Source: a virus. Taken from it: 64,000 bases of DNA. Under the pieces are notes generated by a model. That model was not told the origin of the DNA, made no database searches, and saw only the letters and a list, made by a program, of their open reading frames with translations. A program made the position numbers and the translations under genes. Within the stretch, counting starts at the first letter, position 1. The number at the start of each line of letters is the position of its first letter. The stretch covers positions 62,001 to 126,000 of IMG/VR virus record IMGVR_UViG_3300027733_001253, one strand, 5' to 3'. Shown one piece after another: positions 1 through 64,000 of the stretch.

Positions 1-3000
1 AGTTACCAACAATGTTAGCACTAGCATTAGCAGTAATATTATTAGTTAAGATATTAGCACTAACTTCAAGATTAGCAGTCGTAATCATTGCGTTAGAATT
101 AATATTAGCCGCTAATACATTACCAGATAAGTCAATACTTGTACCAGTTGCAGCACCAATATTTGGTGTCGTGAACGCTGCTCCAGCTGGAACATAAATA
201 TTACCGTTACCGTCAAACGCAGTTGTTGGGTTAGTGTTACCATCAACCTTAGCACTGAATACTGTGCCGTTTAATGCTAAACCAGCACTAGTATTTGCAG
301 TATATTGACCAGCACCAGAGAACTGTGTCCAAACTACAGGAGTTGTACCAACTGTAACAATTTCCCCTGTTTGTACCCAACCAGTATCTGCATTTTCAGT
401 ACCAACAGAAACGAAAGTGAATGCACCATCAAATTCTATTGCTACATTCATATCCAATGAACGAGTCAATACGAAATAATCAGCAACGCCGCCTGCTGTT
501 GTTAGTGTGTATATACCGTTATAAGGAGCATTGCCAGCAGTTTCATTCTTGACTAAGACACGAGTGCCTATTGTTGAAATTGTTTGACCATCAACAACTA
601 ATGCACCAAATGCATTAGCAGTAATAGTTGCGCCTACACCAGCTGTACCATTGTTATAAGTATACGCTGGAAGTGCAGCATATGTAGCAACACGAACTGA
701 TGCCTTAATATTCAACCCTTGTGCTACGCTATCAACATATGCTTTATTAGCAGCATCAGAGTCACTTGTTGGAGCTGCTACACTTGTGATTCTCTTACTA
801 GAGACATCAACAGTACCATTACCTGATGGTACAAGAACAACATTTATGTTAGCTGCACCAGTTGCTGTACCTGCATTAAGAGTTAGAGCAGTATTAGCAA
901 ATGCTGTTACAGTATTAGAAACAAATCCAGTATTTGATGTGATATTACCATTAGCAGTTACATAACCAATTGTATCAACACCACCTGAACTAAAAATTAC
1001 AGCATTTGCATATCCAGTACCTGGGCTGAATCTGATATTACCACCATTATCAATTTGTACATTACTTGCACCATTAGCAAGGTTACCGATGAAGTTTACA
1101 GCATTTACATTACCTGTAAAGTTAGCATTTGCACCTTGTAAGAAACCAGTGAAGTTTGCACTATTAGAAGTAATATTAGTTGTTACACTGATGTTATTAA
1201 CATTAGCAATATTACCAACTACATTCAAGTTGCCACCTATGTTAGCATTTGTACCAACATATAAAGCATTAGCTATATTAGCTTCAGCACCATTAAATTT
1301 AACGTTACCACTGAAGTTAGCAGTATTACCAGCTAATTCTAAATTAATTGTTGCGTTATTTGCTGTGATATTGCCAGTAGTACTGATATTCGCTACATTA
1401 AGATTAGTGATGTTAGCAGTATTAGCAGTTAATGTGTCAACGATATTGGCATTAGCACCAACAAATAAATCAGTAGAAATATTTGCAAAGTTAGCATAAA
1501 CATAACCATCACCGCCGCCTGAATTTGCATAAACATTACCATTTGCAGTTATATTACCGTTAGCTGTTATAGCATTAGCGCCAATAACACCAACAAAACT
1601 ACCGTCGCCCGGTGCATTGAATGAACCATTTGTATTAGCAAATGTCCAGGTGTAAGCAGAACCTGCATTTGCAGTAATAGTTACATTACCATTTGGATCA
1701 GCAATAGTTACATTACTATTGCCATTAAAAATTTGATTTGATTGAGCAGTTTCTTCCCACGCTACATTGCCAGTGCCGTCAGTAGTCAATACATAACCAT
1801 TACTTCCGCCTGTGATATGTAAATTACTTACACTACCTAATGCAACATTACTTGTATTACTGAAGTTTGCTGTACCACCGATAGCTAAGAAACTATTAGC
1901 ACTTACAACATTAGCACCGCTGATGTTACCACCTGAACCACTTGTAATAAAGTTAGCAGCAGTAACATTACCACTGAAATTACCAACATTACCATTAAGT
2001 TGTGTTGCTATGTTTACATAGTTAGCAGTTGCTAAGTTACCTAAGTTAGCATTTAATGATGTTAAGTTCCCAATGAAGTTAGCAATGTTGCCATTTAAAG
2101 TGCCTGTTAGATTTGCATTATCAACGGACAATGTATTTGATGTAGCATCGAATACAAAGTTTGCGCTGCCACTTAAAGTATTAGCAGCATTAGCAAAAAC
2201 AATTTGTGTATTTGCTAAGTTTGTGTCTTTGATATTAGCAGCAGTTAGTGTGTTAACAATATTGGCATTAGCACCAACATACAAGTTACTTTGAACATTT
2301 GCAAAGTTAGCATAGATATAACCGGCAGCACCACCTGCATTTGCATAAACATTACCATTTGCAGTTACATTATTTGTAGCAAAGAAACTATTTGCAGCAA
2401 AATCATTACTTACTGCAATACTAGTGCCATTTGCTGTTATGTTTTGTGTACCGATGTAAATACTTGTACCCGACAAGTACAAGTCTTTCCACATGTTTGT
2501 AAGATTACCCAATGTATATGTGTTAGATACATTAGGAATTAAATTACTTGTTACATTATTTGTAACATTTAGATTACCAACATTAGCAGTATTAGTTACA
2601 TTTAAATTACTAGATACATTTACAAAATTAGCAGTAGCTAAGTTGCCTAAATTAGCATTTAAAGAAGTGATATTACCACTGAAGTTAGCAGTATTACCGG
2701 CTAGTTCATATGTTATACTTACATTATTAGCATTAGCGATGTTGCCTTGAACAACTATATCATTGGTAAAGTTTGCAAAGTTAGCAGTAACTAGATTACC
2801 TAAATTAGCATTAGCTGATTTTAAATTACCACTAAAGTTAGCAACATTGCCATTTAATGTTTGTGCTATATTTACATAGTTAGCAGTAGCAAGATTACCA
2901 AGATTAGCATTTAGAGCAGTTAAATTACCACTAAAGTTGGCAATGTTGCCAGCAAGAGTGTCTGATACATTTAAGTTACCTGTAACATTTGCTGTACCGG

Positions 3001-3355
3001 TAACTTGTAAGGTATTCGTAGAAGCAGTAAATTGAAAATTAGCACTAGCACCAAAATTACCATCATCATAGTACTGAATATATCCATTTGCACCCGCTGG
3101 GTTTGACATGTCCCACGGTGCACCATTACTATAATATAGATTATCAGTTAAAACACCCCAATTTGCGTTACTATTTGATATGTTTAAGTTACCACTAAAA
3201 TTAGCAAAGTTAGCGGTTAAATTACCGTTAATGTTGGCAAACCCATTAGCAGAAAAGTTGTTGGAAGTAATATCACCATTAGCTAAAATGATGTTTTGTT
3301 GCGGATTGTCTCCAACTGAGAAACCGCCTATCGAATTGAGTGCTCTAAGTGCCAT
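1..3355 (-). CDS. Asn-rich tail fibre-like protein, C-terminus cut by window edge
   Basis: The frame is open from the ATG at 3355 to the left edge (about 1118 codons visible), so this is a partial gene. The N-terminus (MALRALNSIGGFSVGDNPQQ) is followed by a block matching the neighbouring fibre gene (LTDNLYYSNGA, FGASANF). Next come several hundred residues rich in Asn, Ala, Thr and Gly, with repeats such as LNANLGNLATANYVNI (four copies) and YANFANxxxxLxVGANANIV (two copies). From about residue 865 a recognisable phage tail module begins: DAANKAYVDSVAQGL, then VRVATYAALPAYTYNNG, RVLVKNET, NGIYTLTTAGG, GWVQTGE. This is a typical fibre or appendage architecture, a repetitive beta-rich shaft with a known phage domain, and host recognition is inferred from that. 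A Shine-Dalgarno (AAGGGGAT) and a late-promoter motif lie just upstream. Confidence 0.8.
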   Translation of the reverse strand, partial: MALRALNSIGGFSVGDNPQQNIILANGDITSNNFSANGFANINGNLTANFANFSGNLNISNSNANWGVLTDNLYYSNGAPWDMSNPAGANGYIQYYDDGNFGASANFQFTASTNTLQVTGTANVTGNLNVSDTLAGNIANFSGNLTALNANLGNLATANYVNIAQTLNGNVANFSGNLKSANANLGNLVTANFANFTNDIVVQGNIANANNVSITYELAGNTANFSGNITSLNANLGNLATANFVNVSSNLNVTNTANVGNLNVTNNVTSNLIPNVSNTYTLGNLTNMWKDLYLSGTSIYIGTQNITANGTSIAVSNDFAANSFFATNNVTANGNVYANAGGAAGYIYANFANVQSNLYVGANANIVNTLTAANIKDTNLANTQIVFANAANTLSGSANFVFDATSNTLSVDNANLTGTLNGNIANFIGNLTSLNANLGNLATANYVNIATQLNGNVGNFSGNVTAANFITSGSGGNISGANVVSANSFLAIGGTANFSNTSNVALGSVSNLHITGGSNGYVLTTDGTGNVAWEETAQSNQIFNGNSNVTIADPNGNVTITANAGSAYTWTFANTNGSFNAPGDGSFVGVIGANAITANGNITANGNVYANSGGGDGYVYANFANISTDLFVGANANIVDTLTANTANITNLNVANISTTGNITANNATINLELAGNTANFSGNVKFNGAEANIANALYVGTNANIGGNLNVVGNIANVNNISVTTNITSNSANFTGFLQGANANFTGNVNAVNFIGNLANGASNVQIDNGGNIRFSPGTGYANAVIFSSGGVDTIGYVTANGNITSNTGFVSNTVTAFANTALTLNAGTATGAANINVVLVPSGNGTVDVSSKRITSVAAPTSDSDAANKAYVDSVAQGLNIKASVRVATYAALPAYTYNNGTAGVGATITANAFGALVVDGQTISTIGTRVLVKNETAGNAPYNGIYTLTTAGGVADYFVLTRSLDMNVAIEFDGAFTFVSVGTENADTGWVQTGEIVTVGTTPVVWTQFSGAGQYTANTSAGLALNGTVFSAKVDGNTNPTTAFDGNGNIYVPAGAAFTTPNIGAATGTSIDLSGNVLAANINSNAMITTANLEVSANILTNNITANASANIVGN

Positions 3356-3371
3356 AAAATATCCCCTTTGT

Positions 3372-3381
3372 ATTATTTATC
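3372..3381 (-). promoter_or_regulatory. T4-type late promoter motif (GATAAATAAT)
   Basis: On the minus strand this reads GATAAATAAT, 16 bases before the ATG at 3355, leaving a short leader that contains AAGGGGAT. It falls between the two fibre genes and matches the motif found before other virion genes in the window. Recognition by the gp55-like factor is inferred. Confidence 0.55.
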
Positions 3382-3390
3382 ATTTACCCA

Positions 3391-4974
3391 TTAAATCTCG
3401 GCGTACTGTGTGATTACCATGTTATAATTACAAGATGAAGCTGATAATGGAGTAACCCTAAGTACTAAACTTGGGGGTATAGTTAAATTACCTGCATTAA
3501 ATGCAACATTAAAATTACCCACGCCGCCGTTAATTTCTAGTCCTGCATATTTGTTGTAGTCAACTGCACTACCTAAAATAGTAGATGCAATTTTGACTGT
3601 TGTTCTTGTGTTAGCTGTTATATTTGTTGATACTATTGTAAATTCTACTGCTGATACCAATGACGATGGAACAGACCAAATAGTTTGATTAGCACTAGTG
3701 CTTGCAGTTGTTGCTGTGTATACTGAAGTTGTAGCAAATTGATAAATCCCTGATCCAACTGTTAAGCTATTAGCTATTAAATTTCCTGCTACGCTCATGG
3801 TACTACTTGAATTATTCCAAGTAAAACGACTAGTACCGCCAAATATTCCGCCGTTGTTATATTGAATTGCTGTGTTAGGGCCTACTGGAGTGCCGCCACC
3901 TCCGCCGCCTCCGCCATTGACCCATGATAGATTTCCTTGACCATCTGTGCCTAGTACTTGTCCATTGAAACCACCTAATATATGAATATAACTAGCATCC
4001 CCTAAGTTAACATTTGAACTATTAAATTCAATGATATTAGCATTTGCTACAAATGAGTTAGCTGAAGCAAAAGAGATATTTCCACCAACACTAACATTGC
4101 CCGTAATGAATAGATTACCACCGCTTATTCTATTGCTTGAATTTAAATTACCTGCGGTCGCAGTTCCTGCAACTTCTAATACAAGTAGATTTCCTACACT
4201 TGTTATATTTGGCTGAGCATTACTAGTTACATGTGCAGCTAAAGGAACACTGCCCACTAAATTAGCTGCTGTGATATTTGATAAATTGCCGCCGTCTCCT
4301 GCAAAACTTTGTCCTGTTACTGCACCAGTTACACTTAAATTTACAAGTGTTCCTACGCTTACAATATTAGGTTGAGAACTATTAATAACTGTATTTGCTG
4401 TTAATGCTGTTGATGCTACTCCAGTAAGATTACCAGTAAAGTTAGGTGAATTTACGTTAGGTACAACTAAAGTATTTGTGTTTTGATCATAAGTAAATCC
4501 AGCATCTCCACCAAAACTTCCAGCATTATTAAACTGAACTTGAGTATTAGAGCCGCCTGGATTTCCGTTTCCACCTCCACCATTACCACCTGCTGCCCAA
4601 GTCAATTGACCTAATCCATCAGTCTGTAAGAAGTATCCATTCAATCCACCCAATATAGAAACATTTGCTACATTACCCAATGATGCAGCTCCTGTAACAT
4701 TAAGATTAGTAGTTGTTAAAAAATTAGTTGTGCTATTAAAAGTTAAATTAGCACTTGCTCCAAAACTATTACTATTATTAAATACTAGTTGTGTATTGCT
4801 TCCTGGTACATATCTTGCCCCATTTGCATAGCGTAAATTATCTGTAAGAACAGTGTTAGCTAGTACGTAATCAGTGTTAACATCTCCGACTACCACTCCA
4901 CTATTATTAACTACCGGCGTAGGTGGTATACCAACTGTGTATCCGCCTACGCTGTTAAAAGGTTCTGATGCCAT
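3391..4974 (-). CDS. Tail fibre-like structural protein (527 aa)
   Basis: The N-terminus (MASEPFNSVGGYTVGIPPTP) leads into a module repeated three times: NTQLVFNNSNSFGASANLTF, NTQVQFNNAGSFGGDAGFTY and NTAIQYNNGGIFGGTSRFTW. Two poly-Gly hinges separate the copies (about residues 130-148 and 350-362). This 'NTQ.Q.NN...FGG...FT' unit is common in phage fibres. The C-terminal ~115 residues form a different, non-repetitive beta-rich domain ending NYNMVITQYAEI, which could be the distal tip. It shares its N-terminal block with the gene at 1-3355, so the two may be paralogues or attach to the same site. Separate promoter motifs precede each. The exact structure it belongs to is not determinable here. 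Confidence 0.75.
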   Translation of the reverse strand: MASEPFNSVGGYTVGIPPTPVVNNSGVVVGDVNTDYVLANTVLTDNLRYANGARYVPGSNTQLVFNNSNSFGASANLTFNSTTNFLTTTNLNVTGAASLGNVANVSILGGLNGYFLQTDGLGQLTWAAGGNGGGGNGNPGGSNTQVQFNNAGSFGGDAGFTYDQNTNTLVVPNVNSPNFTGNLTGVASTALTANTVINSSQPNIVSVGTLVNLSVTGAVTGQSFAGDGGNLSNITAANLVGSVPLAAHVTSNAQPNITSVGNLLVLEVAGTATAGNLNSSNRISGGNLFITGNVSVGGNISFASANSFVANANIIEFNSSNVNLGDASYIHILGGFNGQVLGTDGQGNLSWVNGGGGGGGGTPVGPNTAIQYNNGGIFGGTSRFTWNNSSSTMSVAGNLIANSLTVGSGIYQFATTSVYTATTASTSANQTIWSVPSSLVSAVEFTIVSTNITANTRTTVKIASTILGSAVDYNKYAGLEINGGVGNFNVAFNAGNLTIPPSLVLRVTPLSASSCNYNMVITQYAEI

Positions 4975-4994
4975 AATTATTCCATTGTTATATA

Positions 4995-5004
4995 GTATTT
5001 ATGC
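4995..5004 (-). promoter_or_regulatory. T4-type late promoter motif (GCATAAATAC)
   Basis: Reads GCATAAATAC on the minus strand, 20 bases before the fibre-gene ATG at 4974. It lies directly beyond the capsid-gene terminator, so the fibre genes are likely a separate late transcription unit. Confidence 0.5.
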
Positions 5005-5034
5005 AAAAACAAAAAAGGCTCCGAAGAGCCCTTT
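5005..5034 (-). terminator. Intrinsic terminator after the major capsid gene
   Basis: On the minus strand a GGCTC stem, TTCG loop and GAGCC stem are followed by TTTTTTGTTTTTG. The stable tetraloop hairpin (5017-5030) plus T-run is a textbook Rho-independent terminator. A second, imperfect hairpin (AAACTT-CCC / GGG-taa-AAGTTT, 5039-5066) lies between it and the capsid stop codon and may stabilise the 3' end of the mRNA. Confidence 0.85.
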
Positions 5035-5076
5035 AAGTAAACTTCCCATCCCGAGGGTAAAAGTTTGATTCCGTTT

Positions 5077-6273
5077 TTATTGGAATGTTAGATTTTGAAC
5101 TGCGATTTCACCAACGTAGTCAGCAGCGTTACCGAAAGATGACGCTGTGTTAGTTAATTCGATGTAACCATAACGAGTCATAAATGACACGACTGGTTCG
5201 AATGTTGATGGATCTAGAACAACACCACTGCTCATCAATGGAATGTATGGGCAATAGAATGCTGCTGCATCAGTTTCGCTTGAACCTTTATAACCAACCA
5301 ATACTGGTTGTGTATCAGGTGCATAAGAGTTTACGAATACACGCATAGCGCCATTCAATGTACCAACAAACTTAGTGTTTGTAGGTGCTTCGAATGTACC
5401 TTCTGTTGTACGAGCAAAAGCTGAAGTAGTTGCAGATTGCAATACTGTCAAGCTAGCTGGAGATACAACAGCCCAGTTACCAGCACCACGACGGGTACGT
5501 TGAGCGATCAAGTTAGCAACACGATTGATAAGAACAGCTAGTGCAGCATGTTCATCACCAACGTATGTAGCTGTACCAGATACAGTAGCTTGGTTGTATG
5601 TGTACTCAGTTGTAGCTAGAGTAGCAAGTGACAATAGAATCTCTTGGTCGATTTCAGCAGTAATTTCTTGTGCTAGTGCTGCCATGATTTCTGCTTCAAC
5701 GTCAATCCCATGTTGTGATTGTGCGTCTTGAGCAGCTTCAAATGTCCAACGTGCTTGTAACTTACGTGACTTAGCTTCAACAGCTTGACGCAAGATTTGC
5801 ACAGAGATTTGCTTACCACCGTTACCTTCAAGCGCAGCAGTATCGTTACCAGTGTAGTAACTTGTGCTTGTATCAGCTTGAGGTGTACGTGAATACGCTT
5901 GAGCAATCAAGAATGGACTTAATGCTTCTTGACCAGCTGTAACGCTAGTTTGAGCAGCACTATTGTCTGTTAATGACTGAGCATAACGAACACGTAGAGT
6001 ATGGATCTGACCAACTGGTCCTGTCATTGGCTGAACGCCTACCAATTCGTTAGCGATAACGGTTGGCATAACACGACGGATAACTGGAAGAATCACACGG
6101 TTTAATGTAGCGATGTTACCAGCAGTTGTTGTACCTGCTGAAGATTCAGCAAGTAGTTGCTTTTTAGTGTTTTCTAAGATAACACTCATTGTTGACTTGC
6201 GAGTTCCTTTTAGACCTTCTAACAGGGCTTCCTTGGTCTCGTTCCAACGTCCTTCTAATAATACTTTTGACAT
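5077..6273 (-). CDS. gp23: Major capsid protein (T4 gp23 family)
   Basis: This 398-aa protein is recognised by its gp23-like N-terminal half (ATLNRVILPVIRRVMPTVIA, ANELVGVQPMTGPVGQIHTL) and its place after the scaffold and protease genes. It forms the capsid hexamer lattice. An LAE sequence at residues 41-43 fits the (I/L)xE cleavage rule of T4 prohead proteases, so gp21 probably removes the first 43 residues, leaving a mature protein starting SSAGTTTAG. It is shorter than T4 gp23 (521 aa), as in many marine relatives. A strong AGGAG sits 7 bases before the ATG and a clear intrinsic terminator follows, consistent with very high expression. No good late-promoter motif lies in the 26-base gap upstream, so transcription probably comes from within or before gp22. 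Confidence 0.95.
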   Translation of the reverse strand: MSKVLLEGRWNETKEALLEGLKGTRKSTMSVILENTKKQLLAESSAGTTTAGNIATLNRVILPVIRRVMPTVIANELVGVQPMTGPVGQIHTLRVRYAQSLTDNSAAQTSVTAGQEALSPFLIAQAYSRTPQADTSTSYYTGNDTAALEGNGGKQISVQILRQAVEAKSRKLQARWTFEAAQDAQSQHGIDVEAEIMAALAQEITAEIDQEILLSLATLATTEYTYNQATVSGTATYVGDEHAALAVLINRVANLIAQRTRRGAGNWAVVSPASLTVLQSATTSAFARTTEGTFEAPTNTKFVGTLNGAMRVFVNSYAPDTQPVLVGYKGSSETDAAAFYCPYIPLMSSGVVLDPSTFEPVVSFMTRYGYIELTNTASSFGNAADYVGEIAVQNLTFQ

Positions 6274-6299
6274 TTTATATCTCCTAAATTATGTCTATT

Positions 6300-7400
6300 T
6301 TAAAGCCCTGCCAGGCGTTTGATATCGATAACGTTATCACGTTGATCCATATCTACTTCTTGTTTAATGGCAGATTTATCACCAGTTACCTCTTGAACAC
6401 TTTCACGCAGAATAGGCTTGTTAGCTTTCTTCTCTGTTCCACTGTTTAGAACTGCTGGTAGATACTTGTCGAAAGTGTTTTGTAACTTTGGTGTTTGTAC
6501 ACTTTCTAGTAAGTCCTTCATTACTTTTGCCTTCTCATCGTTTAATGGAGCAAGTAAATCACTCATCATTTTTTCACGTTGATTAGACTCTTTGATCATA
6601 CGGACTTCACGTTCTTTTGTCTCAATCAATTTTTTAGATTGATTAAGTACTGTCATGGATTCGGCTAATTGTTGGTCTTTCAATTGTAGAGCATTCATAA
6701 GTTTACGTGTTTCAGCTTTATCATTCAAATGAGTGACTGAGAACTCGCTTGCAAAACTTTCAAATATTCTACGTCCAAAATTGTTCTCACGAGCAATTTT
6801 GATATCTTCCCTCAACTGACCTAATTCACCCTTAAGATGTTTAGTAACAGCTTCGTTCATTCTCTTAGCAGATTCTGTCACAAAGCGTGACTTCAATACT
6901 TCAAGTTGTTTACGACCTTCAGCAACTAACTTAACCTTTGCTTCTACAACTGCTTGCTTGTCTTGTGTGAATTCTTTAATTTCACGGGCTAGTGCATGAA
7001 CAATAAATTGCTCAAGTTTTTGCTGACTTTCTAATTGTAGTTTGCGTTCAGAGCGCAATTCTTTAATTTCTTCGGCTAGTTTAGTAACCATAAAATTATT
7101 GAATTTAACTGCACTTTCACGCAGTTGTTGTTTAGCTTGTACGCGGTCTTCGTTCATTGCTTGTTTCTCAGCTTGAAATTCGGAAATTTCTTCTGATAAA
7201 CTTTCTGTAACCATTTTATCTAGGGCTTCAACCATCACGATTCTGTCATGTTCATAACGTTGTGCGAATTCTTCACGTAATTCAACACGTACTTGCTCAC
7301 GTGCCTCTTGTAACTTAGATTCCCATGCTTCGTTAAGAGCCTGGCCTACATCTTCGTTAATAAGTCCACTTTCAAGTAATGGCTTGATAGCATCAAACAT
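6300..7400 (-). CDS. gp22: Prohead core scaffolding protein (T4 gp22-like)
   Basis: This 366-residue protein is almost entirely charged alpha-helical coiled coil (EFAQRYEHDRIVMVEALDK, then repeated 'EEI.E...E...' units). It begins MFDAIKPLLESGLINEDV and sits between the protease and capsid genes, exactly as gp22 does in T4. Its expected role is the internal scaffold around which gp23 assembles, followed by digestion by gp21. Three parallel segments (EALDKMVTESLSEEISEFQ, NNFMVTKLAEEIKELRSE, QFIVHALAREIKEFTQD) look like an internal repeat of about 50 residues. The call rests on synteny plus composition, because scaffold sequences diverge quickly. Confidence 0.88.
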   Translation of the reverse strand: MFDAIKPLLESGLINEDVGQALNEAWESKLQEAREQVRVELREEFAQRYEHDRIVMVEALDKMVTESLSEEISEFQAEKQAMNEDRVQAKQQLRESAVKFNNFMVTKLAEEIKELRSERKLQLESQQKLEQFIVHALAREIKEFTQDKQAVVEAKVKLVAEGRKQLEVLKSRFVTESAKRMNEAVTKHLKGELGQLREDIKIARENNFGRRIFESFASEFSVTHLNDKAETRKLMNALQLKDQQLAESMTVLNQSKKLIETKEREVRMIKESNQREKMMSDLLAPLNDEKAKVMKDLLESVQTPKLQNTFDKYLPAVLNSGTEKKANKPILRESVQEVTGDKSAIKQEVDMDQRDNVIDIKRLAGL

Positions 7401-7412
7401 GCTGTTTCCCCT

Positions 7413-8048
7413 TTATTTAATTTTGAGATCATTGATGAGGCGCATTACTTCCTCCTTCAAGTATTTCTCTACTTTCTTGTTGCCATTTGCATCTTTTGCA
7501 ATATCCATCAATTTATGACCATGACGCATATTCATCATACCTTCATAGATTGCTTTAGGATACGCATTAGGTGCGCTTGGTTGTGCAACAATATCCACTG
7601 TGACTATTTCAAAGTCACTTACTTTGCCGTTCATGTCGTCCACGTTACCGCTACCACGACTTGAAACGCCGAGTTTCACCCCACTCTCCAACATAGTAGC
7701 AACTAATTGCCCCATTGGAGTTGGTAAAATCTTTAACTTGCCGAACCCGTTAGCACCGTCCATCCACATGGTAGTAATCATATGTGATACACGGTCTAAG
7801 TTGATCTTTAAATCATCTGGGTGATCTACTTCACCTAATACAGAATGACCTTCTGTAATCTGTTCGTTCAATGTTTGTACAGCAGATTCGATTTCAGAAA
7901 CGGGGTAAACACGCTCATTGGCGTTTTTTACCCCACCCTGAATGAAGATACCTTTCATGTAAAGGTTCTTCTTATCGCCTTCACTTACACTTTCAACCAC
8001 CATGCTGGCACGGTCAAAAGTTAAGTGTTCCTTGAGATACAAAGCCAT
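7413..8048 (-). CDS. gp21: Prohead maturation protease (T4 gp21 family)
   Basis: At 211 aa it is almost the same length as T4 gp21. It shows the family signature: GEVDHP with the catalytic His at residue 76, and GVSSRGSG with the nucleophilic Ser at 129-130. VDIVAQPSAP follows. The protease acts inside the prohead, cutting scaffold and capsid N-termini after (I/L)xE and then itself, before DNA packaging. It lies 12 bases from gp22 in a tight head operon. Its likely substrates in this window include the LAE site at residues 41-43 of the capsid protein. Confidence 0.94.
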   Translation of the reverse strand: MALYLKEHLTFDRASMVVESVSEGDKKNLYMKGIFIQGGVKNANERVYPVSEIESAVQTLNEQITEGHSVLGEVDHPDDLKINLDRVSHMITTMWMDGANGFGKLKILPTPMGQLVATMLESGVKLGVSSRGSGNVDDMNGKVSDFEIVTVDIVAQPSAPNAYPKAIYEGMMNMRHGHKLMDIAKDANGNKKVEKYLKEEVMRLINDLKIK

Positions 8049-8064
8049 TGCTCCAAGATTCCTT

Positions 8065-8886
8065 TTATAGTTTACGCTTTACTGGCTTGCGTGATTCAAT
8101 AACGCTCTTGCTATTAGAGCCATTATCACCTGCTTTTGGTTTTGGTGCAGCTTCTAAATCAGCATTGTTTTGTGCTGGAGCATTTTTCCACTTGTTAGCG
8201 TCTTTTACTTGTGTCTCGCCTTTTGAGTAAAAGTTGCTAGGTCCTTTAGGACTTGTAGGAACTGTCTCACTTGCGCCACTGAACTTTACCGGACGACTGT
8301 CCATTCCAGCTTGTCCACTGTTTTGTAAACTTGTGCTTTTTGTGTTTTGACCATTGTCACCATGAGTTACAGAAACTTTCTTTAGTGTGATAGCTTCCAT
8401 CATAGCGCCTTCTTCGTCATGGTCTTGTTCCATGTCGTGAGTTAAATCTGCACCAGCTTCTTCTGCACCATCGTCAAATTCAGCATCAGACTCATCATCG
8501 CCCATTTCGTCATCACCATTGCCCATGATTTGCTCAAATTCAGCCATCAATTGGTCTAACTTATCTTCGATGCTTACTAAACGATCTTCGGTGCCTTCAC
8601 CTTCCATATCGTCATCGGCTTCAATATCAATGATATCTTCATCACCTTCATCATCAAAGTCAATTTCTTCATCTTCTTCTTCGGTCATGCCTTCTTCTTC
8701 AGCCGAGATTTCATCCATCATCTGACCTACTTGACCACCCATGCCTTCGTCCATTTCATCGTTCATTATATCTTCATAGATTTCGCGGCTTTTTTCAACT
8801 ACGATATCATGGAATAATGCACGGGCTTGTTCTTCATTTTCATTGATAATTAAATCAATTAGTTGTTCAAATTTTTTGTTATCCAT
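8065..8886 (-). CDS. Acidic prohead core protein (gp68-position)
   Basis: This 273-aa protein has an extremely acidic centre (long Asp/Glu runs around residues 40-150, e.g. MTEEEDEEIDFDDEGDEDI), a helical N-terminus (MDNKKFEQLIDLIINENEEQ) and a basic end (RKPVKRKL). It lies between the portal and the protease, where T4 places the prohead core genes 67 and 68. An internal core protein with scaffold or DNA-mimic character is inferred from position and charge. I see no catalytic motif. The SD AGGAG and a late-promoter motif lie upstream (8919-8928). It is larger than either T4 core protein. Confidence 0.65.
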   Translation of the reverse strand: MDNKKFEQLIDLIINENEEQARALFHDIVVEKSREIYEDIMNDEMDEGMGGQVGQMMDEISAEEEGMTEEEDEEIDFDDEGDEDIIDIEADDDMEGEGTEDRLVSIEDKLDQLMAEFEQIMGNGDDEMGDDESDAEFDDGAEEAGADLTHDMEQDHDEEGAMMEAITLKKVSVTHGDNGQNTKSTSLQNSGQAGMDSRPVKFSGASETVPTSPKGPSNFYSKGETQVKDANKWKNAPAQNNADLEAAPKPKAGDNGSNSKSVIESRKPVKRKL

Positions 8887-8918
8887 TGTATGTTTCTCCT
8901 AAGTAATGGCTTTGTAGA

Positions 8919-8928
8919 ATTATTTAGT
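8919..8928 (-). promoter_or_regulatory. T4-type late promoter motif (ACTAAATAAT)
   Basis: On the minus strand ACTAAATAAT lies 32 bases before the ATG at 8886, in the 106-base gap between two core-protein genes. The same gap has a small hairpin (ACGTA/TACGT, near 8957-8972) just downstream of the preceding gene. Confidence 0.45.
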
Positions 8929-8992
8929 GACTATTCACCAAACATGCTCAATAAGCACGTATTTTTTACGTTTTTAGGGAAACTATAGAGAT

Positions 8993-9220
8993 TTAGACTG
9001 TAGGAGTCTCAGCATCTGGCTTTGCGCCATACTGCTCATGCACTTTTTTGATATATTTTGCTTTTTCAAAATTTCTAACATCTAACATTTTTCTAAGTTT
9101 ACGTATCTGTCTTAGTGTTAGTTTTGTTTTACGACTTTCTTTCCACTTTGGTTTACTGTTGTCCGCGCTGGTATCTTGATAACCTTCTACAGCTGGATTA
9201 AACATTTCAAAAAGTTTCAT
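8993..9220 (-). CDS. Small basic prohead core-like protein (gp67-position)
   Basis: A 75-aa protein beginning MKLFEMFNPAVEGYQ, with a strongly basic middle (KWKESRKTKLTLRQIRKLRKML) and the end KKVHEQYGAKPDAETPTV. Directly after the portal gene is where T4 carries gene 67, a prohead core component. Function is inferred from position only. There is no Shine-Dalgarno. Instead a GATAAATACT motif ends 5 bases before the ATG, so if used as a late promoter the mRNA would be almost leaderless. Confidence 0.6.
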   Translation of the reverse strand: MKLFEMFNPAVEGYQDTSADNSKPKWKESRKTKLTLRQIRKLRKMLDVRNFEKAKYIKKVHEQYGAKPDAETPTV

Positions 9221-9225
9221 AGAAT

Positions 9226-9235
9226 AGTATTTATC
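9226..9235 (-). promoter_or_regulatory. T4-type late promoter motif (GATAAATACT)
   Basis: A best-consensus copy in the 15-base gap between the portal stop codon (9236) and the ATG at 9220. By T4 geometry transcription would start about 2 bases before the ATG. Confidence 0.5.
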
Positions 9236-11023
9236 TTACATTGCATTACCGGACGGAGCAGGCATTCCACCAGGAGTATTACCGGCGTCTGTTACTGCAC
9301 CTGCTACTTCTGGACCAGCTTCTTGGCCTTCTTCTGGTTGATTCTCTAGTGAATCAGCAGTCTCTAAGTCAGCATCGATATCACCTGCACTAATACCAAT
9401 ATTACGAAGGTCGCTACTTTCTGGCTCAACATCATCGTCTTTACCATTTTCTTCACGCCACATCTTCTCATTCTTATTGATTTCTTCTTCACTCAATCCT
9501 AAGAATCTCTCTAATGCAAAACGTTTACTCATATAAGGAAACGCTTCCATAGCTTGGAATGTAGCAACTCTAGCTGTATCTAACTCGCTTTGACGATAAG
9601 CAGCAAAGTTTTGCGGTGGATTGAATTCTAATGTGAACAATCCACTATCGATATTGAAGCCTCTCCAACGCAAGAATAACTTGAATTCTTCGTCTAATTT
9701 ATGACTCATATACTTCTGTAGTCGTTCGCAATATTGATTGAAACGGAATTCTTGAATCATGGCAGTACCAACACGGCCATCACTTAATGGCGTAGTATTG
9801 TCATCAGGCCCAGTGGGTAAGTAACTACTTGGGACACGCAGTCCACGTGCTAAACGATTATTGAAATATTTTAAGTCATCAATTTCACCCAAATTTTGTC
9901 CGCCGGGCAATACTTCAACACTACTACCACGGCCATCTGCTGTGACTGGGAAGAAGTAATCTTCGTTCATTGATAAAGGATTATAACTAGCATCTACAAT
10001 TGCTGAACCACCATGAACTGATGGGATACGTCTTTGATGAATCTCATTCTTAATACGCTCAACAAAAGCCATAGCTAAGTGACTTGGCATATTGCCAACA
10101 TCAATCTTAAACATTCTACGTTCCGGAGCACGTTGTACACGATAGATAAGAACCGCATCTTCTAATAATTCTTTTTGCTTATAGACTTTGAAAATGTTCT
10201 CTAAGATACTTTGTCCAAATGGCCAAAATTTATCTAGTCCTTCAGTCAAACTCAAGTGAACAATATGTTTAGAATCAATTGCCGACTCACTTTGTCCTAA
10301 TGTAAAACGACTACCAGTTGTATTATACGGCATACTTGGTACTGTATATCCACCACCTGCTCCACCACCACCTGTACCACCCATACCAGTTGCTGGGTTA
10401 GCAGCAAAGTCTGTATTTGTTTTAGTTGCAACTGTAAGATTTTGTAAGTTTATGTTTATATCTTTGATAACATACTGCTCAGGCTTCTTACCTTCGCTTT
10501 CATTTACAATAACTTTAATAACTTTTGTATTATCAATCCAGTATAGCTTGAAGTTTTCTGGATCACGAACAAAAACTTGATCCCCATATTTTATAGTATT
10601 ACGGAATATTTTGAATGTTCTTGTTCCAAATTCGTTTAGTTTACACCATTGTTGTAATTGTGTCTTAAGCAATTCTACTTCGTGAGGAGTTGGATCCTCA
10701 GTAAATGCTAGATTAAATGGGGTATCATTATGTTCGTTTTTCTGTGTACTGAATTCTGAAATGATATCTAAACATGCGTTAATTTCAGCATCAACGTCCA
10801 TCATTTCATATTGATTATATCGTTCAATACGATTTGGGTGACCAGTATAGACTTCAGGAAGTCTACTCATGTAGTTTTTATAACCCATTTCAGCGTTATT
10901 CCAACCACCTGTTTCAGAACCATTTTGTCCTGGGCTACCATTCCATGCACCGGAATTACTATTCCCTCCACCTATTGGACTGGAAATACCACTTTTATTC
11001 GTAAAACGTTTTTTATAGGTCAT
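9236..11023 (-). CDS. gp20: Portal vertex protein (T4 gp20 family)
   Basis: This 595-aa protein has the conserved gp20 features: RLPEVYTGHPNRIERYNQYE near residue 54, then MDVDAEINACLDIISEF, the stem/clip region (LLEDAVLIYRVQRAPERRMF, then IDVGNMP), and the ADGRGSSVEVLPGG ... LPTGPDDNTTPLSDGRVGT segment. The portal forms the dodecameric ring at one capsid vertex, nucleates prohead assembly and is the DNA channel for packaging. A Gly-rich insertion (residues ~215-230) and an acidic, Gly/Pro-rich C-terminal tail are additions relative to T4 gp20 (524 aa). It stands first in the order 20-67-68-21-22-23. It has no Shine-Dalgarno; a late-promoter motif lies 10 bases upstream. Confidence 0.93.
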   Translation of the reverse strand: MTYKKRFTNKSGISSPIGGGNSNSGAWNGSPGQNGSETGGWNNAEMGYKNYMSRLPEVYTGHPNRIERYNQYEMMDVDAEINACLDIISEFSTQKNEHNDTPFNLAFTEDPTPHEVELLKTQLQQWCKLNEFGTRTFKIFRNTIKYGDQVFVRDPENFKLYWIDNTKVIKVIVNESEGKKPEQYVIKDININLQNLTVATKTNTDFAANPATGMGGTGGGGAGGGYTVPSMPYNTTGSRFTLGQSESAIDSKHIVHLSLTEGLDKFWPFGQSILENIFKVYKQKELLEDAVLIYRVQRAPERRMFKIDVGNMPSHLAMAFVERIKNEIHQRRIPSVHGGSAIVDASYNPLSMNEDYFFPVTADGRGSSVEVLPGGQNLGEIDDLKYFNNRLARGLRVPSSYLPTGPDDNTTPLSDGRVGTAMIQEFRFNQYCERLQKYMSHKLDEEFKLFLRWRGFNIDSGLFTLEFNPPQNFAAYRQSELDTARVATFQAMEAFPYMSKRFALERFLGLSEEEINKNEKMWREENGKDDDVEPESSDLRNIGISAGDIDADLETADSLENQPEEGQEAGPEVAGAVTDAGNTPGGMPAPSGNAM

Positions 11024-11033
11024 AATATTATCT

Positions 11034-11043
11034 AGTATTTAGC
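11034..11043 (-). promoter_or_regulatory. T4-type late promoter motif (GCTAAATACT)
   Basis: Reads GCTAAATACT on the minus strand, between the tape-measure stop codon (11045) and the portal ATG (11023). The predicted leader is only about 7 bases and has no Shine-Dalgarno. Confidence 0.5.
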
Positions 11044-11044
11044 G

Positions 11045-14000
11045 TTAGACCTGAGAATACTTTAATAATTTGTTAGTGTAAGTATTGGTTGTGCTTACTT
11101 TGTCAATGAGGTCATCAAATTTTGATTCCATCATTGAGTATAAATCCATTAATATAGCAGAACTGTTGTCTTTTGAAGATGTAGTATTGTTGTCTGCTAC
11201 TACAGAAGATAATGCACTTTTTGTTGCTCCACCATCTTGTTGCCCTTTGTCAATTGATATTTTGTCTCCTGGGTTTGGAAGTGGAACTACCGCTTCTCTA
11301 CCATGTAGTTCTACTGGATATCCTCCCGGAGGACCATTAAACACTCCACCGGTTTTAGCCATAAGAGTACCACCTTCACTTCTAGTAGCACTAAAATGCA
11401 TTGCATCTTTTTTACTTTGCCAATTACCACCCCATCCTAATCCAAGATTACCTGCTATTGTTCCAATATTTTCAGGCATATCGGTTATTAATTTACTTCC
11501 CATTGGATTAGTTTTTTCATTAATATCAAGCGCAGCACCTTGGGCGTGTGCGCTCATAACATCGGTGCCAGCTATCTTTCGATTATTGTACCCGCCCATA
11601 TCATTAATTTTATAACCTGCCATGTCAAGATGATTAATCAAATTTTGAAAATTGTCTGCAACATTTTTATTGACTTGTGCTGATGGACCACTTTTACTAG
11701 TGACGCTTTTTAATTCTGGTTTTGGTCCGCTGCCACCTCCTGAAGGATCACCTGCACCCATAGCTCCTGCACTACCACCTCCGCCTTTACCGCCAGCCAT
11801 TGCCATACTATAAGCTGGGCTTGAACCATACGTTTTAGCAAACCCTGCAGCAGTTGTTGATGCCGGATTTGATTTAACTTGTTGTTCTAATTTTGTTGTT
11901 TCATTAGCTAACCCTAATTTTCTTTTTTCTAAGTCTGCTAATTCTTTCTTCTTTGTTTCTATACTTTTACTAAAAAATCCTGTTTCGTTATCTTCGACTG
12001 ATTTTTTTGCAAGTCTGTATTTTTCTTTTGCTTCTTTTTCTTCTAAATATTTTGCAGATCCTTGAATAGCTAGTAACTCTCTTTTCTTTGGATCTTTTTC
12101 TTTATTCATTTGAATATTCAAATCCGTCACAGCTTGTTCTTTTAATTTAAGTTCTTGTTCAGCTAACTTAAATTTCTCATCTGCTTGCTTTTTAGCTTTT
12201 TCTGGATTTTCAGTTGACTCTTTGAGACTCTTTATTCTTTCTTCAACTGACTTTAATTCTTTTTGTTTATCAATCAAATTCTCGGCATCTCTTTGAGATT
12301 TGTCTTTTCCAGTTAATGTTTCTTTAAGAGTGTCTGATGGATCACCAATAAACTTCAAAACATATCTGCCAAACTGTTCAACATATTCAAAGAATTTCAT
12401 TATTGGACCTGATAAAGATTCTGGTAATTTTTTAATCATTTCTTTCATAATGTTTGGAAATTCCGTTGATAATCCCATTACATTTTTTTCAAATGCTATT
12501 TGTGTTTCTTTAGCTTTTTGAGCAGCGTCTGCTTGAGCCTTTGTAAATGGATCCGTAACTTCTCTTTGTTTGTCTAAGAACGCAGCAGCATCGAATGGTT
12601 TTCCAGCTTTTTTCGCATCAGCTTCTGCTTTTCTTAAACCTGCTATTTGCTGTTCAAATTTTTGTCTGTCAGCAAAGTTGTCTTGCGTATATCCAGCAAC
12701 TTCTCCTACTGTTCTAACTAAAAATGCATTTCCTTTATCTTGTTTTTCTAACCCTTGAGCAACCAGCATTTGCATTTTTACTTGGTCTTTTCCTCCACTA
12801 TCTATATACCTTAACAATTCCCCTTGGTTTTTCATCATTGCTACTTGACCTGAATCAAGAGCAGCACCTGATACTCTTTTTGCCAAAGCTGCTGCAAATT
12901 CCGGCATAGTTGCTTTCAAACCGCCAGCAAGTTCTTCAACAACTCCTAATTTTCCAGCTTGTTTAGTATCCCCGCGTTGCATTGCAATATTTTTAGCCGC
13001 ACTAACTTGTGCCATTGCTCTTATCGCATCTCTACCTTTTTCTTGATCTTTTCTAGATTGCCCGGTCAATGCTGCAACTCTATCTAGTTCTCGGATATAG
13101 TTAGCAGTACCTATTTTTAAATCAGTAGCAGATTTATTTTGTAGCGTTCCAAGTGAACGCTGTTGTTCCATGTACTTTAATGTATGTGCTGCCATTTCCT
13201 CATTGGTCAGACCCATCTGACGGAATACATCTCCTAGTCCAGATTTAATAACTGATCCAGCTACATCTGTGAATTTTTGTACACCTTCTACCGCAGAACT
13301 AGCAAATGTAGCTAAACTTGCGCTGCCTTCTACTAAAATTTTGTTAAATTTACCAAAGTCTTTTACAGACATTGATACTTGTCCAAGTTGTTTCCACAGT
13401 GTAGTCATTCCACCTGCACTAGTTAGTGATGCTGATGAAAGTTGAGTAAAGTCTTTATATAATTGATCATATATTGCTGCTTGCTTTGCTTGAAGTTCAG
13501 CATCACGTTTCATTTTTTTAGCTTGTGCTTCTTTCTCATAGCCTTCATATGCTACTACAGCACCTACTAGTAACATTATTACGCCAACTAATGCTCCTAT
13601 TGGTCCACCTAATATAATCATCTGTACCGCAGTCTTTGCAGCTTCTGCACCTAAACTAACCATACTAGAACCAGTAGATTCTAATGCACCCGCTAGTGCA
13701 TTCATTTCGGCTGATACTTGTGCAGCGGCTGCGGCATTAGCCCCTGCACCATCAAGTATAGCATTTTGATATGCTATTGTTCCTTCATATGCACCTTTGA
13801 TGCCTGCAACAAACAAATCAAAGGTGCCTTTGATTGCTAATTTACCTAAGTCTGCTCCTAATTTTAAAACATTTCCAGCCATTTGTCTTTGTACTTCGTC
13901 CATCTGCTTAAGTATATCAAGATATGCACGTTGAGCTAAAGTTAAATGATCAGTTTCTTTTGTTACTTTTCCATACTGGTCAATAGTTCTACCAATTGCA

Positions 14001-14470
14001 GCATATGCTTTGGTCATTGCTGCTTCGTTTCTTAACTCAGCTTTATATCTTTCTTTACCAGACTCGCTTAATTTTTTATAAGTACTATCGTTTTCTTCTA
14101 GTGCTTTGTTTAGTTGTTCTTCTGCTTTTTTACGCAGGTTATCTTCAGTTACTCTTTGTCTTTCAATTTTTCCTAATATTGCATTGCCTTCTTGGACATA
14201 TTTTATACTAGCGCCTAACTCATCAAAATTCCTTCTGACTCTAGCATCAATCTCTTGTTTTTCTTTTCTCTGTTGATTCCAATATGATTCTTCCAGCTTT
14301 CTTCTCTTGTTTAATTCGTCTTGAGCATCTTTTTCTTCTTGAGTTAATTCTCGTCTAGCAGTAGTTTCAGAATCAATGGTTTCAGTGGAATGATCAACAC
14401 CAGTAGCCATTCTTTCCAAGGCTTCAGCGATTCTGTCAAATCTCTCAAATAATTCTTGTTCGTTCATCAT
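11045..14470 (-). CDS. Tape measure-like protein with M15 peptidase domain
   Basis: An 1141-aa protein. Its N-terminal third is coiled coil (DAQDELNKRRKLEESYW and onward). A hydrophobic segment (about residues 283-308, MIILGGPIGALVGVIMLLVG) is followed by Ala/Lys-rich helices and a second charged coiled coil (about 745-870). At 962-1025 is a D-Ala-D-Ala carboxypeptidase-type M15 signature: SAHAQGAALDIN supplies SxHxxGxAxD and DAMHFS the last zinc His. After it comes a C-terminus typical of tape measures (GGYPVELHGREAVVPLPN). The family sets tail length and is ejected at infection; a built-in peptidase would help cut the cell wall. T4 gp29 is about half this length and has no such domain. It is divergent from the gp26/gp51 genes, which fits a tape measure beside its assembly helpers. 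It could instead be a hub-associated lysin. Confidence 0.75.
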   Translation of the reverse strand: MMNEQELFERFDRIAEALERMATGVDHSTETIDSETTARRELTQEEKDAQDELNKRRKLEESYWNQQRKEKQEIDARVRRNFDELGASIKYVQEGNAILGKIERQRVTEDNLRKKAEEQLNKALEENDSTYKKLSESGKERYKAELRNEAAMTKAYAAIGRTIDQYGKVTKETDHLTLAQRAYLDILKQMDEVQRQMAGNVLKLGADLGKLAIKGTFDLFVAGIKGAYEGTIAYQNAILDGAGANAAAAAQVSAEMNALAGALESTGSSMVSLGAEAAKTAVQMIILGGPIGALVGVIMLLVGAVVAYEGYEKEAQAKKMKRDAELQAKQAAIYDQLYKDFTQLSSASLTSAGGMTTLWKQLGQVSMSVKDFGKFNKILVEGSASLATFASSAVEGVQKFTDVAGSVIKSGLGDVFRQMGLTNEEMAAHTLKYMEQQRSLGTLQNKSATDLKIGTANYIRELDRVAALTGQSRKDQEKGRDAIRAMAQVSAAKNIAMQRGDTKQAGKLGVVEELAGGLKATMPEFAAALAKRVSGAALDSGQVAMMKNQGELLRYIDSGGKDQVKMQMLVAQGLEKQDKGNAFLVRTVGEVAGYTQDNFADRQKFEQQIAGLRKAEADAKKAGKPFDAAAFLDKQREVTDPFTKAQADAAQKAKETQIAFEKNVMGLSTEFPNIMKEMIKKLPESLSGPIMKFFEYVEQFGRYVLKFIGDPSDTLKETLTGKDKSQRDAENLIDKQKELKSVEERIKSLKESTENPEKAKKQADEKFKLAEQELKLKEQAVTDLNIQMNKEKDPKKRELLAIQGSAKYLEEKEAKEKYRLAKKSVEDNETGFFSKSIETKKKELADLEKRKLGLANETTKLEQQVKSNPASTTAAGFAKTYGSSPAYSMAMAGGKGGGGSAGAMGAGDPSGGGSGPKPELKSVTSKSGPSAQVNKNVADNFQNLINHLDMAGYKINDMGGYNNRKIAGTDVMSAHAQGAALDINEKTNPMGSKLITDMPENIGTIAGNLGLGWGGNWQSKKDAMHFSATRSEGGTLMAKTGGVFNGPPGGYPVELHGREAVVPLPNPGDKISIDKGQQDGGATKSALSSVVADNNTTSSKDNSSAILMDLYSMMESKFDDLIDKVSTTNTYTNKLLKYSQV

Positions 14471-14496
14471 ACTTTATTTTTCCGTTATTCCGTAAC

Positions 14497-14506
14497 CAAT
14501 AAATAG
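14497..14506 (+). promoter_or_regulatory. T4-type late promoter motif before gp26 (CAATAAATAG)
   Basis: A rightward copy of the late motif in the 85-base divergent gap, about 50 bases before the gp26 ATG. It faces a leftward copy at 14513-14522, so the two leaders would overlap. Confidence 0.4.
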
Positions 14507-14512
14507 TTTACT

Positions 14513-14522
14513 TGTATTTAGT
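14513..14522 (-). promoter_or_regulatory. T4-type late promoter motif before the tape measure (ACTAAATACA)
   Basis: A leftward copy of the motif 43 bases before the tape-measure ATG at 14470. Because it lies to the right of the rightward copy, the two transcripts would be complementary over their first bases. Confidence 0.4.
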
Positions 14523-14555
14523 GTTTTAAAAATACAATATTTTGGAGAATTATCA

Positions 14556-15377
14556 ATGAACAACCCCTTAAAACAGTATTTCCGCAGACCTGCATTGTAT
14601 CTTACACTACCTAGTAAAGGGCAATATTACCCTGAGGGATCCATCGACATGCCTGAAAGTGGTGAACTTCCTGTTTACCCCATGACTGCTATTGATGAAA
14701 TTACTAGTAAAACTCCAGACGCATTATTTAACGGTAGCGCGGTCGTTGAGATTATAAAAAGCTGTATTCCTGCAATCAAAGATCCATGGAAAATGCCAAA
14801 TATAGACATAGACGCTATATTGATTGCTATTCGTTCAGCAACTAATGGAAATGAATTAGAAATAAAATCAAATTGTCCAGAATGTGAAAATGAAGGATCC
14901 TACGCTATTAATCTAGGTGGTTTACTACAAAGCATTAAAAATGTTGATTATGGTAATACTTTTCCAATTGGTGATTTAATAATCAAATTTAAACCAATTA
15001 CATATAATGATAGTAACAAACTTAACTTAGCACAGTTTGAAGCACAAAGAGAAATTTCAGTTTTGCAAGAAATGCAAGATGATAATTTACGAAATACTAA
15101 ATCCGGCGAGATAATGAAAAAACTATCTACACTTAATATGAACTTGATATCTATGACTATAGAATCTATAAGTGTTCCTGGAGAAACAGTAACTGATCCT
15201 AAATTTATTATTGAATTCTTATCTTCATGTGATAGAAGTACATTTGAAAAGATTCGTACTACTATGGTAAATCTAAGATCCGATTCAAATATTAAACCAC
15301 AAAAAATACAATGTGTAAATTGCTCACATGAATACACACAAACATTAACATTAAATGTAACTGATTTTTTCGATTAA
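14556..15377 (+). CDS. gp26: Baseplate protein, T4 gp26-like (0-frame product)
   Basis: A 273-aa protein starting MNNPLKQYFRRPALYLTLPS, a start typical of the T4 baseplate gp26 family in marine phages, with PVYPMTAIDEITSKTPDALFNG after it. Two cysteine pairs (CPEC at residue 107 and CVNC at residue 253) could bind zinc. In T4, gp26 is needed for baseplate hub assembly. The ATG follows TTTGGAGAATTATCA, a good ribosome site. The last codons (GAT TTT TTC GAT TAA) contain a T TTT TTC slippery heptamer, and the -1 frame continues for 76 codons into a gp51-like sequence. So the gene probably makes both this product and a 348-residue fusion. Confidence 0.82.
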   Translation: MNNPLKQYFRRPALYLTLPSKGQYYPEGSIDMPESGELPVYPMTAIDEITSKTPDALFNGSAVVEIIKSCIPAIKDPWKMPNIDIDAILIAIRSATNGNELEIKSNCPECENEGSYAINLGGLLQSIKNVDYGNTFPIGDLIIKFKPITYNDSNKLNLAQFEAQREISVLQEMQDDNLRNTKSGEIMKKLSTLNMNLISMTIESISVPGETVTDPKFIIEFLSSCDRSTFEKIRTTMVNLRSDSNIKPQKIQCVNCSHEYTQTLTLNVTDFFD

Positions 15378-15441
15378 GGCTTCTTTCTCTGAACAACGAG
15401 CAGATACAAAAATTATTAGATGATCTGGAAAAAGAAGCCTT
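15365..15441 (+). promoter_or_regulatory. Probable programmed -1 frameshift signal
   Basis: A classic X_XXY_YYZ site, T_TTT_TTC, lies in the gp26 frame at 15365-15371. Four bases later an exact 11-bp stem begins: AAGGCTTCTTT (15376-15386) pairs with AAAGAAGCCTT (15431-15441) across a 44-base loop. The gp26 stop codon (15375-15377) overlaps the first stem bases. The -1 frame entered after the heptamer is open for 76 codons and encodes the gp51-like protein. Slippery sequence, spacer, stem and a conserved out-of-frame ORF without its own start signal all agree. Confidence 0.8.
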
Positions 15442-15601
15442 TAGTATAAAAGAATCTTCGTTAAAGTTTTCTTGGTACATGCGGGGAGGGGTAACATATG
15501 AAGATATACTTAACATGTCCCCGAATGAAAGAGAAGCCATTGGCAGGATAGTAGAAGATAATTTAGAAACTACTAAGAAAACACAGATGCCATTCTTCTA
15601 A
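15371..15601 (+). CDS. gp51: gp51-like tail, read by -1 frameshift from gp26
   Basis: The -1 frame after the slippery site encodes 76 residues: LNNEQIQKLLDDLEKEAF, then SWYMRGGVTYEDILNMSPNE and NLETTKKTQMPFF. The WYxRGG...MSxxER...NxETTKKT pattern is that of the small gp51 (baseplate hub assembly) proteins that follow gp26 in marine T4-like phages; this comparison is from memory. The only in-frame ATG (15479) lies inside the conserved block, would give 40 residues, and has no Shine-Dalgarno. The frame is closed upstream by TGA at 15362. Translation is therefore expected only as a C-terminal extension of gp26 (348 aa in total). Such 0/-1 fusion pairs are known for the tail assembly chaperones of lambda-, P2- and Mu-type phages. 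Confidence 0.75.
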   Translation, partial: RLRLLSLNNEQIQKLLDDLEKEAFSIKESSLKFSWYMRGGVTYEDILNMSPNEREAIGRIVEDNLETTKKTQMPFF

Positions 15602-15642
15602 TCCGTAATTATTCATTTATCAAAATCGGGATATCCATTTAA

Positions 15643-15690
15643 AGACAAACTTCGTTTGTCTAAGACCTCACTTCGTTCGGTCTTATTTTT
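15643..15690 (+). terminator. Double hairpin terminator after gp26/gp51
   Basis: The first hairpin is AGACAAAC-TTC-GTTTGTCT (15643-15661). The second is AAGACC...GGTCTT (15662-15684), followed by ATTTTT. The second is the better plus-strand terminator. The first could also act on minus-strand transcripts arriving from the nuclease genes, although no T-run follows in that direction. Confidence 0.65.
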
Positions 15691-15714
15691 CTACAATTTT
15701 GTATTCTCAAAAAC

Positions 15715-16085
15715 TTTATTGTATCGGATATATATTGCCGCTTAGAGAGCCATGGTAGTGCAAATTTGCACTACCAATGGAAACTTGCCATGCCCGTCAT
15801 CCTTTGCCATCTGTTCCCCGTATAATTGCCTATTTCTGACATTATACGCAACCGGTTGTCCTGTAGTGTTTTTGGGACTGTAGTGAAGCTACCAATGTCT
15901 TTCAATTGATTCTTCGACAACGCATGTTCTATATCCGCAAGATAGAGTTGGATATAGACTCATTGAAGGTTCGCTTTGACGAGAGCCTTCTCGGTTTTCC
16001 TTATCATTACTGATAAGCATACTCCAGATCCGTCAGCACAGCACAATCTGTACAAACTCAAGGAGGACTCACAACTGAGCCAACA
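15715..16085. ncRNA. Structured gene-free segment, candidate RNA of unknown class
   Basis: No credible ORF is present, and base composition is visibly less AT-rich than the flanks. Stems found by eye are: a perfect 24-base palindrome at 15753-15776; CGTATAA/TTATACG (15819-15825 with 15842-15848); GTAG/CTAC (15880-15892); CTATATCC/GGATATAG (15929-15936 with 15950-15957); two mutually exclusive stems, GAAGG/CCTTC and CGAGA/TCTCG (15965-15993); and TTATCA/TGATAA (16001-16016). The density of stems suggests a folded RNA, but the strand is undecided. I do not recognise a tRNA, tmRNA or group I intron core. It lies at the end of the nuclease genes and beyond the gp51 terminator, so it could belong to the mobile nuclease cassette. 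Confidence 0.35.
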
Positions 16086-16090
16086 AATTT

Positions 16091-16648
16091 TTAAACATTA
16101 ATAGTTAATATGGAACTTTGATTTGACTTGGTGTCTGTTGAACAATATGATTTTAATATTGGTATATTATGTAAGAAGAAACTATCAAATTCGAAAATCA
16201 TCCAGTCTCCGTGTTTTTGAGAGGTGTAATAAGTGAAATTGTCCGCAACCCATGTTAGTTTGCTTTGTACACAAACATAGCGACCTTTACGATTAAACTT
16301 CAGAAAAAGAATATTCACATCGTCTGGATCAGCAACATCCATTAGTTGCGTTAGCCAACCATCTAATACTTTACACTCTCCAGTAAGTATCAAATGAAAC
16401 GGAAAATCTGCATAAAACTTACACTCAACATTCATTCTACTGAATGATTGTCCAGGTACAATATCGCCCTTAAATGAACGAACTTGCCCCTCATGTAATA
16501 TTTGTGTTCTATGTTGATTCTTCCCGCCCACATATGCTCCAGACCCTGGGGCACGAATAAAACTTTCGCCGTAAGTATCGGATAGATATTTAGCGATTTC
16601 TCTTTCGAAACCTGAACCTTTGTTTTTCTGTGGACTTGACATAATCAT
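16091..16648 (-). CDS. PD-(D/E)XK nuclease (resolvase/homing-type)
   Basis: A 185-aa protein with the catalytic pattern of PD-(D/E)XK nucleases: GSGFEREIAKYL supplies the first acidic residue, RAPGSGAYVGG a conserved loop, GDIVPG the Asp, and MNVECKFY the E-x-K. It cuts or resolves DNA, and archaeal-type Holliday junction resolvases share this layout. The ATG at 16642 (MSSPQKNKGSG) may be the real start rather than 16648. It begins 2 bases after the HNH gene stop and is followed by the structured gene-free segment. Together they look like a mobile or endonuclease insertion downstream of gp46. The physiological target is unknown. Confidence 0.7.
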   Translation of the reverse strand: MIMSSPQKNKGSGFEREIAKYLSDTYGESFIRAPGSGAYVGGKNQHRTQILHEGQVRSFKGDIVPGQSFSRMNVECKFYADFPFHLILTGECKVLDGWLTQLMDVADPDDVNILFLKFNRKGRYVCVQSKLTWVADNFTYYTSQKHGDWMIFEFDSFFLHNIPILKSYCSTDTKSNQSSILTINV

Positions 16649-16650
16649 AC

Positions 16651-17301
16651 TTATGATGTTTTAACGTTACCTAAAAATTTACAATTCTCAAAGTGCCATC
16701 GTTTCATTATACCAAACCCACCGTCAACACCACAATGTGGACATGTAGATTTTAGTTGTGGGCCCTTTAGTTTACCTAAACTTTCACTTCTTCTGCGATC
16801 TCTCATCTCGTCGGCTTTATCTTTTCCAAATATTTCTTCATAAGTTTTGCCCTTCTTACTAACAGACATTGCTTCTTTAGTAGAATCAGTGTGTGTTTTT
16901 TTATAAAATGGATTTAGTTCACCTTTCATTCTGATGCTATGATTTTTTGCATTTTGTTCTCTCGCTGTTGCATACTCTTTGGCATCAATAATATAATCTC
17001 GTCCTTGATTTTTACTTTGTTTATTCATCATACGCCATAATGCACTCCACATTTTACCGTTAGCATTATCTACTGTCATTTCAGTTAGGAGTTTATGACA
17101 CATAAAATGTTCTTCGGCAGTCAACCATACTTTATTAGAAATAATATCTTGTCCTCCCAAACATTTAGGAATGATATGGTGGTCTTCAATGTATCCTCTG
17201 ATTTCCATAGCTTCAGACTTTTTTATAGTGCGCGGGCATATATTATTTGCTTGAGTTATAATTTCATAATATCTAATATAAGATTCGTTTTTGATAAACA
17301 T
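16651..17301 (-). CDS. HNH homing endonuclease with NUMOD3-like and zinc motifs
   Basis: A 216-aa protein. The HNH core is EDHHIIPKCLGG ... NKVWLTAEEHFMCHKLL (about residues 33-75). A NUMOD3-like DNA-binding segment follows (GELNPFYKKTHTDSTKEAMS, about 130-150), and a CPHCG...HFENC zinc-binding element lies near the C-terminus. This layout is typical of free-standing phage homing endonucleases that cleave a related phage and spread by repair. A good Shine-Dalgarno (CAGGAG) and its own late-promoter motif lie just upstream, so it is probably expressed late, as known for some T4 homing enzymes. No interrupted gene or intron is evident next to it. Confidence 0.88.
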   Translation of the reverse strand: MFIKNESYIRYYEIITQANNICPRTIKKSEAMEIRGYIEDHHIIPKCLGGQDIISNKVWLTAEEHFMCHKLLTEMTVDNANGKMWSALWRMMNKQSKNQGRDYIIDAKEYATAREQNAKNHSIRMKGELNPFYKKTHTDSTKEAMSVSKKGKTYEEIFGKDKADEMRDRRRSESLGKLKGPQLKSTCPHCGVDGGFGIMKRWHFENCKFLGNVKTS

Positions 17302-17325
17302 AAGTTCTCCTGTTTGGATTCACTT

Positions 17326-17335
17326 CTTATTTATC
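17326..17335 (-). promoter_or_regulatory. T4-type late promoter motif before the HNH gene (GATAAATAAG)
   Basis: Reads GATAAATAAG on the minus strand in the 47-base gap between gp46 and the HNH gene. It would uncouple the late nuclease transcript from the earlier recombination genes. Confidence 0.5.
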
Positions 17336-17348
17336 ATTTTTTGAAAAA

Positions 17349-19112
17349 TTAATTAATATCAGTTGCCGAAGAATATGATGTAAACCCTGCTTCCTTTATA
17401 ACTTTCAACACATTTGGAACACGACCAGCTAATTCTTCTCTATGACTGACAAGCCAAATAGACTTCTTTCTACGACGGCTCATGTCTTTAAGAATAGCAA
17501 TAGCGTTTTCAACCCCCATTGTGTCTAGTCCACTATCAATCAATTCATCAATAAACAATGTATTGATTGGGCTATACAAGTTCTCCCAAACATCTCTAAA
17601 CGCAAAACTCAATCCTAGAATCAATCTATTGCGTTCGCCACGACTCAAGTTATCAAAATCAAGTTCACGACCCAATTCTGTAATCTCAACTTGTAAATCG
17701 TTTTTGAATATTACATTATGCGGCAATCCAATCTTGTCTAAGTAATGCGTCAGTCTACCATTCAAGTATGATAGATTCTGGTCAATAATCTTTTTACGAA
17801 CAAAGCTATCTTTGCTAGTCAATAAGTCAAGCAAGAACTTCTGATGTTCCATAGTACGTGTCAACTTGTTAATCTTATCAAAGTTAATCTCTTGTAATGC
17901 TTTGTTTTCCATCTCAATTATCTGCTCACCGTATGGATCAACCTCAACCGTCTTGTTCTCAATTTGAGTAATCAAATTTTCAAGTTGGCTGTTGTGTTTA
18001 ATAGCCTGTGCTTCTGTATCATAATGTGTTACAGGCATAGTACCCAATACACCCAATTCTTTTAATGATTGAGAATATTCTAGTTGTTGATTATTAGTAG
18101 CTAAAACCTGTGCCCCGGCTTCTTGTAATGCGTTTTGCTTCTCTGCCAATACATTTTCATGTTTTGTATCGTGAAACTCTTGTCCACAAGCATAACAAGT
18201 GTGATTTTTTAAATCATCAATTTCTTTCGTTAGTTTGTTGACTATTTTTGATTCTTTAGCTTCATCAGCTACACAACGAGCAATCAGCTTGTTAAGGTCA
18301 TCAATAGACTTGCGCTTTTCATTATATGTAGTTAAATCTTTGTGAGCCTGTAACTCCGCAGCAATATCAATAGTAATCAACCGTTGATAATCAATAGCAA
18401 GACGCTCTAAATCCTCATCATGTTTCATTTTCCACAACTTCTGTCTACGCTTTGTAGCATCAATCTGTTCTTTAACACGCTTATTGGCTTCTTCAATTGC
18501 TTTTACATTGAATTCTTCTTGTTGTATATTATCTTTGGTATCTTTCAGCATACCTTTGATGACTTCAGCCTTCTCAGACAATAGCGTAATGCCTAACAAT
18601 TGTTCAATGATATCACGCTGTTCGTTATTTTTAAGTGCTAGAAATGGTTCGGAATAAGTGTTCAATGCTACGATATGCTTGAACATATCGGCGCTCATGT
18701 GTATAACCTTTTCAATCGCAGCTTGTGTTTCTTTGTTCTCACCTTGTGCGTCATCCATTCCTTTTTGCAATGAATTATTAACATAGAATCGTAACACATT
18801 TGGCTTACGACCACGCTCAATCTTATACTCAATACCCTCAACACTAAACTCTAATGTTACCATCATGTTTTTAGCATTAGTACGATTGACTAGATTATCT
18901 TTACGAATGCTATTGATAGGTACACCAAACAATGCATAGGATAACCCTTGGATCAATGTAGTCTTACCAGTACCATTACGAGCCCCATCACCACCTAAGT
19001 CTAAGTTCTCACCTAGGATAAGTGTTAGTTCTTGTCTGTCAAAGTTTACTGCTTGTGTTACTTGACCAATGCTTAAAAAGTTCCGTAATGTTATATTTTT
19101 TAATACTATCAT
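17349..19112 (-). CDS. gp46: Recombination exonuclease subunit gp46 (Rad50/SbcC-like)
   Basis: This 587-aa SMC-type ATPase is near the length of T4 gp46 (560 aa). The Walker A is GARNGTGKTTL (residues 43-53). A long coiled coil is broken by a zinc hook CYAC near residue 305. The ABC signature is LSRGERNRLILGLSFAF (about 485-500), and the Walker B is NTLFIDELIDSGLD (about 515). With gp47 it forms the Mre11-Rad50-like complex that resects DNA ends for recombination-dependent replication. Its start overlaps the stop of the small upstream ORF by ATGA, showing translational coupling in a gp47 - small ORF - gp46 order. Confidence 0.95.
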   Translation of the reverse strand: MIVLKNITLRNFLSIGQVTQAVNFDRQELTLILGENLDLGGDGARNGTGKTTLIQGLSYALFGVPINSIRKDNLVNRTNAKNMMVTLEFSVEGIEYKIERGRKPNVLRFYVNNSLQKGMDDAQGENKETQAAIEKVIHMSADMFKHIVALNTYSEPFLALKNNEQRDIIEQLLGITLLSEKAEVIKGMLKDTKDNIQQEEFNVKAIEEANKRVKEQIDATKRRQKLWKMKHDEDLERLAIDYQRLITIDIAAELQAHKDLTTYNEKRKSIDDLNKLIARCVADEAKESKIVNKLTKEIDDLKNHTCYACGQEFHDTKHENVLAEKQNALQEAGAQVLATNNQQLEYSQSLKELGVLGTMPVTHYDTEAQAIKHNSQLENLITQIENKTVEVDPYGEQIIEMENKALQEINFDKINKLTRTMEHQKFLLDLLTSKDSFVRKKIIDQNLSYLNGRLTHYLDKIGLPHNVIFKNDLQVEITELGRELDFDNLSRGERNRLILGLSFAFRDVWENLYSPINTLFIDELIDSGLDTMGVENAIAILKDMSRRRKKSIWLVSHREELAGRVPNVLKVIKEAGFTSYSSATDIN

Positions 19113-19330
19113 TTTAATTTTCTAAAAAACTTATCTTTAGCTATTTTTTCAGCTTTTAATGTTTGTTCTATTATGGTTTCCAGTCTAAGTTTGACTTTGA
19201 TCAACCGTCTTTGCTCAGTCAAAACACCAACATAAGAATGTGTATTAGTCAATTCAGATAATGCTATACCCAAATGTTTGTTAACCTTCATCAATGATTC
19301 TAAATCTCTGTATTCTTTTGGTTCTATCAT
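19109..19330 (-). CDS. Small protein between gp47 and gp46
   Basis: A 73-aa charged helical protein starting MIEPKEYRDLESLMKVNKHL. It overlaps both neighbours by four bases (ATGA at each end), which is strong evidence that it is translated and coupled to them. T4 also carries small ORFs between genes 46 and 47. I do not recognise a domain. A cofactor of the gp46/gp47 nuclease is a reasonable but unsupported guess. Confidence 0.7.
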   Translation of the reverse strand: MIEPKEYRDLESLMKVNKHLGIALSELTNTHSYVGVLTEQRRLIKVKLRLETIIEQTLKAEKIAKDKFFRKLK

Positions 19331-20340
19331 AGATTGTTATAGATGTCCAACAATATCTTTTTATCAAAGCTATTGCTCTCAATGCTATTGATCTGGTCGA
19401 TGATGATCTGGTCTACTGATTCAAACTTCAAGTCACCACGACCCTCTTGTTCAACTTGGTCTACTTTCATTGGTATCAACGCCATCTCCCTTAGTTTATG
19501 TTCTGGAATTAATGTTTCACGGATGAAATTAGCTTCTTCGTATGAAATATCAATATCAAGATGTACTCTAACATGACTATCAATCAATAGCAAACCCTCT
19601 GGGTTTTCAAGCACATCACTTAACTTATAGACACGGAACAATGGTTGACGAGGCCAGCTATGAAAGACTGGGTCTTGTCCCCATTCTAATATCATCATGC
19701 CTCTAGCATCGTCCCCTGCATCAGCATAGTTATGTGGGAAGGCATTGCCAATGTACCACACATTAGCACGGCTTTGTCGTTTATGAAAATGCCCACTGAA
19801 TACTTTATCAAAACTTTTCATGTGGTCAGTATTGATCTCACCATGATCGGGCATCTCTACCATAGCATTCATATAGAATCGTGGTAATTCAAAATGACCA
19901 AACAAGTATTTCCCACTTAGTTTTTGTACCTTCTTGTAATCATCCTGTACAAGCCAGGGTGCAATGACTACATCTCCTTGGCTGAAGAAGTCATTGACGA
20001 TTTGTACGTTTGGTAAATGTTTAGCCCACTCAACACTATGAATGTCCCTGCGGTCACGATAATAAAGATCGTGATTGCCCGGTATAAAATATACCCTATC
20101 AAAGTTATCATTTAGTTTCTCCAGTGCTTGTAATCCAAACTGTAGTGTATGAATGTTGATACTTGCTCTGTGATGATTGTAATCACCCAAGAAGAAACAC
20201 GTTTCACATCCCTCACTCTTTGCTTTCTTTATGAACCAATCTACAAAATTATTGCAGTCTTGATTATGTTGCAGGCTATTTGACTTAAGGCCAAAGTGAA
20301 TGTCAGTAAACACCGCGGCTTTTTTAAAAAGGTTACTCAT
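19327..20340 (-). CDS. gp47: Recombination nuclease gp47 (Mre11/SbcD-like)
   Basis: A 337-aa metallophosphoesterase nuclease, matching T4 gp47 in length. Motifs appear in order: FTDIHFG (D13, H15), FFLGDYNHHR (D53), PGNHD (N89, H90, D91), GHFE (about 148-151) and SGHFHKRQS (about 183-186). These ligate two metal ions for phosphodiester cleavage. It works with gp46 in end resection and recombination-dependent replication, and may also help degrade host DNA. It overlaps the next ORF by four bases. A hairpin lies in the 49-base gap before it (20361-20384). Confidence 0.95.
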   Translation of the reverse strand: MSNLFKKAAVFTDIHFGLKSNSLQHNQDCNNFVDWFIKKAKSEGCETCFFLGDYNHHRASINIHTLQFGLQALEKLNDNFDRVYFIPGNHDLYYRDRRDIHSVEWAKHLPNVQIVNDFFSQGDVVIAPWLVQDDYKKVQKLSGKYLFGHFELPRFYMNAMVEMPDHGEINTDHMKSFDKVFSGHFHKRQSRANVWYIGNAFPHNYADAGDDARGMMILEWGQDPVFHSWPRQPLFRVYKLSDVLENPEGLLLIDSHVRVHLDIDISYEEANFIRETLIPEHKLREMALIPMKVDQVEQEGRGDLKFESVDQIIIDQINSIESNSFDKKILLDIYNNL

Positions 20341-20360
20341 CTAGTTATTGTATAGTAAAG

Positions 20361-20384
20361 CCAATGTGAAATCAATCACATTGG
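20361..20384. terminator. Hairpin between the sigma factor gene and gp47
   Basis: CCAATGTGA and TCACATTGG form a perfect 9-bp stem with a 6-base loop in the gap between the two minus-strand genes. The following minus-strand bases (CTTTACTATA) are a poor T-run, so it may be an attenuator or an mRNA processing or stability element rather than a full terminator. Confidence 0.4.
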
Positions 20385-20389
20385 TAAAA

Positions 20390-21301
20390 TTATTCTTCGT
20401 ACACCACTGAACTCATACCAGCACCCAGCCCTTGACGAGTCCAGCTTGGGTTAAGTCCATTAATCTCTAAGATATCGTCACGTATATTTTGATTACGCTT
20501 TTCCGTATTCAGTACACGACAGAAACTATTTGTAATTGCTGCGGTATAGTATGCGAATGGGTTAGCACTTTTGGCTTCGTTGAATCGTAATCCAACATAT
20601 GTAAGTTGAAGAATAGCTGAATTACGCATCTCATCATTGTATGTGTACCCACGCCAATTATACTTCATAGCATATTTTTCGCACATCATAATATACATAC
20701 GGGCTAGTTTGTTTGTGACCTGTCCATGATCTTTGCTGAATTCCCCAGACTCTAGATCACCTTTCCAATGACTTTTGCCTACGCAATAGAATGTATTGTT
20801 CTTGTCGATCATATAATGTTGGAATGGTGGAAAGTTAACTTTGACATGTACCATGTCATCTACTTCTGCTTTGGTCGTCACATCTTCTAAATCTGCAAAA
20901 ATCTCATCTGGATCAACTTCTTCAAATTCAAAGATATCCTTTGCGGTTTTCTTTTTAACTGTTTTACGGGGAACTTTTGGGGCTACTGGGACATGATCCC
21001 AATTCATTACTCTAAATACTAAATCTGTCACTAGAATAGATTCTGGGTCAACTGAATCTTTTGCTCCTGCTTCTATCCCTAACCTAGTAGCCCTAGTTTC
21101 TTTTGCTTGTTGAATAGATTCTGGTTTAAATGCATATTCTAAACTATCCTCAATTGAAGATTGGGGCATATCTACTATAAAATCGTATCTATGATATTCT
21201 GGTTTGGCAAAATGACAATATGCGTTTTTACTTTCGTGTATCTCTTTTAGTATATCTTTGTTGTTTAAATAGTTGACAGGTTTTCTTGAGGGTAATGACA
21301 T
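20390..21301 (-). CDS. gp55: Late transcription sigma factor (T4 gp55-like)
   Basis: A 303-aa protein. The N-terminal RKPVNYLNNKDILKEIHESK and the C-terminal half (LARMYIMMCEKYAMKYNWRG, YTYNDEMRNSAILQ, then NPFAYYTAAITNSFCRVLNTEKRN) match gp55-type divergent sigma factors. In T4, gp55 directs host RNA polymerase to TATAAATA late promoters. The abundant TAAATA motifs before virion genes here fit that role. It is much longer than T4 gp55 (185 aa) because of a charged, poorly conserved middle section (about residues 65-190, with VPRKTVKKKTAKDIFEFEEVD). It has a strong AAGGAG site and a host-type promoter, as expected for a gene expressed before late transcription. Confidence 0.82.
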   Translation of the reverse strand: MSLPSRKPVNYLNNKDILKEIHESKNAYCHFAKPEYHRYDFIVDMPQSSIEDSLEYAFKPESIQQAKETRATRLGIEAGAKDSVDPESILVTDLVFRVMNWDHVPVAPKVPRKTVKKKTAKDIFEFEEVDPDEIFADLEDVTTKAEVDDMVHVKVNFPPFQHYMIDKNNTFYCVGKSHWKGDLESGEFSKDHGQVTNKLARMYIMMCEKYAMKYNWRGYTYNDEMRNSAILQLTYVGLRFNEAKSANPFAYYTAAITNSFCRVLNTEKRNQNIRDDILEINGLNPSWTRQGLGAGMSSVVYEE

Positions 21302-21331
21302 AGTTCTCCTTGATTTGATTATGCTTGACTG

Positions 21332-21360
21332 ATTATAGCATAATAGTTGCAGAAATGCAA
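21332..21360 (-). promoter_or_regulatory. Sigma70-type promoter for gp55 with overlapping inverted repeat
   Basis: On the minus strand TTGCAT (21355-21360) and TATAAT (21332-21337) are separated by exactly 17 bases, a near-consensus host promoter about 30 bases before the gp55 start codon. An inverted repeat TTGCA-GAAA-TGCAA (21347-21360) overlaps the -35 box and could be an operator. Confidence 0.75.
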
Positions 21361-21395
21361 CATATTTTTAGCAGAAACGGTAAAAATAGCGTATT

Positions 21396-21405
21396 ATATT
21401 TATGC
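21396..21405 (-). promoter_or_regulatory. Possible leftward late promoter motif (GCATAAATAT)
   Basis: A minus-strand match 95 bases before gp55. It overlaps the rightward motif at 21404-21413 by two bases. It would allow late re-expression of gp55 and the recombination genes. Confidence 0.3.
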
Positions 21406-21413
21406 TAAATAGT
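21404..21413 (+). promoter_or_regulatory. T4-type late promoter motif for the baseplate operon (GCTAAATAGT)
   Basis: Located 19 bases before the ATG at 21433, with AAGGATAAGA as a ribosome site between. It is the first late promoter of the long plus-strand structural operon. Confidence 0.55.
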
Positions 21414-21432
21414 ATATAAGGATAAGAACAAC

Positions 21433-23016
21433 ATGCCATTTTATACCCCGAATAATTTAGCTAGTAGCAGTTATGTTGCTACTATGCCGCCTTCGTCTAA
21501 AGATTCGGCTTTAGCTTGGTCTCAACAATTATCAACAATACAAGAAAGTAAGCTAGCTGAAAAAAATGCCGCAGTAGAATCAGCAACTCAAGCGTTAGCA
21601 CAAGCGCCAACTCGACAACAAGTAAATGCTGCTAAAGAGAAAGCAGCAGACCCCACACTTAGTCAAGCAGAAAGAGATGCAGCAAAAGCCCAAGCAGTGG
21701 CACTTGATAATCAACGAGCCGATGCATTAATTGCTAAAGGTGAAGCTGAAGCAGCAGCAGCAAAACAAGCCGCGGTTGTTGCTGAAACCAATGATGGAAT
21801 AAACAATTTAAAGCAAGCAGGTGCTATTGAAAATCCAGCAAAACAACCTTCAACTAATTCAGCAGGCGAACCAGTACAAGCTGCAACCCCTGCTCAAGTT
21901 CTTCCTACTAGCAATCCAGCAGAACCTGCAGTCGCAGTTACGCCGGTTGTAGAAAATGCAGTACCGGCAGCAGTTACTGCTGTGGCAGAGACGCCGGTTG
22001 CTGCCCCTGTAGTAGAAAACGCAGCACCTGCGCCAATAACTACGATTGAAGCAGCACCAGCACCGAACGCAGTGATACAACCACAAAAACAAGCCGAAGA
22101 AACTGATGACCAAGCAAGATTAAGAATCACCCGTGAAAATGAAGCCCGTGAAGATGCTAGAATTGAAGCTGCTGCTGCTGAAAATAATAATACTTATAGA
22201 GGGACATCTGCCGCAGAACAAAATACACGAGAAGAAGCGACAAATCAAGATATATCAAACTTTAACAGCAAAGAAGATTGGCGTGTACGATTAAGTTTAG
22301 CAAGTGGTGCGGATTATTTATATAAGTCATCTGAGCCCGGTATATTAAGTCCATTGGCAACAACTAACGGGGTTATATTTCCCTATACTCCTGCTATTTC
22401 AGTTGCATATGCAGCACAGTATGATCCTACTACATTAACACATACAAATTATAAATTTTATACTTATAATAGTAGTTCGGTTGATCAAATTACACTAAGT
22501 TGTGACTTTACAGCACAAGATGTTTTTGAAGCTAATTACTTATTAGCAGTCATTCACTTTTTTAGATCCGTGACAAAAATGTTTTACGGTCAAGATCCGG
22601 GTCCAGTTCCAGGTACACCTCCACCATTATGTTATCTTACAGGATTAGGTGCATTTCAATTTGATAATCACCCACTTGCAATAACTAATTTTACATACTC
22701 ATTGCCAACAGAAGTGGATTATATTAGAGCAGGTTCTACACAAGAACAACCTAAATCAGGTGCAACATCATCAAGGAGCAATAGTAGAATTCAAAATGCT
22801 GGATTACAATCAGGAGCAACTGTTGCGCCACCTCAATTTTCGGGAGCATATAGAGTACAAGAACCTACTTATGTCCCTACAAAAATACAAATATCGATAA
22901 CAGCAGTTCCTATTGTTACGAGAAATGATGTAAGTAATAATTTTAGTCTTAGAGATTATTCAACAGGAAGACTACTAAGAGGTAGTCAACTACCATCCGA
23001 TGGAGGTTTTTGGTAA
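21433..23016 (+). CDS. Baseplate/tail-tube junction protein (gp48/gp54-like)
   Basis: A 527-aa protein in two parts. Residues ~20-250 are an Ala/Gln/Glu-rich helical then Pro/Ala-rich linker (e.g. AKEKAADPTLSQAERDAAKA). Residues ~275-527 are a conserved structural domain: DWRVRLSLASGADYLYK, GVIFPYTPAISVAYAAQYD, FFRSVTKMFYGQD, GAFQFDNHPLAITNFTYSLP, and the end FSLRDYSTGRLLRG. Proteins with this domain sit beside gp53 and gp5 in marine T4-like phages and are usually assigned to the baseplate tail-tube cap or initiator (gp48 or gp54). I cannot decide between those two. The long Ala-rich insert is unusual for either. Its stop codon overlaps the gp53 start (TAATG). Confidence 0.55.
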   Translation: MPFYTPNNLASSSYVATMPPSSKDSALAWSQQLSTIQESKLAEKNAAVESATQALAQAPTRQQVNAAKEKAADPTLSQAERDAAKAQAVALDNQRADALIAKGEAEAAAAKQAAVVAETNDGINNLKQAGAIENPAKQPSTNSAGEPVQAATPAQVLPTSNPAEPAVAVTPVVENAVPAAVTAVAETPVAAPVVENAAPAPITTIEAAPAPNAVIQPQKQAEETDDQARLRITRENEAREDARIEAAAAENNNTYRGTSAAEQNTREEATNQDISNFNSKEDWRVRLSLASGADYLYKSSEPGILSPLATTNGVIFPYTPAISVAYAAQYDPTTLTHTNYKFYTYNSSSVDQITLSCDFTAQDVFEANYLLAVIHFFRSVTKMFYGQDPGPVPGTPPPLCYLTGLGAFQFDNHPLAITNFTYSLPTEVDYIRAGSTQEQPKSGATSSRSNSRIQNAGLQSGATVAPPQFSGAYRVQEPTYVPTKIQISITAVPIVTRNDVSNNFSLRDYSTGRLLRGSQLPSDGGFW

Positions 23017-23324
23017 TGATAAACACTTTATATCCGGCATCTAGTCCGTATTACAATACAAGTATTGTTAACGGTCAATATTTAGATACTATGTCTAATA
23101 GACCTATACCAATGGATCCGTCGGATATATATTGGGAAATAACACCAGTATACGAATATCGACCTGATTTATTAGCATATGATTTATATTCAAATAGTAC
23201 ATTGTGGTGGGTATTTGCAATGAGAAATCCAAATATGTTGAAAGATCCTTATTTTGATTTTGTAGCAGGTACTAACATATATTTGCCTAAGGGAACTACT
23301 ATAAATCAAGTGTTAGGGATATAA
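23016..23324 (+). CDS. gp53: Baseplate wedge protein gp53
   Basis: A 102-aa protein recognised as the gp53 family: YWEITPVYEYRPDLLAYDLY, STLWWVFAMRNPNMLKDP and FDFVAGTNIYLPKG. T4 gp53 (196 aa) clamps the baseplate wedges together around the hub; this version keeps only the LysM-like core. The ATG at 23016 is preferred over an in-frame TTG at 23010 because it overlaps the upstream stop codon (TAATG), a coupling junction seen throughout this operon. Confidence 0.88.
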   Translation: MINTLYPASSPYYNTSIVNGQYLDTMSNRPIPMDPSDIYWEITPVYEYRPDLLAYDLYSNSTLWWVFAMRNPNMLKDPYFDFVAGTNIYLPKGTTINQVLGI

Positions 23325-23327
23325 TAG

Positions 23328-26099
23328 ATGGTAACTAGAACTGTATATCCAGGTGGACTTGTTAAACGTGGTGCTCCCTCTACTCAAAACAGAGCCAATG
23401 ATGATAAGACAAATAAAAAGAGAATAAATCCAGGAAACAGTGGCCCACATCCAAGAAATATGGCAACTAGCCAACCAATTGCTGTACCAGCAGATGAAGG
23501 ATTAGCAGGAACAACACAAGCAGGAAAAGCAGATACCCCAGAAGCAAAACCAGCACAAAATGAATCTCCTAATAAAAGATGGAAAAATCCTTTAGCAAAT
23601 TTTTCAAGTTATACATATCAACTTTCGTTGTATATGATAACGCCGGACGCTTATGAAGCATTTATTTTAGATGGAAGAAAAAACTTAAACGCAATTAAAA
23701 ATATTACTGCTGCTGGTCAAGCAACAATAGATCAAGCTAATCAAACTACGGTTGAAGTACAACCAAGATCAGCAGACGGTACCACTAATATTGGCACTAC
23801 TTCTCCTAATAGTTCTCCACCTGCCCCGTCTAGTGTTCAAACAGTAAAAAGAGGAGCAGCATATCTAATTGCACAAAGTGGCGGAGTTAATAATAGCGGA
23901 CCAAATGAACGTGCTCCGGGATTCGATGTAGATTTTTACATAGATGATTTGGTGATAACACAGGCTATCACTGGAAAAGAAACACAAAGTGCCACAAATG
24001 TAACAGACATAACTTTTAAAATAACTGAACCATATGGGTTTTCTTTTATATCAAGATTAAAACGAGCGCAAGATCAATTAAAACAAATGTGTCCAACCCC
24101 GGGTTACGGTGATACTTCAAACCCAGTTAGACAGTTTTATATTTTAGGGATAAGATTTTTGGGGTACGATAATCAAGGAAATGTAATTGATCCTAGTAAA
24201 CTTCAAGATATGGGAGGCACTGGTATTGGATTATATGAAAGATATTATGATATTATAATATCAAAAATGGATTTTAGGCTTGGTGGACAATCAGTTGTGT
24301 ACAATTGTGAAGCTAAATCAATTCCTGGCTCTGAAGCATTTGATACTAAAAAAGGTATAGTTTGGTCAGGTGCTAGTATAACTGGTAGTACTGTATATGA
24401 TGCATTGATTGGAGGAAATCAAAACGGTGTTTCTAAAGCAGGTGGTGCCAATGGTGCTCATGCAGGAACTGATGCTACACAAGGAGCATGGGGATTATTA
24501 TCTACTTTAAATAAAGAACAACAAACACGTTTAGATAATAAAGAAATAGAATATGCTAACGAATGGGATATTGAATTTTTAGGTGAAGCAAAAGATTTAA
24601 TAGCAAAAGCATCACTTTTAAGTCAAGCAGATAGAGACAAAAGAAGAACTCCCACAAGTACTACAGCTACCTCAACTGAACAATCTAATGCAGTAACTGC
24701 ACAAACAGGAGCAAAACCAAACAATAATTTAAAAACAATTAGTGTTGGCACAGGCATACCTATCATTCAAGCAGTAGACGAAATAATTAAACAAAGTGCA
24801 TACCTAGAAGATGCATTGAATATCATAAAAAAATCACGACTTGATAATACTGGATCTAAGCAAGAGTCATCTGATGTAATTGACAATTCAAATAAAACTG
24901 TGAGCATTAAATGGTATACAATTAGTGCTGAAGTAGTAGTCAAAGCGTGGGATAAAAAACAGAATGATTTTGTTTTTAAAACTAAATTTATCATTCAACC
25001 ATATAGCACACCTGTTTCAGTTGGCGCATATTCTGATGTAACTACTCCATACTATGGACCACATAAAAGGTATGAGTATTGGTTCACTGGATTGAATACT
25101 GAAGTAATTAAATTTGAGCAAACATTTAATAATGCATTTTATAATGTAGTACTTGATGGTGCTGGAATTTCTCCGTCTGCATCCGGTAACGGATTTTCTT
25201 TCCCGGTGGCAGTTGGACAACCAACTGGACAAGCAAGACAAGGTAGACCTAATTATAATATGGAAACACAAAATTCATATATATCTAGTTTATATGATCC
25301 GGCAGCTTGGGCTGAAACTAACATAACTATATTAGGTGATCCTGACTTTTTAATGCAACCAGCAGCTAGTAGTATAAATGATTTGTATGATGAATATTAT
25401 GGAACTGATGGGTATACGGTAAGTGCAAACGGCGGGCAAGTATTTATTGAAATCAATTTCAAAGAACCCAAAGATTATAATAATGATACCGGGACAATGG
25501 ACATTAATCAGTCTATAAATATATATCCTCATCCAAAATATATACAAACAAAAATTAATGAGCGAGGCGGCGGTGTCTCAATAATGTTAATAAAAGTGGT
25601 AAGTAAATTTAATAAAGGAACTTTCTTGCAAGATTTAACTGGAGTTCCAGGTATATTTGCAGATGATCCAATTGAACAGAGTAAAGAAGCTGAATCTCCT
25701 TTTGCTGCATTCAATCAAGTAAAAACTGTGCCAGTCTTTCAACCTACTAATTCAGGTACTGGAACAGCAGCGACAACTAGTGCAGCTAAAGCTAATCAGA
25801 CAAAAACTAGAACAGGTAATACGACACCTTCTGTACCAAAGTACACTCCGGGTGGCAATGTTAAACGCGGAGGAGTTTCTACTGGCACTGCACCTACGTC
25901 CACAGGACAAGGAACAACCGTTAAAAATGTTGCTACCGCAGAAAAAACAACTGAAGCAGGTAAAGTAAGAAAACTTAAATGGGACGAAGATAATTTAATA
26001 TTTGTAGAAAGAAAACCAGTGCAAGATCAAACAAAACTTAACAAACAAGGTGTACAAAATGATGATGCTGGGAATATAAATCCTAGACAAAGACGTTAA
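23328..26099 (+). CDS. Baseplate hub protein, gp27-like by position
   Basis: A 923-aa protein. After a Lys/Asn/Pro-rich N-terminus it has beta-rich structural segments: PLANFSSYTYQLSLYMITPD, FDVDFYIDDLVITQ, VTDITFKITEPYGFSF, YYDIIISKMDFRLGGQSVVYN, and YGPHKRYEYWFTGLNTEVI. The C-terminal region is basic and low in complexity. Position between gp53 and the gp5-like spike suggests the hub protein that carries gp5 (T4 gp27). The repeated beta segments and 'GIPIIQAVDEIIKQSAYLED' fit a hub with domain-swapped barrels. T4 gp27 has 391 aa, so this form is strongly enlarged. The assignment rests on context rather than on a diagnostic motif. Confidence 0.55.
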   Translation: MVTRTVYPGGLVKRGAPSTQNRANDDKTNKKRINPGNSGPHPRNMATSQPIAVPADEGLAGTTQAGKADTPEAKPAQNESPNKRWKNPLANFSSYTYQLSLYMITPDAYEAFILDGRKNLNAIKNITAAGQATIDQANQTTVEVQPRSADGTTNIGTTSPNSSPPAPSSVQTVKRGAAYLIAQSGGVNNSGPNERAPGFDVDFYIDDLVITQAITGKETQSATNVTDITFKITEPYGFSFISRLKRAQDQLKQMCPTPGYGDTSNPVRQFYILGIRFLGYDNQGNVIDPSKLQDMGGTGIGLYERYYDIIISKMDFRLGGQSVVYNCEAKSIPGSEAFDTKKGIVWSGASITGSTVYDALIGGNQNGVSKAGGANGAHAGTDATQGAWGLLSTLNKEQQTRLDNKEIEYANEWDIEFLGEAKDLIAKASLLSQADRDKRRTPTSTTATSTEQSNAVTAQTGAKPNNNLKTISVGTGIPIIQAVDEIIKQSAYLEDALNIIKKSRLDNTGSKQESSDVIDNSNKTVSIKWYTISAEVVVKAWDKKQNDFVFKTKFIIQPYSTPVSVGAYSDVTTPYYGPHKRYEYWFTGLNTEVIKFEQTFNNAFYNVVLDGAGISPSASGNGFSFPVAVGQPTGQARQGRPNYNMETQNSYISSLYDPAAWAETNITILGDPDFLMQPAASSINDLYDEYYGTDGYTVSANGGQVFIEINFKEPKDYNNDTGTMDINQSINIYPHPKYIQTKINERGGGVSIMLIKVVSKFNKGTFLQDLTGVPGIFADDPIEQSKEAESPFAAFNQVKTVPVFQPTNSGTGTAATTSAAKANQTKTRTGNTTPSVPKYTPGGNVKRGGVSTGTAPTSTGQGTTVKNVATAEKTTEAGKVRKLKWDEDNLIFVERKPVQDQTKLNKQGVQNDDAGNINPRQRR

Positions 26100-26100
26100 T

Positions 26101-26110
26101 ATTAAATAAT
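26101..26110 (+). promoter_or_regulatory. Possible late promoter motif before gp5 (ATTAAATAAT)
   Basis: A weak copy ending 4 bases before the gp5-like ATG, which has no Shine-Dalgarno. The predicted start of transcription falls at the start codon. Confidence 0.25.
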
Positions 26111-26114
26111 TACT

Positions 26115-29100
26115 ATGGCAGAGAATAATTTTAGTCCCAAAGGACAAAACAAAAGAAGCAAACCAGACGCAGGCGGCGGCGTACTGCGTAATTTGCCTGT
26201 GCTTGGAATAGTTAAAAATAATATTGATAATACTCATGCTGGCAGGATAGATGTTTATATAGAAGATTTTGGTGGTTCAGATCCCAATGATGATTCAAAT
26301 TGGACTACTGTAAATTACATGAGTCCTTTCTTTGGCAGTACTCCCGCAGTAGCAGGAAGTGATTCGACAGATTACGGTACTTATGAAACAAATCCAAGTT
26401 CATATGGCATGTGGTTTAGTCCACCTGACCTTGGTAGCACAGTAGTTTGTATTTTTATAAATGGCGATTCAAATTACGGATACTATATAGGTGGAATACT
26501 AGAACCAGAACTATTACAAATGATTCCTGCCATTGGATCGTCTGACCATATTGTACCAAACGCAGGTGAAGCAGCACAAACAGGCGGCGCACCTAAGTTG
26601 CCTGTTTCTAATCTAAACACAAATAATAAAAGCATAACTGATAGTGAAAATTTCTTAAATGAAGCAAGACCTATTCATAGCTATGCAGCCGGAATTTATC
26701 AACAACAAGGCTTACTTAGAGATCCAATCAGAGGTCCAATAAGCAGTAGCGCATTGCGTGAAAGTCCGTCACGAGTTGGCTGGGGAATTAGCACACCAGG
26801 AAGACCAATCTACCAAGGTGGTTATAGAGATGAAGATGTACTAGAAAAAGGTAGTGAAGGCTCATTAGAAGCATTACAAGTTATATCACGCCGTGGCGGA
26901 CATAGCATTGTCATGGACGATGGTGACATATATGGCAAAGACCAATTAGTACGAATTAGAACAATTCAAGGTCATCAGATATTGATGAGTGACGATGGGC
27001 AAACATTACAGATTATTCATAGCAATGGGCAAAGTTATATTGAGTTAGGCACAGAAGGTACAGTTGATGTATATGCAATGAATAGCGTCAATGTTAGAAC
27101 ACAAGGTGATTTGAATTTACATGCAGACAATAATATAAACATTAATGCTAAAAAAGATTTAAACATAGCAGCCGACAACATAAACATAAACGCTGCTACC
27201 AATATTGGATGGAGAGCAGGTAGTAATTTTAGTGGATATGTATTAGGAACGTATACTATTAAAGTTAACGGTTCAATGAGTATGTTTGGATCCGGCGAAG
27301 GGTCATATGCTAGTGGTGGAACTATGTTTGTTAATGGTAGTAAGATTAATCTTAACACTGGTTCTACTTCAGTAACACCAAATGAAGTACCACTAATAAC
27401 ACAAATAGCACATACTGATACATTAAATGATCCTAAAGTAGGATTTGCAGCAGCGCCTGCATTGTTAAAAACAATTGTTACTAGAGCGCCTGCACACATG
27501 CCATGGGCTAATGCAGGGCAAGGTGTAGATGTAAGCGTATCATCTTCACCAGCAGATAGTCTTCCTGCACAAGAAAGTCCTGCACTTGAAAATGCTAATC
27601 AGACAACCGCAGCTACGCCAGAAGTCACAACTAATGCAGCGTTAACTTCTACGGTTCCTCCTATACCAGCCGTAAGTGAAAGTTTAGATACAAATGTCTC
27701 TAGTGCAATGGTTAGTGCAGCAGCAGTAAACGCATCAGAAGTAGCACCAGAAGTGGTTGCATCTGGTACAGGAGTTATAGCGGATGCAGCAGGTGAAACT
27801 AATGCAGCAGTAGGAAAACTAGCAATGACTCCACAACAAATGGAAGCAGCTATGGTTATTAAACCGGGGTCTGCTGCATTAGCTACAAGTTTGGTGCAAG
27901 GTGGAGTAGATGTGTCAACTGCAATGCCAGATAGTATGTTTACTGGTAAACCCGGTGCAGAAAATCTTAATGCGTTTGTACAAAATACAGGGGCGCAAGT
28001 AGTTGCTAAAGCTGCAACACTGCAACAAGCACAAACGGCATTAACTACTGCAGGAGTCATTACGGGCAAAGAAGCACCTGGCGCAATTGCAGGTGTAGTA
28101 AACGCTGCTGCGACAGTTGGCGTAGCACCAACTGTTGATTTTATTAAAACTGCATCAGGCGTTACTACTTCAGGTGCCGCATCAGCATTAGGTTCATCTG
28201 GTTTAGGTGCGTTAGCTGATGCAGCAAGAGGAGTAACTTCTGATATCACCTTACCTTCAGCACCCGGTGGACTAGCTGATTCATTGAAAGGGGCAGGCGG
28301 TAATGTAGCATCTGCAATTGCGTCAGGTAATTTTGCATCAAATCTTTCAACAAATGCGGGCGGATTAAGTTCAATCTCTACTTCACTCGCTGGATTAGGA
28401 CCAGCTGCTAAAAATGGAGGTGCTGGTGCAGTTGCATCAGTAAAAAGTCTTGCAGCATCAGCATTTGGTGCAATAACAAAATCGTTTAAACCTTTACAAG
28501 CAAACGTTCCACAAAACTTAACAGCTATAGCAGCAAAAAATTCAGAAGAACAAGCGGTAGCAGAAGAAATTGCAGCATTGCCCGCGTCACAAGTAGCAGC
28601 ATTACAAACAATGCCCGGCACAAATGCAGCAACATCTAGCTTAAACGCTGCAAAAAAAGTTGCTAGTGGAATGAGTCCGCAGACTAGTGCATTGTTAATG
28701 TCAACTGTTACTGCATTAGCAAGTGGCGGAAAGAATAGCACAATTAGTGGTGCTACTGCCGGATTATTAAAACAAGGAATTGGAATATCACAAACATTGA
28801 CTAGTGGAAAAAATCTAAGTCAAGGTCAAATTGGTTCATTAGTTAGTTCAATAGGAGCAGCGACGGGCGGAACAAGCACTGCTGCAAAACAATCAGCATC
28901 ATTGATAGGAGCAAGTATTGGCATAGGTCAAACATTATCTAGTGGTAAAAATCTTAGTGCTGGTCAGATTGGTGCAATTGTTGGAGCAGTAAACAGCACT
29001 CAAGGCAAAAACGGTCTTCCTAATTCATTAATAACTCAAAGTATAGGATTATCACAAACACTAGCTAGTGGGAAAAGCATTACTCAAGGTCAAATTAATG

Positions 29101-30149
29101 GATTAGTTGGCTCAGTAGCACAAATTGGTGCAGCTAATGGTGGAAAGAAAATAAATTCAGCAACAGCATCATTGATAGCACAGAGCATAGGATTAACTAC
29201 TTCTGTTGCAACTGGAAAGAAAGTAACTCAAGGCCAAGTAAGTGCATTGGTTACATCAAGTCTCAATGCAGCACTTAGTGCCGGAAGTCCAACTAATAGA
29301 AGAAATGGCGGGGGTAGTGGAGTAGGAGCATTGCCTGGTGGATTGTCTGCTATTGCAGCAGTAACGATTGGTGCTGTTGCAACCGGAACACCAGTGAATG
29401 TTAAAACTATTGGAAACATAGCAGTAAATTCAGTAAGTTCAATTCCCGGGCTTGCCCCATGGGGAGCAGTAATTAGAAATGCTTCTGCCGTTGCAATGAA
29501 TAACATACCAAAACCAGCAGCCGCTGCTAGTACGGTCGCCTCATTATCTGCGGGACGATTGAGCAACACAGTTAATACTGATGTGTCTACTATAAGTTCA
29601 GAGAGTACAGCAATAACACAAAACATAGAAAAAACAAAAAAAGTGCCATTATCTGCGTTAGCTACTAGCGGATTACCACCGTCTGCGGCCGCATCCTTAA
29701 CTGCTAGTGTTAATGCCATGAATTCAGGCGGTTCTTCCCCAGTTAAATTACCAACTGTTGCAACAGGAACAGTTGATAGAAGTCAATTAACTTCTCAGAT
29801 TAATTCAATGTTGGGTAGCAATAAAATTCCAAGGCCAAACTTCTCTGGTATGCCACCAATGTCAAATAAAATTAATTCAGACAGTGCATCTATAGCAGAA
29901 CAAGAAGCCGTAATAAAAGAAATAGCAGATTTAAAAGAAAAACGTTGGGATGTATTTAAAGTTTCTACAAAAGCAAAATATAAAGCATCAGAAGCTAAAC
30001 AAAAATTACCACAAGGTGATCTAGAAATTGCGGTACTTGAAGGGGCATCTGTTGCAGCACAACAAGATTTAGATGAGTTAGATAAGAAAATAGTAGAATT
30101 GCAAAGAAAACAATATACTTTAATTACCGGCGAACCAGCGCCAACATAA
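26115..30149 (+). CDS. gp5: Baseplate central spike protein, gp5-like, with long Ala-rich extension
   Basis: A 1344-aa protein. Residues ~30-150 are the gp5/VgrG OB-fold (GIVKNNIDNTHAGRIDVYIE, PPDLGSTVVCIFINGD, YGYYIGGILEPEL). Residues ~260-430 contain the beta-helix spike, shown by VNVRTQGDLNLHADNNININ and further repeats, and GHSIVMDDGD. I see no lysozyme domain between them, unlike T4 gp5. From about 450 on there is a ~900-residue Ala/Ser/Thr/Gly-rich extension. It includes four copies of a ~45-aa repeat (consensus QSIGLSQTLASGKxxxQGQI, residues ~880-1055) and ends in a Lys/Glu coiled coil. The spike pierces the outer membrane when the sheath contracts. The extension has no T4 counterpart that I know of; its hydrophobic Ala/Gly helices could be membrane-active, which is inference. 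Confidence 0.82.
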   Translation: MAENNFSPKGQNKRSKPDAGGGVLRNLPVLGIVKNNIDNTHAGRIDVYIEDFGGSDPNDDSNWTTVNYMSPFFGSTPAVAGSDSTDYGTYETNPSSYGMWFSPPDLGSTVVCIFINGDSNYGYYIGGILEPELLQMIPAIGSSDHIVPNAGEAAQTGGAPKLPVSNLNTNNKSITDSENFLNEARPIHSYAAGIYQQQGLLRDPIRGPISSSALRESPSRVGWGISTPGRPIYQGGYRDEDVLEKGSEGSLEALQVISRRGGHSIVMDDGDIYGKDQLVRIRTIQGHQILMSDDGQTLQIIHSNGQSYIELGTEGTVDVYAMNSVNVRTQGDLNLHADNNININAKKDLNIAADNININAATNIGWRAGSNFSGYVLGTYTIKVNGSMSMFGSGEGSYASGGTMFVNGSKINLNTGSTSVTPNEVPLITQIAHTDTLNDPKVGFAAAPALLKTIVTRAPAHMPWANAGQGVDVSVSSSPADSLPAQESPALENANQTTAATPEVTTNAALTSTVPPIPAVSESLDTNVSSAMVSAAAVNASEVAPEVVASGTGVIADAAGETNAAVGKLAMTPQQMEAAMVIKPGSAALATSLVQGGVDVSTAMPDSMFTGKPGAENLNAFVQNTGAQVVAKAATLQQAQTALTTAGVITGKEAPGAIAGVVNAAATVGVAPTVDFIKTASGVTTSGAASALGSSGLGALADAARGVTSDITLPSAPGGLADSLKGAGGNVASAIASGNFASNLSTNAGGLSSISTSLAGLGPAAKNGGAGAVASVKSLAASAFGAITKSFKPLQANVPQNLTAIAAKNSEEQAVAEEIAALPASQVAALQTMPGTNAATSSLNAAKKVASGMSPQTSALLMSTVTALASGGKNSTISGATAGLLKQGIGISQTLTSGKNLSQGQIGSLVSSIGAATGGTSTAAKQSASLIGASIGIGQTLSSGKNLSAGQIGAIVGAVNSTQGKNGLPNSLITQSIGLSQTLASGKSITQGQINGLVGSVAQIGAANGGKKINSATASLIAQSIGLTTSVATGKKVTQGQVSALVTSSLNAALSAGSPTNRRNGGGSGVGALPGGLSAIAAVTIGAVATGTPVNVKTIGNIAVNSVSSIPGLAPWGAVIRNASAVAMNNIPKPAAAASTVASLSAGRLSNTVNTDVSTISSESTAITQNIEKTKKVPLSALATSGLPPSAAASLTASVNAMNSGGSSPVKLPTVATGTVDRSQLTSQINSMLGSNKIPRPNFSGMPPMSNKINSDSASIAEQEAVIKEIADLKEKRWDVFKVSTKAKYKASEAKQKLPQGDLEIAVLEGASVAAQQDLDELDKKIVELQRKQYTLITGEPAPT
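28745..29275 (+). repeat. Four tandem ~45-aa repeats inside the gp5-like gene
   Basis: The repeats are centred on GIGISQTLTSGKNLSQGQI, SIGIGQTLSSGKNLSAGQI, SIGLSQTLASGKSITQGQI and SIGLTTSVATGKKVTQGQV, each followed by a Gly/Ala/Ser linker. The DNA has diverged while the protein pattern is kept, so the repeats are old and selected. Confidence 0.8.
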
Positions 30150-30158
30150 CATAAATAC
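30149..30158 (+). promoter_or_regulatory. Possible late promoter motif before gp25 (ACATAAATAC)
   Basis: The motif overlaps the gp5-like stop codon region and ends 3 bases before the gp25 ATG. Used as in T4, it would start the mRNA at the ATG itself. It may instead be chance. Confidence 0.25.
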
Positions 30159-30161
30159 ATC

Positions 30162-30611
30162 ATGCCCTCATACGTCGGATTCAGTACCATAACAGCAAAC
30201 GAACCTAGGTCAACTAATTTACCTACTGGTCCAGCGGGAGGTACCGGTTCACTAATCGATCCAGTAAATATTGGAAATAAATTTATGTTAGTGGATGTTC
30301 CATTAGTACTACAAGATTTTGTAAATGCGTTGAATATATCGCAAGGTCAAAAAGTAGGACAACCAGGGTATGGAACCACGCTTTGGTCCTTTGTTTTTGA
30401 GCCAAATACAGCAGATGTACAGTTTCAATTAGAAACTGAAATACGCAGGGTAGCTGGATTAGATCCAAGATTAATATTGAATTCAGTCAGAGCCTTCCCG
30501 CAAGAAAACGGAATATTGTTAGAATTAGAATTAGCAGTATCTCCCTTCAATCAAGCGCAGTTATTAAACGTATTTTTTAATAATGCTACCAATACTGCTT
30601 CTATTCAGTAA
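30162..30611 (+). CDS. gp25: Baseplate wedge protein gp25 (GPW/gp25 family)
   Basis: A 149-aa protein, close to T4 gp25 (132 aa). Family hallmarks are IGNKFMLVDVPLVLQDFVNA, GQPGYGTTLWSFVFEPNTAD, ETEIRRVAGLDPRLILNSV and ILLELELAV. It belongs to the wedge core that connects the baseplate to the sheath. It is only 12 bases from the gp5-like stop and 51 bases from gp6. There is no Shine-Dalgarno before this ATG. Confidence 0.93.
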   Translation: MPSYVGFSTITANEPRSTNLPTGPAGGTGSLIDPVNIGNKFMLVDVPLVLQDFVNALNISQGQKVGQPGYGTTLWSFVFEPNTADVQFQLETEIRRVAGLDPRLILNSVRAFPQENGILLELELAVSPFNQAQLLNVFFNNATNTASIQ

Positions 30612-30637
30612 CCTAAAAAACCCATGTTTTCAAGTAT

Positions 30638-30647
30638 GATAAATACT
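30638..30647 (+). promoter_or_regulatory. T4-type late promoter motif before gp6 (GATAAATACT)
   Basis: Consensus copy 15 bases before the gp6 ATG, with AAAAGAGAAT between as a possible ribosome site. Confidence 0.55.
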
Positions 30648-30662
30648 TAAAAGAGAATACTT

Positions 30663-33600
30663 ATGGCTACAAGTTCAAGACAATCAGCAATATTTGGGGT
30701 AAATGACTGGAAAACCATTTATCAGACTTTCCAACAGGCAGATTTCCGTAGTTATGACTATGAAACATTACGTAAAAGTTTCATAGATTATCTACGTATA
30801 TACTATCCTGAAACGTTCAATGATTATATTGAGAGTTCAGAATTTATTGCATTGCTTGACGTTATGGCGTTTATGGGCCAAGGTCTTGCTTTCCGCAACG
30901 ACTTAAATACCCGTGAAAACTTTATTGATACTGCTGAACGCAGAGACAGTGTTATCAAATTAGCTAATCTTGTAAGCTATACGCCTAAACGAAATTTAAC
31001 AGCAGAAGGTTACTTGAAAGTAACTAGTGTTCGTACTACTCAAAATCTTACTGATTTGAATGGATTTAACCTAGCTAATATTCCTATATTGTGGAACGAC
31101 CCGGCTAACCCAAATTGGTTAGAACAATATAATACAATTATTAATGCAGCATTGGTAAACACACAACGTGTGGGCCTTCCTGCAAACTCTGCACAAATTC
31201 TCGGAGTAAAAACAGACGAATATACATTACAAATTCCAGCTGGAACTAGTCCTGTTGTACCATTTTCTACCACAGTTAACGGGATGAACATGAATTTTGA
31301 ATTGTGTAGTGTCAGTACAGTAGGTGAAGATTATGTATATGAAATTCCTCCTGCACCTACCAGTCAATTTAATATGTTGTATCGTAACGATAAATTAGGT
31401 TACGGTAGTCCAAACACAGGATTTTTCTTTTACTTCAAGCAAGGGTCATTACAAAATTTTGATTTTGCATATCAAAATCAAATAGCTAATCAAGTGCTTG
31501 ATATTGGGTCTATACAAGGTGTTAATAATACTGACACATGGCTATATCAAATAAGTCAAACAAATGGTACGTTTGGTCTTTGGATTAAAGTAGATAACAT
31601 CTATGCAAATGCATATCTACAAACACAAAATAGTGTTAGACAAATTTATTCTGTAAACAGTAGATTCAATGACCAAGTGAGTTATGTTTTTGGTGATGGG
31701 GTGTTTAGTGAAATTCCAGTTGGTAACTTTAGAGCATATGTTCGTGCAGGCAATGCATTGACCTATACTATTCAACCTACACAAATTCAAAATCTTACTG
31801 TTACAATGAATTATGTTAGTAGAGTTGGTCGTGTAGAGACATTGACAATTGGTTTATCTTTGCAAACCCCTGTCACAAACGCACAGGCTAGAGAAACATT
31901 AGCTGATATCAAACAAAGAGCGCCAAGTCGTTACTATACACAAAATCGTATGGTTAATGGAGAAGATTACAATAACTTTCCGTATACTCTGTACAGTTCA
32001 ATTATTAAAAGTAAAGCGATTAATCGTAGTAGTGTGGGTGTAAGTAAAAATTTAGATTTACTTGACCCAACTGGAAAATATAGTAGTACTAACAGTTATG
32101 CAAATGACGGTGGCATTTGGTTAGATGATACTGATGGGTATGCATTACTAAACATTACTAATCTTAGTGATATACAAACCTTCTTAAACGATACGTTGTC
32201 TAATATATTGGGTGATAATAAGTCACTGCAATATTATGTTCAGAACTATCCTAGGTACAGTACTACTATAAGTTCTGATGATGATTTAATATATTGGCAT
32301 ACTAGCACAGTAGATGCTAATAGTTCGACTGGTTATTTTTATGATTTGATAAACGGAAATGATACTCCAATTCCAGCCGGCACATATTCAACATACAACT
32401 TAAAGTATTTAACCAAAGGTGCATTGATAAAATTTATAGCACCCGATAGTTACTATTTCGATAGTAATAATAGATTAGTATACGGTGTTGCTGGTCCATC
32501 TAATATAACATCTATTTGGACAACTGTATTAAATGTTATAGGTGATGGATATAATAATGGATTAGGACAATTTGCCAATGGTACCGGTCCAATTACATTA
32601 AACAACTATATTCCTACAGGTGCAATTATCACCACTGTAATTCCAGCGTTTCAAAATACGTTACCTAATACAGTAACCAATGAATGTATCATTAGATTAG
32701 AACTACAACAAAATTTTACTTTAGTATTTGATAATTCGTTAACTATTGCACAAGATAGATGGAGTGTAGACCCTACGTCACAAACTGGATATTTTGTTAA
32801 ATTTACTAGCACTGGATACAATAGATATACGGTTACTTATAAATCATTGAATTATTACTTTGGTAGTGTAGCTGATACTAGATTTACATATGAAGCTGGT
32901 AAATTAGTATATGATCCTTTTTCTGGACTAATATTGCAAGACTTTATAAACATTCTCGCTACTAATACACAACCAAATTCAAATTATCCTTTGGCTAAAG
33001 CAGTTAGTAGTAGTATCATTGGTCAAACAGTTGAAAGTGATGGTTATATAAATGATTTTGAAGTTCAAGTTGCTAGTATTGATGTTAATAATAGAACGGT
33101 AGTAGACAATCCAGATTTCTTTTATGATGTTACCGGATATGTAACTGGAAATACTAATATTGGAATATACACTTTTTTTGAAGAAATACAGGATGCTATC
33201 AATCTAACTAGAACAGAATTAATTTCAAGCACTACTGTTTCATATCAATATGCAACTGCAACAGATATAGATGTTGTAAAATATGATTATTCAGAAGGAC
33301 AATTGTTCTATGCTTATACAGATAATGTATTTTACATAACTGTACAAGATCCAACAATAACTACTCCGTACTATACTTTAGTTGAGCAACCACAATATAG
33401 TATGAAACCAGGGCGTCAAGGATTGCAATTCCAATATCGTCATAACAGTAATAACACTACACGCATTGACCCTGCAACCACTAATATTATTGATTTATAC
33501 GTGGTAACACAAGCATATTATACTGAATATCAAAATTGGATACAAGATACTACTGGTACTGTGCCTATGCCAACTAAACCAACTATTAATGATTTAACTA

Positions 33601-34037
33601 CTGAGTATAGTAAAGTACAAGATTATAAAATGTTGACTGATAATACTATTATAAACAGTGTAGTGTTTAAACCATTATTTGGTGCTAAAGCAGCAGCCGC
33701 ATTAAGAGGAACAATTAAAGTAATTAAAAATTCTGCAACGAATGCGAGTGATAGTGAAATTCGTAGTGCAACTTTGACCGCCATGAATAATTACTTTAAT
33801 ATTAACAATTGGGACTTTGGAGATACTTTTTACTTTAGTGAATTAAGTGCGTACATACATAATCAAATTGGAGAGTATGTTAGTTCATGTGTATTAGTAC
33901 CCAATGATCCAACAATGAAATTTGGAGATTTGTATGAGATTAAATGTTTGCCTTACGAAATTTTTGTAAATGCAGCGACTTCAAATGATGTACTTGTCAT
34001 TGCGGCTTTGACACCCGCCGAATTACAGATAGCATAA
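30663..34037 (+). CDS. gp6: Baseplate wedge protein gp6 (gpJ-like)
   Basis: An 1124-aa protein with a clear gp6 N-terminus: FRSYDYETLRKSFIDYLRIY, YPETFNDYIESSEFIALLDV, ENFIDTAERRDSVIKLANLV and SYTPKRNLTAEGYL. The family's RVGRVETLTIGL and NRMVNGEDYNNFPYTLYSSI segments follow near residues 380-440. gp6 dimers form the inner ring of the baseplate and drive its change of shape when the sheath contracts. The C-terminal segment (EIRSATLTAMNNYFNINNW, GDTFYFSELSAYIHNQIGEY) matches the domain that links neighbouring wedges. It is longer than T4 gp6 (660 aa), with the extra length in the middle. Confidence 0.92.
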   Translation: MATSSRQSAIFGVNDWKTIYQTFQQADFRSYDYETLRKSFIDYLRIYYPETFNDYIESSEFIALLDVMAFMGQGLAFRNDLNTRENFIDTAERRDSVIKLANLVSYTPKRNLTAEGYLKVTSVRTTQNLTDLNGFNLANIPILWNDPANPNWLEQYNTIINAALVNTQRVGLPANSAQILGVKTDEYTLQIPAGTSPVVPFSTTVNGMNMNFELCSVSTVGEDYVYEIPPAPTSQFNMLYRNDKLGYGSPNTGFFFYFKQGSLQNFDFAYQNQIANQVLDIGSIQGVNNTDTWLYQISQTNGTFGLWIKVDNIYANAYLQTQNSVRQIYSVNSRFNDQVSYVFGDGVFSEIPVGNFRAYVRAGNALTYTIQPTQIQNLTVTMNYVSRVGRVETLTIGLSLQTPVTNAQARETLADIKQRAPSRYYTQNRMVNGEDYNNFPYTLYSSIIKSKAINRSSVGVSKNLDLLDPTGKYSSTNSYANDGGIWLDDTDGYALLNITNLSDIQTFLNDTLSNILGDNKSLQYYVQNYPRYSTTISSDDDLIYWHTSTVDANSSTGYFYDLINGNDTPIPAGTYSTYNLKYLTKGALIKFIAPDSYYFDSNNRLVYGVAGPSNITSIWTTVLNVIGDGYNNGLGQFANGTGPITLNNYIPTGAIITTVIPAFQNTLPNTVTNECIIRLELQQNFTLVFDNSLTIAQDRWSVDPTSQTGYFVKFTSTGYNRYTVTYKSLNYYFGSVADTRFTYEAGKLVYDPFSGLILQDFINILATNTQPNSNYPLAKAVSSSIIGQTVESDGYINDFEVQVASIDVNNRTVVDNPDFFYDVTGYVTGNTNIGIYTFFEEIQDAINLTRTELISSTTVSYQYATATDIDVVKYDYSEGQLFYAYTDNVFYITVQDPTITTPYYTLVEQPQYSMKPGRQGLQFQYRHNSNNTTRIDPATTNIIDLYVVTQAYYTEYQNWIQDTTGTVPMPTKPTINDLTTEYSKVQDYKMLTDNTIINSVVFKPLFGAKAAAALRGTIKVIKNSATNASDSEIRSATLTAMNNYFNINNWDFGDTFYFSELSAYIHNQIGEYVSSCVLVPNDPTMKFGDLYEIKCLPYEIFVNAATSNDVLVIAALTPAELQIA

Positions 34038-34064
34038 GTAATATATAACTAAAAGATTTTTAAA

Positions 34065-37000
34065 ATGGCAACAAGAATTAGAACACTAGATTTTCTACCA
34101 GAAATATTCAAAACTACCACCAATGCTCAATTTTTAGCAGCAACATTGGACCAGCTAGTTGCACAGCCCAATATTGAAAGAATTGAGGGTTACATTGGTA
34201 GTAAATTTGGATATGGTGTTAATGCCAATGACTATTATGTTACTGAACCAACTAAAACTAGAACTGATTATCAATTAGATCCAGGTGTTGTTTTCTTAAA
34301 AGAAAATGATACTACTGCAAAAGATTTTATTAGTTATCCGGGTATAATAGATGCACTAACATTACGTGGCGGAATAACATATGACAATAGTAGATTGTTT
34401 AGTAGTCAGTTTTATTCATGGGATTCTTTTACTGATTTAGATAAAATAATAAACTATAATCAATATTACTGGCTGCCAACCGGACCCGAACGTGTCACAG
34501 TACAACCTAGCGCAGTATATACTCAAGCTACTTATGTAGTTGCATCAGAACCCGCTGATTATGTAATAACATCTGAATCATTAGCTGATGCAGAAGCTAA
34601 CCCAACACTAACCTTAATCCGTGGCGGAACTTATACATTTGTTGTTAATCAAAATACTAATTTTTGGATACAAGGCGCACCGGGTGTCACTGGCTATAGT
34701 CCAACACAAACTAATCTTCAAACCCGTGATGTATACGGAGTTACTAATAACGGGATATCAGATGGAACGATTACATTTAATGTTCCGCAAAAAAATGCAC
34801 TAGCTGATTATATTTTTTCTGGAGACAATACAGTAGGTGTTGTTTCTACACTTCCGTATAGTCAAGTTAACGGAGCATATGTAAATGATATAGGTGGCAT
34901 TGACGGAATAACATCATTAGATGGATTGACGCTAATGTTTTATAATACCGGCGAAAATGATTTAGGCACAGAAACTAATTTCTATCAAATCACACTAACT
35001 GGCGCAACCAATAATCCAGTCATATCATTGACACTAGGTGATGCTATTCCAAACGAACAGCAAATAATAGCATTATATGGCACTCAATGGATTAATAGAC
35101 TTTTCTATAGAAATAATTTAGGTTACATACAATTAGAACCATACAATAGTCCAATATTAGATACGTTGTATTATCAAGATGATACTATTTCTACTAGAGT
35201 AGGTATTATTAAACTAGTTGAGAATAATAGCACAAGTCAAATTAATGTTATAACAGACATATTAGGTAAAAAACAATATACTTCTCCAAATGGAGTAGTG
35301 TTCACTAACGGGTTAAAAGTTATATTCCAAGGAAATATTTTCCCTAACACGTATAACAATACAGAATACTATGTAGAAGGTGTTGGAACTAACATAGAGT
35401 TACTAACAGTAACTAATTTAGTATCACCTGGGTTATTTGCCTCTGGTGAATACACACCGTGGGACACAACCGCATGGGATGTTGGAAACTATGATTCTAG
35501 TTTATATGTTCCTATAAATCCAGATTACATAACCATTGCTAGAAATTCAGTTAATAGAAATGCATGGTCAAGAAGTAATCGTTGGTTTCACATAGATGTT
35601 ATTAATGCTACTGCTGCATACAACAACACTCCTGCACTAATAACAGAATATACTACTGATTCTAATAAAGCAAAAAGACCAATAATTGAATTTTATCCTA
35701 ACTTAAAATTATTTGATTCTGGTTCAGTAGGAAAAAGTCCGGTAGATTTTTTTGATACTAGAACAACTGACGCATTTACCTATGTAGCAGGACAGAGTGG
35801 ATACTATCCAGATGTAGCAGGTTGGACAACATACGATGCAATAATAGCACCTGTCTCTGGTCCGATTACTAGTATAACAGCAACTACAACGTATGCAGTA
35901 ACCAATCAAATTTTATTGAGTAGTACCGCTACGTTGCATGTGAATGATACTATAAGTTTTGGCGGCACTGTTTTTGGTGGAATAATATCCGGAACTACTT
36001 ATTATATTACTGATATTGCTAGTAATTTAATAACTGTATCTACTTTAAAAGGCGGAGAATCTGTTATTCTTACCACCGCTAGTGGTACAATGACTACTTC
36101 TATATACCCGTATTCTACCACTATAACTGTTCCTACAACCGGGGTGTCTGGGTTATTTGAAGTCAATCAATATATAACAGATACGATTGGTGTATTGCCT
36201 TCTATTACTTTAGTTAGTGATGTTTCAGTCGTGGGCTCAAACACAATTATAACGGTTACCTGGTATAGTCAATCTATAATAGATGGGACCTCAATTGCGT
36301 CTGTAGTTACAGCAGATACTCCATTAGATAACTATGCACTTTTTGACGGTGCTAGAGTAGTATTTTCAGTTGACACAACAGCAAACATAAGAAATAAAAT
36401 CTATATAGCAAGATTTTCAACTACTACACCATATGGTGTTCCAGTAATTACTTTATTTGAAGCTGAAGATGGATTAGTATTACCCGATGAGCAAACTGCT
36501 GTATATCGCGGATACAATAACATAGGTAAAGATTTTTATTTTGACGGGAACAATTGGTATGCAGGACAACAAAAGACAACTGTAAATCAACCACCAAAGT
36601 TTGATATATTTGATGAAAACGGTATAAGTTTTAGTGACCCTCTAGTATATACTAGTACGTCATTCACTGGTTCAACATTGTTTAGATATGGAATAGGTTC
36701 AGGAACTGATGATATATATTTAGGTTTCCCAATACGTTATAGTTCAATAGACAATATTGGGGATGTTAGTTTTGATGTTTCTTTAAATTTAGATACTTTT
36801 AATTACGTCAATGGCACTACGGCAATAACACAAAAAGTTAACACCGGATATGTATATAATTACACTGACCGTATTAACTATGTGAGATCATTAGGTTGGC
36901 AAACCGCAGTCTCTCCTAGTGTTCAATATCAAATATTTGAATTTGATTGGACGATAGTTGCTCCGGTGTACACATTTACATGTGATGTTTCTCCGATGAG

Positions 37001-40000
37001 TTCTACAAAAACTAATTGGCCTACTGTACAAGTGTACATTAATAATCGTTATATACCTAATACTGATTACACGGTAACAACTACCAATACTACTACCACA
37101 GTTAATATTCCTCTTAATTTTGATGCAGTAGAAACAGTAATACAAATTTTAGTATTAAGTGATCAAGTAAGTAATACAGCATATTATCAAATCCCTGATA
37201 ATTTGAATAACAATCCATTCAATGAAGATATAACTACTGCTAACATTGGCGACATTCGTGGACAATATCAAAGCATCTTCTTTAACAATCCAAATACAAC
37301 CGGTGAAGTATTTGGGGCAAATAATTATCGTGATTTAGGTAATTTAGTACCATGGGGTAATAGAATAATACAGAATAGTGCTTCGCTTGTATTGCCTGGG
37401 GTATTTTTACGAAACCAAACACATGATGTAATTGATGCACTATTATACAATAGCAGACAGTATATTACTTTTAAAAATCTATTAATTGATACAATTAATA
37501 ATTCTAGCTATAGCACAATGTTAACCCCTGCTCAAATGCTAGATAACGCAATCATTCAAATGAATGCGGCACGTAATAATGAACAACCGTTTTTCTGGAG
37601 TGACATGATTCCAGCAAAAGCACCATATGTTACTAATACATATTCTTTTGCTAATTCATTAGATACTAGTATATACCCATTGAGTCAAATATATAATTTT
37701 ACTACAGCAAATTATAATGGAGTTTTGGTATATCTTACTCGTAACGAAAAACAAACTCAATTAATTAAAGGAATTGATTATACTATTAGTATAGATAGTC
37801 CTACACTAACTGTCACTACTGATTTACAACCTAATGACAAAATTACAGTAAACGAATATAATCAAACATATGGTAGCTATGCACCAAATACTCCTACTAA
37901 ATTAGGATTATATCCTGCAACGGTACCTGCGGTAGTATTAGATACAGCATATAATCCAGAAACATATTTCATTGTAGGACATGACGGTTCTTTTACTAAA
38001 TTATATGGAAATTATAATCCTGGTACAGGTAAATTAGTTGACTTCAGAGACCAAGTGTTACTTGAATATGAAACCCGTGTTTATAATAATTTAAAATTAA
38101 GTGAAACAGTCCCGGCTGGTTCATATGAAGGTGTAATAATACCTGGATTCTTTAGAGAAACAGGTTATACTTACGATGAATTTTTACAAATATATAGTGA
38201 ATCTTTCTTAAATTGGGTAGGGCAAAATAGAATAGATTACAAGACACAGTTTTACAATAAGAATAATCAATTTAGTTATAACTATGTTGACAGTGGCAAC
38301 AAGATAAATCGCCAGCCAATTGAGCAAGGATATTTTAGAGGTTTATATCTGTACTATTACGATACTTCAACCCCAGATCAAACACCATGGGAAATGTTAG
38401 GCATTGCTAATAAACCAACATGGTGGGAAACTAGATATGGTGCAGCACCATACACTAGTGATAACTTAGTTCTTTGGGAAGATTTAGCTGAAGGATTAGT
38501 TTGGAATAACGGTAATTCTTATATAAAACCTAATTATGCTCGTCCTGATTTATTAAAAATTATCCCAGTTGATAGCAATGGAAATTTAGTATCACCACTA
38601 ATTTCTATTGTAGGGGCATATGATGAAAATGCATTTCAACGTGATTGGGTCGTAGGTGATGTAGGGCCCGCAGAGTTTAGCTACCGTAGAAGTAGTACTT
38701 GGCCATTTGATTTGATGCGTATACTAGCAGTAACTAAGCCAGCAGACTTCTTTAATTTAGGAGTAGATGTTGACAATTACAAATACAATGCTGAATTCAA
38801 TCAATTCTTAGTAAACAACATAAATCATTTGATTATAAGTGATATACCAATATATGGTTCAGGTACTCCTGCAACCAGTTATATCAACTGGATTGTTGAT
38901 TATGAAAAACAAGTTGGAGTTGATGCAACTACAAACATAACTACCTTGTTAAATAATTTAGATGTTCGTTTAGTATATCGTTTAGCTGGTTTTAGCGATA
39001 AGAATTTGTTAAAGTTCTATGTTGAAAAGAGTTCTGCCAACAGTAATAATAGTTCATTATTAATTCCTGATGAAAGCTATCAAGTATTATTATACGAAAA
39101 TCAACCGTTTGATAGAATAGTTTATAGTGGTGTAATAGTACAAGTTACTGATCGTGGATATAAAGTATTTGGAAATAGTCAGACTAATGCATACTTCAAA
39201 GTATTAGCACCTAAACCAAATCCAGCAGTTGAAACTATCACTGTTGACAACCTTACTGTAAGAGTAGCAACTGACTTCTATGATAGAACAGTAACAGTTC
39301 CATATGGAACTGAATTTTACACGGTTCAACAAGTATCACAATTTTTAGTTAGCTACGGCGAATATCTAATACAAAAAGGTGTTGTATTTGATGAGATAGA
39401 AAATGGTATTCCAATCAATTGGAATCAGATGATTGCTGAATTCTTATATTGGGCACAGACTGGATGGGCAGTTGGTAGTATAACTTCTATAAATCCTGCA
39501 GCAAAAATACTTTCAATAAACAAAGAAAGTTCTATTGTTCAACCATTAACATTGCAACAATTTAATTTTATATTAAATCAGAATCTATATCCTATATCAG
39601 GCACAGACATGTCTGTTGTTCGTGACGGTACTGCATTTACAGTAACAGCATTAAACGACGGTGATACTATATCATATGGTCAATTTAACATCAGCAATAT
39701 TGAACATGGCATCGTATTCAATAACTTAACATTATTCAATGATGTGATCTACAATTTAGTTACAGGTTTGCGTCAAAATCGTATCACTGTGCGTGGTACA
39801 AAAACTGCTGAATGGAACGGAACAGTAGATGCATATGGATTCATCCTTAATCAAGATAACATTCAAGAGTGGACCAGAGAAGTAAAATACACTCAGGGTT
39901 CAATTGTAAAATATAAAAATAGATATTGGACTGCTATAACTATTGTTCAAGCAAAAGAAACGTTTGATGAGCAAGAATGGTTGCAAACAGATTACGATCA

Positions 40001-43000
40001 AATACAAAAAGGATTATTACCTAATAGTCAAACTCGTTCATACGAAAGTACATTGTACTATGATGTGAATAGGGCTAATTTAGAAAATGATGCTGACCTA
40101 TTAAGTTTTAGTTTAATTGGATATCGCCCAAGAGATTATATGGCATTGGCTGATTTGACTGATATCACTCAAGTCAATGTTTATAAAAATATGATAAAAG
40201 ATAAAGGTACATTAAATGCAGCAAGTGCATTTAAAGGTGCAACACTAGCGCAAGGTGGCATTGATTATGAGTTATATGAAAATTGGGCTATCAAGTCAGG
40301 TGAGTTTGGAGGAGTATTAAATAATAACTTCATTCAATTCAAATTGAACCAAACGGAATTAACTGGTAACCCTAGTATTGTAGGATTAACTAATGGTATT
40401 GCTATAAATGGCGTACAACAGCAAGTGCCTATATATAGCGTATTCAATTATGGTCGTCCAATAACTGACGTTGATATATTACCTACTATAGCTAATACAT
40501 ACCCATCTGAGTTGTATCCTACGGCAGGATATGTTAATTACGATGATGTTAAAATGGCTAGTTACTATTACTCTGGATTGTCAACAGCACAAAACTCAGT
40601 TGGAACAACAATACCAATAACTGAGTTCTATGTACGTGATTATGCTTGGTTAGCTAACTATCTATCAGATTGGAAAGTATATACTCCAGCTAGTCTAGGT
40701 TCGGTGATTGCAGCACAAAATAATTTGAATGGCACAGTAACAATAAGATTTAATCAAGCACATAACTTAACAGTATATCAAGTTTTTGCAATTGTTAATT
40801 TTGATGTTGCAATTGATAATTATTATATCGTTGCAGCAGTGGTAGATACAAATAGAGTAATCATTAATCTCTCACTTGACCCTAACATAACTAGTTTAAC
40901 TGGACAAGGCGTTGGTTTCAGAATGCAGAATCAGCGCGTAGCTACTGCACCAGAAATCATAAACTTACCTTTATTAGACAATGAATTTAATAAATTAAAA
41001 GTATGGGTAGACACTAACAATGATGGTAGCTGGGCAGTTTATCGCAAGAGTTTAAACTATCAATATACCAATGAGATTACTGAATTAAGTAGCAATAATT
41101 TTGGTAGTGCAGTTGCATATACAGACACATTAGGATATTTAATTGGTGACAGTGGTGCTGGAACAGTTAATAGATATAGATATTATTCTGATTCAAACTC
41201 TTACAGTTCAATTCAAACTTTGACCCATGGTGCTTCATTTGGGTCTAACATAACATATATTGACGATTTGTTTGTGATTTCAGAACCAACTGGTTCGCCT
41301 AATGTTTACATTTATCAGTTAATAAACACCACTTTATCTAACACATTAGATTTATATCAAACTATTGCAGCACCAGTTGGTGTTACTACATGGGGAACTT
41401 CAACTGCATTGTCAGGTGATCAAATTTGGTTATATATTTCTGACATAGACAATAATTATGTTTATGTTTATCGCAAATCTGCATTAACAGATTTATACGA
41501 ATATTCTACTAGAATTACTGTAGCTGGATTAGTCAGTGGGGATACGTTTGGGTACTCTATTGCAACTGATTACTACGGTGATACCGTTGTAGTAGGTACT
41601 CCGTATAAAGATTATGATGTAAACACTGCTAACTATGGTTATACTTATGTGTTCTCTAGAACTGTTCAGAATACAATTTCAAGAACTAGCAATCAACCGT
41701 TTATACCAATAGTAATTCCTTTAGCCTGGACTCCAACTACGGTATCACAAACTGCAACTGCTACAGATAGCACAACTGATAGAATTACTGTCAGTAGTAG
41801 CGCAGGGTTTAGTGTAAACGATCCTGTAGTATTTTCTGGTACATTGATATCAGCAGGTGCAATAGCTGCGGATACGGTTTATTATGTTTATGATAAACCA
41901 ACAAGTACTACATTTAGAATTGCGTTGACTCGTGATGCAACTGCACCTATTGACTTAATAACCGCGTCTGGTAGTATGACAGTTACTGTACAAACTACTC
42001 CTTTGTTTGTGTCAGTTAATGGAACATCACTAGATGATAATACATATGCAGTAACTGGTTCTTCATTGTATGTTTATAGTTCACAATCACCTACAATAAA
42101 TGCAGGTGACTTAATTAATATCAGTGGTAGCAATTTTGTGTTAACACAAACACTAACTAACGAAGAAACACCAAGAGTTGGTGTAGAATTTGGTACTAGT
42201 GTAGATGTTAATAGATATGCAAATGAAATATTGATTGGTGCCCCGTACGAACTGAGTGATAAAAATTACGAAGGTGCAGTACATAGATATACTAATGCTG
42301 GTGAAAAATATGGAATGATTGTTGGTGATACTACTTGCACTATCACAGCACCTAGAAATATTTTAATTAATGGATTCAATGTAATATTGCCAATTGGTGA
42401 TGCTACTTCTGCTGCTACAAGTATAAACATTGTTTCAATACCAAATGTGTATGCAACTACACTTAATGGTAAATTAGTAATATCATTAGTTGATACTACA
42501 ATTGGAACAGCTGGAAACAAATTATCATTGTCAGTGGTTGATAACGCTACGTTAAGTGAAATTGGTATTACAATATATACACAAACACAAAAGATAATGT
42601 GTCCACATTTAGACGGTAGAACTCAATTTGGAACCGTAGTAAAATTTGATAAATCCTACAGTGGTTCGTTTATCGCAAGCGCTCCGGTTGGTGCACGTTA
42701 TACTTCAACTACATTTGATTTTACTGACGATGAATTAGACAATGATACAGTCTTTGACAATAATGCTACTCAGTGGATAGATGTATTCACTAATGCAGGC
42801 GCTGTTTATATGTTTGATTATTTGTCAGCATACAATGAAAACATAGATAATCCAGGCAACTTTGTTTATGCACAAAGTACTAATTCTAAGGACTTAGACT
42901 ATGGCACTCAACCATATTATGGAACAGCATTAGATTTTAATAGTAATCATGTAACAATTGGTACTCCTAATTTTGTTCCTAACACAGGATACAATGGGCA

Positions 43001-46000
43001 AGTTATTACTTATGTAAGTCAAAGTAGTACGCCAGATTGGGCTGTATACAGAAGTTCTGCCCCGGTCGTTGACGTTAATGGAATATTCAATATTCAATTG
43101 TTTAGTGCATTAACTAATAACACATTAGAAAATCTAGATTATATTGACCCATTGCAAGGAAAATTACTAGGAGCAGTAGCAGAGAATATCGATATCACAT
43201 CAAATAATGATCCTGCGGGATATAACAGCCCAGCAGATACACAAGGTGGTATCGTATGGTCAAGTGATAAAGTGGGGCAGTTGTGGTTCGATACTTCAAA
43301 TACTAGATTTATGAACTATCATCAAAATGATGTTTCATACAATAGCCAATGGTGGGGTCGTGTATTCCCAGGTAGTGATGTAGCTGTATATTCATGGATT
43401 AGCAGCAATGTACCTCCGTCACAGTATACAGGCCCAGGAGTCCCGTACAACATAGATAATTATTCAGTAGGCGGCGTAATAAATGCTGAAGGGTTGATTG
43501 CCCCTATCTATTATTTCTGGGCAAGAAATACAAATATAATATTTGAAAAATTAGGTAAAACATTATCTGATACCGTATTAGAATATTATATAATACAACC
43601 ACAAGCAACTGGTATAACTTATTTTGCACCATTGTTACCAAGTGTTTATGCATTATACAATGCATTTGCATATATTAACGCAAATGACACGGTTCTAAAT
43701 ATTGGTTATGCAACAGGATCCAACAACGATGTTCCACATAATCAATATAGTTTAATTCGTGCTAATTACGCTGATGACTTTTTATCAGGAACACCGGGAT
43801 CTGGTGCTGGATATCAGTATCGTGGTGCAGTTGGTATTGATCAACCAATTGGACTGTACAATAGAATGCTAGATAGTATGTGTGGTGTTGATAATGCAGG
43901 TGGTGTAGTACCGGACCCATTGTTGCCAAAAGCAGTACAAACCGGCGTACTATCTAGACCAAGACAAGGTTTCTTTTATGATAGATTTGGTGCGTTAAAG
44001 AATTACCTACAGTATGCTAATACGGTACTTGCTCAATTCCCAATCGCAGAAATTAGGAACCCAGTTTTCTTAACAGAAACCGGGGAAGCATTTGACACTA
44101 CACAATATTGGTATTATATAAATTGGTGGGCAACTGGGTACAATGATGCTACTAAAGCATCAATACAAGTTCCTCTATATGCAGATTTGTCCACATTAGA
44201 AGTAGCAGCAGGAACAATTGTAAAAGTAATATCTAATGGTTCTGGCAACGGAGAAACATACATATATGGCGCAGACGGATTGTGGACAAGAATAGGGTTA
44301 GATAACGGCACAATAGAATTTTCATCTGTACTATGGGATTATCCTAGTGCTAGATTAGGGTTTGGAGATAACTTCTTTGATACTACTCCTTTCGATTCAT
44401 ACCCGTCAACTGAAACACGTTACATAGTTCGTGCGTTAAATGAAGAAATCTATACAAATGAATTATTAATTTTTAGAAACAAAAGTTTAATATTATTATT
44501 TGAATATATTCAAAGTGAAACAATTGAAAGTCAAAATTACTTAACTTGGTTAAATAAAACATCATTTTTAGATGTTTCTCATACTATTCGTGAATTAGTT
44601 CCAATTGAAGTATTTCGCTCTGACAATCAATTATTTTTAGAAGGATACTTGAACGAAGTTAAGCCTTATCATGTAGTTATAAAAGAATTCTTATTCAAGT
44701 ATACCCGCACAGATGTATTTGAAGGCGACATTACAGACTTTGACTTACCGGCACAATGGAATGCAAACATTGGTGAGTTTGTCTCCCCTCAATTAGTTTA
44801 TAACGGAGGTGATAGTGTATATCAATATCCACCTACAAGTTCAATATGGGATAGTAATGCATATACAGAATGGTATAACAATTATGGATTAAGTATTGGC
44901 GTTTTCGTAGATGAAACTCAATCATACATTGGACAAAAAGATTTTCAAATTAGTGTATTAGATTCATATCTTTCATTGAATACATCATATTGTTATGTTG
45001 GCAATGTTAATGGATTCCCTATTAATGGAACTATAACAATTGGTGAAGAACAAATAGGCTATAGTGGAAAAGATTTGTTAAACAACCAATTGACTGGGTT
45101 GACAAGGGGAATGAATGGTACGACTATAACTCAACACTTGCCGGGTGAATATATTTTTATGGATCTTCCTCCTGTGATTATTCTTAACACAGGTAGAAAC
45201 TATATAAATCCTCCTCAGATTACTGCATACGTTGATACTACAATATACCCTGAACCAAGAGTCCCTGCTCAACTACAAGCTATAATGAGTTTAGGCACTG
45301 TTATTGGGGTTGAAGTAATTAATCCAGGTTCTGGATATGCTGTCTTGCCTAACATTGTAATTGATCCTGCTTATATTTTATCAATTGATAGTAGTCAAGT
45401 TAATGTATTAGACAATACCATTAATATAAACACAGCATATGATTTACAAACCGGTGATGTAATAGTATACTCAGTAGGTTCTAATTCAACAACAATAGAA
45501 GGATTAATTGAAGGGCAACAATACTATGTAAATCTGTTAGAAATTACTCCATCACCTGTATTTGCTCTCTACACTATGTACCAAGAAGCAATACAAGATC
45601 ATAATAGAGTAGTGTTTGGTAATAGTGGTACAGGAACTCAAAATTTTAGTATAGGTGCAATTGGGTATTGCATATTAAATTCAATGCCAATAAGAGAAAA
45701 TGTGATAACATTGAGATTTGATAGAACAACTTATACTAGTCAAGTAATTGATTGGGCGCCTGGGGGATTATATGGTTCTTTTTATGCAGGTGATTTACAC
45801 AATAGTAATCAAATATCATCATCGTCTATAAAATTATATGAAGAATATCCTTCTATAGATTCTATATTAGCAAGTGCGGCCGGCGCAACTTTTGAAATAC
45901 TAGATGCAGAAAATCAACAGACATTGACCTGGTCATCTAGAACTAGAAATACAGTACAAACATACGGATCAAGTTATTCTACGGTTGCGTATCAAAATGC

Positions 46001-49000
46001 AATAAGAATCAACCCTAGTTCCGGTGGAGCAGCAGTAGCTGGTGACATTGGTTCTACAATTGGTTTCTATATTGGAATGCCAGTTAAGTTTGTAGGTTCT
46101 ACAATTGGTACATCTCTAGTTGATAGTACAACTTACTACGTAAAATCATTGGTACAATTACCAAATGCAAATAGTACCTCTTCTTCTAATCTTGATATAG
46201 GATATAACTATGTAATTACTGTATTAGGCGACACTGATTGGAATAGTGTAGCCGATACAGTTGGTGTTACTTATGCTGTTGGTGATGTTGTTATATCAAA
46301 ATTTGTGGCTAGTGGTACAGGTACTGCTGCGTTATTGGAAGACACCGGCTTTACTATTTCTGATACAGTAGGTATTGATGGTGTACCAGGCGCAGTTTTT
46401 GTTCAGAATACAGCTACAATTGTTACAGCAGGGTTAATTTTATATGTTGGTCAATTAGTAAATCAAGCGATACTTACCATTAACTATACTGGATTAAGAA
46501 ATGCAGTTGCTACTACTAGGACAACAAATAATGTAACAGTCTTACTAACACCAACTGGGCAAAATGGTACAATTGGTTTTTATACAACAATGCCTTTATT
46601 CTTTGTGACTAATAGCGCAGGAAATAATGAAACATTTGGTAATATTGTAGAAAACAAAATATATTACGTATTGACAGTAATTGATTTAGAAACATTTACA
46701 ATGTCTGCTACCAATGAGTTACCGGTGATGTTTGAAGTTACTGCAACTTCAAGTAGCAACAATTCTATAACGTGCGAAACTACACAAGGATTAACCATAA
46801 ATGAACCTATCATATTCACAGGTACTACATTTGGTAATATAGTTGCAGGTGCAACTTACTATGTAAGAGAGAAATTTACAAATGGAACCTCTTTCTCTGT
46901 ATCAACTTCTGTAAACGGTGAAGCAGTAACACTAACTACCGCTACCGGTTCTTGTATGCTCAATAGTCAAGACCTTGCAGTACAGCTTACAGATGGATCT
47001 GGTTCAATGACATTGAATGTTAACTTGCCAGTAAGTCCTGGTCAAATTACAGGTCAACAATTTACCTTATATCAAACTTCACAACAATATAGTGGATTGT
47101 CAGGCACTATTTCTAATCTATTAACTAGAAGTATATCAGCTACTTTAGCAACCGTAAACAGAATTTGTATCTCTACTTTTAGCGGTGGACTAACTAACAT
47201 ATATAATGGGCTTAAATTTAATGTAGGGAACGACATAGGCGGATTAACTACGACCGGTGGACCATACACAGTAACAGGTACCGGCACTACCGCATTGACA
47301 GTAACAGATACTACAAGTAGTACAAATTGGTTAACTGCACCGTTGAGTTTAAATCCTAACTTAACTGATGTATTGTATGTTGGTATGCCAATATACTTTA
47401 CTGGTACATCAATAGGCGGAGTGTCATTGAATTTGGTATACTATGTGTTCTCTATAGACAGTAGTCCTCCGGCGGATACAGGTAGATTTACTATATCAGA
47501 AGATCAATTATTTGGATCAGTATATAATGTAACTACTGATAGCGGACTAATGACATTAAGTGGTGAAGGGTATATAACTGTAGGAACTAGTTTATTAAAT
47601 TCTACTCAAGCAGCAACAATTACTGATTCATCTACCCCAACGGCTGCTACTATTACAGTAGCAAATGGTTCAGCGTTCCCAAATGGAACAGCGGTTGTTC
47701 TTAGCAGTACAGGAACTCTTCCTGCGCCGTTCAATGTATATACTACTTACTATGTTGCTAATAAATCTGGAAACACATTTAATTTAGTATATGTAGTAGG
47801 TGGAACAACAATCAAAACTACTACCACTGGTTCCGGTACACACTATGTGTTAGAAACCCAAGTACAATTAGTACAAGAAGTCGTTACTGACCCTAACTTT
47901 GATGTAAGCTATATATTAGGTGGATATAGAATAGTAATTACTAGTGCAGGGCAAGGATATGCGGTTGACAATACAGTTACAATAGCAGGTTCTAGTATTG
48001 GTGGAATAAGTCCAGCAAACGATTTGACGTTGACCGCATTGACCATCGACTCAATTGGCGGAATCACATCAGCAGTATGTGTTGGTACCCCTGCAGGCGT
48101 GGTTGAACAATATTATCTTGAAGTAATATCATCAAATCAAGTTGCAGTATATTCTAATCCAGAATTGACTGCACCAGTTAGCGGACAAAATTTCTCATAT
48201 TCAGGAATAACATCTACTACTGCAACAGAAACTGTAGCAGCATCTGACAGAATTACAGTAACGAGTTCTGCTAGTTTCAATGTTAATGAACCAGTTGTAT
48301 TTACCGAAACAGTATTTGGTGGCATATCGTTAGGTCTTACATATTATATATATGATAAACCAACTTCAACTACAGTAAGAATATCTACATTACCTGCATT
48401 GTTAAGTTCATTGGTACAATTAACAGACGCAACCGGATCAATGACAATGGCTTCATCAGGTGACTATGCGTTGTTGCCGGAACCATTCTACTTTACTCCT
48501 AGTATAGTTAAATTTAACAATAGAGTATATCAATGTGTTGTTAGTAATAATGATAATGAATTTATTATTGGTAAATGGGAATTATTGTCACCTGATAATA
48601 GAAACTTAAATGCATTAGACAGAATTATAGGTTACTATCAACCTACTGTTAATATGCCAGGTAAAGACCTTGCTCAATTGGTAAATGGAATAACATATCC
48701 AAACAGTACTTATTTAGGCAATGCATTTGCACCGGCAGATGAATATACTTTAAATACAATATTAACAGATCAAACATTCTATCCAGTTGGACTTAATGGA
48801 CAGTCTATTGCAGTCAAAGATTCAACATATTTCATAGCATCAAACTCTAGTGATTATTCTTCAATTAATACAAGTACATTGTCTAATTGGACTATCAATA
48901 AGTTATCAAATACTCCAATCAATGTAACTTCTATAATATATACCGGCGGAACTTCAGGAAAATTTATTCTTTCTTCAAATAATACTGCAACACCTATATT

Positions 49001-52000
49001 AGTAAGTGATGATGGTATCAATTGGGACGCAACCGCATTATATAACTCAACTGATCCAATATTATTAGCTTCTTCTGGAGTAACATTAAATTGTGTAACA
49101 AATTCTAGTATTGCTTCAGCTACTGTAGCAGTTGGAAGTAGTATTATTACTTCAGTAACACAACCTAATGACAATGTACCTTATACATGGGATGAAACAT
49201 TTACATTTACTAATGGATTTACTAATGAATTTAATGGTGTTGCGTATGTAAGTACTGCAGGATTCACAGGCTTTATTGCAGTTGGGTTAGGACAAGCAGC
49301 ATCTAGCGGAACAGTTGCTCCTACAAACTATGGAATAATATACTCTAGTGCTGATGGATTTACATGGACGCAAGTTCCATTTACTGCTACTAGTTTTTCA
49401 TTAAACAGCATCGCGGGTAATAGTCAAACTATTGTGATAGTAGGTGACAATGGAGTTATATACACTAGTTTTAATGGTACAACATGGTTCCCACAAACTT
49501 CACCAGTAGCTACCAATTTAAATAATGTCACATGGAGTACATACTTAAGTACATTTATAGCAGTGGGTGATAACGGTGTTATACTTACTGCTCCAACAAA
49601 TGGTATTACTTGGACACAACAAACATCTAATGTTACAGAAAATCTACAGAGTAGTGTTTCTGACAATGTTTCAGGATTATTAATTGTAATAGGATATAAT
49701 AATACTATGTTACGTAGTACTAATAGTACTACTTGGACGCTTGATAATTATGTTAATACTCCTGCCCCAATCTATAATGTGCAGGGTGATTCATTTACTG
49801 AAGGGTACGGTCCTGAAGAATTAGTTGCAGGAGTAGTTTCTGATAACATTACTATGATTGTAAATACTAGACCGGGAACAAACTGGGATCAAACAATATA
49901 TCAAAATATTGGTTATAATGTAGTATCATTAGAAATAGCACCAACGTCAGGCACACAGACTCAATATAGCTTTATTAATGCAGTAAATGTTCCAATTCAA
50001 ATTAGTGTGTTTATGATAGATTATACCACTGAACTAAGTACCACAATGATATTAGGTTCTGATTATACAATAGATTGGATAAACAAGATTGTAATTCTAT
50101 CTAATCCTATAACGTATGTATCATCTACTATACATGATAATTTGAGAATAGATGTTTATGAAGTAGGTAATGGAGATCAATTAGTAAAATCAAATACTGA
50201 AGCTGATCCTATTAAGTATAACGAAGTTACCGGGTTTAGTGAAATAGATGTAAATGCAAATTATAGTGCAGGTATCTATCAAGGTTCTGGTTTAATAAAA
50301 CCAACAACTTCTCCCGTCACCGCGTATGCGTTATCAACAAACGGAATTAATAATACTATACAGTGTGATAGTGTAGATGATTTTGTTCTAAACGGTGCTA
50401 TAACTTTTAGTGGGGCTGTGTTTGGAAATATAGTTGAAGATCAAACGTACTATGTAAAATCTATTGGCTATACAACTAATAGAATTACAATATCAGATAC
50501 TTATAATTCATCTACTGGTACAGCCGGAACAATATTCTTCTTATCTACTGCATCTGGGCTTATGGATGCTATTATACAAACTGGATTAGGAGCAGCATGG
50601 AGTCCACCAGCAGTATATCATAATGGTAATTTATTAGTATTAGGTTATACTGCTACTGTATTAAGAACCAAATCTTCAACTAATACCATAACAACAATTA
50701 CTACAAGCGGACTAATTGTAAATACTCCTATAGTTTTTAGTGAGACAATATTTGGTGGAATTGTTCATCATCAAACATATTATATTAAATCAATATATGA
50801 TTCTAATGAATTTACTATTTCTGAAACTGTTAGTGGACCTGTATTCCAATTAACAAATGCAACAGGCAGCGCAGAGTTTATATCAAATGATTATTCAATT
50901 GGAATTTCTACCAATGGTATTACTGCTGCAATAATTTTTGCAGCTAATTATGATAATACAGTAGATTACTTAGTATACTCATTCTTGGGGCAGACAGTTC
51001 CTACACAATATGGGTATACTTTACCACAAACACAATTATTCATTGGTGACGGTTCTACTGATTCTTTCGCATTAGATTATTTTGTAGGGGAAGATAACCC
51101 AACTAACGCTATTGTAGAAATCAACGGACTAAGACAATCATTGTCAACATATACTATTAGTGCAGATAATGATTCGATATTGTTTGATACTCCACCCAAT
51201 GTCAATGACAATATATCTGTTACGTCATATAATTTAACAGAACGTCAATATTTTAGTACTTCTGAACTTACATCAAGCTATACCGTAGCTCCTATAATAA
51301 ATGTTAATAACGTCATAACCCCTACTACAGCTATTATTGGTATTACTAGTACACAAGCCGGGTCAGCTACGGTTGTCAATGCAGGTTCATTTACTACAAC
51401 TAAACAATATATAATTGTCTCATTAGGTACTACTACAAATTGGAATACTGTAGCAGGAACAACCGGAGTAACATATGCAGTAGGTAGCTTGTTTACCGCT
51501 GCTACTGTGGGGTCTGGTAATGGTACAGCAAAATTAGCAAATTCATTAATAAGTACGGCAGATCCTTCACTTAATTTAACTGTTGGACAATCTATACAAT
51601 TTAAAACTGCTAATATAAATGCTGGATCATTTATATCAAGTACCCAATATTGCATAACTAGTTTAGGTAATACAGATTGGCAATCAATTGCATCTAGCTA
51701 CAATTGGTTATCAGGATATCCAGTAGTTGGAGGCATATTTACCGCTAACGCAATAGGTTCAGGTAGTGGAACTGCTGTGCTAACTACAATAAATGGCATC
51801 AGTACTATTGGAACTAACTATACCGTTAGTGCAATAACAACTAATCCTAATGCGGCATATGCTTTCACAATACAAGACGAATTAAGTGCGTCACCTACAG
51901 TTACGACCGGGGCAGTCGCTACTGTTTTAACAGGTTATGCAGGTGGCTTTAGTGCAGTAACAGTGACTACTAGCATAACACCAAACTTTATATTAAATTC

Positions 52001-53444
52001 GTTAGTTCGTATTGATGGAGTAATTGGGTCAGTGCAATTAAACAATAATCTATATTATGTTAGGCCAATGTCAACTACACAATATGAATTGTATACAGAA
52101 CCATATAATCCGGCATTATATGCAGTTAATTATCCAGTAACTACAATCTCTACATATGTTAGTGGAGGTTACATTTGGATAGATGGAGTATTTACAATAC
52201 ACGATACAGTCGCAACTGCAACTGATGATAATGGAAATAGAATAACAGTAGCTAGTACTGACATTTTGATATCAAATACACCTGTATACTTTACTAAATA
52301 CCCAGCACCATCGGAGACAAATATCTTAGGTAATATTTTAGCCAAACACAAATATTATATATTTGCAGTTAGACCTGAAATATCAGCTGGCAATTTCATT
52401 ATAGGTAATGAATATGAAATTACAAGTTTAGGTACAACTAATTGGAATGCTATTGGATATGTTGGTACTCCTGTAACTCTTGGCACGTTTGTCGCTACAG
52501 GCACCGGCACAGGTACAGGAACTGCTAATGGATTGCAAGAATTTACTATTAGCGAAACTCCATTCCCGTACCAAGAAGAAGTTCAGTTAGTAGATGCTTC
52601 TGGTTCTATTTACGTAACTCAATATGAACAAGTTAATGTAGATAGATTGTGGGTAACTATCAATGGATATAGAGTACCATCAAGTTCATTAAGATTAAAT
52701 TCATACAATAATTTAAGTATTCTATCAAATATACAAACTAGTGATGAAGTTATTATTACAAGTATGATGCCAACTGCATCACCCAATGAAGAAACATATT
52801 TATTAAATGTATCTCAGCAGGGAGATGCATCAGTTTACCGCGCTAATCATCAAACTAGAACTTGGTTAGTATCTCCGTTAGAAATCTTGCAAGACATAAT
52901 TTACTTAAATGATGTTACTAGAGTGACAGATTCCATAATTCAAACTGTAACTGCTCCTGCGTTAGTTGATGGAACATTTAACATTGGTTTAATTTCTAAT
53001 AAGAATGTTATATGTCATATTCAAGTATATAACAATACTACTGGGTTGTTCTTAGGTGGTGCTAACTTTGCAATAGTCATAGAAGATACTGCCCCGATAT
53101 TACAAATTCAACCAATTGGAGTTTCAGTGGGAGATTCATTAACTATTACTACTGTTGAAGGTAGATTGTTGTATATCAACGGGGAACAAATTGGATTTAA
53201 TGAGTGTGATTTAGTTGCAAATACAGTCTCTCAATTGACTAGGGGAGCAAACGGAACCGGAATGCAAGCATACATTCCGGTATATTCTGAAGCGTTTGGC
53301 TTGATTCCTAATAACAGAATGTCAGATGTATTGTATTCCGCTACATGGAATCCAATCCCGGGAATCTATAATACAGAAGATGGAGACCCATTGCAGATTG
53401 CGTACACCCAAGGTGCAAATTTCTTAAGAACGGATATAACTTAA
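34065..53444 (+). CDS. Giant modular baseplate/tail protein (6459 aa), gp7-position
   Basis: A single 19.4-kb frame. The N-terminus (MATRIRTLDFLPEIFKTTTN, then DPGVVFLKENDTTAKDFISY and TDLDKIINYNQYYWLPTGPE) resembles the large wedge protein after gp6 in marine T4-like phages, the gp7 position. Later regions are: module A, about ten beta repeats ('..INxPVxFxxTxFGxIxxGxTYYV ... FTIS ... LTxATGSM'); module B, four copies ('Y.ITSLGTTNWN ... VG..F.A...GSGTGTA'); an FG-GAP/propeller-like region (about residues 2340-2985, 'FGSAVAYTDTLG', 'YGDTVVVGTPYKD'); and five Ycf48/BNR-like blades (about 4980-5220, 'GVIYTSFNGTTW'). Two 'LTRGxNGT' modules lie near residues 3650-3695 and 6365-6410. It is six times T4 gp7. 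It probably builds the wedge periphery and carries adhesive domains. Confidence 0.75.
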   Translation: MATRIRTLDFLPEIFKTTTNAQFLAATLDQLVAQPNIERIEGYIGSKFGYGVNANDYYVTEPTKTRTDYQLDPGVVFLKENDTTAKDFISYPGIIDALTLRGGITYDNSRLFSSQFYSWDSFTDLDKIINYNQYYWLPTGPERVTVQPSAVYTQATYVVASEPADYVITSESLADAEANPTLTLIRGGTYTFVVNQNTNFWIQGAPGVTGYSPTQTNLQTRDVYGVTNNGISDGTITFNVPQKNALADYIFSGDNTVGVVSTLPYSQVNGAYVNDIGGIDGITSLDGLTLMFYNTGENDLGTETNFYQITLTGATNNPVISLTLGDAIPNEQQIIALYGTQWINRLFYRNNLGYIQLEPYNSPILDTLYYQDDTISTRVGIIKLVENNSTSQINVITDILGKKQYTSPNGVVFTNGLKVIFQGNIFPNTYNNTEYYVEGVGTNIELLTVTNLVSPGLFASGEYTPWDTTAWDVGNYDSSLYVPINPDYITIARNSVNRNAWSRSNRWFHIDVINATAAYNNTPALITEYTTDSNKAKRPIIEFYPNLKLFDSGSVGKSPVDFFDTRTTDAFTYVAGQSGYYPDVAGWTTYDAIIAPVSGPITSITATTTYAVTNQILLSSTATLHVNDTISFGGTVFGGIISGTTYYITDIASNLITVSTLKGGESVILTTASGTMTTSIYPYSTTITVPTTGVSGLFEVNQYITDTIGVLPSITLVSDVSVVGSNTIITVTWYSQSIIDGTSIASVVTADTPLDNYALFDGARVVFSVDTTANIRNKIYIARFSTTTPYGVPVITLFEAEDGLVLPDEQTAVYRGYNNIGKDFYFDGNNWYAGQQKTTVNQPPKFDIFDENGISFSDPLVYTSTSFTGSTLFRYGIGSGTDDIYLGFPIRYSSIDNIGDVSFDVSLNLDTFNYVNGTTAITQKVNTGYVYNYTDRINYVRSLGWQTAVSPSVQYQIFEFDWTIVAPVYTFTCDVSPMSSTKTNWPTVQVYINNRYIPNTDYTVTTTNTTTTVNIPLNFDAVETVIQILVLSDQVSNTAYYQIPDNLNNNPFNEDITTANIGDIRGQYQSIFFNNPNTTGEVFGANNYRDLGNLVPWGNRIIQNSASLVLPGVFLRNQTHDVIDALLYNSRQYITFKNLLIDTINNSSYSTMLTPAQMLDNAIIQMNAARNNEQPFFWSDMIPAKAPYVTNTYSFANSLDTSIYPLSQIYNFTTANYNGVLVYLTRNEKQTQLIKGIDYTISIDSPTLTVTTDLQPNDKITVNEYNQTYGSYAPNTPTKLGLYPATVPAVVLDTAYNPETYFIVGHDGSFTKLYGNYNPGTGKLVDFRDQVLLEYETRVYNNLKLSETVPAGSYEGVIIPGFFRETGYTYDEFLQIYSESFLNWVGQNRIDYKTQFYNKNNQFSYNYVDSGNKINRQPIEQGYFRGLYLYYYDTSTPDQTPWEMLGIANKPTWWETRYGAAPYTSDNLVLWEDLAEGLVWNNGNSYIKPNYARPDLLKIIPVDSNGNLVSPLISIVGAYDENAFQRDWVVGDVGPAEFSYRRSSTWPFDLMRILAVTKPADFFNLGVDVDNYKYNAEFNQFLVNNINHLIISDIPIYGSGTPATSYINWIVDYEKQVGVDATTNITTLLNNLDVRLVYRLAGFSDKNLLKFYVEKSSANSNNSSLLIPDESYQVLLYENQPFDRIVYSGVIVQVTDRGYKVFGNSQTNAYFKVLAPKPNPAVETITVDNLTVRVATDFYDRTVTVPYGTEFYTVQQVSQFLVSYGEYLIQKGVVFDEIENGIPINWNQMIAEFLYWAQTGWAVGSITSINPAAKILSINKESSIVQPLTLQQFNFILNQNLYPISGTDMSVVRDGTAFTVTALNDGDTISYGQFNISNIEHGIVFNNLTLFNDVIYNLVTGLRQNRITVRGTKTAEWNGTVDAYGFILNQDNIQEWTREVKYTQGSIVKYKNRYWTAITIVQAKETFDEQEWLQTDYDQIQKGLLPNSQTRSYESTLYYDVNRANLENDADLLSFSLIGYRPRDYMALADLTDITQVNVYKNMIKDKGTLNAASAFKGATLAQGGIDYELYENWAIKSGEFGGVLNNNFIQFKLNQTELTGNPSIVGLTNGIAINGVQQQVPIYSVFNYGRPITDVDILPTIANTYPSELYPTAGYVNYDDVKMASYYYSGLSTAQNSVGTTIPITEFYVRDYAWLANYLSDWKVYTPASLGSVIAAQNNLNGTVTIRFNQAHNLTVYQVFAIVNFDVAIDNYYIVAAVVDTNRVIINLSLDPNITSLTGQGVGFRMQNQRVATAPEIINLPLLDNEFNKLKVWVDTNNDGSWAVYRKSLNYQYTNEITELSSNNFGSAVAYTDTLGYLIGDSGAGTVNRYRYYSDSNSYSSIQTLTHGASFGSNITYIDDLFVISEPTGSPNVYIYQLINTTLSNTLDLYQTIAAPVGVTTWGTSTALSGDQIWLYISDIDNNYVYVYRKSALTDLYEYSTRITVAGLVSGDTFGYSIATDYYGDTVVVGTPYKDYDVNTANYGYTYVFSRTVQNTISRTSNQPFIPIVIPLAWTPTTVSQTATATDSTTDRITVSSSAGFSVNDPVVFSGTLISAGAIAADTVYYVYDKPTSTTFRIALTRDATAPIDLITASGSMTVTVQTTPLFVSVNGTSLDDNTYAVTGSSLYVYSSQSPTINAGDLINISGSNFVLTQTLTNEETPRVGVEFGTSVDVNRYANEILIGAPYELSDKNYEGAVHRYTNAGEKYGMIVGDTTCTITAPRNILINGFNVILPIGDATSAATSINIVSIPNVYATTLNGKLVISLVDTTIGTAGNKLSLSVVDNATLSEIGITIYTQTQKIMCPHLDGRTQFGTVVKFDKSYSGSFIASAPVGARYTSTTFDFTDDELDNDTVFDNNATQWIDVFTNAGAVYMFDYLSAYNENIDNPGNFVYAQSTNSKDLDYGTQPYYGTALDFNSNHVTIGTPNFVPNTGYNGQVITYVSQSSTPDWAVYRSSAPVVDVNGIFNIQLFSALTNNTLENLDYIDPLQGKLLGAVAENIDITSNNDPAGYNSPADTQGGIVWSSDKVGQLWFDTSNTRFMNYHQNDVSYNSQWWGRVFPGSDVAVYSWISSNVPPSQYTGPGVPYNIDNYSVGGVINAEGLIAPIYYFWARNTNIIFEKLGKTLSDTVLEYYIIQPQATGITYFAPLLPSVYALYNAFAYINANDTVLNIGYATGSNNDVPHNQYSLIRANYADDFLSGTPGSGAGYQYRGAVGIDQPIGLYNRMLDSMCGVDNAGGVVPDPLLPKAVQTGVLSRPRQGFFYDRFGALKNYLQYANTVLAQFPIAEIRNPVFLTETGEAFDTTQYWYYINWWATGYNDATKASIQVPLYADLSTLEVAAGTIVKVISNGSGNGETYIYGADGLWTRIGLDNGTIEFSSVLWDYPSARLGFGDNFFDTTPFDSYPSTETRYIVRALNEEIYTNELLIFRNKSLILLFEYIQSETIESQNYLTWLNKTSFLDVSHTIRELVPIEVFRSDNQLFLEGYLNEVKPYHVVIKEFLFKYTRTDVFEGDITDFDLPAQWNANIGEFVSPQLVYNGGDSVYQYPPTSSIWDSNAYTEWYNNYGLSIGVFVDETQSYIGQKDFQISVLDSYLSLNTSYCYVGNVNGFPINGTITIGEEQIGYSGKDLLNNQLTGLTRGMNGTTITQHLPGEYIFMDLPPVIILNTGRNYINPPQITAYVDTTIYPEPRVPAQLQAIMSLGTVIGVEVINPGSGYAVLPNIVIDPAYILSIDSSQVNVLDNTININTAYDLQTGDVIVYSVGSNSTTIEGLIEGQQYYVNLLEITPSPVFALYTMYQEAIQDHNRVVFGNSGTGTQNFSIGAIGYCILNSMPIRENVITLRFDRTTYTSQVIDWAPGGLYGSFYAGDLHNSNQISSSSIKLYEEYPSIDSILASAAGATFEILDAENQQTLTWSSRTRNTVQTYGSSYSTVAYQNAIRINPSSGGAAVAGDIGSTIGFYIGMPVKFVGSTIGTSLVDSTTYYVKSLVQLPNANSTSSSNLDIGYNYVITVLGDTDWNSVADTVGVTYAVGDVVISKFVASGTGTAALLEDTGFTISDTVGIDGVPGAVFVQNTATIVTAGLILYVGQLVNQAILTINYTGLRNAVATTRTTNNVTVLLTPTGQNGTIGFYTTMPLFFVTNSAGNNETFGNIVENKIYYVLTVIDLETFTMSATNELPVMFEVTATSSSNNSITCETTQGLTINEPIIFTGTTFGNIVAGATYYVREKFTNGTSFSVSTSVNGEAVTLTTATGSCMLNSQDLAVQLTDGSGSMTLNVNLPVSPGQITGQQFTLYQTSQQYSGLSGTISNLLTRSISATLATVNRICISTFSGGLTNIYNGLKFNVGNDIGGLTTTGGPYTVTGTGTTALTVTDTTSSTNWLTAPLSLNPNLTDVLYVGMPIYFTGTSIGGVSLNLVYYVFSIDSSPPADTGRFTISEDQLFGSVYNVTTDSGLMTLSGEGYITVGTSLLNSTQAATITDSSTPTAATITVANGSAFPNGTAVVLSSTGTLPAPFNVYTTYYVANKSGNTFNLVYVVGGTTIKTTTTGSGTHYVLETQVQLVQEVVTDPNFDVSYILGGYRIVITSAGQGYAVDNTVTIAGSSIGGISPANDLTLTALTIDSIGGITSAVCVGTPAGVVEQYYLEVISSNQVAVYSNPELTAPVSGQNFSYSGITSTTATETVAASDRITVTSSASFNVNEPVVFTETVFGGISLGLTYYIYDKPTSTTVRISTLPALLSSLVQLTDATGSMTMASSGDYALLPEPFYFTPSIVKFNNRVYQCVVSNNDNEFIIGKWELLSPDNRNLNALDRIIGYYQPTVNMPGKDLAQLVNGITYPNSTYLGNAFAPADEYTLNTILTDQTFYPVGLNGQSIAVKDSTYFIASNSSDYSSINTSTLSNWTINKLSNTPINVTSIIYTGGTSGKFILSSNNTATPILVSDDGINWDATALYNSTDPILLASSGVTLNCVTNSSIASATVAVGSSIITSVTQPNDNVPYTWDETFTFTNGFTNEFNGVAYVSTAGFTGFIAVGLGQAASSGTVAPTNYGIIYSSADGFTWTQVPFTATSFSLNSIAGNSQTIVIVGDNGVIYTSFNGTTWFPQTSPVATNLNNVTWSTYLSTFIAVGDNGVILTAPTNGITWTQQTSNVTENLQSSVSDNVSGLLIVIGYNNTMLRSTNSTTWTLDNYVNTPAPIYNVQGDSFTEGYGPEELVAGVVSDNITMIVNTRPGTNWDQTIYQNIGYNVVSLEIAPTSGTQTQYSFINAVNVPIQISVFMIDYTTELSTTMILGSDYTIDWINKIVILSNPITYVSSTIHDNLRIDVYEVGNGDQLVKSNTEADPIKYNEVTGFSEIDVNANYSAGIYQGSGLIKPTTSPVTAYALSTNGINNTIQCDSVDDFVLNGAITFSGAVFGNIVEDQTYYVKSIGYTTNRITISDTYNSSTGTAGTIFFLSTASGLMDAIIQTGLGAAWSPPAVYHNGNLLVLGYTATVLRTKSSTNTITTITTSGLIVNTPIVFSETIFGGIVHHQTYYIKSIYDSNEFTISETVSGPVFQLTNATGSAEFISNDYSIGISTNGITAAIIFAANYDNTVDYLVYSFLGQTVPTQYGYTLPQTQLFIGDGSTDSFALDYFVGEDNPTNAIVEINGLRQSLSTYTISADNDSILFDTPPNVNDNISVTSYNLTERQYFSTSELTSSYTVAPIINVNNVITPTTAIIGITSTQAGSATVVNAGSFTTTKQYIIVSLGTTTNWNTVAGTTGVTYAVGSLFTAATVGSGNGTAKLANSLISTADPSLNLTVGQSIQFKTANINAGSFISSTQYCITSLGNTDWQSIASSYNWLSGYPVVGGIFTANAIGSGSGTAVLTTINGISTIGTNYTVSAITTNPNAAYAFTIQDELSASPTVTTGAVATVLTGYAGGFSAVTVTTSITPNFILNSLVRIDGVIGSVQLNNNLYYVRPMSTTQYELYTEPYNPALYAVNYPVTTISTYVSGGYIWIDGVFTIHDTVATATDDNGNRITVASTDILISNTPVYFTKYPAPSETNILGNILAKHKYYIFAVRPEISAGNFIIGNEYEITSLGTTNWNAIGYVGTPVTLGTFVATGTGTGTGTANGLQEFTISETPFPYQEEVQLVDASGSIYVTQYEQVNVDRLWVTINGYRVPSSSLRLNSYNNLSILSNIQTSDEVIITSMMPTASPNEETYLLNVSQQGDASVYRANHQTRTWLVSPLEILQDIIYLNDVTRVTDSIIQTVTAPALVDGTFNIGLISNKNVICHIQVYNNTTGLFLGGANFAIVIEDTAPILQIQPIGVSVGDSLTITTVEGRLLYINGEQIGFNECDLVANTVSQLTRGANGTGMQAYIPVYSEAFGLIPNNRMSDVLYSATWNPIPGIYNTEDGDPLQIAYTQGANFLRTDIT
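35880..36110 (+). repeat. Module A, first copy, in the giant gene
   Basis: LLSSTATLHVNDTISFGGTV, FGGIISGTTYYITDI, ITVST, then LTTASGTMTT. Further clear copies lie near 41740-41995, 46735-46975, 48205-48455, 50325-50575 and 50665-50885. Diverged or interrupted copies lie near 46030-46400, 47330-47570, 47615-47855 and 52205-52610. Boundaries are approximate. Confidence 0.7.
52380..52535 (+). repeat. Module B nested inside module A in the giant gene
   Basis: SAGNFIIGNEYEITSLGTTN followed by WNAIGYVGTPVTLGTFVA and GTGTGTGTA. Sister copies lie near 46195-46335, 51385-51540 and 51615-51795. The copy here and the one at 46195 interrupt module A at the same point, between its 'YYxxxV' and 'FTIS' strands. 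Confidence 0.65.
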
Positions 53445-53445
53445 A

Positions 53446-53455
53446 GATAAATAAT
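53446..53455 (+). promoter_or_regulatory. T4-type late promoter motif after the giant gene (GATAAATAAT)
   Basis: Overlaps the end of the giant gene and ends 2 bases before the ATG at 53458. Transcription would begin at or just inside that start codon, so it may serve the next gene (53613). Confidence 0.4.
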
Positions 53456-53457
53456 AT

Positions 53458-53613
53458 ATGAACGAAAAAATAGAAGAAAATAAGGAAAACCAACCGTCGG
53501 AAAGACAGGAAAGTAAACCCAATGAACACGGTGGATTTTACTTTTCTTCCAGCGTAAAGATAACGGATCCTAATACTAAAGAAGTATTAGTACAAATAAG
53601 AGGCGATAATTAA
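53458..53613 (+). CDS. Small conserved-looking structural operon protein (51 aa)
   Basis: A short gene of 51 residues: a polar N-terminus (MNEKIEENKENQPSERQESK), then GFYFSSSVKITDPNTKEVLV and the end QIRGDN. Its stop codon overlaps the next start (TAATG), and the second half has the look of a compact beta domain that I associate with small proteins in this position in cyanophage-type genomes. No function can be given. There is no Shine-Dalgarno. Confidence 0.6.
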   Translation: MNEKIEENKENQPSERQESKPNEHGGFYFSSSVKITDPNTKEVLVQIRGDN

Positions 53614-54233
53614 TGTCAGCAATAACACTAACATACAAAATAGAAGGATTTTTGAAAATCTATGACCCAAACAACGGGGAAATATTCGTAGATAAGAAAA
53701 ATGCTATTAATTACGAAAACATGTCTATAGCAATTGCTGATACTTTAAGCAGTCGTGGATTTGGAGAAATATATGAAATGGCGTTTGGTAACGGCGGCGC
53801 TAGCGTTTCAGACACTGGAATTATCACCTATCTTCCGCCAAATGTCACTGGTCAAAATGCTGCATTATACAATCAAACTTACGCTAAAATCGTAGATGAT
53901 ACTAGCGTTTTTAACTTGGATCCTACACGTAATAAAATGACAGTAAATCACACAACGGGCAAAGTTTACACTGATATATTAGTACAATGTTTATTAGATT
54001 ATGGCGAGCCTGCGGGGCAAGCTGCATTTGATAATAGTACCCAAACTGATAGTTCCTATGTTTTTGACGAATTGGGATTACTTGGAAATAATGGTACTGA
54101 CGTTAATGGAAATATTCTTACTAGATTATTGACACACGTAATATTTCACCCAGTGCAAAAGAGTTTAAACAGACAGATTCAGATTGATTATACAGTACGA
54201 ATTCAAAGTTTGACAAACTTGGTAACAATTTAA
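53613..54233 (+). CDS. Phage structural protein of unknown role (206 aa)
   Basis: It begins MSAITLTYKIEGFLKIYDPN, continues GEIFVDKKNAINYENMSIAI and GEIYEMAFGNGGASVSDTGI, and ends LTHVIFHPVQKSLNRQIQID followed by YTVRIQSLTNLVTI. The protein is beta-rich with no Cys-based or enzymatic motif. It lies between the giant baseplate protein and the fibre genes, so a tail or baseplate periphery role, such as a fibre adaptor, is the natural inference. It is coupled to the 51-aa gene by TAATG. It does not look like T4 gp8, which would be expected at this place. Confidence 0.65.
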   Translation: MSAITLTYKIEGFLKIYDPNNGEIFVDKKNAINYENMSIAIADTLSSRGFGEIYEMAFGNGGASVSDTGIITYLPPNVTGQNAALYNQTYAKIVDDTSVFNLDPTRNKMTVNHTTGKVYTDILVQCLLDYGEPAGQAAFDNSTQTDSSYVFDELGLLGNNGTDVNGNILTRLLTHVIFHPVQKSLNRQIQIDYTVRIQSLTNLVTI

Positions 54234-54243
54234 GATAAATAAC
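54234..54243 (+). promoter_or_regulatory. T4-type late promoter motif before fibre gene (GATAAATAAC)
   Basis: Lies 21 bases before the ATG at 54265, with GGAG at 54251-54254 as the ribosome site. It overlaps the stop codon region of the preceding gene. Confidence 0.55.
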
Positions 54244-54264
54244 AGATAACGGAGCAATTTCAGC

Positions 54265-55512
54265 ATGGCATATACAATAGTAAAGAGTAATGGTCAAGTA
54301 CTGACGACCATCGCCGATGGTACTATCAATACGAGCAGTACTTCATTGTCATTACCAGGCAGGAACTATGCAGGGTACGGTCAGTACGTGGATACAAACT
54401 TTGTTCACCAACTAGAAAATTATGCCAATGCTAGCCCGCCGGCTAACCCATTGGCTGGTCAACTATGGTGGAATACGAACAGTAACACAATGTACGTCTG
54501 CCCGGCAGACGGAACAACTACAGCTAGTAGCTGGTTAGCATTAACTTCAACTGCTAGTGGTGGAACAACTACTTTTGGTGCAGTAACGGTCACTGGAAAC
54601 ATAGTAGCAAATAATATTACAGCAACTAATGCATTAGTTGGAGACACAATAACAGTGAGGTTAGCTACTGTAACTGCAAACGCAACAATTGCTAATGCTA
54701 ATGTAACTACTGGTAACATTGGTACACTAAACACGGCAAATATTACAACAGGTGCAGCAGGTACTGGTGGTAATATTACTGGAACGTGGACTTTAAACGG
54801 CACGGGTACTGCTAATACCATAGCAGGCACTGGACTTTATGTAAATGCCGGCAATATTGTAATTAATAACAACGGCAACACATATGGTATTAAGACAGAT
54901 AGATACATGTATGCGAATGGGGTTGCAATTAGTTTCGCAGGTACATATAACAACGCTAATGTATCTGATTATCTAACTGGAGCTAACTCAGTTAGTCAAT
55001 TCACTGGAGTTATTGCTCCTTCAAGCGTAACGACAGCAAACATAACAACTGGTGGAAATACAGTAGCAGGACAACTAACTGGTAACTGGACATTGACGAC
55101 CGGTAGTAGATTACAAGCAACATACGCTGACTTGGCAGAACGATTTGAAGCTGATGCGTATTATGATGCAGGCACGGTAGTGGAGTTGGGCGGGGAAAAA
55201 GAAATTACTAGTGTTAAGTATGAACTTAGTGAAGATATCTTTGGAGTAATCTCAAATACTGCTGCTTACTTGATGAATTCAGGTGCAGGCGATGATACTA
55301 CTCATCCGCCGGTCGCAATGACAGGTCGTGTGCAGGTTAAAGTTAAAGGCATAGTTAAAAAGAATGATCGTTTAGTTAGTGCAGGTGAAGGCATTGCACG
55401 AGCAGCTAAATTGGGTGAAGCAACTGCATTCAATGTTATTGGTCGTTCATTAGAAAACAAAACTGATTCAAGTATTGGAACAGTATTAGCAATTGTTACT
55501 GTATCAAGATAA
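54265..55512 (+). CDS. Tail fibre-like protein with self-cleaving-type C-terminal domain
   Basis: A 415-aa protein. The N-terminus (MAYTIVKSNGQVLTTIADGT, then LPGRNYAGYGQYVDTNFVHQ and NPLAGQLWWNT) is a common virion-attachment module of marine phage fibres. The middle is Thr/Asn/Ala-rich shaft. The C-terminus, from about residue 286, reads ADLAERFEADAYYDAGTVVE, LGGEKEIT, DIFGVISNTAAYLMN, GRVQVKVKGIVKKNDRLVSA, and resembles the peptidase G2/intramolecular chaperone type domain found at fibre ends. Whether it cleaves itself is not known from sequence. It has its own late-promoter motif and a good Shine-Dalgarno. Confidence 0.75.
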   Translation: MAYTIVKSNGQVLTTIADGTINTSSTSLSLPGRNYAGYGQYVDTNFVHQLENYANASPPANPLAGQLWWNTNSNTMYVCPADGTTTASSWLALTSTASGGTTTFGAVTVTGNIVANNITATNALVGDTITVRLATVTANATIANANVTTGNIGTLNTANITTGAAGTGGNITGTWTLNGTGTANTIAGTGLYVNAGNIVINNNGNTYGIKTDRYMYANGVAISFAGTYNNANVSDYLTGANSVSQFTGVIAPSSVTTANITTGGNTVAGQLTGNWTLTTGSRLQATYADLAERFEADAYYDAGTVVELGGEKEITSVKYELSEDIFGVISNTAAYLMNSGAGDDTTHPPVAMTGRVQVKVKGIVKKNDRLVSAGEGIARAAKLGEATAFNVIGRSLENKTDSSIGTVLAIVTVSR

Positions 55513-55521
55513 GGAATAAAA

Positions 55522-56475
55522 ATGGCTTACGCACAATACGGAAACATAGCAGCAGCGGATTATAATGCATTGGTAGGTGGCAATCCAGTTACTTCTAATG
55601 GAGCACTAAACACAGTTTGGGCCACTGGTGGAACAACTGCTGGGTACGGACAAACTGCTTTAGGAAATGTAACAGTCGGTACTCAAGTTTACGCAGCAGA
55701 TTGGGCTAATTTAGTTAATAAAACAGCAAATTCTGCATCACATCAGGGTACTTCAATTACTACGGTTACTGCACCGGCAGCCGGTAACACAATAACTTAC
55801 TTGTCTGCTATACCTACAAACTTGACAACTATTTACGCACCTAGATTAAATGCAGCTACACAAGGTTCTACTGTTGCTAATACAGCAACTCTTGGTACTA
55901 CATGGACAGCAGCAGCTACTTTTACTCATACTGTAACTTTTGCAAATGGCAATGCCGCAAGATATTTCTTTAATTCCGGTGGGCAACTAAAAGTAACATG
56001 CGCTCATGCTAATAGCACAGCCGGCATTAATTTGTTGTTTAATAATTTAGCTAGCAATATAGGTACGGTCGTATTAAGCGCACCGTCAACTGGTACTATC
56101 ACTATATCCAGTGTTTCATTTACCGGAATAACTAAAATAGGTGGCGGAGGAAATGCACCAACTACATTGCCAAACAACGGTTATTTTGCGTTAACTACAA
56201 GCAACGCTAATGTATTTACACAATTGGCATCAACTGGCCCAGCAGGATATTTAAGTACTTTTATACGTGTTATTGCTAAAAGCAATGGAACACAAGGTGT
56301 CAACGGAGATACAGGAAGTGTAATTACGATTTATACAGTTTGGGATGAAATTCCAGATGGATTGACAGTAGGAACTGGTTCTAGCACCACAGTAACCGCT
56401 GTAGCACCTGAAACTACATATTTGGCAAATAGTTGGGGAACTATTACTATAGCCGGTTCTGTAACTGGCGCATAA
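55522..56475 (+). CDS. Putative tail fibre/appendage protein (317 aa)
   Basis: It begins MAYAQYGNIAAADYNALVGG, continues GALNTVWATGGTTAGYGQTA and VYAADWANLVNKTANSASHQ, and then has a Thr/Ala/Asn-rich beta segment with FTHTVTFANGNAARYFFNSG and IRVIAKSNGTQGVNGDTGSV. This N-terminal pattern recurs in marine phage appendage proteins. It follows the previous fibre gene by 9 bases with an AAGGAA ribosome site and ends the structural operon. Decorating or fibre function is inferred from composition and place. Confidence 0.65.
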   Translation: MAYAQYGNIAAADYNALVGGNPVTSNGALNTVWATGGTTAGYGQTALGNVTVGTQVYAADWANLVNKTANSASHQGTSITTVTAPAAGNTITYLSAIPTNLTTIYAPRLNAATQGSTVANTATLGTTWTAAATFTHTVTFANGNAARYFFNSGGQLKVTCAHANSTAGINLLFNNLASNIGTVVLSAPSTGTITISSVSFTGITKIGGGGNAPTTLPNNGYFALTTSNANVFTQLASTGPAGYLSTFIRVIAKSNGTQGVNGDTGSVITIYTVWDEIPDGLTVGTGSSTTVTAVAPETTYLANSWGTITIAGSVTGA

Positions 56476-56499
56476 TTTTTCACATCATAGTTGTATCTA

Positions 56500-56509
56500 T
56501 CTAAATACT
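56500..56509 (+). promoter_or_regulatory. T4-type late promoter motif for the right-hand operon (TCTAAATACT)
   Basis: Lies 13 bases before the ATG at 56523, with TAGGAG (56512-56517) as the ribosome site. Downstream genes overlap or nearly touch, so this one promoter could serve the whole glycosyltransferase/radical SAM operon. Confidence 0.55.
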
Positions 56510-56522
56510 CTTAGGAGTACAC

Positions 56523-56828
56523 ATGGATACAACCACATTAATAAGTGAAGCTAAAGCCCGCTTCAATCATAATTCAGCCAAATCATATCTAAAAGACAAG
56601 TACGATAGTAAGTTTATCGTAGCTGATCAGTCTGGACTTTGGCGAGCCAATTTAGAAACCATCAACTTTTTAAACTCATCCACTGATAATTATATAATTT
56701 TAATTGATACTTTCAATAACCCAGTCAAAGTTAATAGAATTGACTTGCTACATAAACTTTCTGTCACGTATGCAAACGTTATGGAAATTTGGTATAATGA
56801 ATGGATTGAACTTGAGAAGAAAAGATGA
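56523..56828 (+). CDS. Small phage protein of unknown function (101 aa)
   Basis: It begins MDTTTLISEAKARFNHNSAK, continues SYLKDKYDSKFIVADQSGLW and IILIDTFNNPVKVNRIDLL, and ends in a Glu/Lys helix (MEIWYNEWIELEKKR). Such a protein is common near fibre genes of marine T4-like phages, but I know of no assigned function. It is first in the right-hand operon and overlaps the next gene by ATGA. Confidence 0.7.
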   Translation: MDTTTLISEAKARFNHNSAKSYLKDKYDSKFIVADQSGLWRANLETINFLNSSTDNYIILIDTFNNPVKVNRIDLLHKLSVTYANVMEIWYNEWIELEKKR

Positions 56829-57631
56829 CTAGAGGCGCATTATTATTTGCATTCAACAGTCCAAAATATAATTACTATGAGATGGCAGTGTCAACTGCTA
56901 AACGCATAAATCACTTTTTGGATATTCCTGTTACCTTAATAACAGATAGTGAATCACTGCCAGTTAAACAATCATATCAATTTGATAACATTGTTATGGC
57001 TCCTGCTGATAAATCCAACAAAAGAGATTGGGGACCATGGTACAATAAAGGCAGGTACCGTGCATATCAATTTAGTCCATATGATGAAACTATCTTGCTA
57101 GATACTGATTACATGGTAAATTCAGATAAGTTACTAAAGACCTTCGAATTACCAACTGACTTTTGCTGCCACGACACTACAAGTTTTTTGATGCATCCAA
57201 ACGCGGTGCAAGAAATGTTAAGTGTATACAGTTTTAATACATTGTGGGCTACTGTAGTTACCTTTAAGAAAACAAAAAGAGCAGAACAAATATTCAATAG
57301 TTTAGAAATGATTCAAAATAACTTTGAACATTATGCAAGTATTCACGGGTTTATATCTGTTACTTTCCGCAATGACTATGCATTAACATTGGCTACTAGA
57401 ATTGTCAATGGACATACTACTCCAATCGAAGATGTTATCCCATGGAATCTGATGCATGTTGGTAAAAATACTAGTGTATATAAAAACAATGACAATGAAT
57501 TTAACACTGAGTATACTATAATGTTTGACAGTTGGAATAGAGGAAAGATTCGAAAAGAATACATTACCATAAAAGATATGGACTTTCATGTTATGAACAA
57601 AGAAAACTTTATGGAGTTGATAAGTGAATAA
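56825..57631 (+). CDS. GT-A-type glycosyltransferase-like protein (268 aa)
   Basis: The N-terminus GALLFAFNSPKYNYYEMAVS and VTLITDSESLP form a Rossmann-like start. YRAYQFSPYDETILLDTDYM contains a DTD motif (near residue 98) of the metal/nucleotide-sugar binding kind, and CCHDTTSF and HGFISVTFRNDYALTLA follow. This resembles the GT8-like GT-A glycosyltransferases seen in phage accessory operons. The sugar and acceptor are unknown; a virion protein, host surface glycan or DNA base are all possible. Coupled by ATGA to the upstream ORF; its own stop overlaps the next start by 8 bases. Confidence 0.65.
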   Translation: MTRGALLFAFNSPKYNYYEMAVSTAKRINHFLDIPVTLITDSESLPVKQSYQFDNIVMAPADKSNKRDWGPWYNKGRYRAYQFSPYDETILLDTDYMVNSDKLLKTFELPTDFCCHDTTSFLMHPNAVQEMLSVYSFNTLWATVVTFKKTKRAEQIFNSLEMIQNNFEHYASIHGFISVTFRNDYALTLATRIVNGHTTPIEDVIPWNLMHVGKNTSVYKNNDNEFNTEYTIMFDSWNRGKIRKEYITIKDMDFHVMNKENFMELISE

Positions 57632-58364
57632 AGGTTTTGTAATAATGGCACAGGATACTGAGAAAATTAGCTATACTAATTGTGCCAAAACACTACAGAA
57701 AAGCATACTCAGAGTAATGCCCGATGCCAATGTAACTATTATTACAACTGATATGTTACCTCACGGTAATTTGGGTGGCTTTGCAAATGATTGGCAAGTG
57801 TATGAAGCAAGCCCGTATGTCTATACAATCAAATTAGAAGCTGATATGTACATCCCACGCAACATTGAACACTGGTGGGATGTACTAAAAGACAGAGATA
57901 TTGTAGTGTCAAATACAATCAGAAACTTTAAACAAGAAATATCAGATATCCGATTCTATCGTAGATTCATCGATGATAATAAATTGCCAGACGTATATAA
58001 TGCTATAACTTATTTCAAGAAATCAGATACAGCAAGTAAATTCTTTGATTTAGTAAAAGAAATATTCAATAACTGGGAAGAATATAAAAAAATATTGAAG
58101 TGTAATCCAGATGAATTAGCAAGTACTGATTGGGTTTATGCATTAGCATGTCATATCATGGGAGTAGAAAAAACTACATTGCCTACATTTACTGAAATGA
58201 GTATGGTTCACATGAAACAATATATCAATGGAACTCCAACTGAAAATTGGACAGATACTTTTATATATGAATGCTTACCTAATCAAATTAGAGTACAGAC
58301 TGTGCCACAGCAGTATCCATTTCACTATCATGTGAAGAATTTTTGTGATAAGATAGTACTATGA
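57624..58364 (+). CDS. Second GT-A-type glycosyltransferase-like protein (246 aa)
   Basis: The GTG at 57624 is the likely start: GGAG lies about 8 bases before it, and the translated start NKGFVIMAQDTEKISYTNCA is the conserved opening. VTIITTDMLPHGN and YTIKLEADMYIPRNIEHWWD carry an E-A-D element in the DxD place, and LPDVYNAITYFKKSDTASKF follows. It is similar in fold pattern to the gene before it but only weakly in sequence. The metal-binding motif is less typical, so it may bind sugar without being a standard transferase. It overlaps the next gene by ATGA. Confidence 0.6.
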   Translation: MNKGFVIMAQDTEKISYTNCAKTLQKSILRVMPDANVTIITTDMLPHGNLGGFANDWQVYEASPYVYTIKLEADMYIPRNIEHWWDVLKDRDIVVSNTIRNFKQEISDIRFYRRFIDDNKLPDVYNAITYFKKSDTASKFFDLVKEIFNNWEEYKKILKCNPDELASTDWVYALACHIMGVEKTTLPTFTEMSMVHMKQYINGTPTENWTDTFIYECLPNQIRVQTVPQQYPFHYHVKNFCDKIVL

Positions 58365-58702
58365 ATGAAGAAAAAGACTATGTAATAATTTGGGAAGCGC
58401 CTAAATTGGAACCACCTGAGTTTAGATTATATTATGATGAGCATGGTAAAGTAATATGCTATACTGGAGACAAGTCAGTAGAAGGTAACTATATTGTTAT
58501 AGATGCAATGACCTTTGTTGAAGCCAGACCTGATGTTAGAGTAATTGATGGTAAAGTTTCAAGATTCAAAGCAGAAGCAGTGGTTCATAAACTGATGCCA
58601 AATGAATTAGAAGGCATTGCTTGTAGTATTGATGATGTAAGCATTATAGTTGAATCAACTGATCCTCATACTAAATGGAAATTAAAAACATATGAGTTAT
58701 GA
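58361..58702 (+). CDS. Unknown phage protein (113 aa)
   Basis: It begins MNEEKDYVIIWEAPKLEPPE, continues FRLYYDEHGKVICYTGDKSV and NYIVIDAMTFVEARPDVRVI, and ends TDPHTKWKLKTYEL. It is a small beta-rich protein with no catalytic signature that I can see. It overlaps both neighbours (ATGA upstream, 11 bases downstream), so it is certainly part of the operon. Similar small proteins accompany glycosyltransferase-like genes in aquatic phages, by my recollection. Confidence 0.65.
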   Translation: MNEEKDYVIIWEAPKLEPPEFRLYYDEHGKVICYTGDKSVEGNYIVIDAMTFVEARPDVRVIDGKVSRFKAEAVVHKLMPNELEGIACSIDDVSIIVESTDPHTKWKLKTYEL

Positions 58703-59645
58703 TATTGTTGATGTAGCTGATTTAGATTGTATCTACTTAAGCTATGATGAACCACAGAAAGAAGAATTTTGGCTTAAGATTAAGAATATGGTCCCATGGG
58801 CTAAAAGAGTTGACGGAGTCAAAGGTAGTGATGCCGCACACAAAGCAGCAGGTGAGGCTAGTGATACTGAACGATTCATATTGATTGATGGTGACAACAT
58901 GCCAGAAGAAAGTTTCTTCAACATTCAATTAGACTTCACTAGCAAAGATGAAAAGTTTCAGAAAGCACAGTTCCGTTGGAAAGCAGTTAATAGTATAAAT
59001 GGATTACGTTACGGCAATGGCGGTATGAGTAGCTGGACAAAAACTTATGTGCGTGAAATGAAAACACATGAGCATCAAACTGACGGTGATGTATCACGTA
59101 TTGCTGACTTTTGTTTAGACAGCAAAGATAACCTATACTGGGCAATGTATGATTGTTACTCTACTACTTACCCTAACTATACACCATTTCAAGCATGGCG
59201 TGCTGGATTCCGTGAAGGAGTCAAGATGTGTTTAGACAAAGGAGCAAAGCCTGATATTAATACTTTCAAAGAAACAGTTGCTAGTCGCAATCTAAACAAC
59301 TTAACCATATGGCACAATGTAGGTGCTGATGTTGAGAATGGGATGTGGGCTATTTACGGGGCAAGACTTGGAACATACATGACCATGTTAACTGATTGGG
59401 ACCACACCAGTGTTCAATGGTTTGACAACTATATAACAATGTGGGAAGAACAAGAATATAATAGAGATCCAGAGCGTGAAGCAACACTATTAGGTGCAGG
59501 ATTACATGACAAACTTGGATTGCCAATGTGTACACTAGATAGAGGACAAAGCAAATTCTTTAAGAGACATTATAAAGCAGATTTTCGTAATCTGGGGCCA
59601 TTAGTAACTGAAATGGATGTTATTCGCAAGATTGAAGGATGGTGA
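58692..59645 (+). CDS. Glycosyltransferase-like phage protein (317 aa)
   Basis: YDIVDVADLDCIYLSYDEPQ, then MVPWAKRVDGVKGSDAAHKA, ERFILIDGDNMPEESFFNI and MYDCYSTTYPNYTPFQAWRA. The opening ('YISYDEP...W..I....P.A.RV.GVKG...AH..A') and a DGDN motif near residue 66 suggest a GT-A fold, as in many uncharacterised phage proteins. The second half (FREGVKMCLDKG, then WHNVGADVENGMWAIYGARL) could recognise the acceptor. I am sure of the gene but only moderately of the fold. It overlaps the next gene. Confidence 0.6.
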   Translation: MSYDIVDVADLDCIYLSYDEPQKEEFWLKIKNMVPWAKRVDGVKGSDAAHKAAGEASDTERFILIDGDNMPEESFFNIQLDFTSKDEKFQKAQFRWKAVNSINGLRYGNGGMSSWTKTYVREMKTHEHQTDGDVSRIADFCLDSKDNLYWAMYDCYSTTYPNYTPFQAWRAGFREGVKMCLDKGAKPDINTFKETVASRNLNNLTIWHNVGADVENGMWAIYGARLGTYMTMLTDWDHTSVQWFDNYITMWEEQEYNRDPEREATLLGAGLHDKLGLPMCTLDRGQSKFFKRHYKADFRNLGPLVTEMDVIRKIEGW

Positions 59646-61039
59646 TGAGTAGTGAACACCAAAGAATTCAAGACATTAAGATTAAGATTGCGAATGAAAC
59701 CACCCCTTCTTTTTGTTTAGCTAAGTGGCACCATGTAACTATGTACTTGCAATCAGGTGAGACACATAGTTGCTATCATCCCAAACCACACAAAATTCCC
59801 TTAAGTGAATTAGCTGATAACCCATCAGCATTGCATAATACAATGCATAAGAAACTTGAGCGTAAAGAAATGCTTGAAGGTAGTAAGCCAACTGGATGTC
59901 AATATTGCTGGAACATTGAAGCAATGGGCCCTGACTATATTAGTGACAGGCACATTCGTAATGCTTCAATATTCAACGAAGAACGCTATAAACAAACAGT
60001 AGAAGGTCCATGGGATCAAAACATTAACCCGGAATACATAGAGATTAATTTTGGTAATGAGTGTAATTTCAAATGCGGATATTGTCATCCGAAGTACTCT
60101 ACTAGTTTTTACAATGAAATAAAAAATAACGGTCCTGTTACTACAGTTAAGAATCATCGTTGCGATATTGATTGGATGAAACTATATCAGCGTGAAGAAG
60201 AAAATCCATACGTTGACGCATTTTGGAAATGGTGGCCTGAATTACGTAAGACATTGAATATCATGCGTGTAACAGGTGGCGAACCTACAATGCACACTAG
60301 TACATGGAAGTTATTGAAAGAGATTGACAATCAACCTATGCCATGGTTAGAGTTAAATATCAACAGTAACCTAGGTACTAAAACAAGTCTGGTTGAGAAA
60401 CTAAGTGACAATGTTAAACAGTTGTGTGACGATGGAAAAATCCGTGCATTTAAGTTGTTCACTAGTCTAGACACCTGGGGACCTCGTGCCGAATATATTC
60501 GTACTGGACTAGACTTAGAATTGTGGGAAAAGAATTTTCACGCATACTTACAACGCACAGATAGCCCAATCACATTTATGATTACGTTTAATATCTTTAG
60601 TGTAACTACGTTTAAAGAGTATTTGGCTAAATTCTTAGAATGGCGTCAGCAATATAATTGGTATGAAGATACAAAAAGTCATCGTATTAGATTTGATACC
60701 CCATATCTGCGTGAACCAATTCAATACGATATGAACATATTGCCTAAAGATAAATTTATGCCTTATATGCACGATGCATTGAAGTTCATGGAAGAAAACG
60801 TAGATGATAATGCTAGCAATAAATTTACTACGGTTGAATATGAAAAGTTTAAACGTGTAGTAGATTATATGGCAGAGACAGTTTATCCAGAAAACAAATT
60901 AATAGAAGGACGTAGAGATTTCTATAATTGGTTCAACGAATTAGATGAACGCAGGGAGACTGATATGTTAGCTATATTTCCTGAAATGTTAGATTTTTAT
61001 AGATTGTGCCAATCTACCAACCAACTTAATCCATTATGA
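59645..61039 (+). CDS. Radical SAM protein 1 with N-terminal Cys domain
   Basis: The SAM [4Fe-4S] motif CNFKCGYC is near residue 140, after the usual YIEINFGNE strand. VTGGEPTMH supplies the GGE motif that holds SAM. Before it an N-terminal region has C(LAKW), CYHP and CQYCW, four cysteines that could hold a second cluster, as in SPASM/twitch-type enzymes. The reaction is unknown; such enzymes modify peptides, sugars or nucleotides by radical chemistry. The ATG at 59645 overlaps the upstream stop codon (TGATG) and is preferred, although an in-frame ATG at 59639 exists. It overlaps the next gene by ATGA. Confidence 0.82.
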   Translation: MSSEHQRIQDIKIKIANETTPSFCLAKWHHVTMYLQSGETHSCYHPKPHKIPLSELADNPSALHNTMHKKLERKEMLEGSKPTGCQYCWNIEAMGPDYISDRHIRNASIFNEERYKQTVEGPWDQNINPEYIEINFGNECNFKCGYCHPKYSTSFYNEIKNNGPVTTVKNHRCDIDWMKLYQREEENPYVDAFWKWWPELRKTLNIMRVTGGEPTMHTSTWKLLKEIDNQPMPWLELNINSNLGTKTSLVEKLSDNVKQLCDDGKIRAFKLFTSLDTWGPRAEYIRTGLDLELWEKNFHAYLQRTDSPITFMITFNIFSVTTFKEYLAKFLEWRQQYNWYEDTKSHRIRFDTPYLREPIQYDMNILPKDKFMPYMHDALKFMEENVDDNASNKFTTVEYEKFKRVVDYMAETVYPENKLIEGRRDFYNWFNELDERRETDMLAIFPEMLDFYRLCQSTNQLNPL

Positions 61040-62238
61040 AAAATATTGATCAAAATGTTATTTGTTTGATGCCATGGATACATACACACATATGGCCTAA
61101 CGGCGATGCGTTTCCATGTTGCATGAGTGATACTAAAGAAGTATTTGGGAATGTTCATAAAGAATCTCTTAATGATTTGATGAACAATACCAACTATAAA
61201 ACCATACGAAAACAAATGCTTAATGGAGAAAAACCTACAGCATGTTCACGGTGTTATGAGTTAGAAGATACCGCAGACAGTTGGACGTTGCGTAAAAACA
61301 GTTTACAAAGTTTTAAAAATCATTTACCTTACTTAACTGAAACTAAAGAAGATGGTAGCATTGATGACTTTAAAATGAGATACTTAGATATTAGATTCAG
61401 TAATTTATGCAACATGAAATGCAGGACATGCGGTCCTAGCTTGAGTAGCAGTTGGTATGATGATCAAGTAAAATTGCACCCAGAATCAGTAACAAAGAAA
61501 TTCATTGATTTAAAATCTAATCCTAACTTTATGAATGATTTAATGCCGCATTTAGATACGATAGAAGAAGTGTATTTTGCCGGAGGCGAAGCATTGATAA
61601 CTCCCCAACATTATGAGATACTAGATTACTGGTTGTCAAAAGGTCTTACACATATCAAGTTAAGATATACAACTAACTTTAGTAATTTCCGTTACAAGGA
61701 CAAGTCTATACTTGATTATTGGAAAAAGTTCAAAGATGTTCGTGTCGCTGCTAGTTTAGATACGCACGGCAAGATAGCTGAATATGCTAGGAAAGGAACT
61801 AACTGGGATGACATAGTACTAAACAGACAACAAATGATAATGCTTTGTCCAGATGTTTATTTCGAAATCACCCCTACTGTAGGTATCTTTAGTGTGCATA
61901 GTTTGTTTGAGTTTCATAAATCATGGGTAGAAGAAGGATTATTGGACATCAATAACATACGAATAAATATTTTGACACATCCAAGATACTTTTCAATTAC
62001 TATTTTACCAGAAGATGAGAAAGAAAAAATTAGACAACTGTATGAAGAATATTGTGATTGGTTAGTTAAGAATAATGCAAAAGACAACATCATACATGAT
62101 GTAAAAGGAATAGTAAGTTATATGGATAGTGTAGATCATACTAATCTGTTATCTGAATTTAAAAAACAAATAACAGTCATTGATGAAGTTAGAAATGAAA
62201 AATTTATAGAAATTTATCCGGAATTAAAAATATTATGA
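61036..62238 (+). CDS. Radical SAM protein 2 with N-terminal Cys domain
   Basis: A 400-aa protein. The N-terminal Cys set is CLMPWIHTHIWPNGDAFPCC followed by CSRCYELE, probably an auxiliary Fe-S site. The radical SAM core begins MRYLDIRFSNLCNMKCRTCG, with the CxxxCxxC motif at about residues 124-131, and YFAGGEALITPQHYEIL carries GGE. It is a paralogue of the genes on either side and conforms best to the twitch-type radical SAM family. Substrate unknown. The end of the gene lies in a 20-base tandem duplication that separates it from the next start codon. Confidence 0.85.
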   Translation: MKNIDQNVICLMPWIHTHIWPNGDAFPCCMSDTKEVFGNVHKESLNDLMNNTNYKTIRKQMLNGEKPTACSRCYELEDTADSWTLRKNSLQSFKNHLPYLTETKEDGSIDDFKMRYLDIRFSNLCNMKCRTCGPSLSSSWYDDQVKLHPESVTKKFIDLKSNPNFMNDLMPHLDTIEEVYFAGGEALITPQHYEILDYWLSKGLTHIKLRYTTNFSNFRYKDKSILDYWKKFKDVRVAASLDTHGKIAEYARKGTNWDDIVLNRQQMIMLCPDVYFEITPTVGIFSVHSLFEFHKSWVEEGLLDINNIRINILTHPRYFSITILPEDEKEKIRQLYEEYCDWLVKNNAKDNIIHDVKGIVSYMDSVDHTNLLSEFKKQITVIDEVRNEKFIEIYPELKIL

Positions 62239-62260
62239 ATGAATTAAAAATATTATGAAT
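62221..62260 (+). repeat. Exact 20-base tandem duplication at a gene junction
   Basis: The unit GAATTAAAAATATTATGAAT occurs twice without a mismatch (62221-62240, 62241-62260). Each copy contains TATTATGAAT, that is an ATGA stop/start junction. The first copy ends gene 2. Its ATG (62235) opens a 7-codon peptide that stops on the second copy, where the true start of gene 3 (62255) lies. Confidence 0.95.
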
Positions 62261-63616
62261 GAATTAGAAACTGCACCAGTTACTAAAAAACTTGATTGGG
62301 CTATTAAAAGTGTAGATAAATTTTGTACTTTGCCATGGTTAAATTTAAACACTAACCCAAACGGTAATATAAAACTATGCTGTAGTATTCCTTTAGATAC
62401 CTTTGTCTCAGATAAAAATGCTAAATCTTACAATTTAGGATACCATGACATTGATGAAATATGGGACAGCATTTATATGCAATATGTTAGAGAAAGAAAA
62501 ATAAAAGGAGAAGGTGCTCCTGATTGTCAAGATTGCTACAAAATAGAAAAACTATCAGGACATAGTCCTAGAATGGGTCAAAATGCAATGTGGTTGTCAT
62601 ATATACAAAAAGATAAATTGTTATCTAATTATTTAGATGCAAATTTAGAAAAACAATCAGTACCACAATTACCTGTTAGCCTGGAACTTAGATTAGGCAA
62701 TCAATGTAACTTACAATGTGTTAGTTGTTGGGGCATGAGTAGTTCTTTGATACATCAAGAAAGAACAGAATATTTAGATAAAAATTATTTAGATAATCCA
62801 AAATTAAGTTGGTTAAAGTCAAAGTGGAAAACAGAACAACAAATAGTTAATGAGACTGATGTTCGTGATTGGTTTGAAACTGAAATATTTTACAACAATT
62901 TTAAAAAGATGGCTCCTACTTTGCGTAGATTATATACTACCGGCGGTGAACCTACCTTAATTAAAGCTAATTACAAAATGTTTGAAATGTTATTGGAAGC
63001 AAATAACACAGACTGCCAAATAGAATTTACTAGTAATATGACAACTTGGAATCAATCATTCTATAGTAAGTTAGAAAAATTTAAAAACGTTGAAATACAG
63101 ATGAGTATTGACGGGGTTGGTGAAGTAGGTGAATATATTAGGTATCCTAGTGACTTTGCCAAAGTTAGAGAAAACGTAGATAAAGCAGTTGAGTTAGCAT
63201 CAACTCGACCAGGTTGGAAGATAAAATGCTATACTGTACTACAAGCTATGAATTTTAAGCATGTTATGTCAATTTGGAGTATGTTGTATTTGCTATCTTC
63301 TAAACATGATAAACACATAACGTGGTGGCCTATAACTTTATCTGCACCTGAATTTCTTTCATTGAACGCTATTCCTAAAAACATTAGAGAAGAATATATT
63401 GAAATAGTTACCAAACAATCAATGAATTATAGAAAATATTACAATGACGCCCCAAATAGATTTGTAGTTGATGACCATACTTTTAATGCGTATAAAGATT
63501 CAGTATTAAATTCTCCATACAATAGCGAGTTGAGTGACAGATTAAAACATTTTATTGAGTTTAATGACAAGCATCGTAATTTGAAAGGTACTGAATTGTT
63601 TAAGGATATCATATGA
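62255..63616 (+). CDS. Radical SAM protein 3 with N-terminal Cys domain
   Basis: A 453-aa protein. The N-terminal Cys set is CTLPWLNLNTNPNGNIKLCC followed by CQDCYKIE. The core motif in SLELRLGNQCNLQCVSCWG gives CxxxCxxC near residues 150-157. TTGGEPTLIKANYKMFEMLL and EFTSNMTTW follow in the usual order, and IQMSIDGVGEVGEYIRYP is a typical barrel strand. It is a further paralogue of the two preceding proteins, with an insertion between the core motif and GGE (LDNPKLSWLKSKWKTEQQ). Substrate unknown. The start follows the tandem duplication, and its end overlaps the fourth gene by ATGA. Confidence 0.85.
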   Translation: MNELETAPVTKKLDWAIKSVDKFCTLPWLNLNTNPNGNIKLCCSIPLDTFVSDKNAKSYNLGYHDIDEIWDSIYMQYVRERKIKGEGAPDCQDCYKIEKLSGHSPRMGQNAMWLSYIQKDKLLSNYLDANLEKQSVPQLPVSLELRLGNQCNLQCVSCWGMSSSLIHQERTEYLDKNYLDNPKLSWLKSKWKTEQQIVNETDVRDWFETEIFYNNFKKMAPTLRRLYTTGGEPTLIKANYKMFEMLLEANNTDCQIEFTSNMTTWNQSFYSKLEKFKNVEIQMSIDGVGEVGEYIRYPSDFAKVRENVDKAVELASTRPGWKIKCYTVLQAMNFKHVMSIWSMLYLLSSKHDKHITWWPITLSAPEFLSLNAIPKNIREEYIEIVTKQSMNYRKYYNDAPNRFVVDDHTFNAYKDSVLNSPYNSELSDRLKHFIEFNDKHRNLKGTELFKDII

Positions 63617-64000
63617 ATGATAAATTGATAGCGATAAGACCGGTAGAAACTCCGTATATCAATATAACCTGGCAAGTAAGTGACTTCTGTAATTTTAAAT
63701 GTAGTTATTGCAATCCTGGTAACTGGGCAGGCAAAAATCCTAAGAAGAATGAGCCAAAAGATTTTGATAAGATAGTAGACAATTTAAACATAATTTTAAC
63801 TGCACAAGAAGCTAGGGGATATAAAGGATTTAAATTCTTCTTTAGTGGGGGAGAGCCTACTGTTTGGCCTCATTTATTACCATTGATTAAATGGTTAAAA
63901 GAACGACTAGATGACCCGCAAATTGCAATCAATACTAATTTGAGTACTAGCACTAACTGGTGGAAAGAGAATTATCACTTGTTCCATGACGTTGTAGCTA
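63613..64000 (+). CDS. Radical SAM protein 4, C-terminus cut by window edge
   Basis: 129 codons are visible. It starts MNDKLIAIRPVETPYINITW and reaches the radical SAM motif CNFKCSYCNPGNW at about residue 26, then FFFSGGEPTVWPHLLPLIKW with GGE near residue 79, and INTNLSTSTNWW. It lacks the N-terminal Cys domain of its three neighbours, so it is a different subtype, closer to a plain radical SAM core. Start chosen at the ATGA overlap with the preceding stop. The rest lies beyond the window. Confidence 0.82.
   Translation, partial: MNDKLIAIRPVETPYINITWQVSDFCNFKCSYCNPGNWAGKNPKKNEPKDFDKIVDNLNIILTAQEARGYKGFKFFFSGGEPTVWPHLLPLIKWLKERLDDPQIAINTNLSTSTNWWKENYHLFHDVVA

Follow-up and report, generated by a model that had tools for sequence, protein, structure and literature searches.

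We propose that a jumbo T4-related phage produces two tail assembly chaperones from a single gene, a short form of 273 aa (TAC-N) and a long form of 348 aa (TAC-NC), by hairpin-stimulated −1 programmed ribosomal frameshifting at U_UUU_UUC, a reading to which we assign a probability of about 0.9 on comparative-genomic evidence. The evidence is that distant phages share the signal, the geometry and the reading frame and that T4-type phages use two paralogues instead; it supports the frameshift as far as comparisons of genomes permit. From it we infer the actual ribosome shift, the ratio of the two products and their role as tail assembly chaperones.

Ribosomes would slip by −1 on U_UUU_UUC with the aid of a hairpin that lies a few nucleotides further on. 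Among tetramer classes in E. coli, U_UU.Y ranks second in its tendency to shift (PMC4066793). The non-shifted majority would yield the gp26-like short form, while a minority would continue into the long form with its extra helical C-terminal domain. In the lambda model (PMC5009743) the two forms divide the work: the short one coats the tape measure protein, the long one recruits tail tube subunits. On the pattern of lambda G/GT, the jumbo phage would use many copies of the short form to coat its tape measure protein and a few of the long form to recruit its tail tube subunits.

A gp26-like gene that ends in a slippery site

The window analysed here is a stretch of 64,000 nucleotides (positions 62,001 to 126,000 of IMG/VR record IMGVR_UViG_3300027733_001253), from a genome with T4-like surroundings that include a major head protein, a protease, a portal and homologues of gp46 and gp47. 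The 0-frame ORF of 273 aa (14556-15377, plus strand) is preceded by a Shine-Dalgarno-like GGAG, read directly at 14544-14547 on the same strand, 8 nt 5' of its ATG. Its product matches PF12322 (T4_baseplate, the gp26/gp51 family) with E=6.4e-21 and 75.5 bits against a curated cut-off of 24.5, as well as phrog_150 'baseplate hub' (E=3.3e-21), and PF12322 was also matched by 35 of 35 aligned relatives; we regard the gene as a candidate for the short, gpG-like chaperone. The protein carries two invariant CxxC pairs (C107/C110 and C253/C256), which suggests a zinc site in the jumbo-phage chaperone. Matches to its AF2 model (pLDDT 87) were limited to gp26-type viral models, with no PDB entry at E<=0.001.

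The final codons of the gene, GAT TTT TTC GAT TAA, place a slippery T_TTT_TTC heptamer (15365-15371, plus strand) in register with frame 0, with TTT in the P-site and TTC in the A-site, and the 0-frame stop TAA (15375-15377) follows in an FF-x-stop geometry whose spacing is kept in relatives. The −1 frame (CGA TTA AGG ... TTC TAA) is open from the heptamer to the TAA at 15599-15601. The resulting extension of 76 codons plus stop (15371-15601, plus strand) is the predicted C-terminal, gpT-like domain of the long chaperone, and translation gives a fusion of 348 aa. An earlier note on this DNA had described the heptamer at the end of the gp26 frame and the 76 open codons and had predicted a 348-aa fusion beside the 273-aa product; we found the heptamer, the open codons and the predicted lengths to be correct. 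The heptamer word by itself says little, since 18 TTTTTTC sites occur in the window when 20 are expected. Within the window's ORFs of at least 100 codons, in-frame TTTTTTC is found at 15365-15371 and in one antisense frame, and solely at 15365-15371 does the −1 frame run on beyond the 0-frame stop.

The same note had held that the −1 ORF has no usable start codon of its own, and this was likewise the case: the earliest ATG, GTG or TTG in the −1 frame 3' of the heptamer is the ATG at 15479, residue 39 counted from the FF codons, direct reading revealed no Shine-Dalgarno-like sequence upstream of it, and no start is conserved in relatives.

Directly 3' of the fusion gene, at 15646-15695 on the plus strand, lie two inverted repeats with TTCG loops, ACAAACTTCGTTTGT and GACCTCACTTCGTTCGGTC, which may terminate its transcript; they were absent from the output of a terminator scan. 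Elsewhere in the window an unbroken ORF of 6459 aa (34065-53444, plus strand) stands out by its unusual length.

On the other side, a divergent gene of 1141 aa with a C-terminal Peptidase_M15 domain occupies 11045-14470 on the minus strand. Its length and a weak match to RaK2 ORF088, which is annotated as tape-measure-like, make it the candidate tape measure gene. The earlier claim that the chaperone gene adjoins the tape measure thus stands as far as adjacency is concerned; the neighbour is encoded on the other strand and is a presumptive tape measure gene. In 79 of 80 relatives the longest open frame immediately upstream is likewise a minus-strand one. In cyanophage S-PM2 the gene directly downstream of the chaperone pair encodes 1167 aa and matches the phrog_9570 tape measure, and no similarity was found between this tape-measure-like gene and the 1141-aa gene of the window.

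Conservation of the heptamer and of the −1 frame

The earlier note had proposed an alignment of junctions from related phages; in this alignment the heptamer, the frame relation and a downstream stem are conserved while the flanking bases vary. With the −1 ORF as query, 80 loci of 55-100% identity were retrieved from IMG/VR, and 54 of these differ from one another over the 237-nt junction. TTTTTTC and the FF-x-stop spacing were present in all of them (80/80 loci, 54/54 distinct), and the −1 frame was open for 78 codons in every jumbo-type relative found with the −1 ORF. When the −1 ORF of S-PM2 was the query, TTTTTTC was present in 80 of 80 cyanophage-type contigs, at an identical distance from the stop in 77, and the heptamer was invariant over 135 distinct cyanophage-type junctions. 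A blastn search of the phage set with the junction as query gave no match.

Because loci should not be picked by the junction itself, the search was also run with gp26 sequence only, namely residues 1-205 of S-PM2 gp26, and we added six loci retrieved by the window's gp26-like protein (P0002). In all 59 distinct loci obtained in this way TTTTTTC lies exactly 10 nt 5' of the stop, and the median open length is 60 codons in the −1 frame versus 4 in the +1 frame. Among named genomes, TTTTTTC followed by an open −1 frame occurs in Atu_ph07, Phosso, 121Q, RaK2 and PA5oct; it is also present in the cyanophages S-PM2 and P-SSM2 and in DLP6, Aeh1 and KVP40. The slip site of HTVC008M and phiM12 is T_TTT_TTT (T7) rather than T_TTT_TTC. 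As judged from these counts, made on sequences that share kinship and are not phylogenetically independent, the combination of heptamer and frame arrangement is far beyond chance.

The position of the 0-frame stop varies in some lineages. A TAA follows the heptamer immediately in HTVC008M, whereas the stop lies farther from the start of the heptamer in RaK2 (25 nt), PA5oct (16-19 nt) and three further loci (L134, 31 nt; L165, 31 nt; L168, 13 nt), so a stop near the slip site is not essential.

That the break falls exactly at a homopolymer, and that T4 gp51 is continuous, could be taken to mean that a sequencing or assembly error has split what is truly one uninterrupted ORF. We consider this vanishingly improbable: the identical T6C recurs across many assemblies, at 135 distinct junctions of the cyanophage type and 54 of the jumbo type, and it is also present in the finished genomes of S-PM2, P-SSM2, KVP40, Aeh1, 121Q, RaK2 and PA5oct.

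The protein itself is conserved from the FF codons onwards, well 5' of any start codon held in common. Over codons 4-37, which precede the first ATG that the relatives share, mean entropy at the three codon positions of the −1 frame is 1.03/0.65/1.39, and a minimum of variation at position 2 with a maximum at position 3 is, by this statistic, the mark of protein coding in the −1 frame upstream of the start codons. Both observations speak against the rival view, in which the −1 ORF would be a small gene in its own right, gp51, with coupling or reinitiation bringing ribosomes to a start codon within it. Annotators have indeed given the −1 ORF start codons in S-PM2 (57 aa), Atu_ph07, Phosso and 121Q, and in some phages an ATG or GTG occurs a few codons into the −1 frame. 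However, no start codon position is common to all phages, 17 of the 59 loci found with gp26 have no start within the first 14 codons, and the first start in the window is the late ATG already described, which has no Shine-Dalgarno sequence. Moreover, T4 gp51 is a full-length protein and not a short C-terminal piece, and independent initiation would leave an invariant heptamer and hairpin unexplained. A separate gene is therefore improbable in our estimation.

A further route to the identical fusion would be transcriptional slippage on the T6 run, in which insertions or deletions in the mRNA restore the frame without any ribosomal shift. There is a homopolymer at the junction, and it is extended to T7 in HTVC008M and phiM12. 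A run of six is short for transcriptional slippage, a mechanism better served by longer runs, yet the second Phe codon of the FF pair is TTC, its last base C, in 54 of 54 jumbo-type junctions even though TTT is the commoner Phe codon: elsewhere in these genes TTC accounts for 111 of 529 Phe codons (21%), and TTT TTC does not occur at any of the 14 other FF pairs. In addition, a hairpin at a fixed distance of a few nucleotides downstream is a hallmark of ribosomal frameshifting. We therefore judge slippage of the polymerase to be improbable too. On this evidence assembly error, an independent start and transcriptional slippage were all three rejected, and ribosomal frameshifting is retained as the preferred reading.

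A conserved hairpin with a mobile 3' arm

In the window an exact stem of 11 bp begins 4 nt 3' of the heptamer, just as the earlier note had it. The 5' arm, AAGGCTTCTTT (15376-15386, plus strand), contains the GGCTTCT that is kept in relatives, and pairs exactly with AAAGAAGCCTT (15431-15441, plus strand), the 3' arm of the window's lineage. The RNA spanning 15372-15445 folds at −16.9 kcal/mol, modestly better than shuffled sequences (z −2.45), and against synonymous shuffles a stem of the window type reaches p about 0.045 in one locus (L008) and 0.02 in another with the same arrangement (L011).

A hairpin 3' of the heptamer is present in nearly all jumbo-phage relatives. In most of them GGCUUCU can pair with AGAAGCU from the 7th nucleotide 3' of the heptamer and a second 7-bp stem follows, so that the common form is a hairpin of 14 bp with a 2-nt bulge about 6 nt 3' of the heptamer. 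The 3' arm is AGAAGCU in most lineages and GAGCC in four loci (L041, L061, L062 and L067); in the lineage of the window (L008, L010 and L011) it is AAAGAAGCC, about 20 nt further 3'. A conserved 5' arm combined with a moved 3' arm indicates that the stem in the window is a rebuilt version of a conserved element. The stem that the earlier note singled out is thus real, and a downstream stem is conserved, but in that exact form it is specific to one lineage, most relatives using a nearer 3' arm.

To evaluate the folding, we used synonymous shuffles in which the protein and the codon pool are held constant. The mean minimum free energy of the jumbo set is −14.0 kcal/mol versus −5.9 (sd 0.4) in the shuffles, a difference of about 20 sd, and that of the cyanophage set is −9.1 versus −3.9 (sd 0.19). 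Taken one by one, 43 of the 54 jumbo junctions fold better than 95% of the synonymous shuffles made from each, and a scan along the jumbo locus places the folding minimum at +10 against a background near −4. RNAalifold found no consensus structure over 50 junctions, which we attribute to the change of register of the 3' arm among lineages. In its place, covariation was scored on a named structure with synonymous-codon shuffles: 49 cells are altered on both sides of the pairing versus 25 in the shuffles, the covariation score was reached by 0 of 500, and shifting the pairing partner of this structure by one column reduces the paired fraction from 78% to 54%.

A Shine-Dalgarno-like GGAGG or GAGGG is often found 6-20 nt 5' of the heptamer in cyanophage-type junctions (GGAGGG in L207, for example), with a match of at least 4 nt in 71 of 88 non-redundant junctions. 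By analogy with dnaX it is a possible second stimulator; a conserved LEGL peptide may equally be the source of this sequence.

gp51 as a fusion and the two routes to a chaperone pair

T4 gp26 (208 aa) and T4 gp51 (249 aa) both match PF12322 along the whole of its length and are thus paralogues. In the alignment, T4 gp26 terminates where the 0-frame products terminate (EFFELL, with the FF codons TTC TTT), whereas T4 gp51, aligned with the fusion, continues unbroken into the extension region, which makes gp51 the counterpart of the whole frameshift fusion. The earlier identification of the −1 ORF with gp51 therefore has to be revised, since T4 gp51 matches the entire fusion. Both T4 proteins are listed as hub-assembly chaperones, gp51 being required yet absent from the particle (PMC3004832).

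The −1 domain of cyanophages and the C-terminus of T4 gp51 are homologous (phrog_634, E=1.9e-27; hhalign, E=9e-5). The jumbo −1 domain alone gave no significant hhalign match to either the cyanophage domain or T4 gp51; by way of bridging phages the jumbo extension reached E=7.9e-5 with a probability of 61%, and the extension of the window's clade is tied to the others by its position and an ILNMxPxER-like motif. An AF2 model of the −1 domain is helical (pLDDT 86). A fold search with it in BFVD returned no match, and an NCBIfam search gave nothing useful.

Cyanophage and vibriophage gp51 have been reported to be about 200 N-terminal residues short, and gp51 to be missing in Aeh1 (PMC3037559). 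That gp51 corresponds to the fusion accounts for the shortfall of about 200 residues. The annotated 'gp51' of S-PM2 (L095:1191-1364; 57 aa) matches phrog_634, and from these alignments the cyanophage gp51 of that length is a truncated piece of the predicted frameshift fusion, whose annotation should join it to gp26. In Aeh1 gp26 is followed by a −1 ORF that lacks an annotation and extends about 58 codons beyond TTTTTTC; gp51 appears to be present there in this form, which would account for its reported absence.

In each of the 12 records examined that carry a single PF12322 gene (the genome of the window and 11 others), a slippery heptamer is followed by an open −1 frame, while T4, 44RR and RB43, a small sample of three picked by name, each have two PF12322 genes and no heptamer. 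Going by gene content, a phage seems to obtain a short/long pair either from two paralogues or from a single gene with a frameshift. We lean slightly towards the view that frameshifting is ancestral across the T4 superfamily (here cyanophages, pelagiphages, vibriophages, Aeh1, and rhizobial and jumbo phages) and that the T4-type duplication is derived, the 3' arms of the hairpin having been rebuilt several times around a fixed heptamer.

The putative system resembles lambda gpG/gpGT, and P2 E/E+E' and their relatives, in that a gene ends in a slippery site at which a −1 shift adds a C-terminal domain, in that short and long forms share an N-terminus, and in that a candidate tape measure gene is nearby, directly downstream in S-PM2 and divergent in the window. 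It differs in that no sequence relation to the lambda proteins was found, the clade of the window having PF12322 with two CxxC pairs and a U_UUU_UUC site, and in that the tape-measure candidate of jumbo phages is on the opposite strand. With T4 the relation is one of homology, gp26 being the counterpart of the 0-frame product and gp51 that of the fusion, but T4 has two paralogous genes on opposite strands and no heptamer, in contrast to one gene with a predicted frameshift. Phage Adele (Vandenendeviridae/Andersonviridae) is similar by description: the TAC-N gene of this myovirus has a −1 shift at a poly-T close to its end, the −1 frame is uninterrupted throughout the clade and a tape measure gene comes next, but the motif is GTTTTT and the phage family is another one (PMC12846349).

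A 2016 review described the G-T frameshift as conserved in long-tailed phages 'except T4' (PMC5009743). PMC10885494 and PMC12846349 both cite a 2022 paper by Vladimirov, Gautam and Davidson (Virology 566:9-15) for the identification of the chaperone genes of T4-like phages; its title argues for a mechanism other than frameshifting. According to PMC10885494 they reported that some T4-like phages have a short gene and a fused long gene, and PMC12846349 credits them with poly-T frameshift signals in T4-like chaperone genes. As cited there, part of the picture was thus already published and the novelty of our findings is partial. The suggestion of the earlier note that gp26/gp51 are the chaperones of the T4 lineage is supported, but by these citations it dates from 2022, and its statement that no frameshift had been described for this pair was probably too strong in view of the poly-T signals. 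In the open literature searched, which does not include Vladimirov et al. itself, we came across no account of the jumbo clade, of the hairpin or of the split between one-gene and two-gene phages.

On a practical matter, the results provide a rule for annotation: where a phage has one PF12322 gene, T_TTT_TTC should be sought and the join annotated, by which many annotations would be corrected. More generally, with the predicted frameshift the rule that holds for other long-tailed phages would extend to the T4 superfamily and, if frameshifting is indeed ancestral, the textbook exception of T4 would represent a derived state.
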